Position numbers and translations under genes: made by a program. Below, in pieces: positions 1 to 53,656 of a DNA stretch of 53,656 nucleotides (position 1 is the stretch's first letter; each line of letters opens with the position of its first letter). The notes under the pieces are model-generated. The model saw nothing but the letters and a program-made list of their open reading frames with translations. It was not told the origin of the DNA and did no database searches. Source of the DNA: an uncultured Mycoplasmatota bacterium (GTDB lineage: Bacteria; Bacillota_I; Bacilli_A; RF39; UBA660); assembly GCA_948465965.1 (NCBI GenBank), contig CAOJYR010000009.1, positions 1 to 53,656 of the forward strand, written 5' to 3'.

Positions 1-1
1 C

Positions 2-505
2 TATGCAACATTAATTTATTATAATAATGTATCAGGAGGAAGTCCTAATAATACAGCAGAGTTTGCATATGATGAAAATGGAAACTACAATACATACTAT
101 GGTCCAAGGACTGCAAAATTACAGTTACCATCAACAACACAATGGAGTAATGTAAGTTTAAGTAATATAAAAAGAAATATAATAGATGAACAAGGACAAG
201 TGAGAGTTACTAATTTTAGTTATGAAGGCTATGCAGCCCGATTATTAACAATAGTAGAATTAAAAGATGCATGTAGTGGAGATACCAATTTAAATATAAA
301 TTGTCAATATTTACTAGAAAATACTGGGTATTCCAATAATAATTTTAAAGGATACTATTTAGAGACTGTATATTCAGCAACACCAGGGATGTCTCGAGCA
401 ATTGAAAGTAGCACGTATAATGTTGGTGGTCCTCCTGTTAAGTTTGGAAATGGCTATGGTGTTCGTCCGACAATTGAAGTAGAAAAAGCTAAAATCTCTT
501 ATTAA
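2..505 (+). CDS. C-terminal part of a secreted or pseudopilin-like surface protein (5' end outside window)
   Basis: The reading frame is open from base 2 to a TAA at 503-505, so this is the last 167 codons of a gene that begins upstream. The visible part is rich in Asn, Tyr, Ser and Gly, as in exported proteins. It ends with GNGYGVRPTIEVEK, which resembles the GVRPVI-type C-terminal motif of DUF6273-like domains. Those domains are common in low-GC Firmicutes surface proteins, often behind an N-terminal prepilin-like segment. The N-terminus is missing, so no signal peptide or pilin motif can be checked. An internal GTG at 200 gives a shorter frame, but codons continue in frame upstream of it, so it is not the start. 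The family link rests on a short motif. A shared terminator follows. Confidence 0.6.
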   Translation, partial: YATLIYYNNVSGGSPNNTAEFAYDENGNYNTYYGPRTAKLQLPSTTQWSNVSLSNIKRNIIDEQGQVRVTNFSYEGYAARLLTIVELKDACSGDTNLNINCQYLLENTGYSNNNFKGYYLETVYSATPGMSRAIESSTYNVGGPPVKFGNGYGVRPTIEVEKAKISY

Positions 506-506
506 T

Positions 507-562
507 ATAAAAACTGATAGAAATATCAAGATTAAGATTTGATAATTTATCAGTTTTATTTT
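507..562. terminator. Bidirectional intrinsic terminator
   Basis: The 10-bp inverted repeat AAAACTGATA (510-519) / TATCAGTTTT (548-557) flanks an AT-rich loop that contains a smaller hairpin. T-rich sequence follows on the plus strand and A-rich sequence on the other side. It lies between two convergent genes and can end both. Confidence 0.75.
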
Positions 563-568
563 GTGTTT

Positions 569-1135
569 CTAATAAATATTACTTGGAACTAATTCATTTA
601 AATAAGAAAGAATATCTTCTTTTTTATATTTACTTGGATCAGTTATATAGTAAATACAAACATTAATTACTGCACTAACGTAAAAAATAGTAATAATTTC
701 AATTGGTATATTCCCATGATCCATATGATTACTCTTAATATGCTTTTCTACATCTTTTACTAAAGCATCATAAAACATATCACGTGCAATACTATTATTA
801 TTATTTTTAATAATAGAGGAATAAATAGAAATATTTTCACTTATATGATCAAATAATAATTCAATCATTTTCATATAATACTCTTTTTCTGTTTCTAAAT
901 TATTATTTTCTTCCAACTTTTTAGCAAGTTCATCCTCCAAATCTTTTATTAGGGAAGAAAGAAGCTCATATTTATCACTAAAATGATCATAAAAAGTAGA
1001 ACGATTAGTCAAAGCAGTACTACATATATCAGAAACTTTTATTTCTTCAAAAGATTTATCCCTCATCATAAGTAAAAGACCCTCATATAAATTTTTCTTT
1101 GTTTTTGTTACACGTAAATCTTCTTTCTTTTTCAT
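569..1135 (-). CDS. TetR family transcriptional regulator
   Basis: This 188-residue protein has an N-terminal TetR-type helix-turn-helix. The typical pattern TKKNLYEGLLLMM...FEEIKVSDICSTALTNRSTFYDHFSDKYEL spans about residues 10-58. A helical C-terminal ligand-binding region follows. I chose the ATG at 1135 because AGGTGA lies just upstream of it; a GTG at 1144 would overlap that site. The gene is divergent from an MMPL exporter and its partner, the usual arrangement for a TetR repressor of an efflux or lipid-export operon. The inferred job is ligand-released repression of that exporter, and probably of itself. The ligand cannot be read from the sequence. Confidence 0.88.
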   Translation of the reverse strand: MKKKEDLRVTKTKKNLYEGLLLMMRDKSFEEIKVSDICSTALTNRSTFYDHFSDKYELLSSLIKDLEDELAKKLEENNNLETEKEYYMKMIELLFDHISENISIYSSIIKNNNNSIARDMFYDALVKDVEKHIKSNHMDHGNIPIEIITIFYVSAVINVCIYYITDPSKYKKEDILSYLNELVPSNIY

Positions 1136-1315
1136 AATTATCACCTACATATATAGTATATAAAAAAAGTACATTTGTAAAGATAAACAACAAGTGTCCG
1201 CAAAATAACAAACAATTAAATAAAATATGTTGGATAAAATAACAAATATATAATATTGTTAATGATTTTGTATAAGTTTTTTCATAGAATATATATGCAG
1301 AAGGAGGAAAATACT
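1136..1315. promoter_or_regulatory. Divergent promoter region of the tetR / MMPL pair, with candidate operator
   Basis: For the regulator (minus strand), TTTACA (1176-1181) and TACTAT (1153-1158) are spaced 17 bp apart. For the exporter, the best -10 is TATAAT (1249-1254), with no good -35. Two features could be operator sites: an exact 11-bp direct repeat AAAATAACAAA at 1202-1212 and 1236-1246, and AACAA/TTGTT arms (1241-1245, 1256-1260) flanking the -10. AT-rich repeats arise easily by chance, so the operator call is tentative. Confidence 0.45.
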
Positions 1316-3379
1316 ATGAAAAAATTTTCTAAGTTTATTTCTAACCATAGTATGTTAATAGTAATAATTAGTTTACTCTTATTAATTCCAGCCATATATG
1401 GTTATATAAACACTAGAATTAATTATGATATTTTGGTTTACTTACCAGATAGTAATGAAACAATAAAAGGAGAAAAAATTTTAACAGAAGACTTCGGACT
1501 AGGTTCATATGCTTTTGTAATGGTAGAAAATGATTCTTCTAAAAATATATTAAAACTAGAAGATAAAATAAAAGCTATAAAAGGGGTAAATCAAGTATTT
1601 AGTATTGCTGATATCATAGATACAACAATACCTTATGATATGTTACCTGATGAGGTAAAGGACAAAGTATATAAAAGTAATGAAACGATAATAATGGTTA
1701 CATTTAATGGTTCAACATCAGAAGATAGAACAATTGGTACAGTAAGAGACTTAAGAGAAACCGTGGATGATGCATCTCATGTTAGTAGTATGACATCAAT
1801 GGTAATTGATACAATGGATTTATCTAATGAGGAAATTGCAGCCTATGTAATCATTGCAGTGATATTCTGTTTAGTAATATTAATTCTATCAACTGACTCT
1901 TACATCATCCCAGTATTATTACTTTCAAATATCGGAGTAGCTATTCTATATAATATGGGAACAAATATTTTCTTAGGGGAGATTAGTTATATAACTAAAG
2001 CAATTACTGCAATTCTTCAGTTAGGAGTAACAACAGACTTCTCTATCTTCTTGTATCATAAATATGAACAAGCAAAAGAAAAAGAGAAAAATAAAAAACT
2101 CGCAATGGCCGAAGCAATAAGAGAAACCTTTAAATCAGTAATAGGATCCTCCTTAACTACCTTTGCAGGATTTCTGGCACTTTGTACAATGGATTTAACA
2201 CTAGGAAAAGATATTGGTATCGTTATGGCTAAAGGAGTTATATGTGGACTTATTTGTGTGTTAACACTATTTCCAGCCTTACTTCTTGTATTTGATCATA
2301 TAATAGAAAAGACAAAACATAAAAACTTCTTTCCTAAATTTCAAAAATTACAAGACTTTTCAGTTAAACACTATATTGGAATCATTTTAATATTTCTAGT
2401 ACTAATGATACCAGCCTACATAGGAAATGAAAATTATAAGGTTTATTATAAATTAGATGACTCCCTTCCTAAGGATTTACCATTCCATGTAGCAAATTCA
2501 CACTTAGCTTCAGAATTTAATATTGTATCTCCAGAAATAATTCTAATTAGTAAAGATATAAAAACAAATAAAGTAGAAGACTTAACAGAAGAATTAAAAC
2601 AAGTAAAAGGAATAGATCTAGTTTTATCTCCTAAAACTCTTATGAATGAGGGGACAGAAAGTCTATTACCAGACAATCTTAAAGATATGCTTTCTAATGA
2701 TAAATATCAATTAATTATAGCAAATTCAACCTATGAAATAGCATCAAACGAATTAAATAATCAAGTAGATGAGGTTTCTAAGATAGTAAAAAAATATGAT
2801 AAAAAAGGAATTATTGCTGGTGAGGGACCACTTATGAAAGACCTAGTCACCATTGCAGACCATGACTTCAAAATGGTAAATTACACATCAATAATTGTCA
2901 TATTTGCTATCATGTTATTAGTTTTAAAATCGTTTAGCTTACCAATTATTTTAATACTAGCGATTGAATTTGCAATCTTTATAAATATGGCTATAGCTTA
3001 TTTTACAGGTACTGAGTTGCCATTCATTGCATCAATCATAGTTGGAACAATTCAGCTAGGGGCAACAATAGATTATGCCATATTAATGTCCACAAAATAC
3101 TTAGAAGAAAGAATGAAGATTAAAGATAAGAAAAAAGCCATGAAAGAAACGCTAAGCCTAACAGTACCATCAATCATAACATCGGCATTATGCTTCTTTG
3201 CCGCAACATTCGGAGTAGCAGTCTATACAAAAATAGATATGATAGGATCAATCTGTGAATTACTTGCTAGAGGATCTATTATTAGTATGTTAGTAGTAAT
3301 TTTAATCCTACCATCATTACTAATCATATTTGATCATCTTATTTTAAAAACGACAAAAATAAAGAAAGAGGGAGTTTAA
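1316..3379 (+). CDS. MMPL/RND-family membrane exporter
   Basis: This 687-residue protein has the RND/MMPL layout. One N-terminal membrane segment is followed by an extracytoplasmic loop (about residues 40-180) and a bundle of membrane helices. The loop-plus-bundle unit is then repeated in the second half. Both halves carry the membrane-embedded acidic motif that relays protons in MmpL-type pumps: LGVTTDFSIFLYHKY in the first and LGATIDYAILMSTKY in the second. ATG 1316 is preceded by AAGGAGG; the longer frame from 1256 lacks this. The next gene starts 1 bp after the stop, so the two are an operon. The likely role is proton-driven export of a lipid or hydrophobic compound, controlled by the divergent TetR protein. 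The substrate is unknown. Confidence 0.9.
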   Translation: MKKFSKFISNHSMLIVIISLLLLIPAIYGYINTRINYDILVYLPDSNETIKGEKILTEDFGLGSYAFVMVENDSSKNILKLEDKIKAIKGVNQVFSIADIIDTTIPYDMLPDEVKDKVYKSNETIIMVTFNGSTSEDRTIGTVRDLRETVDDASHVSSMTSMVIDTMDLSNEEIAAYVIIAVIFCLVILILSTDSYIIPVLLLSNIGVAILYNMGTNIFLGEISYITKAITAILQLGVTTDFSIFLYHKYEQAKEKEKNKKLAMAEAIRETFKSVIGSSLTTFAGFLALCTMDLTLGKDIGIVMAKGVICGLICVLTLFPALLLVFDHIIEKTKHKNFFPKFQKLQDFSVKHYIGIILIFLVLMIPAYIGNENYKVYYKLDDSLPKDLPFHVANSHLASEFNIVSPEIILISKDIKTNKVEDLTEELKQVKGIDLVLSPKTLMNEGTESLLPDNLKDMLSNDKYQLIIANSTYEIASNELNNQVDEVSKIVKKYDKKGIIAGEGPLMKDLVTIADHDFKMVNYTSIIVIFAIMLLVLKSFSLPIILILAIEFAIFINMAIAYFTGTELPFIASIIVGTIQLGATIDYAILMSTKYLEERMKIKDKKKAMKETLSLTVPSIITSALCFFAATFGVAVYTKIDMIGSICELLARGSIISMLVVILILPSLLIIFDHLILKTTKIKKEGV

Positions 3380-3380
3380 T

Positions 3381-5000
3381 ATGAATAAAATAAATAAAAT
3401 AATTGGAACAGTTTTAGTAACTGGAGTTATGCTTAGTCCAAGTAACACATTTGCTTTAGAAAAAAAAGAAACTGTTTATACGAATCTAAATTATAATGGT
3501 TCCATAACAAAAACAGTCGTTAATAATCATTTATATTTGGAGGATAAAGGAACTATTGAAGATGAAACAGAACTAAAAGATATTTTGAATCTTAATGGAG
3601 ATGAAAAATACAATTTAGAAGGAAATAAATTAACATGGACATCTGCAGGGAAAGATATTTTTTACCAAGGAACAACGAATAAAGAATTACCAGTATCCAT
3701 AAAGGCCACATATTACTTAAATGGTAAAAAAACAAATGTAAAAAAGATGTTAGGTAAAAAAGGATCAGTAAAAATAGTCCTATCCTTTACAAATAACTCT
3801 TATGATGAAAAAAATAAAATCTATACACCAATAGTTACAACAGTTGGAACAATGCTTAGTGATAAAGAAAATACAAATGTTGAAATAACAAATGGGAAAG
3901 CAATAGATACAGGAACTAAAAATATGTTAGTAGGTATTGCATCTCCTGGACTTTACGAAAGTACAAAATTAGAGGAATTAAAAGGATTGGATGAAATAAC
4001 AATCACATATGATACAACCAAATTTTCATTAAATAATATTTATATAGTCGCAACACCAAAACTTCTAGAAGAAAGTGATCTTAATGTTTTTAATAAAATG
4101 GATACTATATCAACATCTGTAAATATGTTAAATGAGAATATGGATAAAATAGAGAGTGGATCTGATGAACTTGAAAATGGTACAAATACAGTTTTAGCTG
4201 GAACAAAAACTATTTCTGATAATTTAAAAAAATCCTACGAGGGAATTACAAAGATAGAAAATGGATCAGTAAGTGTTGATAAAGGTTTAGAACAAGTGAT
4301 AACAGCATTAACAACAGCAAAACAACAATTAGATACAAGTTCCTTAACCTATTTAAAGACATCAAATATAACTGCAGCTAATACTTTATTAGAATCACTA
4401 AAGATGGAAGGATTAACAAACGATTTAGTCTCACTATTTAATCAGTTTACTGTATCATCATTTGGATTAGGGGGAACATATAGTGATGCAAATTCCGCAA
4501 ATACTGCTTTACAAAGTTATTTAGTAAACTCTCCATATGCTGAACAAACTGCAAATCTAATGCAATTAAAAGGACTATATGATGTGTATCTATTATTAAA
4601 TACTGATGCAACTGCTTTCGGACAAACTGCAGAAAAAATAAATTACCTATCTAGTCAAATAGATATTCTATTGTCTGCACTATCTGAGTTAAAAACTGGT
4701 ACTACTGAATTAACAACAGGCGTAACTTCATTAAAAACAGGAATATGTAGCTTATATACTGGATCAATCACACTAACAGAAGGTACAAAAACATTAAGTG
4801 AAGGAACTACAACTTTATCAAATGGAATTTCTACTTTAAATAAAGAAGGAATTAAAAAAATAACAAGTTATACAGATAAATTTAAAAACTATACAACTAC
4901 TGCAAAAAAATTATTAGAAAAATCCAATGAGTATAATGGATTTACCTCATCTAATGCCAATAACACAATATTTATTTATAAAATGAAATCTGCAAAATAA
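3381..5000 (+). CDS. Secreted X-X-X-Leu-X-X-Gly heptad-repeat protein, MMPL partner
   Basis: This 539-residue protein has an N-terminal signal segment (KIIGTVLVTGVMLSPSNTFA), then a soluble domain of about 200 residues. A region rich in heptads of the form xxxLxxG follows, for example SDELENGTNTVLAG near residue 255 and TTELTTGVTSLKTG to TLSNG near residues 440-480. Such heptads occur in the extracytoplasmic stalks of YhgE/Pip-like proteins and in proteins encoded next to MMPL pumps. The last residues (NANNTIFIYKMKSAK) are polar with no membrane anchor. The gene follows the MMPL gene with 1 bp between stop and ATG, after a GAGGGA ribosome site. The inferred role is a long coiled-coil adaptor for the pump outside the membrane. 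The exact function is unknown. Confidence 0.75.
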   Translation: MNKINKIIGTVLVTGVMLSPSNTFALEKKETVYTNLNYNGSITKTVVNNHLYLEDKGTIEDETELKDILNLNGDEKYNLEGNKLTWTSAGKDIFYQGTTNKELPVSIKATYYLNGKKTNVKKMLGKKGSVKIVLSFTNNSYDEKNKIYTPIVTTVGTMLSDKENTNVEITNGKAIDTGTKNMLVGIASPGLYESTKLEELKGLDEITITYDTTKFSLNNIYIVATPKLLEESDLNVFNKMDTISTSVNMLNENMDKIESGSDELENGTNTVLAGTKTISDNLKKSYEGITKIENGSVSVDKGLEQVITALTTAKQQLDTSSLTYLKTSNITAANTLLESLKMEGLTNDLVSLFNQFTVSSFGLGGTYSDANSANTALQSYLVNSPYAEQTANLMQLKGLYDVYLLLNTDATAFGQTAEKINYLSSQIDILLSALSELKTGTTELTTGVTSLKTGICSLYTGSITLTEGTKTLSEGTTTLSNGISTLNKEGIKKITSYTDKFKNYTTTAKKLLEKSNEYNGFTSSNANNTIFIYKMKSAK

Positions 5001-5003
5001 TAG

Positions 5004-5032
5004 AAAACCTCCAAATAAATTGGAGTTTTTTC
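5004..5032 (+). terminator. Intrinsic terminator of the MMPL operon
   Basis: Stem CTCCAA (5009-5014) / TTGGAG (5020-5025), with a short loop, is followed by a run of seven T residues. Confidence 0.85.
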
Positions 5033-5081
5033 TTTATAAAAAAATAAAACATAGTATAATAGAAATGGAAAGGATGATAAT

Positions 5082-5444
5082 ATGGAATTTATTGAATACC
5101 CAAAATGTTCTACTTGTAAAAAAGCAAAAAAATGGTTAGAAGTAAATAATATAGACTTTACAGATAGAAATATAATTACTGAAACACCAGAGTATCAAGA
5201 GTTAGAAAATTGGATTAATTTCTATAATATAGAAGTTTCCAAATTATTCAATACAAGTGGAATAAAGTATCGAGAATTAAAGCTAAAAGATAAGTTAAAA
5301 GAGATGACTAGGAACGAAAAAATAAAATTATTAGCATCAGATGGAATGTTAATAAAAAGACCACTTCTAGTGGCAAAAAATAAAGTTTTAATAGGCTTTA
5401 AAGAAAAAGAATGGATAGAGTATTTTAAGGAGGAGATAAAATGA
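5082..5444 (+). CDS. ArsC/Spx-family thioredoxin-fold protein
   Basis: This 120-residue protein has the ArsC/Spx/YffB fold signature. A redox CxxC (PKCSTCKKAKKWL) lies at residues 9-12, and a conserved arginine sits in LIKRPLL near residue 90. Length is normal for the family. Family members are glutaredoxin- or thioredoxin-linked reductases or RNA-polymerase-binding stress regulators (Spx). The sequence does not decide between arsenate reductase-like and Spx-like roles. Its stop overlaps the ATG of the superoxide reductase gene by 4 bp, which argues for a role in redox stress. A TATAAT at 5055-5060 lies just upstream. Confidence 0.85.
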   Translation: MEFIEYPKCSTCKKAKKWLEVNNIDFTDRNIITETPEYQELENWINFYNIEVSKLFNTSGIKYRELKLKDKLKEMTRNEKIKLLASDGMLIKRPLLVAKNKVLIGFKEKEWIEYFKEEIK

Positions 5445-5818
5445 AAGATTTAGTATTAAAGAAATGTTTAAAGTGTAATGCTTTAGTAAAAGTAATAGAA
5501 GACTGCAACTGTAATGATTGTGGAATAATGTGCTGTGGTGAAAAGATGCATACAGTAAAGGTAAATAGTACAGATGCTAGCTTTGAAAAGCATATTCCAA
5601 CATATGAAGTAGAAAAAGACAATATAATTATAAATATAAATCATGTAATGGAAGATGATCATTATATTGAATGGATATTAGTAAAAACAAAAAATAAAAA
5701 TATAGAAGTATTATTAAAACCAAATGATAAGCCAACCTTAACAGTTCCATATGAAAAAGGAGCAGTAATATATTCTTATTGTAATAAACATGGATTATGG
5801 CGTCAGGAAGTAAAGTAG
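5441..5818 (+). CDS. Desulfoferrodoxin-type superoxide reductase
   Basis: This 125-residue protein has two parts. The N-terminal part (residues 1-36) carries the desulforedoxin-like Cys set: CLKC near residue 9 and CC near residue 29. The C-terminal superoxide reductase domain carries the Fe(His)4Cys ligands: EKHIP with the catalytic Glu and a His near residues 47-50, HVMEDDHYIEW near 66-76, and YCNKHGLW near 114-121. The enzyme reduces superoxide to hydrogen peroxide with electrons from rubredoxin and makes no oxygen, so it is typical of anaerobes. It is translationally coupled to the upstream ArsC/Spx-like gene. The flavin reductase-rubredoxin gene starts right after its stop and is a plausible electron donor. 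Confidence 0.92.
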   Translation: MKDLVLKKCLKCNALVKVIEDCNCNDCGIMCCGEKMHTVKVNSTDASFEKHIPTYEVEKDNIIININHVMEDDHYIEWILVKTKNKNIEVLLKPNDKPTLTVPYEKGAVIYSYCNKHGLWRQEVK

Positions 5819-6475
5819 ATGGATAATACTGTATTTAGAGATATCTCCTATGGTATGTATATTATAGGAAGTAGATTTGATAATAAAAACGTTGGATGTG
5901 TAATTAATACTCTAGTTCAAATAACATCAGAGAATCCCATTATAGCTATCTCACTAAATAAGGATAACTATACCAATGAAGCAATAAGAAAAACAAAAAA
6001 GTTTTCAGCATCAATTATTTCTGAAAAAACAAAGCCCAAAGTAATTTCGAAATTTGGATATTATACATCAAAAGAAATTGATAAATTTAAAGATACTAAT
6101 TACGAAATAATAGATAATATTCCAGTAGTAACAGAGGATATTAGTAGTTATCTAATTTGTGATGTAGTAGATATAATAGATTGTAAAACACATGATATTA
6201 TTTTAGGTAGAGTAAATATAACAAAAAAACAAACGAATAATGTCCCAATGACTTATAAATTTTACCATGAGGTTATTAAAGGAACTTCCCCTAAAAAAGC
6301 TCCTACCTATATTGAAGGAGCAGAAGATAAAAATGCAGTAAAACATCAATGTACAATATGTGGTTATATTTATGATGATGCCAAAGAAAAAATTAGATTT
6401 GATGATTTAGCAGATGATTGGAAATGTCCACTTTGTGGAGTAGGAAAAGATAAATTTATAAAAATAAGCGAATAA
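5819..6475 (+). CDS. Flavin reductase-rubredoxin fusion (high-molecular-weight rubredoxin)
   Basis: This 218-residue protein has an N-terminal FMN-binding split-barrel flavin reductase domain (about residues 1-155). A C-terminal rubredoxin (about 172-216) has both iron-binding knuckles, CTICGY and CPLCGVGKD. This is the architecture of high-molecular-weight rubredoxins, which pass electrons from NAD(P)H to oxidative-stress enzymes in anaerobes. The loop between the two Cys pairs is shorter than in common rubredoxins: it runs [17 protein letters not shown] and lacks the usual Gly/Pro-rich insert. The ATG follows the superoxide reductase TAG with no spacing, so the pair is an operon. It probably supplies that enzyme with electrons. 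Confidence 0.88.
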
Positions 6476-6476
6476 A

Positions 6477-6509
6477 AAATAGATATCAAAATTTATATGA
6501 TATCTATTT
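6477..6509. terminator. Bidirectional intrinsic terminator
   Basis: The perfect 11-bp inverted repeat AAATAGATATC (6477-6487) / GATATCTATTT (6499-6509) has A- and T-rich flanks. It lies between the convergent redox operon and the LCP gene and can end both. Confidence 0.85.
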
Positions 6510-6513
6510 TTCT

Positions 6514-8550
6514 TTATTCAGTATTAGCATCAGCAGAATCAGAATCACTAGGAGAGTTGTCACCATTAGAACCATTATCACCAGGTTTAGAACTATCAGG
6601 CTTAGTATTTGTTGAAGAATTGTCAGTATCACTTCCATTAGGTTTCGTTTTGTCTTTTGTATCTGTTGTTGTATTCTTATTCGTAGAAGAAGAACTATTA
6701 CTGTTTGTAGAGGCACCACTACTAGATAGAGTTAAAATAACACTACCGCTAATTTTATCAACCCTCTTATTAGCAGGATAACTTTGGGATACAACATGTC
6801 CGCCACTTCCTTTAAAGGAAACCCTAATACCAAGTCTACTAGCACTAGCTCTAGCAGTGCTTTCGCTATCTCCAGTAAAATCAGGAACCAATTTATAAGT
6901 ATAACTGGTTTTATAAGGACCTGCTCCAATAACCACTTTCTCATAAGGTTCATTTATAGAAAAATTAAATTCATGTATTTCTTCATGTTCTGCCAATTCT
7001 AAGTTTTCTTTCATGGCTTTAATAACATCTTTTTTGCTGTCTTTATTAGGCACATAGTTCCATAATACCATACGCATTCTCTCATCATATATCATTTGAC
7101 CATTACCAGCTAAATATAACTGTTGAATATTAACAAGATCTGCATCATCTGCAGCGAGACTTTTCTTTATAATATCTTTACCTATATTATAAAAAGATAA
7201 GATTTGTTTAGTGGTAAGATTTGTATCTAAACTATTTGAAACAGTATCCAAAATTTCCATAAATTTAGAAACTTCAGTGATACCTTTCATTTTATTAATT
7301 AACTCCATAACTATTTCTTGTTGATGTTTAGCACGACCAAAATCTCCCTCAGCAAGTTGTTTTCTATTTCTTGCAAATACTAAAGCTTGCTCTCCATTTA
7401 AATGCTGTAATCCTTCTTGGATACAAACCTGTCCACCACGAGAGGAATCGTCAGTACATAATTCTTTAGGTACCTCAACATCAATACCACCAACAGCATC
7501 AACTAGTTTTACAAGACCTTTAAAATTAATTTTAGCATAGTAATCAATATCAACATCAAAATACTCTTCAATTGTATTCATCATACAGTCAGTTCCATAA
7601 CCAGCTGCATGAGTGATTTTATTTTCAGATTTATCGGGCCAACAAGCAATCGGTACATAACTATCTCTTGGAATAGAAATCATAGTAGCATTTAAAGTCT
7701 TAGGGTTGAATGTAATTAAGATCAAAGTATCTCCATTAGCAACAGCATTTTTATTTAATACTTCGTCTGTAGAATCAATTCCCATTAAAAGAATAGTAAA
7801 GGGTTCAGTAATGGATTTACCACTAGAGGCTGTTTCATTTTCTGATGTATCAGATTTTCTCATCTTTTTATCTTTAGAAATAACAACTCTAGTATCAGAC
7901 GCAATCTCTTCATATCCCGTTACACCAGAAAACATAGAAACATAACTGCTAGAAGTAAACATTGCTTCAATCTCTCCAGCATATAAATCAGCTAACATAG
8001 AAGAATAGTCATCATAACTTTTTACTTCATTATCATCATTTAATTTATTCTCTTTAATAATTTCCTGTGGAATGATGTATCCTTCAGGTGACTTTTTATC
8101 ACTTAAAATACCAATAGTATAATCCTTTACATCCCCAATTTCTTTTGCCTCATTATCTTTCATAACCACTAAACTCGAAGAGTAGGTAACATAAACTTTA
8201 TTAATACTATTAAGTCTTCCATAAACATAAAAAACAACTCCACCAACAACACCACATAGAATAGAATATAAAATCATAAATAAAATAAGTGCGATATGTT
8301 TTTGATTCTTCTTGTTTTTCTTTTTTCTTTTTTTTCTATTCTTAAATATACTTTTAGTTTTTAATATGAATATTAAATCTATAAAGGCCAATACACCAAT
8401 AACTATATATCGAATCAAATCTTCAATAGAGCTTAATAAAAATATTTCATATATCGCAAAAATACTGGTAATTAATGAAATAGTCAGAAATGCCAGTACT
8501 ACAAATCTAATTTTTGGTTTCTTTTCGTATTCTTCATTTTCTTTTGACAT
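6514..8550 (-). CDS. LytR-CpsA-Psr (LCP) family ligase with C-terminal PASTA domain
   Basis: This 678-residue protein starts at ATG 8550, which has GGAGG upstream; an extended frame to 8580 lacks a site. Three membrane segments (about residues 15-110) come first. Next is an extracellular segment resembling a solute-binding fold (about 120-230), then the LCP domain (about 250-430). The LCP domain shows the conserved Arg/Asp set in SIPRDSYV, DAVGGIDVEV, ARNRK and GDFGRAKHQQ. LCP enzymes move undecaprenyl-linked teichoic acid or capsule chains onto peptidoglycan. A PASTA domain (about 550-612) and a Ser/Asn/Asp-rich tail of about 66 residues follow. PASTA domains bind peptidoglycan or muropeptides and are not usual in LCP proteins. 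A strong candidate substrate is the polymer encoded 10 kb downstream. Confidence 0.9.
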   Translation of the reverse strand: MSKENEEYEKKPKIRFVVLAFLTISLITSIFAIYEIFLLSSIEDLIRYIVIGVLAFIDLIFILKTKSIFKNRKKRKKKNKKNQKHIALILFMILYSILCGVVGGVVFYVYGRLNSINKVYVTYSSSLVVMKDNEAKEIGDVKDYTIGILSDKKSPEGYIIPQEIIKENKLNDDNEVKSYDDYSSMLADLYAGEIEAMFTSSSYVSMFSGVTGYEEIASDTRVVISKDKKMRKSDTSENETASSGKSITEPFTILLMGIDSTDEVLNKNAVANGDTLILITFNPKTLNATMISIPRDSYVPIACWPDKSENKITHAAGYGTDCMMNTIEEYFDVDIDYYAKINFKGLVKLVDAVGGIDVEVPKELCTDDSSRGGQVCIQEGLQHLNGEQALVFARNRKQLAEGDFGRAKHQQEIVMELINKMKGITEVSKFMEILDTVSNSLDTNLTTKQILSFYNIGKDIIKKSLAADDADLVNIQQLYLAGNGQMIYDERMRMVLWNYVPNKDSKKDVIKAMKENLELAEHEEIHEFNFSINEPYEKVVIGAGPYKTSYTYKLVPDFTGDSESTARASASRLGIRVSFKGSGGHVVSQSYPANKRVDKISGSVILTLSSSGASTNSNSSSSTNKNTTTDTKDKTKPNGSDTDNSSTNTKPDSSKPGDNGSNGDNSPSDSDSADANTE

Positions 8551-8737
8551 AAACATCCTCCACTCTGCAAAATTATACAAATATAATTATAACTAATTTA
8601 TCCTATTTTAGCAAGACTCCCCCAAAAATATCTTAAGTGTAAAATAGCGTAAAATGAAGAAAAAATATGTCGAAAATTAAGAGAAAAAGAGAAAATATTG
8701 CTATAATATAATTGAGAGAATAGATGGAGGTGTATAT

Positions 8738-11700
8738 ATGCGAAAAAAGAACTTATTTATGTTAATGTTAATAATTTCCATCATATTTGTAATTCCAAAG
8801 AATACAGAAGCATTATCGCTTTCACAATATCAAACTAGAAATAATTGTAATAATCGATTTGAACTTGCTGGAGCACATACAGATGGCATAGCTGATTTTG
8901 TAGGTTGCTACAACAGTTATAATGAAGCAAAAAATGCTATGGTTAATAATGGAGCAAGTGATTTGATTATATTTGATTCAACAAGTGGTTCTACTAAAAT
9001 AGTTGATGCCAATAATGCCTTACTTGATTTAAGCGTTAATCCAGAAACACTTACATATTTTTATGAAACAAGGGATTTAAATACTAGACAATATACTTAT
9101 ATGGATACAGGTTCACTTTATGGAGGAGTAGATGGAGCGTTACTTGATGTAAATTACAATAAATCAGTTAAAGTAATGATAGGAGGGCTTTCTGCTTGGA
9201 TTAAAAATGGTACCTTTGAAATAGTTCCCTTAAACTGGGTTAAATCAAGTAGTTCCTATACAGTAAATGATTCCATAAGACATAACTATGTTGCGAAAAT
9301 TCAAAATACTTACTCTGGTCAAGCTGGATCAACGATTGGTCCAAAACCGGAGCAGTTGGCTATAGGAACTTATTATAGTTATGATGGTCATTACTTTTAT
9401 AAAGATAGATTAACCATGTTAAAGGATTATAAAAGCAATACAAGAAATAATGCTGTAAATAAAAATAATCCTTATTACAATTACTATATGTTTTTATCAA
9501 ATCATTCTAAAACAACATATTCATCAATGAATATAGATGAATACATTAGAAATAATATGGGAATAGTTGAAGATGTTTATGGTAATAAAAGTGTTAATAA
9601 TTCATCTAGATTATATGGACAAGGAACTTACTTTTATTATTCACAACAAAAGTATGGAGCTAACGCACTTTTATCATTAAGTCTAAATAGAAATGAATCA
9701 GCTCATGGTAGAAGTAGTTTGGCGATTAATAAAAATAATGGATTTGGATTTAATGCAGTGGATTCTAACCCATATCAGGCAGCAAATTGGTATCCAACAT
9801 ATACAAATAGTATTTTAGAATATGCTTATAAATGGATAACAGATGGTTATGCAGACCCATCTGACTCCAGGTATTTCGGACCAGTATTTGGTGATAAATA
9901 TATTGGAATGAATGTAAAATATGCAGCAGATACATACTGGAGTGAAAAAATGGCTGCTAACTATTATAGTTTTGATAAAGCCAAAGGAATGCAAGACTAT
10001 AATTTTTATCAATTAGGAGTAGTAACCTCCCCAACGAAAGCATACATTTCTCCAAGTGCCATGGCAACGGTTGTCTATACTTACCCTGAAAAAGATGATG
10101 GTGTATTAATTGTTGATGAGGTTACTAATAGTGAAGGTACATGGTATAAATTGCAAAGTGACAAAATAATCAATGGTACAACAATTACCACAACAGGAGA
10201 CTATAACTGGGATTCATATGTATATGTGAAAAAAGAGCAAGTAACAAAAATTAACAAAGCTAAGAATAGTTATATAGCTCCAAATAATGTAACACAATAC
10301 CTAGATTATGACTATGAGTATGATTTATATGTCGAAAATGCTGAATTAAAACCTAAAGTTGCAAAAATACTAAAAGATACAACTTATTACTATGATTCAA
10401 CATTACAACAAAGCAAAAATAGTAAAGTATTAAAAGATAAATTAGTTATGGTATATGCAACAGCATACAATGGTAATAAAAAACCAGTAGCTTATCAAAT
10501 AACATCTAATTATATGAAAGACCAGAAAGACTGGGTAAGTGCAGATTCAATTCAATTTGTAGATAGTGACTATGGATATCAGACAGTTAATATTAGTGGT
10601 GCATATGAGTGGGTTTGTAGCGAGCCTATTGATAGTTCTACTTACAAAATAGGCGGACAATATACTTATTCTTATTTTCCAATAGTAGGCGAGACTACAG
10701 TAAATGGAGTAAAATGGTATAAAGTACCAGTAAGTCTTTCTAATAATAGTAATTCCTATGGCTATATTCTATCTAGTGAGGCTAATGCTTATATTACTAA
10801 ATATAATTACAAAGTTACAAATGAAAATCAAACATTAAATACTCCTCCAGTAATAAATGCAAGTAATAAAAAAATAGTACAAGGAACAAAAATAGACCTA
10901 TTAGATGGAGTAACCGCTAAAGATGAAGAAGATGGAGATTTAACTGTTAAAATAACAGTAGAAGGAACAGTAGATATAGATAAACCAGGTACTTATGAGA
11001 TTACTTATAAAGTAGTAGATAGTAAAAATGAAAAAACATTCAAAAAAATAACAATAACAGTTACTGAAAATAAAAAACCAGAAATAATTGCAGAAGATAA
11101 AACAGTAACTGTAAATACAAAATTTGATACATTAAAAGATGTAAGTGCCAAAGATGAAGAAGATGGAAATCTAACAGATAAGATTGAAGTAATAGAAAAT
11201 ACAGTAGATATGAGTAAAGTAGGTGAGTATCAGATTACCTACAAAGTAGTGGATAGTTATAATCAAGAAGTAACAAAGACGATAAAAGTATCAGTTGTAA
11301 AAGACCAAGATCCAGTGATTAATGCTAGTGATAAAACAATTTATTTAAATGATGCATTTGATGAATTAAAAAATGTCACTGCAACAGATATGGAAGATGG
11401 TGACTTAACGAAAGAAATAAAAGTAATAGAGAACACAGTAAATACTAAAGAATTAGGTGAATATATAGTTATCTACCAAGTAACCGATTCTGCTAAAAAT
11501 ACTATAACCAAGGAAATAAAGGTATTTGTTGAAGAGAAAAAGTTAGAAGAAGCTAAAGGAGAATTTAACTTAGAAAGCCTAAAATGGAACCAAACAAACA
11601 AGACTTATACAATTAGTGGATATTTAATGATTCTAGATAAAGATAATAATACATCAGACAACAAATATGAATTAATATTAAAAAATAAGAATAGCAATAA

Positions 11701-12469
11701 AGAATATTCAATTGAAATAGACTCTTGGACAAAAGATGTTCCATATGACTTAGGACAAACAAATGGAGCTCAATATAAGAATTCTTGGTTTAAAGGAAAA
11801 ATAGATTTTAGTAAGGTACCTAGTGGAGATTATGATTTATACATGAAGGCAACAAAGGGGATTTACTATACTAAGACAATAGTAGACAATCTATTTAATG
11901 TAGATATAGATAGAAGAGCAGAGGATAATAATAAAGGTTATAGCTTTAAAGTGCTATTATCTCTTAGAACAAAGCAGATGGAACTAAGTATAAGAGACGA
12001 ACTGATAACAACATCAACCGCAAATACATTTAGAAACATGATAAATGATTATGAAGATATAGCGTTTGATGAAAATAATATGAATATAAAAGGTACATCT
12101 TATAATTATGGAGGAACATATAGTGATTCTTCTAAAATAACTAGGAAATTAATATTAGAAAATGTAGATACATATGAACAATATACCTATAATATTGGAA
12201 GTACAAATAAAGGTAGCTACAAGGTAACATCAACAGATAATAAGTCTAAAGAATATGCATGGTATAATAAAGAAGTAGATATTTCCCATGTTCCAAAAGG
12301 AACTTATTCTATGCTAATTTACACAAAGACTATTGACTCTGAAGACTATGGAGAAATAGCAGACGCCTTTGGAACTATTTCTAAAAAGGAGACTACTATA
12401 AATAAGAAGAAATATAGTTTATCTTTAAATAAAAATAGGCAAAATAGAATAGAATTAATAGTTGAATAA
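8738..12469 (+). CDS. Large secreted glucosaminidase with three DUF5011-type repeats
   Basis: This 1243-residue exported protein has a signal peptide at residues 1-26. The middle of the N-terminal half resembles a GH73-type N-acetylglucosaminidase, with the acid motif NESAHGRSSLA (Glu near residue 319) followed by NNGFGFNAVDSNPY. An SH3-like region (about 430-690) comes next. Three tandem immunoglobulin-like repeats of about 76 residues (about 703-932) follow, each with a D-EDGDLT-K-I motif typical of DUF5011. The C-terminal 300 residues look like two related beta-sandwich domains. The likely role is cutting peptidoglycan glycan strands during growth or division. TATAAT at 8702-8707 and the ribosome site GGAGG fit the start. 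One Spo0A-box-like heptamer lies at 8668-8674. Confidence 0.82.
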   Translation: MRKKNLFMLMLIISIIFVIPKNTEALSLSQYQTRNNCNNRFELAGAHTDGIADFVGCYNSYNEAKNAMVNNGASDLIIFDSTSGSTKIVDANNALLDLSVNPETLTYFYETRDLNTRQYTYMDTGSLYGGVDGALLDVNYNKSVKVMIGGLSAWIKNGTFEIVPLNWVKSSSSYTVNDSIRHNYVAKIQNTYSGQAGSTIGPKPEQLAIGTYYSYDGHYFYKDRLTMLKDYKSNTRNNAVNKNNPYYNYYMFLSNHSKTTYSSMNIDEYIRNNMGIVEDVYGNKSVNNSSRLYGQGTYFYYSQQKYGANALLSLSLNRNESAHGRSSLAINKNNGFGFNAVDSNPYQAANWYPTYTNSILEYAYKWITDGYADPSDSRYFGPVFGDKYIGMNVKYAADTYWSEKMAANYYSFDKAKGMQDYNFYQLGVVTSPTKAYISPSAMATVVYTYPEKDDGVLIVDEVTNSEGTWYKLQSDKIINGTTITTTGDYNWDSYVYVKKEQVTKINKAKNSYIAPNNVTQYLDYDYEYDLYVENAELKPKVAKILKDTTYYYDSTLQQSKNSKVLKDKLVMVYATAYNGNKKPVAYQITSNYMKDQKDWVSADSIQFVDSDYGYQTVNISGAYEWVCSEPIDSSTYKIGGQYTYSYFPIVGETTVNGVKWYKVPVSLSNNSNSYGYILSSEANAYITKYNYKVTNENQTLNTPPVINASNKKIVQGTKIDLLDGVTAKDEEDGDLTVKITVEGTVDIDKPGTYEITYKVVDSKNEKTFKKITITVTENKKPEIIAEDKTVTVNTKFDTLKDVSAKDEEDGNLTDKIEVIENTVDMSKVGEYQITYKVVDSYNQEVTKTIKVSVVKDQDPVINASDKTIYLNDAFDELKNVTATDMEDGDLTKEIKVIENTVNTKELGEYIVIYQVTDSAKNTITKEIKVFVEEKKLEEAKGEFNLESLKWNQTNKTYTISGYLMILDKDNNTSDNKYELILKNKNSNKEYSIEIDSWTKDVPYDLGQTNGAQYKNSWFKGKIDFSKVPSGDYDLYMKATKGIYYTKTIVDNLFNVDIDRRAEDNNKGYSFKVLLSLRTKQMELSIRDELITTSTANTFRNMINDYEDIAFDENNMNIKGTSYNYGGTYSDSSKITRKLILENVDTYEQYTYNIGSTNKGSYKVTSTDNKSKEYAWYNKEVDISHVPKGTYSMLIYTKTIDSEDYGEIADAFGTISKKETTINKKKYSLSLNKNRQNRIELIVE

Positions 12470-12500
12470 AGGGATGATTTTTCATCTCCTTTATTATATA
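12465..12500 (+). terminator. Intrinsic terminator after the glucosaminidase gene
   Basis: AATAAAGGGATGA pairs with TCATCTCCTTTATT across a short T loop, with one bulge. The stem overlaps the stop codon. Confidence 0.65.
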
Positions 12501-12529
12501 ATAAAAAAGTAGTAAGAAAGGATAAAAAA

Positions 12530-13759
12530 ATGAACGAATTATTAGAAAAATATGCTGAAGTTTTATTAAGCACCTGTCTAAAAGTAGATAAAAACAAACC
12601 ACTATTTATAAGTGCTAATACAGAAGCAATAGAGTTTGTAAGAGTAGTTGCAAATAAGGCCTATAATATAGGAATAACAGATATTTACTTTGATATAACA
12701 GATCCATATTTAATGCACGATGCATTAACAAATCTTGAAATAAAAGATTTAAAAAAACTAACATTTTGGAATAGAGAAATATGGAATGTTTATGCAAAAA
12801 AGGATGCAGCCTTTTTGATGCTTGTATCAAAAACACCTGGATTAATGAAAGATATTAAAGCAGAAAAGCTAACTGAAATGACCAAGTTTATGTATGAAAC
12901 AAGAAAAGATTTTGATGCGCTACGTGCGAAATCATCCCTTGCCTGGTGTATAGCTGCAGTACCAACGAAAGCCTGGGCCAAAGCATTATTTAAAGATGCA
13001 ACAAATCCAACCGATGAATTATGGAATAAAATATTTGAAATATGTAGTATAAAAGAAGAAAATCCAATAGAAGTATGGGAAAGAAAAATAGAAAAATTGG
13101 AAAAGCGCAGCGCTAAATTGAATGAATATAAATTTAAAAAGCTACATTACACAAGCACAAATAAAACAGACTTTACAATTGAACTTCCAGAAAAACATAT
13201 ATGGTCCTCAGGAAATGAAAGACTAGCAAATGGAAAAGATGTATTAGTAAATTTCCCAACAGAGGAAGTATACACATCTCCTGATTGTATGAGTGCAAAT
13301 GGAATAGTTTATAGTTCAAAGCCACTTTGTTATCAGGATACAATCATTAATGAGTTTTCTATTACGTTTAAAAATGGAAAAGCAGTAGCTTGTAGTGCCA
13401 AAGAAGGAGAGGAAACATTAAAGTCAATGATTAACATTTGCGAAAACGCCAATATGCTAGGGGAAGTAGCATTAGTTCCTTATTCATCACCAATTTCAAA
13501 TAGTAACCTAGTGTTTTTAGAAACTTTATATGATGAAAATGCAGCCTGTCATTTAGCTTTAGGTGATTCATTCCCAGAATGCTTTGAAAATGGAACAAAT
13601 ATGTCAAAAGAAGAATTATTTCAACACAATTTAAATCATTGTAAATCACATGTAGATTTTATGATAGGTACAAAAGATTTAAACATCATAGGAACAACAC
13701 AAGATGAAAAAGAAATAGAAATATTTAAAGATGGAAACTTTACAGAAGAATTTAATTAA
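12530..13759 (+). CDS. M29-family metallo-aminopeptidase (AmpS/PepS-like)
   Basis: This 409-residue protein has the length and conserved pattern of M29 aminopeptidases. The N-terminal start MNELLEKYAEVLLSTCLKVDKNKPLFI is typical. The metal-binding C-terminal half contains FPTEEVYTSPD (near residue 243), ALGDSFPECFENG (near 343) and HVDFMIGTKDL (near 375). The family frees N-terminal residues from peptides in the cytoplasm using a two-metal site. There is no signal peptide. The gene stands alone between two terminators, with AAAGGA as its ribosome site. Confidence 0.9.
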   Translation: MNELLEKYAEVLLSTCLKVDKNKPLFISANTEAIEFVRVVANKAYNIGITDIYFDITDPYLMHDALTNLEIKDLKKLTFWNREIWNVYAKKDAAFLMLVSKTPGLMKDIKAEKLTEMTKFMYETRKDFDALRAKSSLAWCIAAVPTKAWAKALFKDATNPTDELWNKIFEICSIKEENPIEVWERKIEKLEKRSAKLNEYKFKKLHYTSTNKTDFTIELPEKHIWSSGNERLANGKDVLVNFPTEEVYTSPDCMSANGIVYSSKPLCYQDTIINEFSITFKNGKAVACSAKEGEETLKSMINICENANMLGEVALVPYSSPISNSNLVFLETLYDENAACHLALGDSFPECFENGTNMSKEELFQHNLNHCKSHVDFMIGTKDLNIIGTTQDEKEIEIFKDGNFTEEFN

Positions 13760-13767
13760 TTATAAAA

Positions 13768-13815
13768 AGAAAAAAGACTGTTAGTAAGAAAAAATTATTA
13801 ATAGTCTTTTATATT
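13768..13815 (+). terminator. Intrinsic terminator of the aminopeptidase gene
   Basis: AAAAGACT (13772-13779) pairs with AGTCTTTT (13803-13810) across an AT-rich loop and is followed by a short T-rich tail. Confidence 0.7.
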
Positions 13816-13833
13816 GATAGATAATGATAGAAA

Positions 13834-13861
13834 TTGACAATTGTATAAAATATGGTACAAT
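13834..13861 (+). promoter_or_regulatory. Strong housekeeping promoter of the toxin-antitoxin operon
   Basis: TTGACA (13834-13839) and TACAAT (13856-13861) are separated by 16 bp. This places transcription start near 13868, just before the ATG at 13880, and rules out the upstream TTG at 13841 as a start. The match to the sigma-A consensus is close. Confidence 0.85.
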
Positions 13862-13879
13862 AAATTAGAGGTTGGTATT

Positions 13880-14128
13880 ATGGAAAAAGAAAAACTATTA
13901 CAAGATTTAGAATATGATTTATTAACTAATTTTATAAAATTGCGAAAAGAGAAAAAACTAACACAACAAGAGCTAGCAAATTTATCAGGAGTAGTTAGAG
14001 AAAAAATCGCAAAAATAGAGAATGGTCTTAATTCTCCACAGATTAATTCTTTGATAAAAATACTAGAACCAATTGGTTACACTATAAAAATTATGCCCAT
14101 AAATGAAGGAGATGATAATAATGGATGA
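13880..14128 (+). CDS. XRE-family helix-turn-helix protein, probable antitoxin
   Basis: This 82-residue protein is nearly all one Cro/CI-type helix-turn-helix: IKLRKEKKLTQQELANLSG, then VREKIAKIENG and IKILEPIGYTI. It lacks a separate C-terminal toxin-binding domain of any size. Its TGA overlaps the start of the next gene by 8 bp, so the two are translationally coupled. With a MazF-like gene behind it, it is best read as the DNA-binding antitoxin that represses its own strong promoter. An ordinary regulator is the alternative. Confidence 0.8.
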   Translation: MEKEKLLQDLEYDLLTNFIKLRKEKKLTQQELANLSGVVREKIAKIENGLNSPQINSLIKILEPIGYTIKIMPINEGDDNNG

Positions 14129-14591
14129 TTTCATAAAAAAAGGATATGAAGAAGGATGGATAAAACCACTAGAGGATGCATTTATTAATAACCCACCAAC
14201 AGAAGAAATTCATAAAGGAGAAATTACTTATTATATCAAGGAAGAAGCTGAGCCATATACTAAATACAAAGTTGGTGATATTGTATATGTAGATAGATAT
14301 ACATATAGTAATAAGAAAGAAGGGAATAATCATCTTTTTGTTATAGTAAGAACTAATTTAGTTGTTGATATAGAATATTTTGGTATGCTAATTTCTTCAA
14401 GAATCGAAAAACTGAAATATAAAGATAATATTTTATTAAAAAGGGATCAAAAAAATAATCTTGATAAAGATAGTATTGTAAAAACTGATTATGTATATGA
14501 AATAAAAGATAAAGACATAAGATGTAAAATAGGAGAAGTAGATAAAGAAAAAATTGATTTATATATTAAAATGAGGCTAGATAAAAAATAA
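14121..14591 (+). CDS. Probable PemK/MazF-like toxin
   Basis: This 156-residue protein has an N-terminal extension of about 50 residues followed by a region with a PemK/MazF-like pattern. KVGDIVYVDRYTYSNKKEGNNHLFVIV resembles the opening beta strands and loop of that fold. The end, with SIVKTDYVYEIKDKDIRCKIGEVDKEK, resembles the closing strands (x-T-D-x-V-x-x-I-x-x-x-x-I-x-x-x-I-G). MazF proteins are sequence-specific mRNA endonucleases. The start at ATG 14121 has AAGGAG upstream, and the gene overlaps the helix-turn-helix gene. The match is partial, so the toxin call is an inference from pattern plus operon. The partner is XRE-type rather than MazE-type. Confidence 0.62.
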   Translation: MDDFIKKGYEEGWIKPLEDAFINNPPTEEIHKGEITYYIKEEAEPYTKYKVGDIVYVDRYTYSNKKEGNNHLFVIVRTNLVVDIEYFGMLISSRIEKLKYKDNILLKRDQKNNLDKDSIVKTDYVYEIKDKDIRCKIGEVDKEKIDLYIKMRLDKK

Positions 14592-14618
14592 AATTCCATA
14601 TTCATTTATGGAATTTTA
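14589..14618. terminator. Bidirectional intrinsic terminator
   Basis: The perfect 12-bp inverted repeat TAAAATTCCATA (14589-14600) / TATGGAATTTTA (14607-14618) lies between the convergent toxin and PASTA genes. Confidence 0.8.
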
Positions 14619-16544
14619 CTTTGCTATTTTAATTGTATAAACAACTCCATTACAACTAGTAACACTACTACCAGGACCAATTCCGCCTACATATGAGCCA
14701 GAACTCATACCTGTATCACCAACACCAACTACACTTAACTTAACATTAGGATAATTACTACTAAAGAAAGAGTATAGTGCAGAAGATACAGCGTCATAAC
14801 TAGAGTAACTATTAAATATATTTCGAATACTTCCACTTACAGTGTATGTTTTAACTTCACAAGCAGGTGTCTTATCACCACTATTATTAGTATTATTACT
14901 TCCAGAATTAGAAGAACCACTAGAACCTGAAGTTGTATTTGAATTAGAGGGCTTTGTGGAAACTTCCTTTTTCTGGGTTACCTCTTTTTTACCATTACTT
15001 AAAGTAACTGTAATAGTTGTACCACTTGATACATTACTTCCTGCACTAATCGATTGACTAATAGCTTTATCTTTACTAACACTACTACTGTTTTTATAAA
15101 CAAAGCTATAACCTAAATCAAGTTTTTTTAGTTTAGAAATAATATCACTTTTTGAAAGCCCAACTAAATTAGGAACCTCACGTTTTTTACCATCAGAAAT
15201 AGTAATTATGATGGTATCATTATTTTTTATAACATCACCCGTTTTGTGAGAATATTTAATAACTTCACCAGCTGCAACATCATTATTAAATTCATACTTT
15301 TCCTCATAATGAATAGAGTATTTATCCGCCCATTCATAAAACTCACTTAATGAAGAAAATTTTGGCATAACTAATTTACCTTTAGAGATAATAACATGAA
15401 TTAAAGTTCCTTGTTCTACTATATCTCCAGTTTTATAATTAGCACTTATTACTTTATTATCTTTAATCTTTTCATCATATTGATCAGCAAATTCTAATTT
15501 TAATCTATTCTTAATAATCCAATTTGTAATCTCCGTAACAGACATATCTTTAAGATTAGGAACCTTTATTTTCTTGCCCTTACTAATCGTAACAATAACT
15601 TTATGGTCTTCATCATTAACCTTAACAGTATCCCCAGCCCTTATACTCTGTTTAGATACATTACCACGTTTAATCTTATTAGAAAATGCATTCTTAATCT
15701 CATAATTAATTTGGTGCTGTTTTAAATAAAACTCTGCCTCAAACTTAGTTTTATTTGTTAAATCTATCATCTTAACTTCACTAAGCTCTTCCTCTCCCAA
15801 AGAGAAAGTAAGCTTCAACGCGTCACTTCTTTTCATATTTCCACTTTTACTTTGTTCTATGACAGTGTCTTTCACCTTATCGGACTTCACAAATTCTACT
15901 GATACATTAGTCAGATAATTCTCATTGATAAAATTTAATGCTCGCTCACTATCCCAGGTAGTCATATCAGGGACAACAACTTCCTTATCTGGACTAGCAC
16001 CATCACTAATAGCTACAGTTAAACTTTTAATATTTTTAATATTAGTACCAGGTTTCATATTTTGACTAATGATATGATATTCGCTAATCATATCACTATA
16101 TTCATATTCTTGATGCAAAGTAATATTGTTTTTGCTTGCCCATGAAACTACTTCAGTTAAGCTTTTGTTGGTAAAATCTTCTACCTTATTATAAGTAGGA
16201 ATAACAATTAACCCCATCGTTGTAACAATACCAACTACATTATACATTGTTAGAATAAAAGCACTCATAAAAGTTGCTGTTTTTTTATTACTATTATTGG
16301 AAAGAGAGGAGAATATAAAGAAGATAGTAAATAAAAATAGTAATAAAATATTTATTAAAATAGATAACATATTTAAATCATTCTCTTTATACAGTAAAGT
16401 AACAACAAAATATATAATACTAGATAACAAAGTGAAAAAAAGCATAGTATTAACAAATGGGTGTCGACGCCTTTTTACAGTTTTACCTATATCATTTTTA
16501 TTTACTATGGGGGTTGCTATTTTCTCGTTCTTTTTCTTACTCAT
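14616..16544 (-). CDS. Kinase-less membrane protein with six PASTA-like repeats
   Basis: This 642-residue protein has a short basic cytoplasmic N-terminus, three membrane segments (about residues 28-115) and six consecutive PASTA-like repeats (about 120-521). The repeats are marked by VPDM, VPNL and MPKF starts and by ISDG, ISKG and LSNG ends. A Ser/Asn/Gly-rich linker follows. The C-terminus is a domain of about 70 residues with two Cys that I do not recognise. PASTA repeats bind peptidoglycan fragments and normally sit behind a Ser/Thr kinase or in penicillin-binding proteins. Neither catalytic domain is present here. ATG 16544 has GAGGTGAT upstream. The inferred role is a wall sensor or scaffold. 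It faces the start of the wall-polymer cluster. Confidence 0.85.
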   Translation of the reverse strand: MSKKKNEKIATPIVNKNDIGKTVKRRRHPFVNTMLFFTLLSSIIYFVVTLLYKENDLNMLSILINILLLFLFTIFFIFSSLSNNSNKKTATFMSAFILTMYNVVGIVTTMGLIVIPTYNKVEDFTNKSLTEVVSWASKNNITLHQEYEYSDMISEYHIISQNMKPGTNIKNIKSLTVAISDGASPDKEVVVPDMTTWDSERALNFINENYLTNVSVEFVKSDKVKDTVIEQSKSGNMKRSDALKLTFSLGEEELSEVKMIDLTNKTKFEAEFYLKQHQINYEIKNAFSNKIKRGNVSKQSIRAGDTVKVNDEDHKVIVTISKGKKIKVPNLKDMSVTEITNWIIKNRLKLEFADQYDEKIKDNKVISANYKTGDIVEQGTLIHVIISKGKLVMPKFSSLSEFYEWADKYSIHYEEKYEFNNDVAAGEVIKYSHKTGDVIKNNDTIIITISDGKKREVPNLVGLSKSDIISKLKKLDLGYSFVYKNSSSVSKDKAISQSISAGSNVSSGTTITVTLSNGKKEVTQKKEVSTKPSNSNTTSGSSGSSNSGSNNTNNSGDKTPACEVKTYTVSGSIRNIFNSYSSYDAVSSALYSFFSSNYPNVKLSVVGVGDTGMSSGSYVGGIGPGSSVTSCNGVVYTIKIAK

Positions 16545-16641
16545 ATGATCACCTCGAATTATACTAATATTATATAATATTAAATAAAAAATAGAAATAA
16601 ACTAGACAGAATTCATTGTAAAGATATGTCCATTATTTAAC

Positions 16642-16671
16642 TTGTTTGAATACTACCTATCATGATATAAT
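16642..16671 (+). promoter_or_regulatory. Promoter of the wall-polymer cluster
   Basis: TTGTTT (16642-16647) and TATAAT (16666-16671) are 18 bp apart. The -10 is the extended form TGATATAAT. The first gene starts at 16689 behind AAGGTGAT. Confidence 0.7.
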
Positions 16672-16688
16672 GAATCTAAGGTGATATA

Positions 16689-19001
16689 ATGGAAGAAAAG
16701 ATCAAGAAAAACTTTAATAAAATATTAGCAATATTTATTTTAATACAGCCAATACTAGACTTAATTACAGGTGTATTTATTCATGTTTTTAATATAAATT
16801 TAACTTTGGGGATTATAATAAGAATGTTATTTTTAATATTTGTAATGATAACAGCAACTTTTATTTATAAAAATACAAAAAATCTAATATATTACTTTGC
16901 TTTCTTAATATATACGTGTCTCTATATTCTAGGAATTATTATATTTAAAGATAGTATAGGACTATTTTCAGAAATACAAGGACTACTTAGAGTATTCTAT
17001 TTTCCATTAATGTTATTATCACTTTATAGTATTAAAGAAGAGTTAAGGATAAGTAAAATGGTTTTAATGACAAGCCTTATTACTTATTTAATTTTAATAT
17101 TTATTCCAAATGCTTTGAATATAGGATTTAAAAGCTATGAAATAACAAAATCAGGAACCCTAGGTTTCTTTAACTCAGCAAATGAGATAAGTGGTATAAT
17201 TTCTATATTAACACCAGTTATGATAACGATATTTTATGAGAGCAAGAAATACGTAATATCAACTTTAATAGGTATTTTATACTTAGTTGTTATATTAACA
17301 ATTGGAACAAAAACACCATTACTATCACTAATAATTACTATATCATTAGCTATTCTATGGCTATGGATAAAAAGCTTAAAACAAAAAAAATACAAGATAA
17401 TAGGAATATCCTTAGTAACGATTTTAATTTTATCATTAGCTGTTATAGCAGTTTTACCAAAAACCAACTTTTATAAGAATATAAAAGTTCATATGGATTA
17501 TTTAAAAGTAGATGATTTAGGAGATATATTAGAAAAACCAAAATTAATTGATCACTTTATCTTTAGCCAGAGATTAACCTTTCTAGATAAAAAACAAAAG
17601 TTGTATAAAGAGTCAACTATATATCAAAAACTATTTGGAATTGGTTATTTAAAAAATGGAAAACAAACAAAAGCGATTGAGATGGATTATTTTGATATTT
17701 ATTATAGTCATGGAATAATTGGTTGTCTTTTATTCTTTATAACCTACATCTATATTTTATTTAAAATATTAAAAAATAGAAAAAAAATAGTCTTTTCAGA
17801 GTATATGTCATATGTAAGTTTACTATTAATAGTTTTCCTATCATTATTTACAGGACATATCATTACTGCACCAGCGGTTAGTATTTTAGTCATAACTATA
17901 ATTTTAATGCTAGAAAAAAAGAAAAAAAGTCTACTTTTTACTTCATATGATCTAAATGTTGGTGGTATAGAAAAAGCATTAATAAATCTAGTCAATAAAA
18001 TTGATTTAAAGAAATATGATGTGAATTTAATCTTAGAAAGTAAAGAAGGATCCTTTTTAAAAGACCTAAATAAAAATATAAATGTAACAGAATATAGAGT
18101 GAATAATAATAAAAATATAATGATAAGAAAATTATTAAATTATATGAGACGAATCCTATTTACAATTTTTAACTATCATAGATACGATTTTAGTTGTTGC
18201 TACGCAACCTATAGTTTAAGTGGAAACAAATTATCTAAAATAGCATCCAAAAACAGTAGTATTTATATTCATAGTAATTATAAGTATGTATATAAAACAG
18301 AAGAAGAATTGAGAGAGTTTTTTGCGATTAGAAAACTAGAAGAATTCAAACATATTCTATTTGTCTCCAACGAAGCAAAAAAAGATTATTTAAACTATTA
18401 TCCCAAACTAAAAGAAAAAACAAAGGTATTTAATAATTTTGTTAATATGGAAGAAATAAAAACACAAGCAAAAAAGAAAATTAGAGAAATAAAACCAAAA
18501 GATAAAAAGTTATTTGTCTTTGTTGGACGTCTTGATGATACATCAAAAAAAGTAGGAAGGGCAATAAATTTGATAAAAGAAACGATTGATACAGAATTAT
18601 GGATTGTAGGTGATGGTCCAGACAGAGAAAAATACCAAGCAATTATAAATGAAAATAAGCTAAATAAAAGAATAAAAATGATCGGGGAGCAACAAAATCC
18701 ATACCCATATATGAATAAAGCAGATTACATAATATTAACATCAGACTACGAGGGATTTCCAGTTATATACTTAGAGGCTATAACCTTACAAAAACAAATC
18801 ATTACAACAATACCAGTAAGTGATGAGGCATTAAGTATTGGTAATAATTATGGAGAAATAATTCCAAAAGATGAAAAACAAATGATAAAAGAAGTGAAAA
18901 GGATATTAAAAGAAAAACAGCAATTAAATAAAATGGATTTAAAAGAAATTCAAAATACGAGAATGAAAAAATTAGAAATGATCTTCGATGAGGTGATGTA
19001 A
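16689..19001 (+). CDS. O-antigen polymerase/ligase-like domain fused to GT4 glycosyltransferase
   Basis: This 770-residue protein joins two units that are usually separate. Residues 1-410 form a many-helix membrane domain resembling the O-antigen ligase/polymerase (Wzy/WaaL) family. That part includes LGFFNSANEISGIISIL near residue 158 and a large extracellular loop with YYSHGIIGCLLFF near 340. Residues 415-770 form a soluble GT4 glycosyltransferase with DLNVGGIEKALINLV at its start, FVGRLDDTSKKVGRAI near 615, and the C-terminal sugar-nucleotide motif TSDYEGFPVIYLEAITL near 685-700. A membrane anchor plus GT, or a polymerase tied to its chain-building enzyme, are both possible. The stop codon overlaps the next ATG (TAATG). 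Confidence 0.82.
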   Translation: MEEKIKKNFNKILAIFILIQPILDLITGVFIHVFNINLTLGIIIRMLFLIFVMITATFIYKNTKNLIYYFAFLIYTCLYILGIIIFKDSIGLFSEIQGLLRVFYFPLMLLSLYSIKEELRISKMVLMTSLITYLILIFIPNALNIGFKSYEITKSGTLGFFNSANEISGIISILTPVMITIFYESKKYVISTLIGILYLVVILTIGTKTPLLSLIITISLAILWLWIKSLKQKKYKIIGISLVTILILSLAVIAVLPKTNFYKNIKVHMDYLKVDDLGDILEKPKLIDHFIFSQRLTFLDKKQKLYKESTIYQKLFGIGYLKNGKQTKAIEMDYFDIYYSHGIIGCLLFFITYIYILFKILKNRKKIVFSEYMSYVSLLLIVFLSLFTGHIITAPAVSILVITIILMLEKKKKSLLFTSYDLNVGGIEKALINLVNKIDLKKYDVNLILESKEGSFLKDLNKNINVTEYRVNNNKNIMIRKLLNYMRRILFTIFNYHRYDFSCCYATYSLSGNKLSKIASKNSSIYIHSNYKYVYKTEEELREFFAIRKLEEFKHILFVSNEAKKDYLNYYPKLKEKTKVFNNFVNMEEIKTQAKKKIREIKPKDKKLFVFVGRLDDTSKKVGRAINLIKETIDTELWIVGDGPDREKYQAIINENKLNKRIKMIGEQQNPYPYMNKADYIILTSDYEGFPVIYLEAITLQKQIITTIPVSDEALSIGNNYGEIIPKDEKQMIKEVKRILKEKQQLNKMDLKEIQNTRMKKLEMIFDEVM

Positions 19002-19921
19002 TGCCAAAATTTAGTATAATTGTTCCTGTTTATAATGTAGAAAAGTATTTAAAAAAATGCTTAGATAGTATAAAGAAGCAAACGTTTAAAGATTATGAAG
19101 TAATTATTGTAAATGATGGAACAAAAGATAATAGTATGAATATAGCTAAGGAATATAATTTTAAAATTGTGAATCAAAAAAATAGCGGATTAAGTGTTGC
19201 TAGAAATACAGGCGTAAAACATGCAACAGGAGAATATTTAATCTTTTTAGATAGTGATGACTATATCGAAAAAGATCTATTAAAAGAAATAAATAAATCT
19301 CTAAAAAACAATCCAGACTTAGTAAGATTTCAGATCAAAGAAGTGTATGAAGATAAAAAGGAAAATAAGGAATATAACGAAGAACCATTTAATAATAAAA
19401 CTGGTGAAGAAGCTTTCCGATTAATTACCAAATATCATTTTGTAGAAAACGCTTGGTGTTATGCCATAAAAAAAGAATATTATAAAAAAGAAAAGTTTTC
19501 ATTTAAGCCTGGTACAATTCATGAAGATTTTGGACTAATTCCATTAGTGATTATAAAATCTAAAAAAGTAAATAGTATTTCCTATATTGGTTATAACTAC
19601 CTTCAAAGACAAGGGAGCATTATGAATAATGATAACTATCAAAAAACACAAAAAAAGGTAAATGACTTCTATAACCATTATCAATTTTTATTAACAGAAA
19701 TAAATAAGACGAAAATAGAGTCTACCTATTTTAAAAGTTTTATTAGTAATAGCTTAATATTAAAAATAACAGAATTAAATAAACAGGACTATAAGTTATA
19801 TAAGAGGAAACTAAAAAAGAAAAAAGTTTATAATAATGTATTAAGCGATACATTATCAAGAAAAATAAAAAAGTTATTCCTAAGGATATCACCTAAGATT
19901 TATTATAAAGTAATAAGGTAA
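19001..19921 (+). CDS. GT2 family glycosyltransferase
   Basis: This 306-residue protein is a GT-A-fold family 2 enzyme. It opens with FSIIVPVYNVEKYLKKCLDS, followed by VNDGTKDNS, an SGLSVARNTG segment and the metal/nucleotide-binding FLDSDDYI (the DXD-type site near residues 84-91). HEDFGLIPL near residue 178 is the usual acceptor-side acidic motif. It has no membrane segments. The start overlaps the stop of the fused polymerase-GT4 gene by 1 bp. It probably adds one sugar to the wall polymer on the cytoplasmic face. Donor and acceptor cannot be read from the sequence. Confidence 0.88.
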   Translation: MPKFSIIVPVYNVEKYLKKCLDSIKKQTFKDYEVIIVNDGTKDNSMNIAKEYNFKIVNQKNSGLSVARNTGVKHATGEYLIFLDSDDYIEKDLLKEINKSLKNNPDLVRFQIKEVYEDKKENKEYNEEPFNNKTGEEAFRLITKYHFVENAWCYAIKKEYYKKEKFSFKPGTIHEDFGLIPLVIIKSKKVNSISYIGYNYLQRQGSIMNNDNYQKTQKKVNDFYNHYQFLLTEINKTKIESTYFKSFISNSLILKITELNKQDYKLYKRKLKKKKVYNNVLSDTLSRKIKKLFLRISPKIYYKVIR

Positions 19922-19977
19922 GTAAAGGAAGAATTAACAAAACAACAATATAATTATAAAGTAGAGGTAAAGATATT

Positions 19978-20949
19978 ATGAAAAATGAAAATAAGAAAAA
20001 ATTAACAGTAATTGTTCCCTGCTATAATGAAGAAGAGTCACTTCCAATTTTTTATGAGGAAATAAAAAAAGTTGCAGAAAGCTTTAAAAAAGAAAAGGTA
20101 GAGTTTGAATTTTTATTTATAAACGATGGATCAATGGATAAAACCCTTGAAATATTAAGAGGTTTATCAAAGAAAGATAAAAGAGTAAGATATATATCAT
20201 TCTCTAGAAACTTTGGAAAAGAAGCGGCTATGTATGCTGGGCTTGAAAACGCGAAAGGAGATTATGTAACATTAATGGATGCAGACCTACAAGATCCACC
20301 AGCTTTGTTAAAAGAAATGTATGATTTAATTACAAAAGAAGATTATGATTGTGTAGGAACAAGAAGAGTAACAAGAAAGGGAGAACCACCAATAAGAAGT
20401 TTCTTTGCTAGATGTTTTTATAAATTAATAAACAAAATCAGCAAAACAGAAATGGTAGATGGAGCAAGAGATTATCGTCTAATGACAAGACAAATGGTAA
20501 ATTCTATTCTAGAAATGAAAGAGTATAATCGCTATTCAAAAGGATTATTTAGCTTTGTTGGATATAAAACAAAATGGTTAGAGTATGAAAATGTAGAAAG
20601 AGTAGCAGGAGAGACAAAATGGAGTTTTTGGAAACTATTAATATATGCGCTAGATGGAATAATAGCATTTTCAACAATGCCATTGATGCTATCAGTTTTA
20701 ATAGGAATACTATTCTGTGTAATTTCATTTATCGCAATAATTGTAATTATAGTAAAAACAATTGCCTGGGGGGATGCTGTTGGAGGTTGGCCTTCGATGG
20801 TATGTATTCTATTTTTCCTAAGCGGAATACAACTATTTTGTATGGGAGTACTAGGAGCCTACTTATCAAAAACATATTTAGAAACAAAAAAAAGACCAAT
20901 CTATATAGTGAAAGAAACAGAACAAAAAGGAAAATGCAATGAAGAATAA
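19978..20949 (+). CDS. GtrB/DPM1-like polyprenyl-phosphate glycosyltransferase
   Basis: This 323-residue protein has a GT2 domain (PCYNEEESLP, FINDGSMDKT, LMDADLQDPP near residue 100). After it come two C-terminal membrane helices (about residues 235-262 and 272-298), as in the YkcC/GtrB family. These enzymes move a sugar from a nucleotide donor to undecaprenyl phosphate, so that it can be flipped and used outside the membrane. Good partners are the GT-C membrane proteins and the GtrA protein later in the cluster. The gene overlaps the next by 11 bp. Confidence 0.85.
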   Translation: MKNENKKKLTVIVPCYNEEESLPIFYEEIKKVAESFKKEKVEFEFLFINDGSMDKTLEILRGLSKKDKRVRYISFSRNFGKEAAMYAGLENAKGDYVTLMDADLQDPPALLKEMYDLITKEDYDCVGTRRVTRKGEPPIRSFFARCFYKLINKISKTEMVDGARDYRLMTRQMVNSILEMKEYNRYSKGLFSFVGYKTKWLEYENVERVAGETKWSFWKLLIYALDGIIAFSTMPLMLSVLIGILFCVISFIAIIVIIVKTIAWGDAVGGWPSMVCILFFLSGIQLFCMGVLGAYLSKTYLETKKRPIYIVKETEQKGKCNEE

Positions 20950-21892
20950 TATTGATATAAGTATAATAGTTCCAATTTATAATGCAGAAAAATACTTAAA
21001 GAAATGCATTGACTCTTTAGTTAATCAAACAAAAAAAGAGCTAGAAATAATTCTAGTTAATGATGGATCAACAGATAACTCTGAAAGAATAATAAAAGAA
21101 TATAAAGATAAGAGAATTAAATATTTTAAAAATAAAAATCAGGGAATAGGAAAAACAAGGAATTTTGGAATAGAACAGGCAACTGGGAAGTACCTAATGT
21201 TTGTAGATAGTGATGATTATATTGAGAAAAATATGTGTAAGTTAATGTTTGATAAGGCATTTTCAAATAGTCTAGATATCGTGGTGTGTGATTATTATAA
21301 AGTAACAGGAAATGAAATGAAGGAAGAAAAAATTAAAGATTATAAAAATACTACCTTAAAAGAGAACCCTTCGTTATTGTTAGAGATTAACTTAGCACCA
21401 TGGAATAAGCTATATAAAACAGACTTAATAAAAAAGAATAATATTAAATTTATAGAAAACTTAAAATATGAAGATGCTCCCTTTGTTTGTGAAGCTCTAG
21501 ACAAAGCAAAAAAAATAGGTAAGATAAATAGAAGTCTAAACTATTACGTAATTCACAAGGAAAGTGAAACAACAGTTAGAGATGAAAAAGTATTTGATAT
21601 TATAAAAATCGTAGATAAAATAAGAAAATATTTCAAAGAAAAAAGTTATGCACAAGAAACTGTGGATACTTTAACTATTAATATCTTAACAAACTATAAT
21701 ATTCAGCAAAGATATCAAAAAGATAAAAAAATTGCAATGAAGTTTATTGATGAAAGTTTCGATTATATGAAAAAAAACATTCCAGACTTTAAAAAAAATC
21801 GTCACTTTAAAGAAAGAAATATGATAAAATCAATAATAGAAAAAAACAAAAGATTAACGAAGTTATATTGCTATATATATAGAAATAAGTAA
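20939..21892 (+). CDS. GT2 family glycosyltransferase
   Basis: This 317-residue family 2 enzyme shows ISIIVPIYNAEKYLKKCIDS, VNDGSTDNSERI, NQGIGKTRNFG and FVDSDDYIEK (the DXD-type site near residues 88-95). APWNKLYKTDLI near residue 150 and YEDAPFVCEAL near 175 are motifs shared with the other GT2 protein at 19001. The similarity suggests the two arose by duplication. It is soluble and lies inside the cluster with an 11-bp overlap to the preceding gene. The sugar specificity is unknown. Confidence 0.88.
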   Translation: MKNNIDISIIVPIYNAEKYLKKCIDSLVNQTKKELEIILVNDGSTDNSERIIKEYKDKRIKYFKNKNQGIGKTRNFGIEQATGKYLMFVDSDDYIEKNMCKLMFDKAFSNSLDIVVCDYYKVTGNEMKEEKIKDYKNTTLKENPSLLLEINLAPWNKLYKTDLIKKNNIKFIENLKYEDAPFVCEALDKAKKIGKINRSLNYYVIHKESETTVRDEKVFDIIKIVDKIRKYFKEKSYAQETVDTLTINILTNYNIQQRYQKDKKIAMKFIDESFDYMKKNIPDFKKNRHFKERNMIKSIIEKNKRLTKLYCYIYRNK

Positions 21893-21914
21893 AATGATCT
21901 AAAGGAGTAAAATT

Positions 21915-23282
21915 ATGAAAAAATATAATATAATGTTTACCAGTCATCCTGACTACTCTGGGAATTCCAAAGCCTTATTCGAGTACATGAAATCAAAATA
22001 TAAAAGTTTAAATATTTGCTGGACTATCTATGATGATAAAAATAGTGATAAATTAAAAGAGAACGGCATTGATTTTGTAGTGTATGGTAGTAAAGAATTT
22101 GAAGATAAAATGAAAAACACAGATATTGTATTTTTTACCCATGATGAATTAATAAGAGATAAAAAAGAAGGACAAATTTTCATCTATTTAGGTCATGGTA
22201 ACGGAAGTAAAAAATTTGGCCGCATGATTGATGCTAACAAATTAGCTAAAAATGATGATGAATATTTGTACTTAATGAAAAAGAATATTGATTATATAAT
22301 CTGCTCATCAGAATTATATAGAGTTTTATATAATGTGATGTTAGAAGTTGACTATAATAGAATTTTACCATTGGGAACCCCAAGAACAGAATATATTAAT
22401 TCAAAAGAAAGCATCAAAAATTTAGAACTAGTATGTAATAAAGAGCTAGGAAAATACCAAAAGATATTGATGTATTTACCAACATTTAGAAGTGGTTTAG
22501 GAAGAACAGATGATGGCACTTTTTCAAATAATGTTTTAAATATAGATGAATACGATGAACATAACCTTGAGAGATATTTAAAAGAAAATAATTATTTATT
22601 AATCGTAAAATATCACCCCTATGAAACAAACAAAAATATAAAATCAAATTGCGAAAATATAATCTATTTACAAGAGGAAAATTTAAGTAATAATTTATTG
22701 TCATTAACAGAAATATTAGGTGCAGTAGATTTAGTAATTGCAGATTACTCTTCTGCATATTCAGACTTTGTTGCGATAGATAAACCTACTTGTTTTTTAT
22801 TAAATGATCTTGAAGATTACAAAAAATCTAGAGGAATTATATTTAATGATATAGATTTTTGGTGCCCAGGCCCATACATAAATAATATTGATAGTTTTAA
22901 AATTGAAATAAAAAAACTATTAACTGATAAAAAATATTATAGTGAAGAAAGAAAAAAATATACTAAATTAGTCTTTGAAAAAAATACAAAAGATATATCA
23001 AAAAACATTTGTAAAACAATCTTTAATCCATCTTTTAAATTAGAGCCAAAAGAATCTAAAAAAAGTTATGATGATTTGATAGAAGAAAATAATATTTATA
23101 GTAGAAAATTAGAAGAAACTAATCGCATCTTAGAAGAGAATAATAAAAAGAATAATGAGCTTTATTTAGAAATAGAGAAACAAAAAGCACTAGTATATGA
23201 ATTATCTAAAAATCTTGAAACAATCTATAAATCAAAAAGTTGGAAAATGTTAGAAAAATTAAGAAAAGTAGTAAGGAGATAA
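21915..23282 (+). CDS. TagF/TagB-like CDP-alcohol phosphotransferase
   Basis: This 455-residue protein matches the CDP-glycerol glycerophosphotransferase family that builds teichoic acids. Conserved signs are LGHGNGSKKFGR near residue 92, YLPTFRSG near 192, LIVKYHPYE near 230 and DLVIADYSSAYSDFVAIDKP near 275-294. The last 70 residues form a charged coiled coil and a basic tail suited to membrane binding. The family transfers an alcohol phosphate (glycerol, ribitol or other) from a CDP donor. The next two genes could make an unusual CDP-activated amino alcohol, so this enzyme may use that instead of CDP-glycerol. AAAGGAG precedes the ATG. Confidence 0.85.
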   Translation: MKKYNIMFTSHPDYSGNSKALFEYMKSKYKSLNICWTIYDDKNSDKLKENGIDFVVYGSKEFEDKMKNTDIVFFTHDELIRDKKEGQIFIYLGHGNGSKKFGRMIDANKLAKNDDEYLYLMKKNIDYIICSSELYRVLYNVMLEVDYNRILPLGTPRTEYINSKESIKNLELVCNKELGKYQKILMYLPTFRSGLGRTDDGTFSNNVLNIDEYDEHNLERYLKENNYLLIVKYHPYETNKNIKSNCENIIYLQEENLSNNLLSLTEILGAVDLVIADYSSAYSDFVAIDKPTCFLLNDLEDYKKSRGIIFNDIDFWCPGPYINNIDSFKIEIKKLLTDKKYYSEERKKYTKLVFEKNTKDISKNICKTIFNPSFKLEPKESKKSYDDLIEENNIYSRKLEETNRILEENNKKNNELYLEIEKQKALVYELSKNLETIYKSKSWKMLEKLRKVVRR

Positions 23283-23284
23283 AA

Positions 23285-25090
23285 ATGCAAGCATTAATAT
23301 TAGCAGCAGGCATGGGCAAAAGGTTAAAAAAATATACATTAAATAATACCAAATGTATGGTTGAAGTAAATGGTAAAAAGTTGATAGATAGAACAATTAC
23401 GAACTTGATATCATCAAATATTCATAAAATAATTATCGTTATAGGGTATGAAGGACAAAAACTAAAAAATTATTTAGAAAAAAAATATAAGAATGTTGAG
23501 TTTTTATTTATTGAAAATCAAAAATATTCTGAGACCAATAATATTTATTCCTTATATTTGGCAAAAGATGAGTTAGAAAAAGAGGATACTATTCTTTTAG
23601 AATCAGATATAATTTTTGAACAAAAAATTTTAGAAAGACTAATAAAAAGTGAAAATAAAAACATAGCCTTAGTAGCAAAATATGAACAATGGATGGATGG
23701 AACAGTAGTCACTTTAGATGAAGAAGAGAATATAAATGATTTTTTTGAGAAACAAGAATTTAATTATGACAATACAAAAAAGTATTATAAAACAGCAAAT
23801 ATATATAAATTGAGTAAAGAATTTAGTAAAGAATATTATAATCATTTTTTAGAAGCATATATCAAAGTTTTTGATAAAAATGATTACTATGAATCCGTAT
23901 TAAAAGTGGTTAATAGATTTGAAAATAGCACACTAAAAGCACTTGATATTAGTGACTGTAAATGGTATGAGATAGATGACTCGCAAGATTTGGATATTGC
24001 ATCAGTTATTTTTGCAGAGAAGAAGGAAATAGTAAAAAAGTACGAAGAAAGATATGGTGGATATTGGAGATTTAATTCTATTATTGATTTCTGCTATTTA
24101 GTTAATCCATATTTTCCTGACAAACAATATTTTGATAAGATCAAATATTCGTTAAATGATTTACTAGTATCATATCCATCAGGGTTATCCATTCAAAATA
24201 GATTAGCCGCTAATATGTTTAACGTAGATGAAGAGAAAATTATAGTAGGAAATGGAGCTGCAGAATTAATCAACCATTTGCGCTGCATCGTAAAAGGAAG
24301 ATTAGGAGTATTTATCCCAACCTTTAACGAGTATGTAAGATGTTTTCCAGATTGCGAAATTATAAAAATAAATACACAAGAGCAGGATTATAAAATAACA
24401 AAAGAATTAATCTACAATAATATAAATAATGTAGATTCCATAGCTATTATTAATCCCGATAACCCAAGTGGTAATTTTATATCATATGATGATATCATTG
24501 AAGTGATAGAAAAATTTAATAAAAATAAAAAATATATTATTATAGATGAATCGTTCATCGATTTCGCAGAAGAAAGTTGCAGATATACCTTGATAGATGA
24601 TACCATCTTAGAAAAGTATCCATATTTAATCGTAGTAAAAAGTATCAGCAAGTCGTATGGAATGCCAGGAATTAGATTAGGAATACTAACATGTTCTAAT
24701 AAGGAAGTATTAGAAATTATAAGAGAAAACATGCCAGTATGGAACATAAATTCGTTAGGGGAGTATTTTTTACAAACATTCAATTTATTTAAAAATCAGT
24801 ATCTATTATCATGTGACAAAATAGCAGAAGAGAGAAATTGGTTAAAAAGAAAATTAAAGGGACTAAAAAATGTAAAAGTGTATGATTCGCAAGCTAATTA
24901 TATTATGTGTTCTTTAGAAAATATAAATTGTGAAGAACTAGTTTCTAAACTACTATATAACGATAATATATACATAAAAAGATTAAATGCTAAAGAAGGA
25001 TTTCTAAAGGGGAGTAATTTTATAAGAATAGCAGTAAGAAATAGGCACGATAATGAAAAACTTATTAAAGCAATGGAGAAGTATTTATGA
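23285..25090 (+). CDS. Cytidylyltransferase-PLP enzyme fusion (LicC/PntC-like + aminotransferase-fold decarboxylase or transaminase)
   Basis: This 601-residue protein has two complete enzyme domains. Residues 1-240 form a nucleotidyltransferase: LILAAGMGKRLKKYT, then the Lys of NTKCMVEVNG, TNNIYSLYLAKDEL near residue 82, and LLESDIIF near 106. This is the LicC/PntC pattern that activates amino-alcohol or aminophosphonate phosphates with CTP. Residues 255-601 form a class I/II PLP enzyme with INPDNPSG, IIDESFIDF and the Schiff-base Lys in SISKSYGMPGIRLG. It is closest in pattern to HisC, CobD and Ser-phosphate decarboxylase-like proteins. ATG 23285 has AAGGAG 3 bp past the previous stop region; an earlier TTG lacks support. 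It overlaps the next gene by 4 bp. Confidence 0.85.
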   Translation: MQALILAAGMGKRLKKYTLNNTKCMVEVNGKKLIDRTITNLISSNIHKIIIVIGYEGQKLKNYLEKKYKNVEFLFIENQKYSETNNIYSLYLAKDELEKEDTILLESDIIFEQKILERLIKSENKNIALVAKYEQWMDGTVVTLDEEENINDFFEKQEFNYDNTKKYYKTANIYKLSKEFSKEYYNHFLEAYIKVFDKNDYYESVLKVVNRFENSTLKALDISDCKWYEIDDSQDLDIASVIFAEKKEIVKKYEERYGGYWRFNSIIDFCYLVNPYFPDKQYFDKIKYSLNDLLVSYPSGLSIQNRLAANMFNVDEEKIIVGNGAAELINHLRCIVKGRLGVFIPTFNEYVRCFPDCEIIKINTQEQDYKITKELIYNNINNVDSIAIINPDNPSGNFISYDDIIEVIEKFNKNKKYIIIDESFIDFAEESCRYTLIDDTILEKYPYLIVVKSISKSYGMPGIRLGILTCSNKEVLEIIRENMPVWNINSLGEYFLQTFNLFKNQYLLSCDKIAEERNWLKRKLKGLKNVKVYDSQANYIMCSLENINCEELVSKLLYNDNIYIKRLNAKEGFLKGSNFIRIAVRNRHDNEKLIKAMEKYL

Positions 25091-26184
25091 ATGTAACAAT
25101 TATGGGTGCAGGAAATCAGGGAGTATATTTAGCAGTTTTATTATCTAGCAATGGCTATAATGTTAAATTATACACAAATAAAAATTATGGGGATAAAATT
25201 TTTAAATTAATTGATATTGAGGGCGAAAAAGAATTAACAGTAGATACGATAAAGGTAGTTTCGAATATTGAAAATGCAATAAAATATTCTGAATATATTT
25301 TTATTACATATCCTATGTTTCTAAGAAGAGATAAAGTAAAAGAGATAAAAAAATATATAAAGAATAATAGTAATATAGTATTTGTGCCAAATGGGGTAGG
25401 ATCTGAATTATTGTATAATGATATAAAAGAAAAAAATATAAGATTTATTGGGTTAGAAAGAGTTCCAGCAATATGTAGACTTAAAGAGGATAATTGTGTT
25501 GTTGCTATGAGTAGAAAAAAAAGTGTATTGATCAGCTCAATCCCAAAGAATGATACAATTCAAGAAGAATTAGAAAAAATGTTATCTACAACAATTGAGT
25601 ATAATCCTATTTACTTAGCAACATCATTTACTTCATCAAACCCAATATTACATCCATCTAGAATATATAATCTATTTAAATGGTGTGATAAAACTACAGT
25701 CTTTGATGAGAATATTAAATTTTATGCCTCTTGGAATGATGACTCTTCAAAAACTCTCATCAATTGCGATGATGAAATGAGAAAAGTATTATGTTCTATT
25801 ACAAATAATAAATATAATAAAATCCCAGTAACAGAGCATTATGATTCTGTTGATTTTAGAACATTAACAAAAAAGATTCGTTCAATAGAATCATTTAAAA
25901 ATATTTATGCGCCATTAAAGAAAATAGATAACCATTATACTATTGATTTAAACTCTAGATATTTTAAAGAGGACTTTGAATATGGATTATGTACGTATAA
26001 GGGATATGCCTTATTATGTGGTGTAAAAACACCACATATAGATAATATTATCTATTGGTATCAAAATTTAATAGGAAAAGAGTATATTAAAGATGGTAAT
26101 CTTGGGAATGACTATAAAGAAACAGGAATGCCTCAAGCATATGGGATAACAAAAATAGATCAATTAAAATATTTAAAGCAATAA
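25087..26184 (+). CDS. Opine (octopine/nopaline)-type dehydrogenase
   Basis: This 365-residue protein starts with a Rossmann fold (VTIMGAGNQGVYLAVLLSSNG). Near residue 198 it has SSNPILHPSRIYNLF, which matches the NPxxHP catalytic-His motif of the octopine/nopaline dehydrogenase family. GVKTPHIDNIIYW near residue 318 also fits the family. These enzymes reductively join an amino group to a 2-oxo acid using NAD(P)H. Presence in a wall-polymer cluster, with a 4-bp overlap to the cytidylyltransferase-PLP fusion, suggests that its amine substrate is the amino-alcohol phosphate made by that protein. A plain hydroxy-acid or ketone reductase is an alternative. Confidence 0.75.
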   Translation: MNVTIMGAGNQGVYLAVLLSSNGYNVKLYTNKNYGDKIFKLIDIEGEKELTVDTIKVVSNIENAIKYSEYIFITYPMFLRRDKVKEIKKYIKNNSNIVFVPNGVGSELLYNDIKEKNIRFIGLERVPAICRLKEDNCVVAMSRKKSVLISSIPKNDTIQEELEKMLSTTIEYNPIYLATSFTSSNPILHPSRIYNLFKWCDKTTVFDENIKFYASWNDDSSKTLINCDDEMRKVLCSITNNKYNKIPVTEHYDSVDFRTLTKKIRSIESFKNIYAPLKKIDNHYTIDLNSRYFKEDFEYGLCTYKGYALLCGVKTPHIDNIIYWYQNLIGKEYIKDGNLGNDYKETGMPQAYGITKIDQLKYLKQ

Positions 26185-26194
26185 AACACATGAA

Positions 26195-26223
26195 TTGACT
26201 ATTATATTACCCTTTGTTATAAT
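26195..26223 (+). promoter_or_regulatory. Internal promoter for the ABC exporter genes
   Basis: TTGACT (26195-26200) and TATAAT (26218-26223) are spaced exactly 17 bp apart, directly after the dehydrogenase stop. Transcription would start near 26230, ahead of the permease ATG at 26256. Confidence 0.85.
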
Positions 26224-26255
26224 TAAAAAGAATGAAAAATGAAAGAAGGACAAAA

Positions 26256-27068
26256 ATGACAGCAATAAAAAATATATGGGGAAATTTTAAAAAATATAAA
26301 TTTTTAATGATGCAATTAATATCTAGAGATTTTAAGGTAAAGTATAAGCGTTCAGTTTTAGGTGTGTTATGGTCAATATTGCAGCCAGTTTTAATGATGA
26401 CTGTTATGGCCATTGTATTTTCACAGATGTTCAGATTCAAAGTAGAAGGTACAAATTATTTGGTATATTTAATGACAGGATTAATAATGTTCAACTATTT
26501 TAGTGAAGCCTCATCCAACGCAATGACCTCAGTTGTATATAACTTCACACTAATAAATAAGGTATATATACCAAAATACATTTTCCCAATAGCGAAGTGC
26601 TTATTTGTGGGAATAAACTTTTTATTCACATTAATACCATGGATTGCAATAATTCTACTATCATATGTAGGATTGGGAGAATATCCTGCTAGTATTAATG
26701 CGTGGTATATATTATTGCCATATATATTCGCATGCTTATTCATGTTCACATTAGGAATAGGAATGATTGTATCTTGTATTTCTGTATTTTTAAGAGACAT
26801 GTTCTATATTTATTCAATAATACTAACAATATGGAATTATTTGACACCAGTATTTTATAGTATAGAAATTTTGCCAACTAGTTTGCAAACATTATTTAAA
26901 ATAAATCCATTATATATGTTTATATCTGGCGCTAGAAGTATAGTTTTATATGGTCAAAGACCGTCATTAATACAATTAGGAACTATGGGATTAATAAGCA
27001 TTGTAACTATGATAATTGGCTTATTAATCTTTAAAAGAAAACAAGATAAATTTATCTATTATGTATAG
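26256..27068 (+). CDS. ABC-2 type polysaccharide/teichoic acid export permease (TagG/Wzm-like)
   Basis: This 270-residue protein has an amphipathic N-terminus (LMMQLISRDFKVKYKRSVLG) and about six membrane helices. The signature SVLGVLWSILQPVLMM belongs to the TagG/Wzm/RfbA exporter family. The last residues KRKQDKFIYYV are also typical. It forms the membrane channel through which the lipid-linked polymer crosses. I chose ATG 26256, which has GAAGGA upstream; an earlier ATG at 26232 has no site. Its ATPase is the next gene. Confidence 0.9.
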   Translation: MTAIKNIWGNFKKYKFLMMQLISRDFKVKYKRSVLGVLWSILQPVLMMTVMAIVFSQMFRFKVEGTNYLVYLMTGLIMFNYFSEASSNAMTSVVYNFTLINKVYIPKYIFPIAKCLFVGINFLFTLIPWIAIILLSYVGLGEYPASINAWYILLPYIFACLFMFTLGIGMIVSCISVFLRDMFYIYSIILTIWNYLTPVFYSIEILPTSLQTLFKINPLYMFISGARSIVLYGQRPSLIQLGTMGLISIVTMIIGLLIFKRKQDKFIYYV

Positions 27069-27201
27069 TCAATTTTATAATTATACAGATTATATAACTG
27101 TTTAGAGGGAAATAAAAATAAGGAATATGATAATATATTAGTCAGTAGTAAATACAAAATCTCTCTTGTATCTGATTATATATATATCATGTGGGTAAAA
27201 T

Positions 27202-27939
27202 ATGATAAATCTTAAAAATGTTTCAATGAAATTCAATTTAGGAATTGAAGCAACATCTTTTAAAGAAACCTTTATATCATTATTTTCTAAGAAAAAAAAG
27301 AAAAAAACAAATAATGATTTTTGGGCATTACAGGATGTATCCTTTGGAGTAAAAAAAGGAGAGGTAATAGGACTAATTGGTAGTAATGGTGCCGGAAAAA
27401 GTACACTTTTAAAAGTGGTTAGTGGTGTTATGAAGCCAACTAAAGGAAAGGTAACAGTTAAGGGTGTTATTTCACCAATGATTGAATTGGGGGCAGGATT
27501 TGATGCCGAATTAACTGCAAGAGAAAATATCTATTTAAATGGGGCAATTCTAGGTTATTCGAAGAAATTTATTGATCAAAAATTTGATGAAATAGTAGAA
27601 TTCTCAGAGTTAAAAGACTTTTTAGAAGTACCTATTAAAAACTTTTCATCTGGTATGACAGCAAAACTTGCATTTTCAATAGCAACCATAGTTAATCCAG
27701 AGATACTAATCGTTGATGAAATATTATCAGTAGGGGATATAAAATTTCAGGAAAAAAGTAAAAATAAAATGTTAGAGATGATTAATGGAGGAACAACAGT
27801 ATTATACGTTTCCCATACATTGGCTTCAATTAGAGAATTATGCACAAAAGTAATTTGGTTGGAGCATGGTGTAGTTCAAATGGTTGGAGACCCAAAAAAA
27901 GTTTGTGATGCTTATTATAAAAAACAAATGGAAAAGTAG
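27202..27939 (+). CDS. ABC transporter ATPase for polysaccharide/teichoic acid export (TagH/Wzt-like)
   Basis: This 245-residue nucleotide-binding domain has Walker A (GSNGAGKST near residue 62), the signature NFSSGM, Walker B (ILIVDEILSVGD) and the H-loop SH (YVSHTLAS). The order and spacing match exporters such as TagH and Wzt. It ends right after the ATPase core and has no C-terminal carbohydrate-binding extension, so chain selection must lie elsewhere. A gap of 133 bp separates it from the permease gene. The gap holds no gene, and the ribosome site (GTGGG) is weak. Confidence 0.9.
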   Translation: MINLKNVSMKFNLGIEATSFKETFISLFSKKKKKKTNNDFWALQDVSFGVKKGEVIGLIGSNGAGKSTLLKVVSGVMKPTKGKVTVKGVISPMIELGAGFDAELTARENIYLNGAILGYSKKFIDQKFDEIVEFSELKDFLEVPIKNFSSGMTAKLAFSIATIVNPEILIVDEILSVGDIKFQEKSKNKMLEMINGGTTVLYVSHTLASIRELCTKVIWLEHGVVQMVGDPKKVCDAYYKKQMEK

Positions 27940-27951
27940 TAAGGAGATTTT

Positions 27952-29754
27952 ATGAATAAATATATACACTATTGTTGGTTCGGAGGAAAACCATTACCAA
28001 AATTGGCAAAAAAATGCATAAAAAGCTGGAAAAAATATTTACCTGATTATGAAATAATTGAATGGAATGAATCAAATGTAGACTTAAATGAATGTAGTTT
28101 TGTCAAAGAAGCATATGAAAATAAAAAATGGGCTTTTGTTGCAGACTATGTTAGGACAAAGGTACTAGATAAAATGGGTGGAATATATTTTGACACAGAT
28201 ATGGAAATAACAAAAGATATTTCTCATTTATTTAAAAATAATACATTTTTAGGAGTTGAAGATTCTGGGTATGTTGCTGTAGGAGTATGGTACGAAAAAG
28301 AACCAAAAAGTTTTTTAACTCAAAAATTATTAAAGTTTTATCAAGAATTACCAGGCTTTGATATAGATAGCATGTATAATAATAGTATACCTAAAGTAAT
28401 AACCAAATATTTATATGAGTGTGGATTCGAAATGGGAAATAATAGGATTCAGACCTTAAATAAGGATATATGTATATATCCAAGGGATTACTTCTATCCA
28501 CTATCCTATAATAGAGAAAATAATATTTTTACTGAAAATACATGTATGATTCATTATTATGATGCTTCATGGATTCCCGCAGGAGAAAAGAGAACCAACC
28601 GAATAATAAAAATTTTAGGTAAAAAAAGAGGATTACAATTTATTAAACTATGTTCAAAAATTAAAAAAATACTAAAAAGGATTGCTAAGGCAATTTTATT
28701 TCCAGTAGTTATTTATCGTAATATTCAAAGAAAGAAAGCCTATATTGAAAATAATAAGAAAATAATTGATGAAGGATTAAAAGATGTCAAAAAAAATGAT
28801 ATGATTGCATTTTATAGAGTTGATTGGCTTGGAACATCATATGCGACTAAAGAGATTTTCAAGAATACGATAGGAATAAAGGAACTTTATTATCAGGAAA
28901 ATATTGATTACTATGCAAGTAAAATATGTGAGAAAAGGTTAAAGCTAATTGTATTTAGTGCATTTGATCCTACTTGGTTTAAATTAATAAAAAAAATAAA
29001 AGAGATTAATCACAAACAAAAGATAAAAGTTATTTGGCATGGAAGTAATGCTGTTAATACAGAGGAATTTGATTGGAATGTATTAAAAACGTTATTAGAG
29101 TTTAATAAACTAGGATTTATTGACTCAATTGCATTTGTAAAAAAGAGTATGTATTTATTCTATAAAGAAAAAGAATATAATTGTGAATTTTTAATGAATA
29201 CAGTAAATATTCCGAATAAGGAAGAATATATTCCAAAAGTTAAAAATAAAGATAAATTTGTTCGAATTGGGATCTACGCTTCTGGAGATAGATGGGTAAA
29301 AAATTTTTATAATCAATTATCAGCTGCGAGTATGATTAAAAATCATTTGATTGATTGCATTCCAAAGTCAGAAAAAACTATAGAATTTGCAAGTCTAATA
29401 AATGCAAATTTAATAGGGGAAAACAAGCCAATTCCTAGAGATGAATTACTAAAAAGGATTGCAGGTAACGATGTTAATATATATGCTACCTTTGTTGAAT
29501 GTGCTCCATTAGTACCTTTAGAAAGTATGGAATTAGGTGTGCCATGTATTACTAGCAATAATCATCACTATTGGGAAGGAACAGAACTAGAAAAGTATTT
29601 GATTGTTAATGCTCCCGATAATATTATAGAAATAAAAAATAAAATTGAACTTGTCCTAAGGAATAAAGATAAAATAATGAGACTATATACAGAATGGAAA
29701 AAACAATATGATACTGATTATTTAGAAAATGTAAAAAACTTTAAAAAAAGTTAA
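27952..29754 (+). CDS. GT32-like plus GT4-like two-domain glycosyltransferase
   Basis: This 600-residue protein has two transferase units. Residues 1-235 match the GT32/capsular sugar transferase family: IHYCWFGGKPLPKLAKKCI, then DYVRTKVLDKMGGIYFDTDME, in which DTD is the metal-binding DXD. A basic, partly hydrophobic linker of about 70 residues follows (KILKRIAKAILFPVVIY). Residues 285-600 resemble a GT-B glycosyltransferase: IWHGSNAV near residue 362, and VECAPLVPLESMELGVPCI near 520-540, with the conserved Glu of GT4 enzymes. Bifunctional sugar transfer is likely. The donor sugars are unknown. A good AAGGAG ribosome site precedes the start, 12 bp after the ATPase gene. Confidence 0.8.
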   Translation: MNKYIHYCWFGGKPLPKLAKKCIKSWKKYLPDYEIIEWNESNVDLNECSFVKEAYENKKWAFVADYVRTKVLDKMGGIYFDTDMEITKDISHLFKNNTFLGVEDSGYVAVGVWYEKEPKSFLTQKLLKFYQELPGFDIDSMYNNSIPKVITKYLYECGFEMGNNRIQTLNKDICIYPRDYFYPLSYNRENNIFTENTCMIHYYDASWIPAGEKRTNRIIKILGKKRGLQFIKLCSKIKKILKRIAKAILFPVVIYRNIQRKKAYIENNKKIIDEGLKDVKKNDMIAFYRVDWLGTSYATKEIFKNTIGIKELYYQENIDYYASKICEKRLKLIVFSAFDPTWFKLIKKIKEINHKQKIKVIWHGSNAVNTEEFDWNVLKTLLEFNKLGFIDSIAFVKKSMYLFYKEKEYNCEFLMNTVNIPNKEEYIPKVKNKDKFVRIGIYASGDRWVKNFYNQLSAASMIKNHLIDCIPKSEKTIEFASLINANLIGENKPIPRDELLKRIAGNDVNIYATFVECAPLVPLESMELGVPCITSNNHHYWEGTELEKYLIVNAPDNIIEIKNKIELVLRNKDKIMRLYTEWKKQYDTDYLENVKNFKKS

Positions 29755-29773
29755 AATTTATGAGGAGTTTAAA

Positions 29774-31540
29774 ATGCAAGAGTTAGTAAAACAATTAAAA
29801 AGAATATTTACAAATAAAATATTTTTATCACTAATAATGGCCTGTTTCACATACAGTACAATTTGTTTATCAGGAATAGTATTGACTTATAATACCATAT
29901 CCTGGTTTCTTTTCTTTGCATTAATTATATTGTTTTTGAAAACGAATATTTTTAATAAGCAATATAAAAAGGAAATATTATCACTTTCAATACTTTTTTC
30001 ATTTATTATTATTTATGGAACAATTGCATATAGCATTCAAGACAGTATTGAGACGAGTATATTTAGAGAACTTATTCAAATAAAAAGTATATTTTATTTT
30101 ATTGGAATATTTAATTTAATATATATAATATTAACTAATGTGTTTCCAAAATTATCAAATTATAAGATTGAGTATACTAATAGTAGAATAAAAAATAAAT
30201 ACATAGTATTTATAATTAGTTTTGCAGTAATTTTAATATCCTGGATGCCCTATTTTTTAGCTCTTTATCCAGGCACATTAACACCAGATTCATTAAATGA
30301 ATTAGGAACTATAATAGATAAGTTTACTTTCATTTCAGATCATCATCCAGTAGCGCATATATTATTTGTTGCGTTGCCATATAATATAGGATTTAAATTA
30401 TCCGGGACTATAACGATTGGAGTCGCCTTTGCAACTGTTTTTCAAATGATTATGCTTGCTATGATTTTTTCACTATTTATAGTTTTTCTATATAATAGGA
30501 AAGTCAATGATAAGATTTTACTTATAGTATTATTATTCTATGCTATTGTTCCGATGCATGGTTATTATAGTATAGTAATGTGGAAAGATGTTATGTTCTC
30601 TGGAATACTACTTTTACTGACTATGGAACTTGTAAAAATAATAGAAAAAGAAAAAGATGGAAATTTAAATTTCAAAAATTTATTAAGTTTTATTTTAATA
30701 TCCATATTTTGTGTATTTTTTAGAAACAACGCAATATATATGTACTTTTTATTGGCTATTGTCACCTTATTTGTGTTTAAAAAATACTATAAAATATTCT
30801 TGATATCTTTCGCCATTATTTTTGGAATATATTTTATAGTTAAAGGACCTATATTTAATTATTTCAATATAAGCAAAAGTGCATCAGCAGAATATATTGG
30901 TATGCCACTCCAACAAATAGGAAGAATGGCATATAAAAAAGTAAAATTTACAAAAGAAGAAAAAGAGTTGATTAATAAATTAATGCCTATTGATATCATG
31001 GCTGAAGCATATAATCCTAAAGTTTCTGATGGAATAAAATTCAATAAGGCATATAATGCTGAACAATTTGATAATAATAAGTCAGACTATTTTAAATTAT
31101 GGTTAAGTTTAATAATAAAACATCCATCTGTTGCTATTGAAGCATACTCTATAAGTACATTAGGTTATTGGTACCCAGGAGTTGAGTATTGGTCAGTAGC
31201 AGAAGGAATATGGAATAATGATTATGGTTTAGAAATAGAACCAAAAGGAACAAAATTAATACAAAGTTATGTTGCAAATATAGATTCAAGACGTGCTCCA
31301 ATTTTAAATATGCAATGGAGTATAGGACTATGCTTTTGGATTATTTTAATATTTGGAATTTTAACTAAAAGAAGAAAAAAGTTTAATTTATTATATGTCT
31401 TTACACCCGTAATTGGAATATGGCTAACAATGATGATAGCATCACCAGTATTTGGAGAATTTAGATATGTATATGGAGCGTATACATGTTTACCATTACT
31501 GATGCTACTACCATATATAAACTTAAAAAAGAATAAATAA
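29774..31540 (+). CDS. GT-C-type membrane glycosyltransferase-like protein (DUF6020-like)
   Basis: This 588-residue protein has about 12-13 membrane helices. LYPGTLTPDSLNELG lies near residue 163 and SDHHPVAHILFVALP near 190, an arrangement seen in DUF6020-type GT-C proteins. Further motifs are HGYYSIVMWKDVMFSGILL near residue 262 and a long extracellular segment before the last helices. Such proteins add a sugar from a polyprenyl-phosphate carrier to a polymer outside the membrane. The GtrB-like and DPM-like enzymes of this cluster could supply the carrier-linked sugar. The family placement is from pattern only. Confidence 0.7.
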   Translation: MQELVKQLKRIFTNKIFLSLIMACFTYSTICLSGIVLTYNTISWFLFFALIILFLKTNIFNKQYKKEILSLSILFSFIIIYGTIAYSIQDSIETSIFRELIQIKSIFYFIGIFNLIYIILTNVFPKLSNYKIEYTNSRIKNKYIVFIISFAVILISWMPYFLALYPGTLTPDSLNELGTIIDKFTFISDHHPVAHILFVALPYNIGFKLSGTITIGVAFATVFQMIMLAMIFSLFIVFLYNRKVNDKILLIVLLFYAIVPMHGYYSIVMWKDVMFSGILLLLTMELVKIIEKEKDGNLNFKNLLSFILISIFCVFFRNNAIYMYFLLAIVTLFVFKKYYKIFLISFAIIFGIYFIVKGPIFNYFNISKSASAEYIGMPLQQIGRMAYKKVKFTKEEKELINKLMPIDIMAEAYNPKVSDGIKFNKAYNAEQFDNNKSDYFKLWLSLIIKHPSVAIEAYSISTLGYWYPGVEYWSVAEGIWNNDYGLEIEPKGTKLIQSYVANIDSRRAPILNMQWSIGLCFWIILIFGILTKRRKKFNLLYVFTPVIGIWLTMMIASPVFGEFRYVYGAYTCLPLLMLLPYINLKKNK

Positions 31541-31591
31541 TTCGAGTTATAGAAAGATTTAATTATAATTAAATATGGAGGATTAATCACT

Positions 31592-33157
31592 ATGGAAAAT
31601 TTCTTAAAAAAGTTAAAATTAAATATGCTTTATCCATGCTTAATTTTAATTAGTTGCATTTTTTTTATAATCAATATGTGTGATATAAATAGTAAACTTA
31701 TTGATATACCCACTATAAATAAATATATTATTATATATCTTACATTAGCTATAATATTAAGTATAGGAACTTTTTTAATAATTATAAAAATTAAAAATAT
31801 TGATATTGATAATAATAAATTACCCAAACTATTTATTATATTGGGATTTACATTAGGATTTATTTATTTAGGGTTATCACCGTTATTTAGTGGCAGTGAT
31901 GAACATAATCACTTCTATAGAATTTATGAAATAACTGAAGGCGTGATGATTACACCAACTAATAAAGTAGTAGGAAGTAAATTGCCAGAGTCGTTATATA
32001 ATACTTTCAATAAAGCTTCAGAAAATAATACTAATGTAAAATACAAACATATAAAAGACATGGCAGCTGTTAGTTTAAATAAAAATAAAACAATGCAATA
32101 TGGTAATTTATGGTCAAATGCTTATAATAATACTGCTCTATACTCTCCAATTCAATATTTTCCACAGACTATAGGATTTGTAATAGGCAAATTTTTGGGA
32201 ATTGGGCCATATTGGATAGGAATGTTAGGAAGAGTGTTTAATTTAATATTCTTTGTTATGTTAGGATTCTATTCATTAAAAATTATTCCTAAATCAAAAT
32301 TATTCTATATGATGATATTATTATCTCCAAATATGTTACAGTGCGCCACAACCTTATCTGCTGATGCATTTACCAATGTAATATTTCTTTTACTAATAGC
32401 TTATATTTTTAAGTTGTGTTATAACAAAAAAATAGTTACCACTAAAGAGCAGATAATAATATTGTTATTATCAATTATTATTTCCTTATGCAAAATAGTA
32501 TATCTTCCAATAGTATTTTTAATTCTATTAATTAATTCTAATCAGTTTAAAAATGGAAAAAAAGGAAAAATATTCTTTTCAATAGTAACAATAGTATTAT
32601 CTATTATTGTTAGCTTAGCATGGATGAATTGTACAAATGGTGTTTTTGCAATAGCCTATGATAAGACAGAGATACAAAAGAGATTCATTTTTGGAAATAT
32701 TTTTAGCTATATAATGATATTTATTAGAACATTTATCAATTACATAGTAAAATATATAGAATGTCTATTTGTAGGAACAACTATGTATCACTCACAACTT
32801 CAAATACCATCAATAGTTTCTTTCTTATATGTAGGAATTGTTATACTTAGTATGATTAATGAGAAAGTGTATAAAAAGTTATCAGATTATAAAAAGATTA
32901 TAATAGCAGGAGTAGGTATCATAATTGTGGGATTAATCAGTACAGCAATTTATATACAGTGCACAGCACAGTATTTTTCTGTAGGCAATCCTACTATTGA
33001 GGGAATTCAAGGTAGATATTTTATACCAGTAGTAATGTTATTACCATTTATATTTAATTTTAAAAGAGTAAATATAAAAAGTACAATTTTATTAAATAGT
33101 GCTTTAGTAATTAATTTAATAACATGGTTTTATATGATTAGTAGATTTATTATATAA
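31592..33157 (+). CDS. DUF2142-like GT-C membrane protein
   Basis: This 521-residue protein has about 11-12 membrane helices. The first large loop has the DUF2142 hallmark: SPLFSGSDEHNHFYRIYEITEG (near residues 95-116), in which an acidic pair and His follow a small-residue stretch. That pattern is shared with GT-C enzymes that use lipid-linked sugars. DUF2142 proteins are common in capsule and wall-polymer clusters. GGAGG precedes the ATG. The acceptor and donor are unknown. Together with the preceding gene it suggests that the polymer is decorated with two different side groups outside the membrane. Confidence 0.8.
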   Translation: MENFLKKLKLNMLYPCLILISCIFFIINMCDINSKLIDIPTINKYIIIYLTLAIILSIGTFLIIIKIKNIDIDNNKLPKLFIILGFTLGFIYLGLSPLFSGSDEHNHFYRIYEITEGVMITPTNKVVGSKLPESLYNTFNKASENNTNVKYKHIKDMAAVSLNKNKTMQYGNLWSNAYNNTALYSPIQYFPQTIGFVIGKFLGIGPYWIGMLGRVFNLIFFVMLGFYSLKIIPKSKLFYMMILLSPNMLQCATTLSADAFTNVIFLLLIAYIFKLCYNKKIVTTKEQIIILLLSIIISLCKIVYLPIVFLILLINSNQFKNGKKGKIFFSIVTIVLSIIVSLAWMNCTNGVFAIAYDKTEIQKRFIFGNIFSYIMIFIRTFINYIVKYIECLFVGTTMYHSQLQIPSIVSFLYVGIVILSMINEKVYKKLSDYKKIIIAGVGIIIVGLISTAIYIQCTAQYFSVGNPTIEGIQGRYFIPVVMLLPFIFNFKRVNIKSTILLNSALVINLITWFYMISRFII

Positions 33158-33162
33158 ATTGA

Positions 33163-33190
33163 TTGAAATAATAGTAAATAATGTTATAAT
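33163..33190 (+). promoter_or_regulatory. Promoter ahead of the DPM-like gene
   Basis: TTGAAA (33163-33168) and TATAAT (33185-33190) are 16 bp apart. The gene starts at ATG 33227 after GAGGAG. Confidence 0.75.
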
Positions 33191-33226
33191 AAAAGTGTTT
33201 AGTAATGAAAGTTGAGGAGTAAATGT

Positions 33227-34165
33227 ATGAAAAAAGAGGGAAAGAAAAAAATAGCAGTTTTAATTCCTTGCTATAACGAATCAAAAACAATAGAAAAAGT
33301 AATAAAAGATTACAAGAAAGTATTACCAGAAGCAGATATTTATGTATATGATAATAATTCTACAGATAATACAGATAAAATAGCAAAAAAAGCAGGTGCC
33401 ATAGTTTGCTACGAATATAAACAAGGAAAAGGTAATGTTATCAGAAGCATGTTTAAAGATATTGATGCAGATTGCTATTTAATGATCGATGGTGATGATA
33501 CCTATCCAAAAGAAAACGCACGCGAAATGTGCGATTTAATACTAAATGGAAAAGCTGATATGGTAATTGGGGATCGTCTATCATCTACTTATTTTGGGGA
33601 AAATAAAAGACCATTTCATAACTTTGGAAATAAACTAGTTAGAGGACTAATCAATACACTATTCAAAAGCAATGTTAGAGATATAATGACTGGATATCGC
33701 GCCTTTAGTTATGAATTTGTAAAAACATTCCCAGTTTTATCAAAAGGATTTGAAATAGAAACAGAGATGACAATTCATGCACTTGATAAAAACTTCTTAT
33801 TAAAAGAAATACCAGTAGAATATAGAGATCGCCCAGCAGGAAGTGTATCAAAGTTAAGTACATATAGTGATGGATTTAAAGTATTAAAAACAATAGCACG
33901 CTTATTTAAAGAATATAAACCAACTATATTCTTCAGCCTAATAAGCCTATTATTCCTAATTATATCACTTATATTCGGAGTTCCAGTATTTGTAGAATAC
34001 TTTAAAACAGGCCTAGTACCAAGATATCCAACACTAATATTTTCAGGATTCATGTTAATAATTTCTATATTAATGTTTATCTGTGGAATTATTTTAGAAG
34101 TAGTAGTAAAAAAACATCGTCAATTATTTGAACTTATATTAATAAAGACAAAAAGAGAGAAGTAG
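33227..34165 (+). CDS. DPM1-like polyprenyl-phosphate glycosyltransferase
   Basis: This 312-residue GT2 protein shows LIPCYNESKTIEKV, VYDNNSTDNT, GKGNVIRSMF and the DXD-type MIDGDDTYP near residue 90. DIMTGYRAFS near 145 is typical of dolichol-phosphate-mannose-synthase-like enzymes. Two C-terminal helices (about 235-260 and 270-292) anchor it. It likely loads a sugar onto undecaprenyl phosphate. A GtrA flippase-like gene follows 8 bp later, as expected for a carrier-sugar pathway. I took ATG 33227 over a TTG at 33212 because of the ribosome site. Confidence 0.88.
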   Translation: MKKEGKKKIAVLIPCYNESKTIEKVIKDYKKVLPEADIYVYDNNSTDNTDKIAKKAGAIVCYEYKQGKGNVIRSMFKDIDADCYLMIDGDDTYPKENAREMCDLILNGKADMVIGDRLSSTYFGENKRPFHNFGNKLVRGLINTLFKSNVRDIMTGYRAFSYEFVKTFPVLSKGFEIETEMTIHALDKNFLLKEIPVEYRDRPAGSVSKLSTYSDGFKVLKTIARLFKEYKPTIFFSLISLLFLIISLIFGVPVFVEYFKTGLVPRYPTLIFSGFMLIISILMFICGIILEVVVKKHRQLFELILIKTKREK

Positions 34166-34173
34166 TATAGAAA

Positions 34174-34626
34174 ATGAAAAAAGATAAAGCAACAATATTT
34201 ATAGAAAGATGCTTAAAAGCATTTCATATAAAGGTATCCCAAAAATCAAAAAAATTAATTATTCAAATATTTAAATTTGGAATAGTAGGAGGTACTGCAT
34301 TTATAATTGACTTTGCTTTTCTTTTTTTATTCAAAGAGCTTTTACATTTGCCAATAATATTAGCTAATACATTATCATTTACTGTATCTACAATCTATAA
34401 TTATATTGCTAGTATAGCCTGGGTATTTGATGTAAAAAGAGAGAATAATAAAAGAAAACAATTTATCATATTTATAGTATTCAGTATTTTTGGCTTACTA
34501 TTAAATGATCTAATTATGTGGGTTCTAACAAGCCTAATTACTATTTACTACTTATTGGCAAAAATAGTCGCAACTATTATTGTTATGATATTCAATTTTA
34601 TAACTAGGAAAAAATTTTTAGAGTAA
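34174..34626 (+). CDS. GtrA-family membrane protein
   Basis: This 150-residue protein has four membrane helices and the GtrA signature: FKFGIVGGTAFIIDFAFLFLF, NTLSFTVSTIYNYIASIAWVF and a final NFITRKKFLE. GtrA-type proteins are thought to flip polyprenyl-phosphate sugars across the membrane. It follows the DPM1-like gene directly, making a two-gene unit that supplies sugars to the GT-C proteins upstream in the cluster. Confidence 0.9.
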   Translation: MKKDKATIFIERCLKAFHIKVSQKSKKLIIQIFKFGIVGGTAFIIDFAFLFLFKELLHLPIILANTLSFTVSTIYNYIASIAWVFDVKRENNKRKQFIIFIVFSIFGLLLNDLIMWVLTSLITIYYLLAKIVATIIVMIFNFITRKKFLE

Positions 34627-34632
34627 CATTTC

Positions 34633-34661
34633 TTTACAAGAAAATCCCAATATTATATAAT
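34633..34661 (+). promoter_or_regulatory. Promoter of the acyltransferase gene
   Basis: TTTACA (34633-34638) and TATAAT (34656-34661) are 17 bp apart. The ATG at 34680 follows GGAGGG. Confidence 0.75.
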
Positions 34662-34679
34662 TATAATGGAGGGTAAGGT

Positions 34680-35825
34680 ATGAAAGAAAAAATTTTAAAT
34701 AGAGAGTCAAACTTTGAATTGATGCGAATTATATCAATGATCTATATTATAATATTTCATGTCATGATTCATGGAGGATTTATATATAGATCCACTGGAC
34801 ATATGACCTATATATTAATGTTTATATATTCACTTATAATAGTTCATGTTAATTCATTTGTCTTATTAACAGGATATTTTAAATATGATAAAAAAATAAA
34901 ACTTTCTAAAGTAATTTCATTAAATAACACTACTTGGTTTTATAAAGTCTTATTTTTAGTAATAGTTTTACTAACTGGAATAGATTTAGCGTATCCAATA
35001 ACTGCTACTGATAAAATTAGAACCCTATTACCGATAGATTATGGTATATATTGGTATATTAATACATATATTGTGCTTTACTTGATATCTCCAATATTAA
35101 ATAAGGTTATAAACAATGTTAATAAAAAACAATATTTCAATATCATTATAATTCTTCTGTTTATAATAAGTGTTATACCAACATTAACAGGAGATATAGC
35201 AATATATACCAACTTAGGAAGATCCGTAGGTACTTTTATATTATTGTATTTTATAGGAGCATATATAAAAAAATATCCAATAGAGGAGAGTAATTGTTTT
35301 AGTAACCCATCTAATAGTCTTATAAAAACAATAGCTATATTCGGATATTTATTTTGTGCATTGTTTGGATTTATGTCATATTCACTAAGTGTAAATATAA
35401 GTGAACTAGGATCTATTATGAAGGAAATTTCAAAAACCTTCGAAATGATTTATTCTAGTTATAATAGTCCGATAATAATCTTACAAACAGTTTTCTATTT
35501 CTATATTTTTAAGACAATACGCCTTAAGAGTAGAATAATTAATTACATTTCTAAATGTACTATGGGTATATATTTGATACATGAAAATATTTATGTTAGA
35601 GATAATTTGTATAATTATTTACATTTAACCAATTGTAAGGATGGTTTTTTCAGTACTATGGGTACAATATTAATTATTACGGTATGTTTATTTCTGATAG
35701 GATTAATTATAGAATCAATTAGACAATTAATATTTAAATTTTTCTATAATAGAAAAAGTTCTCAACATATTAGAAGAAAATATCAAACATATTTTAAAAA
35801 CTTAGGGTTTGATATAAATTGGTAA
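34680..35825 (+). CDS. Acyltransferase 3 family membrane protein
   Basis: This 381-residue protein has ten or so membrane helices and the acyltransferase-3 start NFELMRIISMIYIIIFHVMIHGG, with the family's catalytic-region His (IIFHV). TGYFKY near residue 75, YWYINTYIVLYLISPILN near 125 and CTMGIYLIHENIY near 298 also fit. Family members O-acetylate or otherwise acylate surface sugars. It has its own promoter and a strong terminator. It probably modifies the polymer of this cluster. Confidence 0.88.
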   Translation: MKEKILNRESNFELMRIISMIYIIIFHVMIHGGFIYRSTGHMTYILMFIYSLIIVHVNSFVLLTGYFKYDKKIKLSKVISLNNTTWFYKVLFLVIVLLTGIDLAYPITATDKIRTLLPIDYGIYWYINTYIVLYLISPILNKVINNVNKKQYFNIIIILLFIISVIPTLTGDIAIYTNLGRSVGTFILLYFIGAYIKKYPIEESNCFSNPSNSLIKTIAIFGYLFCALFGFMSYSLSVNISELGSIMKEISKTFEMIYSSYNSPIIILQTVFYFYIFKTIRLKSRIINYISKCTMGIYLIHENIYVRDNLYNYLHLTNCKDGFFSTMGTILIITVCLFLIGLIIESIRQLIFKFFYNRKSSQHIRRKYQTYFKNLGFDINW

Positions 35826-35847
35826 TATTTAGATATATATAGATTAT

Positions 35848-35880
35848 AAAACTATACTATTAAAATGTATAGTTTTCATT
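35848..35880 (+). terminator. Strong intrinsic terminator
   Basis: The perfect 10-bp stem AAAACTATAC (35848-35857) / GTATAGTTTT (35867-35876) is followed by a T-rich tail. It ends the acyltransferase transcript. Confidence 0.85.
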
Positions 35881-35951
35881 TTATACGTTTTTTGCTATAA
35901 TATATTTGTCATTACAAAAAAATAAAGTGTATACAATAAGGGTGGTAATAT

Positions 35952-38381
35952 ATGAAAAAGATAAAATCATTAATATTTCTTTGTTTCTCTTTAACACTAT
36001 TTTTTATGTTTAACATAGAAGCAGAGGCCTTAGAAAGTGGAAACTATATAATAACTTCATCGCTTAACAATAATAAAGTGGTTGATTTAGCTGCTGCAAA
36101 AACTAAAAATGGAAGTAATATTCAGTTGTATGATAGAAACAATACAGACGCTCAAACTTGGCATTTTGAAAAAATGGAAGATGGATATTATACAATATCA
36201 TCAGTTATAGATAACAATTATGTTTTGGACGTTTATGGTGCTTCATTTAAAAATTATTCCAATATACAGTTATATAAAAGCAATAATTCAAAAGCTCAAA
36301 AATGGAAACTACTAGAGGATGAAAAGGGATATTTTACAATATTATCATATGATGAAAGTTATGCACTAGATGTATATTCTGGCAATACCTACAATGGAAC
36401 CAATGTACAACTATATCAAAGTAATTTTACTACTTCTCAAAAATTTGCTATTAATAAAGTTGTTTCGGGAGATAAAGTAATTAATGATGGAATATATACA
36501 ATTTCCTCATATGATGATAATTATATATTTAATATAAATAATTCATTAATCCAAAATGGATCAAATATTAATCTTAGTTCTAATAATAATAAGGCTAGCC
36601 AAAAATGGTATGTCAAATATTTAAATAATGGCTATTATTCAATCAGATCTTTAACTAATCAAAATTTCTCTTTAGATGTTACTGCAGCAGGTAAACTTAG
36701 AAATACAAATATACAATTATATAGTTGGAATGGCAGTGAGGCCCAAGAATGGGTTATACGAGACAATGGTGATGGAATTTACAGTATTATTTCTAGAATA
36801 AATGGATTAGCAGTAGATATAGAAAATCAAGTTGCTGCTAATAGCAGTAATGTATTATTAAGTGATGATGATGGAAGAGAATCCGAAAAATTGAAATTCA
36901 ATAGAATAGAGAACTTTGGAGAGCAATCTATTCAAGATGGGTACTATTTTATAAATACAAGACTAAATACTAATAAGTCACTTGACGTTGCATCTGGAAA
37001 AATGGTTGATAATTCAAACGTTCAGTTATATGATTCCAACTCAACTTCAGCGCAAAAATGGCATATAAAGTATATTGGTGATGGATATTATTCAATATTG
37101 TGTGATAAAGATGAAAGTTATGCATTAACATCCGAAAATACAGATATAAGTAACGTTAGAATTAATAAATTTAATAACTTAGATACACAAAAATGGATAA
37201 TTAAAGATAATGGTGATGGATATTATTCGATTTTTACCAAGAATTATTTAAAAGTGGATGTTGATAATGCATCTACTCCGAATGGTACAAACATTAAGTT
37301 GTATACTAGTAACAATTCTAATGCTCAGCAATTTAAATTTATACCAACAGCTAACGGAATAGCATCGCAGGTATTAGAAAATGGCTACTATTTTATCAAC
37401 AGCGCTTTGGATGAAAATTACGTTGTAGATTTAGCTGCTGGGAAAATAAATAATAATACTAATATTCAATTATATTCATTAAATAGTACAAAAGCACAGA
37501 AATGGTACTTGACATATATCGATAATGGATATTATAAAATTACAAGCTCTGTATCCTCATTTAAAACTCTAGATGTGTATGCAGGACGAACTATTGATGG
37601 AACCAATGTACAGTTATTTGATTATAATGGAAGTTATGCTCAGCAATGGATAATTAAAGACGCAGGTGATGGTTATTTTTATATAGTATCGAATTGTAAT
37701 GGACTATATTTAGATGTTAATAATCAAGCTGCATCAAATGGAGCTAATATAGAGGTTAATTCCTATACAGGTTCACAAGCACAAAAATTCAAATTTACAA
37801 AAACCAGGTTAGAGAATTTAGTAATAGACGTTAGTGAATATAATGGTGAAATAGATTGGCCGATAGTTAAAAATAGCGCTGGTATATATGGGACCATAAT
37901 TAGAATTTCTGAAGGTTGTGAAAAAGAAGATGTTAAGTTGGCTAAAAACGTAGCCGAGGTTAAGAGGTTGGGTATACCATATGGAATCTATATTTATAGT
38001 TATGCAGAGAATTATAATGAAGGTAAACAGTATGCAGAATTTACCAAAAAGATGATAGAAAAATATGGGTTAAATCCAACATTAGGAATATATTTAGATA
38101 TCGAATGGAATAAAGTTGTCAGTTATATGAATACACAACAATATACAGATGTAGTAAATGGATTTATGTCAGTTTTACCACATGCAAAAATATATGCAAA
38201 CCTAAATTACGCAAATGGTGTTTTAAATACACCATATTTGAGATCTTATATTACTTGGATAGCGCAGTGGAACAACACCTGTTCGTATACTGGATATTAT
38301 AAAATGTGGCAATTTACAAGTGATGGATCCATACCAGGAATAAATGGTAGAGTAGATCTTAATTATTACTATTTAGATTAA
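35952..38381 (+). CDS. Secreted GH25 lysozyme with ricin-type lectin repeats
   Basis: This 809-residue exported protein has a signal peptide (residues 1-27). About 590 residues of ricin-B-type beta-trefoil repeats follow, with many units of the form (S/N)N-Q-LY-(S/D)-x-N-x-(S/T)-x-AQ-K/Q-W. The C-terminal GH25 muramidase domain (about 622-809) has the catalytic Asp of LVIDVSEYNGEIDW, the DIE pair in YLDIEW near residue 716, and WQFTSDG near 790. GH25 enzymes cut the MurNAc-GlcNAc bond of peptidoglycan. The lectin repeats probably bind a wall sugar. Its position at the end of the polymer cluster suggests the ligand may be that polymer. A TATAAT at 35896-35901 precedes it. Confidence 0.9.
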   Translation: MKKIKSLIFLCFSLTLFFMFNIEAEALESGNYIITSSLNNNKVVDLAAAKTKNGSNIQLYDRNNTDAQTWHFEKMEDGYYTISSVIDNNYVLDVYGASFKNYSNIQLYKSNNSKAQKWKLLEDEKGYFTILSYDESYALDVYSGNTYNGTNVQLYQSNFTTSQKFAINKVVSGDKVINDGIYTISSYDDNYIFNINNSLIQNGSNINLSSNNNKASQKWYVKYLNNGYYSIRSLTNQNFSLDVTAAGKLRNTNIQLYSWNGSEAQEWVIRDNGDGIYSIISRINGLAVDIENQVAANSSNVLLSDDDGRESEKLKFNRIENFGEQSIQDGYYFINTRLNTNKSLDVASGKMVDNSNVQLYDSNSTSAQKWHIKYIGDGYYSILCDKDESYALTSENTDISNVRINKFNNLDTQKWIIKDNGDGYYSIFTKNYLKVDVDNASTPNGTNIKLYTSNNSNAQQFKFIPTANGIASQVLENGYYFINSALDENYVVDLAAGKINNNTNIQLYSLNSTKAQKWYLTYIDNGYYKITSSVSSFKTLDVYAGRTIDGTNVQLFDYNGSYAQQWIIKDAGDGYFYIVSNCNGLYLDVNNQAASNGANIEVNSYTGSQAQKFKFTKTRLENLVIDVSEYNGEIDWPIVKNSAGIYGTIIRISEGCEKEDVKLAKNVAEVKRLGIPYGIYIYSYAENYNEGKQYAEFTKKMIEKYGLNPTLGIYLDIEWNKVVSYMNTQQYTDVVNGFMSVLPHAKIYANLNYANGVLNTPYLRSYITWIAQWNNTCSYTGYYKMWQFTSDGSIPGINGRVDLNYYYLD

Positions 38382-38417
38382 AAGAAAAGGCAAAATATAT
38401 TTTTGTTTTTTCTTTTG
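38380..38417 (+). terminator. Intrinsic terminator of the GH25 gene
   Basis: AAAAGAAAAGGCAAAA pairs with TTTTGTTTTTTCTTTT, using two G-U pairs in the RNA, around a short ATAT loop. The 3' arm is also the T-rich tail. Confidence 0.7.
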
Positions 38418-38479
38418 GTAATATATTCTAGTAAAATAATCAAAAAATGATATAATAATACTATCAAGGAGCTGATTAT

Positions 38480-39397
38480 GTGAAAAAATGCGTAATTATT
38501 ATGAATCCAGAAAGCGGTAAAGTAAAAAATCTAGATAGTAAAAAAGACTTTTATGATATTTTAAGAAAACATGGCTATGATGCTGAAATAAAATATACAA
38601 AAAAGAAAAAGGATGCAATCGAAATAGTAAAGGATTTAAAAGATGATACAGATTTAGTGATCAGTGCAGGTGGAGATGGAACATTAAATGAAGTAGTAAC
38701 TGGTAATATAGAACGTAAAAAGAAATTAACTTTAGCAAATCTACCAATGGGAACAACAAATGATGTGGCGAATATGTATGGATATACGAGAAACCATATG
38801 AAGAATTTAGAACTCCTACTATTGGGCGTTAAAAAGAAAATAGATGTATGTTATATTGATGAAACTCCTTTCGTTTATGTTGCTTGTCTTGGTGATTATA
38901 TTGATATGGCTTATAACACACCAAGACCATTAAAGAAAAAGTATGGAAAATTAGCCTATGTGTTATATGCCCTAAAAAGAATTGGTAAAAAAATTAATAT
39001 GTATGATTTAAAATATAAAATAGATGATACTACTTATACTGGAAAATATTCCTTCATTTTTATAACAAACTCATCACGTGTAGCGGGAGTAGATGATATT
39101 TATTATGATGTAAAACTAGATGATAATATGTTTGAAATAGCTTTTGCAAATCCCAAAACAAAAGCAGAAGTATTAAAACTACTTGTTCAAGTTACTACAA
39201 GGGATGTAAAAGATGTTCCCGGTATTACCTATTATCAGACAAATAACTTAGAAATAGAATTTCTAAATAGTCCAAAAACCTCATGGTGTATTGATGGGGA
39301 AGAGTATAAATCAAATAATAAAAAATTCAAATTCAGAGTTGATAAAAGTACAAAAATGTTAATGCCAAAAGAAAATGTAGAAAAACTATTTAAATAA
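38480..39397 (+). CDS. Diacylglycerol kinase family lipid kinase (DagK/BmrU/YegS-like)
   Basis: This 305-residue protein has the catalytic domain signature at residues 1-130: IIMNPESGKVKN, the nucleotide-binding VISAGGDGTLNEVV near residue 60, and LANLPMGTTNDVAN near 90. CIDGEEY near residue 275 is the conserved C-terminal motif. The family phosphorylates diacylglycerol or related lipids. The start is GTG, preceded by AAGGAG at 38466-38471. A TGATATAAT extended -10 lies at 38449-38456. A role in recycling diacylglycerol released during glycerol-phosphate polymer synthesis is possible but not shown. Confidence 0.9.
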   Translation: MKKCVIIMNPESGKVKNLDSKKDFYDILRKHGYDAEIKYTKKKKDAIEIVKDLKDDTDLVISAGGDGTLNEVVTGNIERKKKLTLANLPMGTTNDVANMYGYTRNHMKNLELLLLGVKKKIDVCYIDETPFVYVACLGDYIDMAYNTPRPLKKKYGKLAYVLYALKRIGKKINMYDLKYKIDDTTYTGKYSFIFITNSSRVAGVDDIYYDVKLDDNMFEIAFANPKTKAEVLKLLVQVTTRDVKDVPGITYYQTNNLEIEFLNSPKTSWCIDGEEYKSNNKKFKFRVDKSTKMLMPKENVEKLFK

Positions 39398-39440
39398 TCA
39401 TTTTTGCCTTTTTTTAAAACTATAATTAAAAGGAGGATAT

Positions 39441-40232
39441 ATGAAAAAAAGGAAGAAAAAAAGAGAATTAACAATTAATATTCTAGTTTATCTAATATTA
39501 AGATTTTTAGTAGTTGTTTGTATGGTAGAACAGGCATTAAAAGGAAATTGGCATAATGTTTTTATGTGTTTTGTAACGTTGTTACTATTTACAGTACCCA
39601 CAATTGCTTCTAAAACACTTAATGTAGAACTGCCTAAGACGTTAGAAATAATTGTCTATTTATTCATCTTTTCAGCAGAAATACTAGGAGAAATACAAAA
39701 CTTTTATGGAACATTTAAACATTGGGATACTATGCTGCATACATTAAATGGATTCCTAGCAGGAGCTATTGGCTTTTCATTAATAGATATATTAAACAGA
39801 ACTGAAAAATTCCATATAAAAATGGCCCCCTCATTTGTGGCTCTAGTAGCTTTCTGTTTTTCAATGACGATTGGAGTACTTTGGGAATTTGGCGAATTTG
39901 CAGTTGATAAATATTTACTTAAAGATACCCAAAAAGATAGAATTGTTACCAAAATATCATCAGTCTCTCTAAATAAGGATAAAGAAAATATCCCTATAGT
40001 AATAAAAGATATTAATAAAACAGAAATCTATAGTGACAACAACAAAACAATCACAACAATAGAAGGTGGATATTTAGATTTAGGTATTATTGATACGATG
40101 AAAGATTTATTTGTAAATTTTATTGGGGCAATAGTCTTCTCTATACTAGGTCTTTTATATATTAAAGATAGAGATGAATACAAGTTTGCTGAAAGATTTT
40201 TACCAATTTTAAAAAAATTTCAAGAAGAGTAG
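39441..40232 (+). CDS. YjdF/DUF2238-like integral membrane protein
   Basis: This 263-residue protein has a very basic N-terminus (MKKRKKKRELT), about six membrane helices and the motifs KHWDTMLHTLNGFLAGAIGF (near residue 92) and GVLWEFGEFAVD (near 147), the marks of the YjdF/DUF2238 group. A polar loop of about 60 residues precedes the last helix. The function of the group is not established. It has its own AGGAGG ribosome site and an intrinsic terminator, and lies between the lipid kinase and the sporulation genes. Confidence 0.75.
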   Translation: MKKRKKKRELTINILVYLILRFLVVVCMVEQALKGNWHNVFMCFVTLLLFTVPTIASKTLNVELPKTLEIIVYLFIFSAEILGEIQNFYGTFKHWDTMLHTLNGFLAGAIGFSLIDILNRTEKFHIKMAPSFVALVAFCFSMTIGVLWEFGEFAVDKYLLKDTQKDRIVTKISSVSLNKDKENIPIVIKDINKTEIYSDNNKTITTIEGGYLDLGIIDTMKDLFVNFIGAIVFSILGLLYIKDRDEYKFAERFLPILKKFQEE

Positions 40233-40255
40233 TTGCAAATGGCAACTCTTTTTTT
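40231..40255 (+). terminator. Intrinsic terminator
   Basis: Stem AGTTGC (40231-40236) / GCAACT (40242-40247) is followed by a run of T at 40249-40255. The stem begins in the stop codon of the preceding gene. Confidence 0.85.
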
Positions 40256-40264
40256 GTCTAAATT

Positions 40265-40297
40265 TGTCGAACGAATATTTTGACAGATTTTGTCGAA
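40265..40297 (+). promoter_or_regulatory. Pair of Spo0A boxes upstream of spoIIAA-sigF
   Basis: Two exact copies of TGTCGAA, the Spo0A recognition heptamer, lie at 40265-40271 and 40291-40297 in the same orientation. Each is preceded by TTT (TTTGTCGAA). Between them TGACAGA (40281-40287) is a weaker third match. A single box is expected by chance a few times in a window this size, but a pair 26 bp apart just before a spoIIA-type operon is not. Spo0A phosphate drives spoIIA transcription in known spore formers. Confidence 0.8.
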
Positions 40298-40307
40298 TGT
40301 GTATAAA
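40280..40307 (+). promoter_or_regulatory. Promoter of spoIIAA-sigF
   Basis: TTGACA (40280-40285) and TATAAA (40302-40307) are 16 bp apart and fit sigma-A. The second Spo0A box lies inside the spacer. In Bacillus subtilis spoIIA uses sigma-H; I see no convincing sigma-H site here, so control may rest on Spo0A plus sigma-A. Confidence 0.6.
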
Positions 40308-40349
40308 AAAAATATCTTTTGTTCTATATTTTAATAAGAGGTGAACCAT

Positions 40350-40688
40350 ATGTTAAAACTATCTAAAGAAGTAACAAAGGGGATAATGTTTATTAGACTG
40401 GAAGGAGACTTAAATGAAAGTACTTTTACATCCTTTTCCAATGAACTAAATTATCTACTCTATAAGCAAGGAATTCATTATTATGTCTTTAATTTCAAAG
40501 AATTAAAAAACTTTGATCAAAGTATGTTCTCCACATTTCAAAATATTTTAACTGAAATATTTCTAAGTTGTGGAAAGGTTGTAATGTGTGGACTTAAAGA
40601 GCTGCAAAAAAATTGCTTAGGTAAAACAAAAGATAAATTATTTTATGTAAATGAAGAAATGGAAGCATTTAGATATTTAAGTATATAA
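40350..40688 (+). CDS. spoIIAA: Divergent anti-sigma factor antagonist (SpoIIAA-like)
   Basis: This 112-residue STAS-domain protein aligns over its length with SpoIIAA. MFIRLEGDLNESTF matches the first strands, and NFKELKNFDQSMFSTF covers the phosphorylation site, with Ser of DQS at the position of the regulatory serine. GKVVMCGL is the following strand. The usual Gly after that serine is replaced by Met, and the last third is poorly conserved. SpoIIAA frees sigma-F by binding the kinase SpoIIAB. sigF follows 11 bp later, with no spoIIAB between. I start it at ATG 40350 because AGAGGTGA sits before it; the GTG at 40341 lies in that site. Confidence 0.78.
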   Translation: MLKLSKEVTKGIMFIRLEGDLNESTFTSFSNELNYLLYKQGIHYYVFNFKELKNFDQSMFSTFQNILTEIFLSCGKVVMCGLKELQKNCLGKTKDKLFYVNEEMEAFRYLSI

Positions 40689-40699
40689 AAGGAGATTAA

Positions 40700-41335
40700 A
40701 TGAACAACATATTAGAATATGAACCATTAGTATATAATATAATTAATAAATATAATAATTTTGACAAAGAAGATTTATACCAAGTAGGAATGATGGAATT
40801 AGTAAAAGCCGCAAAAAATTTTAAAAAAGAATTTAATATAAAATTTTCAACATATGCTTATTACTATATATTGGGAGGGGTAACTAAATATGTCAGAGAA
40901 ATAAATACAATAAAAGTGAGTAGAGACCTAATTAAATTAAAAAAGGCAGTGGAAAAAGCAAAAGAGGTAATGCGTCAAAAACTAAGAAGAGAACCAACTA
41001 CTTTAGAGTTATCTTTATTTTTAGAAGAACCCGAAGAAAAAATAGTAGAAGCAGAAATCGCTACACAAAATATAAAAAGCCTAGATTATTGTTTTGAAGA
41101 TGAAAATACTGATTTATATAATTCTATTAAGGTAGAAGATAAAAGCATGGATGAAAGAATGCTAGACTTAAAGGATGCTATAATGAATCTAAGTGAGGAA
41201 GAAAGAAATTTAATAATAGCTAGATACTTTGAAGACCTAACACAAACAGAGACCAGTAAACAATTAGGAATGAGCCAAGTTCAAGTTTCAAGAAAAGAAA
41301 CTAAGATTTTACAAAAGTTACAAGCTACACTTTAA
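40700..41335 (+). CDS. sigF: Sporulation sigma factor sigma-F (SigF/SpoIIAC-like)
   Basis: This 211-residue sigma-70 family protein has region 2 (EDLYQVGMMELVKAAKNF, KFSTYAYYYILGGVTKYVRE), the VSRDLIKLKKAV segment into region 3, and region 4 with TQTETSKQLGMSQVQVSRKE, which is the SQVQVSR recognition helix of sigma-F/G. It is shorter than Bacillus sigma-F (about 255 residues), lacking part of the N-terminus and linker. SpoIIAA lies directly upstream and spoVAC-AD-AE downstream, as in spoIIA-spoVA regions. Sigma-G is a possible alternative, but the spoIIAA linkage favours sigma-F. AAAGGAG precedes the ATG. Confidence 0.85.
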   Translation: MNNILEYEPLVYNIINKYNNFDKEDLYQVGMMELVKAAKNFKKEFNIKFSTYAYYYILGGVTKYVREINTIKVSRDLIKLKKAVEKAKEVMRQKLRREPTTLELSLFLEEPEEKIVEAEIATQNIKSLDYCFEDENTDLYNSIKVEDKSMDERMLDLKDAIMNLSEEERNLIIARYFEDLTQTETSKQLGMSQVQVSRKETKILQKLQATL

Positions 41336-41360
41336 ATATACTATCTATTAATAATAAGAA

Positions 41361-41391
41361 TAAATAACAAAAAAGTTATTTATTTTTTTTT
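41361..41391 (+). terminator. Intrinsic terminator of spoIIAA-sigF
   Basis: Stem AAATAAC (41362-41368) / GTTATTT (41375-41381) is followed by nine T residues. It separates sigF from the following non-coding stretch and from spoVA. Confidence 0.8.
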
Positions 41392-41810
41392 GGATTAAAG
41401 GGATATATAAGTATATTGTATATAATAAATATGAAGAGTTCTAAAAATAATAGAGGACTGAAATAGGGATTAAGTAAACCCTAATTATGATAATTTCGGG
41501 ATTATTTAAAAGAAAAATAATTAATAGGATAATTCGAATGATAAATAAATTTATAGACAAAAGGTTTTAATAGGCATGGTATATATAGAATGAGGCAATT
41601 TTATGAAACGTATAAAGATGATAAAATTGTGTCTCCATTGGTGACACAATTAAGTTGGGCCAATAACTTTATTAATTGGTAAAGACTGACTCTTATCAAA
41701 ATTAGTAACTTACTACGATATTGTTAAAGTAAATATAAAGGGAAAACCAAAATTATTAATAATTTTTGTATGAAAAATGATAAAGAGTTAATACTATTAC
41801 TGGTGATAAT
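41392..41810 (+). ncRNA. 419-nt gene-free region between sigF and spoVAC: candidate structured RNA
   Basis: No reading frame of useful length exists on either strand. A TATAAT (41421-41426) could start a transcript. Several hairpins are visible: AATTGTGTC / GACACAATT (41625-41633, 41643-41651), CCAAT / ATTGG just after it (about 41660-41678), and AGGG / CCCT with CCCTAATTA / TAATTTCGGG near 41473-41512. I compared it by eye with conserved cores of RNase P, tmRNA, SRP RNA, T-boxes and common riboswitches and saw no match. It could be a small RNA, a long spoVA leader, or decayed DNA. The RNA call is tentative. Confidence 0.35.
41625..41651 (+). other. Perfect 9-bp hairpin inside the sigF-spoVAC gap
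   Basis: AATTGTGTC and GACACAATT are exact reverse complements around the 9-nt loop TCCATTGGT. No T-run follows, so it is not a terminator. It is the most stable-looking helix in the gap. Confidence 0.7.
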
Positions 41811-42254
41811 ATGAAAAATAGTAAATATGAAAAAATAGCAGATCGTCATAAAGCAGAGGAAAATCGTGGGAAAAATGCCATAATAGCTTTTATAGTTGGT
41901 GGATTAATCGGAATGCTTGGAGAGGGAATAATAGAAATAATTTGTCATTATAGTCATATTTCTAGAACAGAGGCATCTACATATATGATTATGATTCTAA
42001 TCTTTATAGCATCTCTATCAACTGCTCTAGGCTTTTTTGACAAACTAGTAACAAAATTTAAATGTGGAATTTTAATTCCTATAACTGGATTCGCACATTC
42101 CATGACTAGTGCAGCATTAGATTATCGTAAAGAAGGCCCAATTTATGGATTAGGATCTAATATTTTTAAATTGGCTGGATCAGTAATTTTATATGGAGTA
42201 GTGTCAGCCTGGTTCTTCGGAATGATAAGATTTTTAATCGGAGGTGGATCATGA
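41811..42254 (+). CDS. spoVAC: Stage V sporulation protein SpoVAC
   Basis: This 147-residue membrane protein shows the SpoVAC pattern: GGLIGMLGEGIIEII, a middle FDKLVTKFKCGILIPITGFAHSMTSAALDYRKEGPIYGLGSNIFKLAGSVI type region (about residues 76-125), and a final hydrophobic stretch. SpoVAC forms part of the inner-membrane channel that loads dipicolinic acid into the forespore and releases it at germination. It overlaps spoVAD by 4 bp. TGGTGAT precedes the ATG. Confidence 0.92.
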   Translation: MKNSKYEKIADRHKAEENRGKNAIIAFIVGGLIGMLGEGIIEIICHYSHISRTEASTYMIMILIFIASLSTALGFFDKLVTKFKCGILIPITGFAHSMTSAALDYRKEGPIYGLGSNIFKLAGSVILYGVVSAWFFGMIRFLIGGGS

Positions 42255-43243
42255 CATTTAAATATAATAATGTTTATGTAAAAGAAACAGCAACTGTAGC
42301 TGGTCCCTATGAGAAAGATGGACCATTAAAAAAATATTATGATAAAACTTACACAGATTTATATTTTGGAGAAAATTCCTGGGAGAAAGCAGAAATAAAA
42401 TCGGTACAAGATAGCCTAAATATTCTCAACAAAAAAACAACGACTAAAAAAGGAGAAATTGATTTATTAGTAGGGGGCGACTTATTAAACCAAATTTCGG
42501 CAACTACCTATGGGGCAATTGGTTATTCCAAATCATTTTTAGGAATTTATGGTGCTTGCAGTACAAGTGTTGAGGGAATGATTATCGCAAGTAGCTTAAT
42601 AGATGCAAAAAGAATAAAAAACGCTGTAGTAACAATTTCTTCTCATAATATGTCATCAGAAAAACAATTTAGAAATCCAACAGAATATGGTGCACCAAAA
42701 CCACAAAGTGCAACATTCACCTGTACTGGTAGTGCCTCAATGATGTTAACAAATGAAAAAACAGATATTAAAGTAGAAAGCTCGACTATTGGTAAAATAA
42801 TTGATTATGATCAAAATGACCCTAATGATATGGGACGGGTAATGGCCCCAGCTGCAATAGACACAATAAAAAGACATCTTGATGATTTAAATAGAAAACC
42901 AGATTATTATGATCTAATATTAACAGGGGATTTAGGACTTTATGGAAAAGAAATAGTAAAAGACTTTATGATGCAAGAATATAATTTAGACCTGTCTGAT
43001 AATTATAACGATTGTGGAGTAATGGTATATGATTTAAAAAATCAAGAAGAATGTTTAGCTGGAGGAAGTGGACCAGTATGTAGTGCACTAGTTAATTTTG
43101 GCTATATCTATGATGAGATGAAAAAGAAAAAGTTAAAGAAAGTTTTATTAGTCGCAACAGGAGCACTATTCTCACCAACTATGGTATATCAAAAAGAAAA
43201 TATTTATTCTATAGCGAATGCTATAAGTTTGGAGGTAGTATAA
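42251..43243 (+). CDS. spoVAD: Stage V sporulation protein SpoVAD
   Basis: This 330-residue protein has the thiolase-like fold of SpoVAD. Signs are the start TFKYNNVYVKETATVAGPYEKDGPL, LLVGGDLLNQISATTYG near residue 80, and GIYGACSTSVEGMIIAS near 108. It also has NPTEYGAPKPQSATFTCTGS near 148 and the final CLAGGSGPVCSALV. SpoVAD binds dipicolinic acid in the SpoVA channel complex. It overlaps spoVAC and is joined to spoVAE by a 1-bp stop/start overlap (TAATG). Confidence 0.93.
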   Translation: MTFKYNNVYVKETATVAGPYEKDGPLKKYYDKTYTDLYFGENSWEKAEIKSVQDSLNILNKKTTTKKGEIDLLVGGDLLNQISATTYGAIGYSKSFLGIYGACSTSVEGMIIASSLIDAKRIKNAVVTISSHNMSSEKQFRNPTEYGAPKPQSATFTCTGSASMMLTNEKTDIKVESSTIGKIIDYDQNDPNDMGRVMAPAAIDTIKRHLDDLNRKPDYYDLILTGDLGLYGKEIVKDFMMQEYNLDLSDNYNDCGVMVYDLKNQEECLAGGSGPVCSALVNFGYIYDEMKKKKLKKVLLVATGALFSPTMVYQKENIYSIANAISLEVV

Positions 43244-43593
43244 TGTTACTTTTTAATTCGTTTATCTTTTGTGGATTTATCTGTATGATATCACAAATAA
43301 TTTTAGATAATTCAAAGTTAACTCCAGGACACATAACAAGTATTTTAGTCGTACTTGGAGCATTTCTTGATTCATTTAGCATCTATGATCAAATTATTAA
43401 AGTGGTAGGTGGTGGAGCCATGGTTCCAATCACTAGCTTTGGACACTCACTAATTCATGGAGCACTTGCTAAAGCAAATCAATATGGAATAGTAGGAATA
43501 CTTATGGGAATGTTTGATTTAACCGCAACAGGAATAACAGCCGCTATTATATTTTCCTTTGTATTTGCAGTAATATTTAGACCTAAAAATTAA
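43243..43593 (+). CDS. spoVAE: Stage V sporulation protein SpoVAE (SpoVAEb type)
   Basis: This 116-residue membrane protein contains FNSFIFCGFICMISQIILDNSKLTPGHI, VVLGAFLDSFSIYD and GGGAMVPITSFGHSLIHGAL, the SpoVAEb pattern related to SpoVAC. With AC and AD it makes up the conserved core of the spoVA operon; spoVAA, AB, AEa and AF are not present here. The minimal C-D-E set is common in Clostridia and other low-GC lineages. Confidence 0.92.
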   Translation: MLLFNSFIFCGFICMISQIILDNSKLTPGHITSILVVLGAFLDSFSIYDQIIKVVGGGAMVPITSFGHSLIHGALAKANQYGIVGILMGMFDLTATGITAAIIFSFVFAVIFRPKN

Positions 43594-43697
43594 TAAAAAA
43601 TAATCATTGAAATTAATATAAATAAGTAATAGTATAGATTTATCAAGAGAATATGAAAAAGCAAAAGAAGAATAGATGAATACAGAAAAAATAAAAA

Positions 43698-43728
43698 CTG
43701 GTTATCCATTAAGATAATCAGCTTTTTT
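43698..43728. terminator. Terminator shared by spoVAE and the RNHCP gene
   Basis: Stem CTGGTTATC (43698-43706) / GATAATCAG (43713-43721), with one G-U pair, is followed by T residues on the plus strand and preceded by A residues for the opposite direction. It overlaps the end of the minus-strand gene. Confidence 0.75.
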
Positions 43729-44023
43729 GTTTTGATAACTCAATAATTAAATCCATATCATCATCACGTGCCATAATATTCTTATGAAGCTCTCCACATT
43801 TTTGACACTTATAAATAATTTTATAACTATCCTTAAATTTTTCTATACCAATGGGCTCTAATAATCCACAGCAAGTATTATTTCTATCACCTGGCATAAT
43901 ATCAACATGCTTAGAGTATAAGCAATATGGGCAATGATCTCTTGCAGTATAACCTAAGGGACTAACATTCTTACCACATGAGGCACATATAAATTCTTCA
44001 TCGCGCATAGTAAAGTTTTTCAT
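43718..44023 (-). CDS. RNHCP-type zinc-ribbon protein
   Basis: This 101-residue protein has three Cys pairs: FICASCGK (residues 11-18), DHCPYCLYSKHVDIMPGDR (near 29-47) and YKCQKCGELHKN (near 71-82). The middle one matches the RNHCP domain core, with His in place of the Asn-His pair (RDHCP). One or two zinc ions are likely bound. Function is unknown; nucleic-acid binding is a common guess. I use ATG 44023 because AGGTGA lies upstream; a GTG at 44032 falls in that site. Confidence 0.8.
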   Translation of the reverse strand: MKNFTMRDEEFICASCGKNVSPLGYTARDHCPYCLYSKHVDIMPGDRNNTCCGLLEPIGIEKFKDSYKIIYKCQKCGELHKNIMARDDDMDLIIELSKQKS

Positions 44024-44065
44024 GAATATCACCTAGAAACATTATAGCACAACTTAAAACTTTAT

Positions 44066-44073
44066 GATATAAT
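44066..44073 (+). promoter_or_regulatory. Extended -10 promoter of scpA-scpB
   Basis: TATAAT (44068-44073) is preceded by TGA, giving TGATATAAT. No good -35 is seen, which is normal for extended -10 promoters. The ATG is at 44099. Confidence 0.6.
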
Positions 44074-44098
44074 TGATTTACAGTCTGGAAGTGATAGT

Positions 44099-44824
44099 AT
44101 GAATATTGCATTTAAAATCAATGAATTTGAAGGTCCACTAGATTTACTTCTTCATTTAATAAAAGAAAGTAAAATGGATATCATGAATATAGAAATAGAA
44201 AATATTACAAAGCAATATATAGAGTATTTAGATCAACAAGAAAAAATGAATTTAGAAATAGCTAGCGAATATTTAGTTCTAGCCTCTGAATTAATCGAAA
44301 TAAAATCAAAACTATTACTTCCGAATCCAAAAATAGAAAATGAAGAAGGAGAGGAAATTGATCCTCGTGAAGAATTAGTAAATAGATTATTAGAATACCA
44401 AGCGTATAAAGAAATTACGAAAGTACTTCAAGAAAAAGAAAATATTCGTAAAGAAATCTATACAAAATCTCCAGAAAATATAAAAAACTATGTAGATGAA
44501 GAAACAACGATTACATCGGATGTTTCCCTAGATGATTTAGTAGAAGCCTTTAAAAAATATTTAGAAAGAAAAAAAGCTACAAAACCATTAAAAACCAAAG
44601 TAACAGTAAATGAAATATCGGTATCATCTCGTAGACATGATATAAAAAGGATTCTAAAAGAAAAGAAAAAAATATCTTTCTTCGAACTATTTCCAGTTGT
44701 ATCAAAAGACTATATAGTCGCAACATTCTTAGCAATTCTGGAAATGGCAAAAAGTAAAGAATTAGTTATCACGCAAAAAGCAACTTTTGATGATATAATA
44801 TGTGAGGTGCCAAATGAAAAATAA
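44099..44824 (+). CDS. scpA: Segregation and condensation protein A
   Basis: This 241-residue kleisin has the N-terminal signature FEGPLDLLLHLIKESKMDI and YLVLASELIEIKSKLLLP near residue 60. The C-terminal winged helix (FFELFP..IVATFLAILEMAK, about 195-220) binds SMC. With ScpB and SMC it compacts and separates chromosomes. The reading frame overlaps scpB by 11 bp. Length is normal. Confidence 0.95.
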   Translation: MNIAFKINEFEGPLDLLLHLIKESKMDIMNIEIENITKQYIEYLDQQEKMNLEIASEYLVLASELIEIKSKLLLPNPKIENEEGEEIDPREELVNRLLEYQAYKEITKVLQEKENIRKEIYTKSPENIKNYVDEETTITSDVSLDDLVEAFKKYLERKKATKPLKTKVTVNEISVSSRRHDIKRILKEKKKISFFELFPVVSKDYIVATFLAILEMAKSKELVITQKATFDDIICEVPNEK

Positions 44825-45392
44825 AGCAGTATTAGAAGGCCTTTTGTTTGTTGTAGGTGAAGAAGGATTAAGCCTTGAACAAATAGAGGATGTGTTATCA
44901 ATCGACGAAGAAGAAGCAAAAAATACGTTAAAAGAATTAAAACAAAGTTATGAACAAGAAGATAGAGGACTAAGAATAGATTTCTTAGGCAATAAATTTA
45001 AACTAACTACTAAATTTGAACATAAAGAGTATTACCAAAAATTAATAGAAAATCCTGAGACGAATACACTGAGTCAGGCGGCTTTGGAGACACTTGCAAT
45101 AATTGCCTATAATGAACCATTAACTAGAATACAAGTGGATAAAATTAGAGGAGTAGGAAGCGTTCAAATAATAAGAAAATTAGTTGCTAAAGGATTTATT
45201 AAAGAAGTGGGAAGAAGTGAATTACCAGGCAGACCAATTCTTTATGAAACAACTAGTGAATTTTTAGATTATTTTGGTCTTTCAACAATAGAAGATTTGC
45301 CAAATATGGATGAATTTATTAAAGAAGTGGAAACTGAAGAAATGGATAATGATGAAAGTGATTTATATACATCAAAATATAAGGAGGAATAA
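44814..45392 (+). CDS. scpB: Segregation and condensation protein B
   Basis: This 192-residue protein has two winged-helix domains: VLEGLLFVVGEEGLSLEQI at the start, and QAALETLAIIAYNEPLTRIQVDKIRGV near residues 85-110, followed by GRPILYETTSEFLDYFG. It is a homodimer that clamps ScpA. I use ATG 44814, which has GAGGTG at 44804-44809; a GTG at 44802 is less likely. The gene for an AIM24 protein follows after 2 bp. Confidence 0.95.
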   Translation: MKNKAVLEGLLFVVGEEGLSLEQIEDVLSIDEEEAKNTLKELKQSYEQEDRGLRIDFLGNKFKLTTKFEHKEYYQKLIENPETNTLSQAALETLAIIAYNEPLTRIQVDKIRGVGSVQIIRKLVAKGFIKEVGRSELPGRPILYETTSEFLDYFGLSTIEDLPNMDEFIKEVETEEMDNDESDLYTSKYKEE

Positions 45393-45394
45393 AT

Positions 45395-46156
45395 ATGTAT
45401 AAAATTAAAAATTTTGAAGAAAATGATGACATCAAAGTACTAAACGAATTAGGAGCATTCAAAGTAGTTGAATACCAAAGAGATTTAAGTGTTAACCCAA
45501 ATACAGCAATGACTGCATATTATAGTGCACAAATGAATGTAAAAAGAAGACAATTAGTATGTGATTTGAGCAAAGAAAATGTTACTATTCAAGCAGGTGC
45601 AATGCAATGGATGGCAGGTAATGTTAATGCAACAACAGGAGTAAAAGGTGTAGGAGATTTATTTAGTAAAGCAGTAAGAGGAAAAGTGACTGGCGAGTCA
45701 GCTATTAAACCTGAATATACTGGAGATGGTACCTTAGTTTTAGAACCAACCTATAAATATCTACTATTAATGGATACAGAAGAATGGGGTGGATCAGTAG
45801 TATTAGAAGATGGCTTGTTCCTTGCTTGTGAAGCAACTCTAAAACATAAAACAGTTATGAGATCTAATTTTTCATCTGCAATAGCCGGAGGAGAAGGATT
45901 ATTTAACTTAAGTTTAAATGGAAAAGGGACATTTTGTATTGAATCAGACTGTCCAAGAGAAGAATTAATAGAAATAGAGTTAGATAATGACGTATTAAAG
46001 ATAGATGGTAATATGGCAATTGCTTGGAGTGGAAGTCTAGAGTTTACAGTAGAACGTTCTGGAAAAACATTAATCGGTTCAGCAGCGAGTGGAGAAGGAC
46101 TAGTAAATGTGTATAGAGGAACTGGAAAAGTATTATTAGCACCAGTCAATAATTAA
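45395..46156 (+). CDS. AIM24 family protein
   Basis: This 253-residue protein has the AIM24/TIGR00266 pattern: VTIQAGAMQWMAG near residue 63, LEDGLFLACEATL near 138, SLNGKGTFCIES near 168 and a Gly-rich GSAASGEGLVNVYRGTGKVLLAP end. It is rich in beta strands and has no membrane segment. The molecular function in bacteria is not established. AAGGAGG overlaps the scpB stop, so it is the third gene of the scp operon. Confidence 0.87.
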   Translation: MYKIKNFEENDDIKVLNELGAFKVVEYQRDLSVNPNTAMTAYYSAQMNVKRRQLVCDLSKENVTIQAGAMQWMAGNVNATTGVKGVGDLFSKAVRGKVTGESAIKPEYTGDGTLVLEPTYKYLLLMDTEEWGGSVVLEDGLFLACEATLKHKTVMRSNFSSAIAGGEGLFNLSLNGKGTFCIESDCPREELIEIELDNDVLKIDGNMAIAWSGSLEFTVERSGKTLIGSAASGEGLVNVYRGTGKVLLAPVNN

Positions 46157-46164
46157 AAAAAATA

Positions 46165-46192
46165 TTGAAACACTAAAAAAATATGATATAAT
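46165..46192 (+). promoter_or_regulatory. tRNA promoter
   Basis: TTGAAA (46165-46170) and TATAAT (46187-46192) are 16 bp apart, with TGA before the -10 (TGATATAAT). Transcription would start just ahead of the tRNA pair. Confidence 0.85.
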
Positions 46193-46205
46193 TAATTTAT
46201 ATCTC

Positions 46206-46292
46206 GCTCGTATGGCGGAATTGGTAGACGCGGTAGACTCAAAATCTACTTCTAGCAATAGAGTTCCGGTTCAAGTCCGGATACGAGCACCA
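46206..46292 (+). tRNA. tRNA-Leu (CAA)
   Basis: This 87-nt class II tRNA has acceptor stem GCTCGTA / TACGAGC. Anticodon stem GTAGA / TCTAC flanks the loop CTCAAAA (anticodon CAA). A long variable arm, T loop GTTCAAG and an encoded CCA at 46290-46292 complete it. It reads UUG. Confidence 0.95.
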
Positions 46293-46293
46293 T

Positions 46294-46369
46294 GCCGAAA
46301 TAGCTCAATTGGTAGAGCAACTGATTTGTAATCAGTAGGTTCCGGGTTCAAGTCCTGGTTTCGGCACCA
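46294..46369 (+). tRNA. tRNA-Thr (TGT)
   Basis: This 76-nt tRNA has acceptor stem GCCGAAA / TTTCGGC, D loop TCAATTGGTAGA and anticodon stem ACTGA / TCAGT with loop TTTGTAA (anticodon TGT). T loop GTTCAAG and an encoded CCA at 46367-46369 follow. It lies 1 bp after tRNA-Leu. Confidence 0.95.
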
Positions 46370-46379
46370 TTTTGATAAT

Positions 46380-46425
46380 AAACTCAAACTGTTGAAATTT
46401 ATAGAAAAGGTTTGAGTTTTTTTGT
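46380..46425 (+). terminator. Terminator of the tRNA operon
   Basis: The perfect 10-bp stem AAACTCAAAC (46380-46389) / GTTTGAGTTT (46410-46419) has a 20-nt loop and is followed by T-rich sequence. Confidence 0.85.
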
Positions 46426-46485
46426 TTTTTTACAAGGAAAACAAAAAATATTGTATATAATATTATTAGAGGAGGTATCAAAAAT

Positions 46486-47322
46486 ATGAATAATAAACTG
46501 GCACTTTTTGAAGAAAAAGGAATTAGAAAAACATGGGAAAACAATAAATGGTACTTTAGTATAGTGGATGTTATATATGCACTTACTGATAGTAATAACC
46601 CTAGAAGATATTGGAGTGACTTAAAGATAAAATTAAAGAATGAAGGTTACGATATGGAGTTGTACGAAATAATCGTACAACTGAAATTAGAATCTTCAGA
46701 TGGAAAAAAATATAAAACAGATTGTGCAGATACAGAAGGTATTTTACGTATTATTCAATCGATTCCATCACCAAAAGCTGAACCTTTTAAAAGATGGCTT
46801 GCCAAAGTAGGAAGTGAGAGGATAGAAGAAATTAGTAATCCAGAACTTGCAATGGATAGAATGAAACAGATTTATGAGAAGAAAGGATATTCAAAGTCTT
46901 GGATTGAACAAAGAGAACGTGGAATCACTACAAGACACAATTTAACAGATGAATGGAAAGAACGCGGTGCAAAAGTAGGAAAGGATTACGCAATACTTAC
47001 AAATGAAATTTATAAATCGGGTTTTGGTCTTACTGCAAAAGAATACAAAAGTATCAAAGGATTACACGAAAGTCAAAACCTAAGAGACTCTATGACGAAT
47101 CTGGAACTTGCGTTGACTAATTTAGGTGAGGCAACAGCAGTTGAATATCATAAGAAAAATAATAGTCTGGGAGTAAAAGAGTTAAAGATTGATGTAAATA
47201 AGGCAGGAAATGTACTTAACAAAGCGAAAACAGAAATAGAAAACGAGCTAGAAAGACCTATTGTTACTACAGAAAATTATATTGAATTAACAAAAGACAA
47301 AGAATTAATTGATATAAAATAA
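46486..47322 (+). CDS. BRO/DinD-like DNA-damage-inducible protein
   Basis: This 278-residue protein has an N-terminal BRO-type fold (about residues 1-110): WENNKWYFSIVDVIYALTDS, RRYWSDLKIKLK and DTEGILRIIQSIPSPKAEPFKRWLA. A second part resembles DinD: GYSKSWIEQRERGITTRHNLTDEW (about 130-155) and YAILTNEIYKSGFGLTAKEYK. BRO-N domains are common in phage antirepressors and mobile DNA; DinD-type proteins affect RecA filaments in Escherichia coli. It sits 60 bp after the tRNA terminator, with AGGAGG and no partner gene, which fits a stray mobile-origin gene. No attachment-site repeat was seen. Confidence 0.82.
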   Translation: MNNKLALFEEKGIRKTWENNKWYFSIVDVIYALTDSNNPRRYWSDLKIKLKNEGYDMELYEIIVQLKLESSDGKKYKTDCADTEGILRIIQSIPSPKAEPFKRWLAKVGSERIEEISNPELAMDRMKQIYEKKGYSKSWIEQRERGITTRHNLTDEWKERGAKVGKDYAILTNEIYKSGFGLTAKEYKSIKGLHESQNLRDSMTNLELALTNLGEATAVEYHKKNNSLGVKELKIDVNKAGNVLNKAKTEIENELERPIVTTENYIELTKDKELIDIK

Positions 47323-47405
47323 AATGTAAAGAATATCAAAATAAAGTGATATTTTTTGTTTTGTATAGAATCATGAGGATGAGGAATAATATATATGGTG
47401 ATAAA

Positions 47406-47915
47406 ATGTATTATATTAATAGTTTTTTTATATATTCCTTTTTAGGGTTCATAATGGAAAGTGTTCTTAGTTTTATAAAGAAAAAGAAAATTGGTAGTGG
47501 AATATTATATGGACCATGGACTCCAATTTATGGACTTGGTAGCGTTCTTATATTGCTTATTTCAAAATTTATATTTAGATTACTACACCTAACAAAATGG
47601 TTAGAAATAGCTATTATGTTAGTGATTATGATGATTATTTTAACAATCATAGAGTACTTAGGTGGAATATTAATTGAAAAGTTCTTTCATATTACATTCT
47701 GGGATTATAGAAAATTTAAATTTAATATCGGAAAATATATTGCATTAGAAGTATCTATAGTATGGGGACTGGGCTCATTATTAGTTATATATGTTATACA
47801 ACCTATACTAAATAAATTTATTTATTTAATCCCGAATTCTATTACATATTTATTAATTATACTTATGATAATTGACTTTGCTGTTATTATTATAAAAAAG
47901 AAAACGCATAAGTAA
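47406..47915 (+). CDS. Membrane protein of the CmpB-like putative ABC transporter permease family
   Basis: This 169-residue protein has four to five membrane helices and the family pattern: YSFLGFIMESVLS, GILYGPWTPIYGLGS, LGGILIEKFFHITFWDYRKFKFNIGKYIALE (about residues 82-112) and VSIVWGLGSLLV. Proteins of this type are labelled putative ABC transporter permease, but no ATPase lies nearby. I use ATG 47406, with TGGTGAT upstream. A longer frame to 47346 has no site. Confidence 0.75.
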   Translation: MYYINSFFIYSFLGFIMESVLSFIKKKKIGSGILYGPWTPIYGLGSVLILLISKFIFRLLHLTKWLEIAIMLVIMMIILTIIEYLGGILIEKFFHITFWDYRKFKFNIGKYIALEVSIVWGLGSLLVIYVIQPILNKFIYLIPNSITYLLIILMIIDFAVIIIKKKTHK

Positions 47916-47988
47916 TTATATAATAATAAAAAAAGTGAAATACATTACGAAATTATGTTATAATACATAACCAATAGGTGGTGATAAT

Positions 47989-48951
47989 ATGACAATTCCA
48001 TTTTATGAAGAAGTAGAAAAGAAAAATATATCTGTAGAACTTGCAACCCTAACAGAAGAAAATAAAAAGATAGGAGCAACTTCTACGATACTAAAAATAA
48101 CACCAGCCTTTATTACTCCAAATGGTAAGTTATATTATACTACGAGTGAGCATTTTAGTGCGAACTTTTATGAGGAAATAGAAACTTCTTTTAATATTAT
48201 AGGAAAAAAGAAGAATTTATCATTAAAGCAAATTAATGAAAAAGAAACACTTCAAAAATTAAGAAATGATTTAGTAGATAAAAAAGAAGAAATTATAAAT
48301 GGTAAATTAACAGCAGGTGATGTTAGAAATTTTATAAATATGAACTGCTTATTACCATTTCACTACCATCCTTCATTAGAAAATTTATATTCCAATGACT
48401 GCAAAGATATAATATTAATGCTACTAGATAGTAAAATTGTAGTATATGACTATTTTCTATATTTATTAAATCACTGTAATAATTCTTTAGAAGTCTTAAA
48501 AAATTATCCGAGTAGTTTAGTAATGAATAAAAAGAAAATAGATATAGATTTGATAAAAGAATATAAGGAATATGATAATTTTATTGTAAATAGTATAGTT
48601 GAAGCAGCTAAAGAAATAAACGATAATGAGCTATCTTGGCATACACAGGAAGAATTTATGGAAGACTTTGCTGTTCAAACGATTGGTTTTGATAAAATAG
48701 AATCACAATGGAGTAAAACAATAACTACTACAAAAATGAATAAGTATGAGGCATATTTCAATTATATAATAATGGGGTATAACATTAAGCAAATACCACA
48801 AGTAAAGTTTAATGAAAATAAGAAATCATTTGAAATTTTAACCACAAATGATTTTGGGCTTATTACCCATGAAGATGAAAAGTATAAAAAAGAAGCAGAA
48901 CTAATTTTAAAAAAAGTTCCACTAAAAGACAGACGAAACTATTTTTTATAA
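47989..48951 (+). CDS. Uncharacterised 320-residue cytoplasmic protein
   Basis: I do not recognise this protein. It has no signal peptide or membrane segment and is rich in Lys, Glu and Asn, with mixed alpha and beta character. Visible stretches are AFITPNGKLYYTTSEHFSANF near residue 40, MNCLLPFHYHPSLENLYS near 117-135 and SWHTQEEFMEDFAVQTIGFDKIES near 215-238. The last holds several acidic and aromatic residues. The start has GGTGGTGAT and a TATAAT at 47959-47964. The next gene, an alkyltransferase-like protein, follows after 26 bp and may be co-transcribed. It looks like a real gene by codon use, length and signals. Confidence 0.7.
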   Translation: MTIPFYEEVEKKNISVELATLTEENKKIGATSTILKITPAFITPNGKLYYTTSEHFSANFYEEIETSFNIIGKKKNLSLKQINEKETLQKLRNDLVDKKEEIINGKLTAGDVRNFINMNCLLPFHYHPSLENLYSNDCKDIILMLLDSKIVVYDYFLYLLNHCNNSLEVLKNYPSSLVMNKKKIDIDLIKEYKEYDNFIVNSIVEAAKEINDNELSWHTQEEFMEDFAVQTIGFDKIESQWSKTITTTKMNKYEAYFNYIIMGYNIKQIPQVKFNENKKSFEILTTNDFGLITHEDEKYKKEAELILKKVPLKDRRNYFL

Positions 48952-48977
48952 TTTATAATAAAAGGAAAGTAAAATAT

Positions 48978-49268
48978 ATGAAGGAAAAAGTATATGAATA
49001 TTTAACCAAAATTCCACAAGGTAAAGTGGTAACCTATAAGCAAATTGCTGAATATTTAGGAAATAAAAACTTATCAAGAGTGGTAGGAAACATCTTACAT
49101 AATAATCCAGATGAGAAGAAATACCCATGTTATAAAGTAGTAAATAGCAAAGGACATTTATCCAAGAATTTTGCTTTTGGTGGATTAGAAGGACAAAAAA
49201 GAAGATTAGAAAAAGAGAAGATAGAAGTAAAAGAATATAGAGTGGATTTAGAAAAATACCAATTTTAA
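48978..49268 (+). CDS. Alkyltransferase-like / methylated-DNA-cysteine methyltransferase domain protein
   Basis: This 96-residue protein is only the DNA-binding C-terminal domain of the Ogt/MGMT family. It has IPQGKVVTYKQIAEYLG, the recognition-helix region NLSRVVGNILHNNP, and the active-site region YPCYKVVNSKGHL. The Cys of PCHRV is kept, but His is Tyr and Arg is Lys. Standard O6-methylguanine transferases need the His to activate the Cys. It may therefore be a weak transferase or an alkyltransferase-like lesion-binding protein that flags O6-alkylguanine for excision repair. The canonical ATL change is Cys to Trp, which is not seen here. Confidence 0.85.
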   Translation: MKEKVYEYLTKIPQGKVVTYKQIAEYLGNKNLSRVVGNILHNNPDEKKYPCYKVVNSKGHLSKNFAFGGLEGQKRRLEKEKIEVKEYRVDLEKYQF

Positions 49269-49361
49269 GAATATTACTATGTAAATAAAGAATAAAAATA
49301 AACTTATTTATTAAAAAAACAAAAAAATTATGTTATAGTTTTATAAAAGGTAGGAGAGAAT

Positions 49362-50192
49362 ATGAATAAATTAAAAACTATAATTGTTGTAGTAATACTT
49401 ACTTTTATTTTAACAGGATGTAATGGAAATGTAACAAGAGATATTAGACATGCAGGGTTTTCACTAGCATCAAATGAGTTTATATGTAGTGATTTAATGC
49501 CTAAAAATGATAAAGATACATCGTATAAGAAAATATCCTATATGAATGATAAATTTGCAATTACTGAAGAAGGAACAATCTATGAAGTCTCCCTAAACCA
49601 GCAATACGCTAACAAAGAAAACTGTAAAATGTCACCGTTCACCGGTAAAGTAGTGGCAACATTAGATGATAATATTATAAAAGCGGAAGATGGTAAACTT
49701 TATTATACACCAGCAAACACTTCATCAACACCATATACAGAAGTAACGGTTAATGACAATTCCTATGAGATATATAAATTGCTATTTGAAGATTCTACAG
49801 TTAAGAAGGTTATTACCGCAGACCAGAGTGCGGGATCATACTATGTCTTATCGAGTGATGGGAACATTTATAATTACATAATTAATAGGGAAAGTTATAA
49901 TAGTCCATATATATTACAAGATAAGAAAGTAGCTTATTATAAAGTAGATTATAATGGAGAAATAATAGACTTTAGTTATAATTCTAATAATAAAAGCCTA
50001 GTTTATTTAAAAACAAACAACGAAATATATAGAACACTAGCTACCAATGCTAAAGAGTGTAACAAATATGCAGATGTAACATGTAAATATAAATTACAAA
50101 AGGATGAAACACTAACAAAATATTACAAAGATAAAATATTATATTATGGACCAACTACTTTAATAACTACATATGGAAAAATGTTTTCTTAA
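49362..50192 (+). CDS. Lipoprotein of unknown function
   Basis: This 276-residue protein begins with MNKLKTIIVVVILTFILTGC. The lipobox LTGC (Cys20) predicts cleavage and lipid attachment at the membrane outer face. The rest is rich in beta strands, with short repeated pieces such as FAITEEGTIYEV, NIIKAEDGKLYY, YVLSSDGNIYNY and VYLKTNNEIY. These look like blades of a propeller fold of the YjgB/RCC1/PQQ kind. No enzyme motif is visible. A terminator follows immediately. Confidence 0.78.
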   Translation: MNKLKTIIVVVILTFILTGCNGNVTRDIRHAGFSLASNEFICSDLMPKNDKDTSYKKISYMNDKFAITEEGTIYEVSLNQQYANKENCKMSPFTGKVVATLDDNIIKAEDGKLYYTPANTSSTPYTEVTVNDNSYEIYKLLFEDSTVKKVITADQSAGSYYVLSSDGNIYNYIINRESYNSPYILQDKKVAYYKVDYNGEIIDFSYNSNNKSLVYLKTNNEIYRTLATNAKECNKYADVTCKYKLQKDETLTKYYKDKILYYGPTTLITTYGKMFS

Positions 50193-50212
50193 AAGGCACA
50201 AAGTGTCTTTTT
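50191..50212 (+). terminator. Intrinsic terminator of the lipoprotein gene
   Basis: AAAGGCAC (50192-50199) pairs with GTGTCTTT (50203-50210), with a G-U pair and a 3-nt loop, followed by T residues. It ends directly before the next promoter. Confidence 0.7.
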
Positions 50213-50214
50213 AA

Positions 50215-50243
50215 TTGAAAATAAAATTTATATTTGATACAAT
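50215..50243 (+). promoter_or_regulatory. Promoter of the methyltransferase-pseudouridine synthase operon
   Basis: TTGAAA (50215-50220) and TACAAT (50238-50243) are spaced 17 bp apart. The promoter lies inside the apparent upstream extension of the methyltransferase frame. This shows that the real start is the ATG at 50272, which has GAGGTGA before it. Confidence 0.8.
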
Positions 50244-50271
50244 ACCTGTGAGTATGAATGAGGTGAAGCAT

Positions 50272-51144
50272 ATGTTAGAAGCAAATAACTGGCAAGACTA
50301 TGAATTAATAGATACATCACGTGGTGAAAAATTAGAACGTTGGGGAAATATATATTTACTAAGACCAGATCCTCAAATCATTTGGGATAATGGAAAATTA
50401 CTAGAAAAGCATTATGAAAAGATAAATGCAGTGTATCATCGTAGTAATAAAGGGGGAGGTCACTGGGAGAATTTAAAACAAACACCTACCAGTTGGAAAA
50501 TTAATTATAAGAACTTAACCTTTAATATAAAGCAAATGGGTTTTAAGCATACAGGACTTTTTCCAGAACAAGCAGTAAATTGGGATTTTATGATTGAAAA
50601 AATAACAAAAGCAAATAGAAAAATAAAAGTTCTAAATTTATTTGCTTATACAGGTGGTGCAACAGTAGCTTGTCTTTCAGCAGGAGCTGCTGTAACGCAT
50701 GTTGATTCATCTCGTGGTATGGTAGATTGGTGCAAAGAAAATGTCAAATCGTCTGGCTATGAAAAAGCTGAAATTAGATATTTAGTAGATGATGTAGTAA
50801 AATTTGTTCAAAGAGAAATTAGAAGAGGAAATAAGTATGATGCGATTATCATGGACCCACCTAGTTATGGACGTGGAGCGAATGGAGAGGTTTGGGATAT
50901 TGAGAAAAACTTAAATTATTTAGTAACCATTTGTACAGAGATTTTAAGTGATAATCCTTTGTTCTTTTTAATAAATTCTTATACAACTGGCCTTTCATCA
51001 ACTGTATTAAAAAATTTATTAACACTAACTGTAGATAAACACAAAGAAGGAAAAATAAAATGTGGAGAGATTGGTCTAAAGGATACAACAAACAACCTAG
51101 TTTTACCTTGTGGTATTTATGGAAGATGGGAATCCAATGAATAA
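50272..51144 (+). CDS. Class I SAM-dependent RNA methyltransferase (RlmI/RlmK-like)
   Basis: This 290-residue protein has SAM motif I in KVLNLFAYTGGATVACLSAGA (near residue 125), motif II in THVDSSRGMVDWCKEN, and motif IV in IIMDPPSYGRGANGEVW (near 200). This is the pattern of the family that methylates 23S rRNA bases. The N-terminal PUA domain of true RlmI is absent; in its place is a short domain with WGNIYLLRPDPQIIW. The target base cannot be read from the sequence. The gene overlaps the pseudouridine synthase gene by 8 bp, giving a two-gene RNA-modification operon. Confidence 0.85.
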   Translation: MLEANNWQDYELIDTSRGEKLERWGNIYLLRPDPQIIWDNGKLLEKHYEKINAVYHRSNKGGGHWENLKQTPTSWKINYKNLTFNIKQMGFKHTGLFPEQAVNWDFMIEKITKANRKIKVLNLFAYTGGATVACLSAGAAVTHVDSSRGMVDWCKENVKSSGYEKAEIRYLVDDVVKFVQREIRRGNKYDAIIMDPPSYGRGANGEVWDIEKNLNYLVTICTEILSDNPLFFLINSYTTGLSSTVLKNLLTLTVDKHKEGKIKCGEIGLKDTTNNLVLPCGIYGRWESNE

Positions 51145-51796
51145 ATTAAATATATTATATGAAGATAATCACATAATTGTTGTAGAAAAGAAAGCCAATA
51201 TTTTAAGTCAAGGTGATAGAACAGGGGATAAAGACTTATTAACAATGGTAAAAGAATATATAAAAGAAAAATATAATAAACCAGGAAACGTTTATATAGG
51301 CTTGGTTCATAGATTAGATAGACCAGTAGGTGGCATAATGGTTTTCGCAAAAACATCCAAAGCTGCTAGCAGGTTATCAAAACAAATTCAAGATAAAAAA
51401 TTCAAAAAAACGTACTTGGCAATTATAAATGGAATTATTCCAAGTGGTAATGGAGAATTTAAAGACTATTTAAAAAAACAACCTAATGGAAATACGATTG
51501 TATCAGAGGATGGTAAACTTTCAATATTAAATTATCAAGTATTACAAAGAAACTCTAAAAAACAGAAAACATTAGTAGAAATTGATTTGAAAACAGGAAG
51601 GCATCATCAAATAAGAGTACAATTCTCTAGCAGAGGATACCCTTTATGTGGAGATAATCGCTATGGTATAAAAGATAATACACAAATTGCTCTTTATGCT
51701 TATAAATTAGAATTTACACATCCTACTACGAAAGAAAACATGATATTTAAGATAAATCCACCTAAAAAAGATTATTGGACATTATTTACATTGTAA
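51137..51796 (+). CDS. RluA-family pseudouridine synthase
   Basis: This 219-residue enzyme has the catalytic HRLDRPVGGIMVFAKT motif (Asp near residue 60), ILYEDNHIIVVEKKANIL at the start, the KTGRHHQIRVQFSSRGYPLCGDNRYG motif near residues 150-175, and LYAYKLEFTHP. It has no S4 domain and is short, as in RluA/RluC/YlyB-like enzymes acting on rRNA or tRNA. ATG 51137 lies inside the end of the methyltransferase gene. The extension to 51110 overlaps more and has no ribosome site. Confidence 0.9.
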   Translation: MNKLNILYEDNHIIVVEKKANILSQGDRTGDKDLLTMVKEYIKEKYNKPGNVYIGLVHRLDRPVGGIMVFAKTSKAASRLSKQIQDKKFKKTYLAIINGIIPSGNGEFKDYLKKQPNGNTIVSEDGKLSILNYQVLQRNSKKQKTLVEIDLKTGRHHQIRVQFSSRGYPLCGDNRYGIKDNTQIALYAYKLEFTHPTTKENMIFKINPPKKDYWTLFTL

Positions 51797-51883
51797 ATAG
51801 AATGTCTAGTAAACAAAATGTTTGCAATATAATCTTTTTTTTGTTATCATGATAATAGAATAAAAATAAGGGAGTAGATAAAT

Positions 51884-53008
51884 ATGAATTTTGATTTTAG
51901 TTGGTTTTTAACAATACCAGGAATGCTAATAACAGGTGGAGTACTATTATTAATAATAGCTTTAATAATTTTAATTGTGACATCTAGTAAGAAGAAAAAG
52001 GATCAAGAGCTGCCAACTGATAATATAAATGATGTAATGCAACCACAAATGAATCAACCAAATACAATTGCACCAGAACCAGGAATAATGAATGGTGAGC
52101 CATTACCAGAAATGAATTCGCCAGTAATGAATAACAATGATTCTATCATGAATATTCCACAACCAATTCCAACGGATTTACCAGGCCAAGCCCCAGTGGA
52201 TATGGCTGTTCCTGCAATGGAAAATATGCAACAAACAGCGGATACTATAACTCCACAAGTTGAAATGGCTGCACCAGATATAAATGGACAACCAGTAGAA
52301 GCATTAACTCCAAATATGACTACTCCAGTAGTAGATCAAGCGATACAAACTCCAGAGATGATGGCTGCACCAACAGTAGAACCAGTTGTACAATCCCCAG
52401 ACATGATGGTTGCGCCAACAGTAGAGCCAGTTGTACAAACTCCAGATATGATGGCTGCGCCAACAGTAGAGTCAGTTGTACAAACTCCAGACATGATGGC
52501 TGCGCCAACAGTAGAACCAGTCATGCAAACTCCAGATATGATGGCTGCACCAACAGTAGAGCCAGTTGTACAAACTCCAGAGATGATGGCTGCACCAACA
52601 GTAGAGCCAGTTGTACAAACTCCAGAGATGATGGCTGCACCAACAGTAGAACCAGTTGTACAAACTCCAGATATGATGGCTGCACCAACAGTAGAACCAG
52701 TTATACAAACTCCAGAGATGATGACTACACCAGCAGTAGAATCAGTAACCCCAACACCACAAGCTACAGTTGAACCTCAACCAGTTATATATGGAGGGGC
52801 AAATCCAGCAGTAAATAATATAAATTTAAATCAAGAACAACATCAAATATATGGAGGAGCAAATCCTTTAGAAAATACACAATCTATTCCAATTTCTAAT
52901 ATAGCGGGACCTGCTGCACAACAACCAGTTCAAACACCACAAGCAGAACCGACTTTAGTAATACCACAAATTCAACCAATTACAGTAGATCAAAATAATC
53001 AACAATAA
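51884..53008 (+). CDS. Single-pass membrane protein with Pro/Thr/Met-rich tandem repeats
   Basis: This 374-residue protein begins with a short outside segment. One strong membrane helix (about residues 10-32) and a basic stop-transfer SSKKKKDQE follow. The remainder is a low-complexity tail rich in Pro, Met, Gln, Ala, Thr and Val. Residues 155-289 are nine near-identical 15-residue units of the form QTP(D/E)MMAAPTVEPVV. Near the end two copies of YGGANP occur (about residues 303 and 322). The charge pattern suggests that the long tail is cytoplasmic. I know of no family function. GGGAG precedes the ATG. Confidence 0.75.
   Translation: MNFDFSWFLTIPGMLITGGVLLLIIALIILIVTSSKKKKDQELPTDNINDVMQPQMNQPNTIAPEPGIMNGEPLPEMNSPVMNNNDSIMNIPQPIPTDLPGQAPVDMAVPAMENMQQTADTITPQVEMAAPDINGQPVEALTPNMTTPVVDQAIQTPEMMAAPTVEPVVQSPDMMVAPTVEPVVQTPDMMAAPTVESVVQTPDMMAAPTVEPVMQTPDMMAAPTVEPVVQTPEMMAAPTVEPVVQTPEMMAAPTVEPVVQTPDMMAAPTVEPVIQTPEMMTTPAVESVTPTPQATVEPQPVIYGGANPAVNNINLNQEQHQIYGGANPLENTQSIPISNIAGPAAQQPVQTPQAEPTLVIPQIQPITVDQNNQQ
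52346..52750 (+). repeat. Nine 45-bp tandem repeats within the membrane protein gene
   Basis: Units of 45 bp are in register with the reading frame. Each starts CAAACTCCAGA and contains ATGATGGCTGCACCAACAG. The first eight are close to identical at DNA level, differing mostly at synonymous or D/E and P/S positions; the ninth is diverged (MTTPAVESVT). Near identity at DNA level suggests recent expansion by slippage or recombination. Confidence 0.9.
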
Positions 53009-53030
53009 AAAGCGCTAAGCTTTTTTTCTT
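53007..53030 (+). terminator. Intrinsic terminator
   Basis: AAAAAGC (53007-53013) pairs with GCTTTTT (53019-53025) around the loop GCTAA, followed by more T. It overlaps the stop codon of the repeat protein. Confidence 0.8.
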
Positions 53031-53048
53031 TATAAATGGAGAAAATAC

Positions 53049-53564
53049 ATGAAAAAATATATAACGATATTAGCAAAGAGCATAATAATAATGGTAATAA
53101 TTATAGCAATAATAACCACTATATTACTATATAATATGGATGATCGTGGAATTATGCATATTCATAATTACTACTTAGTAACTTTAGATAAAACTTATAA
53201 AGAATCTAATAATTTAATAATTGTCAAAAATGTAGCAATAGAAAAGCTATCTAAAGAAGATCTGGTAGCATATATTTATTTTGAAAATAACCAACAAGCA
53301 ATAAGAACTGGAACGATTAATAACATTATAACAACGAAAACACACTCTAAAATCTTTCAAGTAGTAAATGAAAGATCAAATAAAATAGAAAATATAGACA
53401 GTAGTTGTATAATAGGAACTTATAGAATAGAAATCCCTTTTATAGGATTAATTACTAAATATCTATTCTCTCGTGATGGTTTTTTAATAATTATAGTAGC
53501 TCCGCTATTAATAATGTGCATATATTATTTATTTATGTTTGTGAACACCCTAAATCAAAAATGA
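53049..53564 (+). CDS. Signal peptidase I (S26B)-like membrane protein lacking catalytic residues
   Basis: This 171-residue protein has an N-terminal membrane helix (about residues 8-30), an extracytoplasmic beta-rich domain and a C-terminal helix (about 143-167). The order strand-KLSKEDLVAYI-strand-TTKTHSKIFQVVNE-strand-IIGTYRIEIPFIGLITKYLFSR-helix follows that of SipW/archaeal-type signal peptidases. The catalytic SxSMxP segment is absent; the matching position reads MHIHNYYLVTLDK. It is therefore probably an inactive homologue, perhaps a scaffold or regulator. Two terminators follow. Confidence 0.65.
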   Translation: MKKYITILAKSIIIMVIIIAIITTILLYNMDDRGIMHIHNYYLVTLDKTYKESNNLIIVKNVAIEKLSKEDLVAYIYFENNQQAIRTGTINNIITTKTHSKIFQVVNERSNKIENIDSSCIIGTYRIEIPFIGLITKYLFSRDGFLIIIVAPLLIMCIYYLFMFVNTLNQK

Positions 53565-53576
53565 GAAAATAGTATA

Positions 53577-53600
53577 AAAAAGACATAATTCTGTCTTTTT
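53577..53600 (+). terminator. Intrinsic terminator
   Basis: AAAAAGACA pairs with TGTCTTTTT around TAATTC. It ends the signal-peptidase-like gene. Confidence 0.8.
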
Positions 53601-53613
53601 CCAGATTGTAGAC

Positions 53614-53644
53614 AAACCCCTAGAATTTTTTCTAGAGGTTTTCT
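53614..53644. terminator. Second terminator at the window edge
   Basis: AAACCCCTAGA (53614-53624) pairs with TCTAGAGGTTT (53631-53641) around ATTTTT, with one mismatch, and is followed by T residues. It may serve a minus-strand gene that lies beyond the window end. Confidence 0.65.
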
Positions 53645-53656
53645 TATGCTAATTTT

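Follow-up and report, generated by a model that had tools for sequence, protein, structure and literature searches.

N-(1-Carboxyethyl)ethanolamine phosphate has been reported chemically in Proteus mirabilis O14, in a Gram-negative O-antigen. No biosynthetic genes for this group were found in the literature searched, and we know of no reductive alkylation of a nucleotide-activated amino alcohol by an opine dehydrogenase. 2-Amino-4-phosphonobutyrate is the phosphonate isostere of phosphoserine (CH2 in place of O). FrbH, of FR-900098 biosynthesis in Streptomyces, is reported to cytidylylate this compound and then decarboxylate it (PMC8976061). In PntC, Lys25 serves the CTP chemistry, while the substrate's primary amine is held by Glu104 and Glu196, where LicC has Asp; the CTP-site Lys is essential (PMC6697681). 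Campylobacter Cj1436 is a serine-phosphate decarboxylase, and Cj1437 converts dihydroxyacetone (phosphate) to serinol phosphate (PMC12409886). In octopine dehydrogenase, Glu142 and Trp278 bind the guanidinium group of L-arginine (PMC2924402).

The locus described here lies in a contig of an uncultured Mycoplasmatota bacterium, a Gram-positive of gut type. The window, that is, the whole stretch of DNA analysed, is 53,656 nucleotides in length, and the host genome is a 1.29-Mb draft that is 93.6% complete. According to the window ORFs, with frames re-checked, one gene run contains a TagF-like gene, a fusion of a cytidylyltransferase with a PLP enzyme (the fusion), an octopine-type opine dehydrogenase (ODH), and then a Wzm/Wzt-type exporter:

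16689-21892, + strand: polymer genes 5' of the TagF-like gene, an O-antigen-ligase-like/GT4 fusion and three GT2 glycosyltransferases (Pfam)
21915-23282, + strand: divergent TagF-like CDP-alcohol phosphotransferase, 455 aa (Pfam Glyphos_transf 7.6e-55; TarL 8va1 2.4e-13)
23285-24004, + strand: LicC/PntC-type cytidylyltransferase domain, fusion residues 1 to about 240 (NTP_transferase 1.4e-15; PDB LicC 1jyk, PntC 6pd1)
24005-25090, + strand: PLP domain of the fusion, residues about 241-601, predicted phospho-amino-acid decarboxylase (Aminotran_1_2 2e-31 over about 255-601; 6oux 1.4e-44)
25087-26184, + strand: ODH, 365 aa, predicted N-carboxyalkylation enzyme (Octopine_DH 1.4e-25; PDB octopine dehydrogenase 8.4e-27)
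26232-27068, + strand: ABC-2 permease of the Wzm type, polysaccharide exporter (ABC2_membrane 2.2e-18; NCBIfam Wzm 8.4e-18, under cut-off)
27202-27939, + strand: ABC ATPase of the TagH/Wzt type (TagH 3.1e-59 and Wzt 8.5e-59, both under equivalog cut-offs)

The initial annotation had described three tightly linked genes with a 4-bp overlap of the last two, and the ORFs, Pfam matches and PDB matches bear this out. The fusion (23285-25090) and the ODH (25087-26184) share 4 bp, and the NPILHP motif claimed for an octopine/nopaline-type dehydrogenase is present in the ODH along with its Octopine_DH match (1.4e-25). The fusion ORF is open from a TTG at 23240. The ATG at 23285 is the likelier start, since it lies 2 bp past the tagF stop and has AAGGAG ahead of it.

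The ligase-like/GT4 protein upstream matches O-antigen_lig (1.3e-52) and Glycos_transf_1 in Pfam. It is a single 770-aa protein (16689-19001) composed of an O-antigen-ligase/polymerase-like membrane domain and a GT4 glycosyltransferase. The GT2 enzymes were called by Glycos_transf_2, and the one at 19001-19921 was called from its translation by eye. This upstream protein, the glycosyltransferases, the Wzm/Wzt-type exporter downstream and an LCP-family gene in the window mark the locus as a polymer locus. The LCP-family gene (6514-8580, - strand) encodes a PASTA domain, and its protein shows a weak periplasmic phosphonate-binding-type match that is barely above the Pfam cut-off. The window also encodes a 642-aa protein (14616-16544, - strand) that has five PASTA repeats but in which Pfam detects neither a kinase nor a transpeptidase domain, and a lysozyme-like GH25 protein with many ricin-B lectin repeats (35952-38381). 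A MazF/PemK-like toxin gene is located at 14103-14591, and the short ORF ahead of it (13841-14128) may be its antitoxin.

The TagF-like protein has TarL (8va1) as its sole PDB match. The alignment spans residues 131-329 and includes the KYHP and DYSS stretches. The protein belongs to the broad Glyphos_transf family and lies outside the TagF/TarL polymerase equivalogs, scoring under the NCBIfam equivalog cut-offs for TarF (67 against 550 bits), TarL (56 against 1000) and TarB (47 against 500). Its predicted role is to pass the completed phosphoryl group on to the polymer.

The fusion resembles FrbH in its domain plan, the only basis on which the two were compared, with an N-terminal cytidylyltransferase and a C-terminal PLP decarboxylase in one chain; the essential CTP-site Lys is also present. 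FrbH belongs to an aminophosphonate and antibiotic context, whereas the window holds a surface-polymer locus without a PEP mutase and with an ODH after the fusion. In the CYTIDYLYLTRANSFERASE domain of the fusion, Lys23, Glu106, and Glu203 are invariant in 12 fusions and correspond to Lys25, Glu104, and Glu196 of PntC; Asp108 corresponds to the adjacent Asp. The domain carries the sequence features of LicC/PntC enzymes, namely the G-x-G-x-R signature, the catalytic Lys and the acidic metal/amine residues. The Lic (LicC-LicD) and PntC systems likewise activate a small amine phosph(on)ate with CTP, and most relatives of the window locus share transfer by LicD. They differ in that, at the window locus, a PLP enzyme would produce the amine de novo and the ODH would modify its nitrogen, in a host without a PEP mutase. 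Retention of the PntC-like amine-binding glutamates suggests that the primary amine is still free when CTP is used, so that N-carboxyalkylation would come afterwards, on the CDP compound. CTP activation before N-carboxyalkylation is considered probable.

The best PDB match of the PLP domain is 6oux (SMUL_1544 type; 156-180 bits), with CobD-like and HisC structures behind it. A tree of 21 sequences was constructed for the PLP enzymes, with Cj1436, Cj1437, and FrbH not among them. The fusion PLP domains and a Bradyrhizobium split version join the annotated norcobamide serine-O-phosphate decarboxylase with support of 100/98. This clade adjoins CobD and is split from HisC at 98/92, which places the fusion PLP domain with the serine-O-phosphate/CobD-type decarboxylases and favours decarboxylation over transamination of dihydroxyacetone phosphate. 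The SMUL_1544-type and CobD enzymes share this clade with the window domain, but are stand-alone cobamide enzymes, whereas the window PLP domain is fused to a cytidylyltransferase. Its nearest relative (L058, 49%) comes from another family, suggesting lateral gain. The predicted structure of the fusion has a mean pLDDT of 57 and was left unused.

An AlphaFold model of the ODH (mean pLDDT 79) aligns with the Pecten maximus octopine dehydrogenase structure 3iqd over 359 residues (Z 34.9, rmsd 3.2). ODH His189, Arg291, and Asp296 correspond to the catalytic His212, Arg324, and Asp329. The Octopine_DH match, the fold, the catalytic His-Asp pair and the Arg sensor place the ODH with the octopine/nopaline type. 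Its clade does not belong with the arginine-specific octopine dehydrogenases, as its members have Glu, Asp or Gln at position 142 and a residue other than Trp at position 278. Compared with the Pecten enzyme (3c7a/3iqd), the clade thus lacks a conserved Glu142, and it has an invariant Arg125 in place of Thr143 and Lys263 in place of Ala296. Arg125 is also common to solitary relatives of the ODH. Lys263 and Lys271 are invariant in 12 of 12 locus-type ODHs, are replaced in the solitary sub-clade by Ala and mostly by Leu, respectively, and align with Ala296 and Lys304 of octopine dehydrogenase. According to the tree, the solitary sub-clade lost both lysines just once. Residues of this basic kind would suit an amine carrying phosphate or CDP, and the ODH is predicted to N-carboxyalkylate an amino-alcohol phosphate or its CDP form.

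The ODH is unique within the window's own family, where the other matches in 242 genomes are weak N-terminal Rossmann matches or chance. An apparent ODH fragment in one genome (G229, 857-aa frame) was rejected as a chance match within a repeat protein. No ODH relatives were found in viral contigs (scan) or phages (tblastn). Annotated ODH matches on plasmids (Burkholderia, Serratia) were rejected as examples of this module because other gene sets surround them; the Serratia copy sits in a siderophore/opine-metallophore-like locus.

A contig scan with two N-terminal ODH patterns identified at least five loci. Together with whole-genome searches, it placed full-length locus-type ODHs in at least 11 genomes. 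A PLP enzyme and a CTP transferase lie within about 10 kb of the ODH in nine of 11 locus-type genomes as against none of eight with solitary ODHs (one locus per genome; Fisher p 7e-4, kinship not corrected for). LicD or TagF is present in eight of the 11, counted in the same way. The linkage of fusion and ODH is not chance.

The fusion is directly followed by the ODH in the window and in loci L040, L041, L089, and L090, of which L041, L089, and L090 also contain LicD. Locus L040 (Candidatus Gastranaerophilales) has a 4-bp fusion/ODH overlap in a two-gene unit amid unrelated genes. In locus L041 (Mogibacterium timidum ATCC 33093), LicD lies ahead of the fusion and a second ODH copy lies about 3 kb further. 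In locus L038 the genes are unfused and run TagF, cytidylyltransferase, PLP enzyme, ODH, and LicD, each part being 29-32% identical to its window counterpart. In genome G409, LicD adjoins the ODH on one contig and the fusion is on a different contig. In locus L091 the ODH stands by itself, and its genome lacks the fusion. The eight sampled solitary ODHs (L095-L102) are 413-444 residues in length, have no gene for a PLP enzyme, CTP transferase, LicD or TagF nearby, and come from genomes without the fusion. They are from the order of Mogibacterium and are nested in the locus-type clade beside L089, which makes them appear to be a lineage that has dropped out of the system.

An alternative module is present in the Gastranaerophilales order:

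L092, 7154-10671; L093, 2751-5420; L094, 5946-10510: class V PhnW-like aminotransferase, TagD-type cytidylyltransferase (g3p_cytidyltrns 7e-32 to 1.5e-30) and ODH, with LicD in L092 and L094

The TagD-type cytidylyltransferase (PF01467) belongs to a superfamily that differs from that of LicC. Two enzymes have thus been replaced by unrelated ones of the same predicted roles, while the ODH and usually LicD are retained. This is the strongest sign that the ODH uses the product of the PLP and CTP steps. The three modules probably make a related N-carboxyalkyl amino-alcohol phosphate, perhaps derived from serinol.

The fusion is also common without an ODH (L045, L046, G389, G512, and G140). In L045 (Fusobacterium vincentii, 8225-11869), overlapping genes for a formyltransferase, the fusion and a DUF1015 protein lie in an O-antigen-type locus with LicD nearby. 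The formyltransferase gene is 5' of the fusion, and the DUF1015 gene is 3' with a 14-bp overlap. The only natural PDB relatives of this DUF1015 protein are free serine kinase and a homologue, which are weak matches (E 0.012); it may supply phosphoserine. In L046 (Gloeothece), a SAM methyltransferase and LicD come after the fusion. More distant, FrbH-like fusions, borne on plasmids of Rahnella and Erwinia (L047 and L048), lie beside CDP-alcohol phosphatidyltransferase genes (5716-15788). Priestia megaterium plasmid pBM700 (L050, 2534-10638) carries another such fusion beside a second DXP reductoisomerase gene and ATP-grasp genes, possibly for a fosmidomycin-like compound with a resistance copy. 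Locus L051 has a split version of the fusion beside a PEP mutase. This wide occurrence without the ODH indicates that the fusion is a platform and that the ODH is one of several possible tailoring partners, and not a required one. The methyltransferase and formyltransferase would act on the same amine. As a tentative proposal, the ODH clade may reductively alkylate CDP-ethanolamine or CDP-serinol within an interchangeable system, in which an ODH, an N-methyltransferase or a formyltransferase, depending on the bacterium, tailors the same CDP-amine platform and so varies how surface polymers are charged.

Our main reading, with a probability of roughly 0.6, is that an N-carboxyalkylated, nucleotide-activated amino-alcohol phosphate decorates or builds an exported wall or surface polymer. 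The general pathway is itself considered likely. The sequences themselves show the enzyme families, the layout of the operon, the retention of catalytic residues, the recurrence and the non-homologous replacement. The amine, the oxo acid, the order of the first two steps and the acceptor are inferred. The fusion would activate O-phospho-L-serine, or ethanolamine phosphate derived from it, with CTP, and the PLP domain would remove CO2 to give CDP-ethanolamine in an FrbH-like manner. The free amino group of CDP-ethanolamine would be joined by the ODH to a 2-oxo acid, which is probably pyruvate, with NAD(P)H as the reductant, and the product would be CDP-N-(1-carboxyethyl)ethanolamine. The phosphoryl group would be passed to a glycan by the TagF-like enzyme here and by LicD elsewhere, and the chain would be exported by the Wzm/Wzt-type transporter. 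The predicted product is the group found in the Proteus mirabilis O14 O-antigen. All the enzymes come from known families; as far as the literature was searched, no description was found of this gene set or of alkylation of a nucleotide-linked CDP-amine.

The core idea of the initial annotation (an amino-alcohol phosphate, its activation with CTP, N-carboxyalkylation and transfer to the surface) is upheld by the recurrence across phyla and the non-homologous replacement. Within that outline, the PLP domain would still make an amino-alcohol phosphate, but of the two reactions offered for it the tree favours phosphoserine decarboxylation over the dihydroxyacetone phosphate route. Activation with CTP by the N-terminal domain fits the retained PntC catalytic and amine residues, and is now placed, as probable, before alkylation. 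The status of the fusion has also been revised. Counting against the main reading are the divergence of the window TagF, the frequent fusions without an ODH, and the lone ODH of L091 in a fusion-less genome.

Given the pathway, the amine is somewhat better explained by phosphoserine and ethanolamine than by serinol or another amine; the PLP grouping and the FrbH-like build of the fusion make CDP-ethanolamine, derived from phosphoserine, the favoured candidate, and the weak match of the L045 DUF1015 protein to free serine kinase agrees with this. No SerC and no DUF1015 match was found in the host genome (93.6% complete), which leaves phosphoserine without a visible source and counts against the main reading. 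The same is true of the L038 PLP enzyme, which falls with HisC, and of the class V aminotransferases of L092-L094, as both suggest that the precursor in these cases is a keto- or aldehyde-phosphate. Dihydroxyacetone phosphate might instead be transaminated to serinol phosphate, converted to CDP-serinol, N-carboxyalkylated and moved by the TagF-like enzyme. CDP-serinol is the amino analogue of CDP-glycerol. Serinol phosphate is the 2-amino analogue of glycerol phosphate, the usual TagF/TagD substrate, and the lack of SerC and the TagD-type and class V genes that take the place of the fusion in L092-L094 agree with this route, as does the formation of serinol phosphate by Cj1437 in Campylobacter (PMC12409886). 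It is nevertheless judged unlikely, as serine-O-phosphate decarboxylase, rather than HisC, is the partner of the window PLP domain (in the tree without Cj1437), and FrbH-type fusions decarboxylate. The reverse order of steps, with the free amino-alcohol phosphate N-carboxyalkylated before activation with CTP, is less improbable than the serinol route but still doubtful. Gene content alone does not settle the order, and small free amines are substrates of known opine dehydrogenases. Against it, Glu106 and Glu203 match the primary-amine holders of PntC, where an extra carboxylate would be unfavourable.

It is improbable that the ODH acts on an unrelated polymer amine, such as an amino acid or amino sugar, and is near the fusion only through a shared polysaccharide locus. 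Amino acids are the usual substrates of opine dehydrogenases, and alanopine and N-(1-carboxyethyl)lysine are found in O-antigens (PMC10609480). However, the fusion and ODH of L040 form their overlapping unit amid non-polysaccharide genes, the ODH is accompanied by differing CTP transferases and PLP enzymes, and the solitary sub-clade has lost the lysines that go with locus membership. Phosphonate tailoring, with 2-aminoethylphosphonate as the amine and the module as a variant of the Pnt pathway, would account for the PntC-like domain, the PhnW-like aminotransferases of L092-L094, and the two PEP mutases of genome G1337, and is very improbable. A search for PEP mutase gave nothing above the cut-off in the host genome, nor in 12 of the 13 further genomes searched. 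The best host match scores 18.4 bits against a cut-off of 31.5, which places the host outside the Pnt pathway, and the G1337 mutases are on contigs other than its ODH contig. The absence of PEP mutase points to phosphate rather than phosphonate chemistry.

If the main reading is true, these would be genes for N-carboxyalkylated amino-alcohol phosphates on the surfaces of Bacillota and Melainabacteria, and a new reaction is predicted on a nucleotide-linked amine. Mogibacterium timidum is a culturable oral species carrying the locus, making direct testing possible. N-carboxyalkyl groups alter the charge of the surface and could be targeted by phages or the immune system, and the tailoring gene beside the fusion would predict what the surface amine carries.
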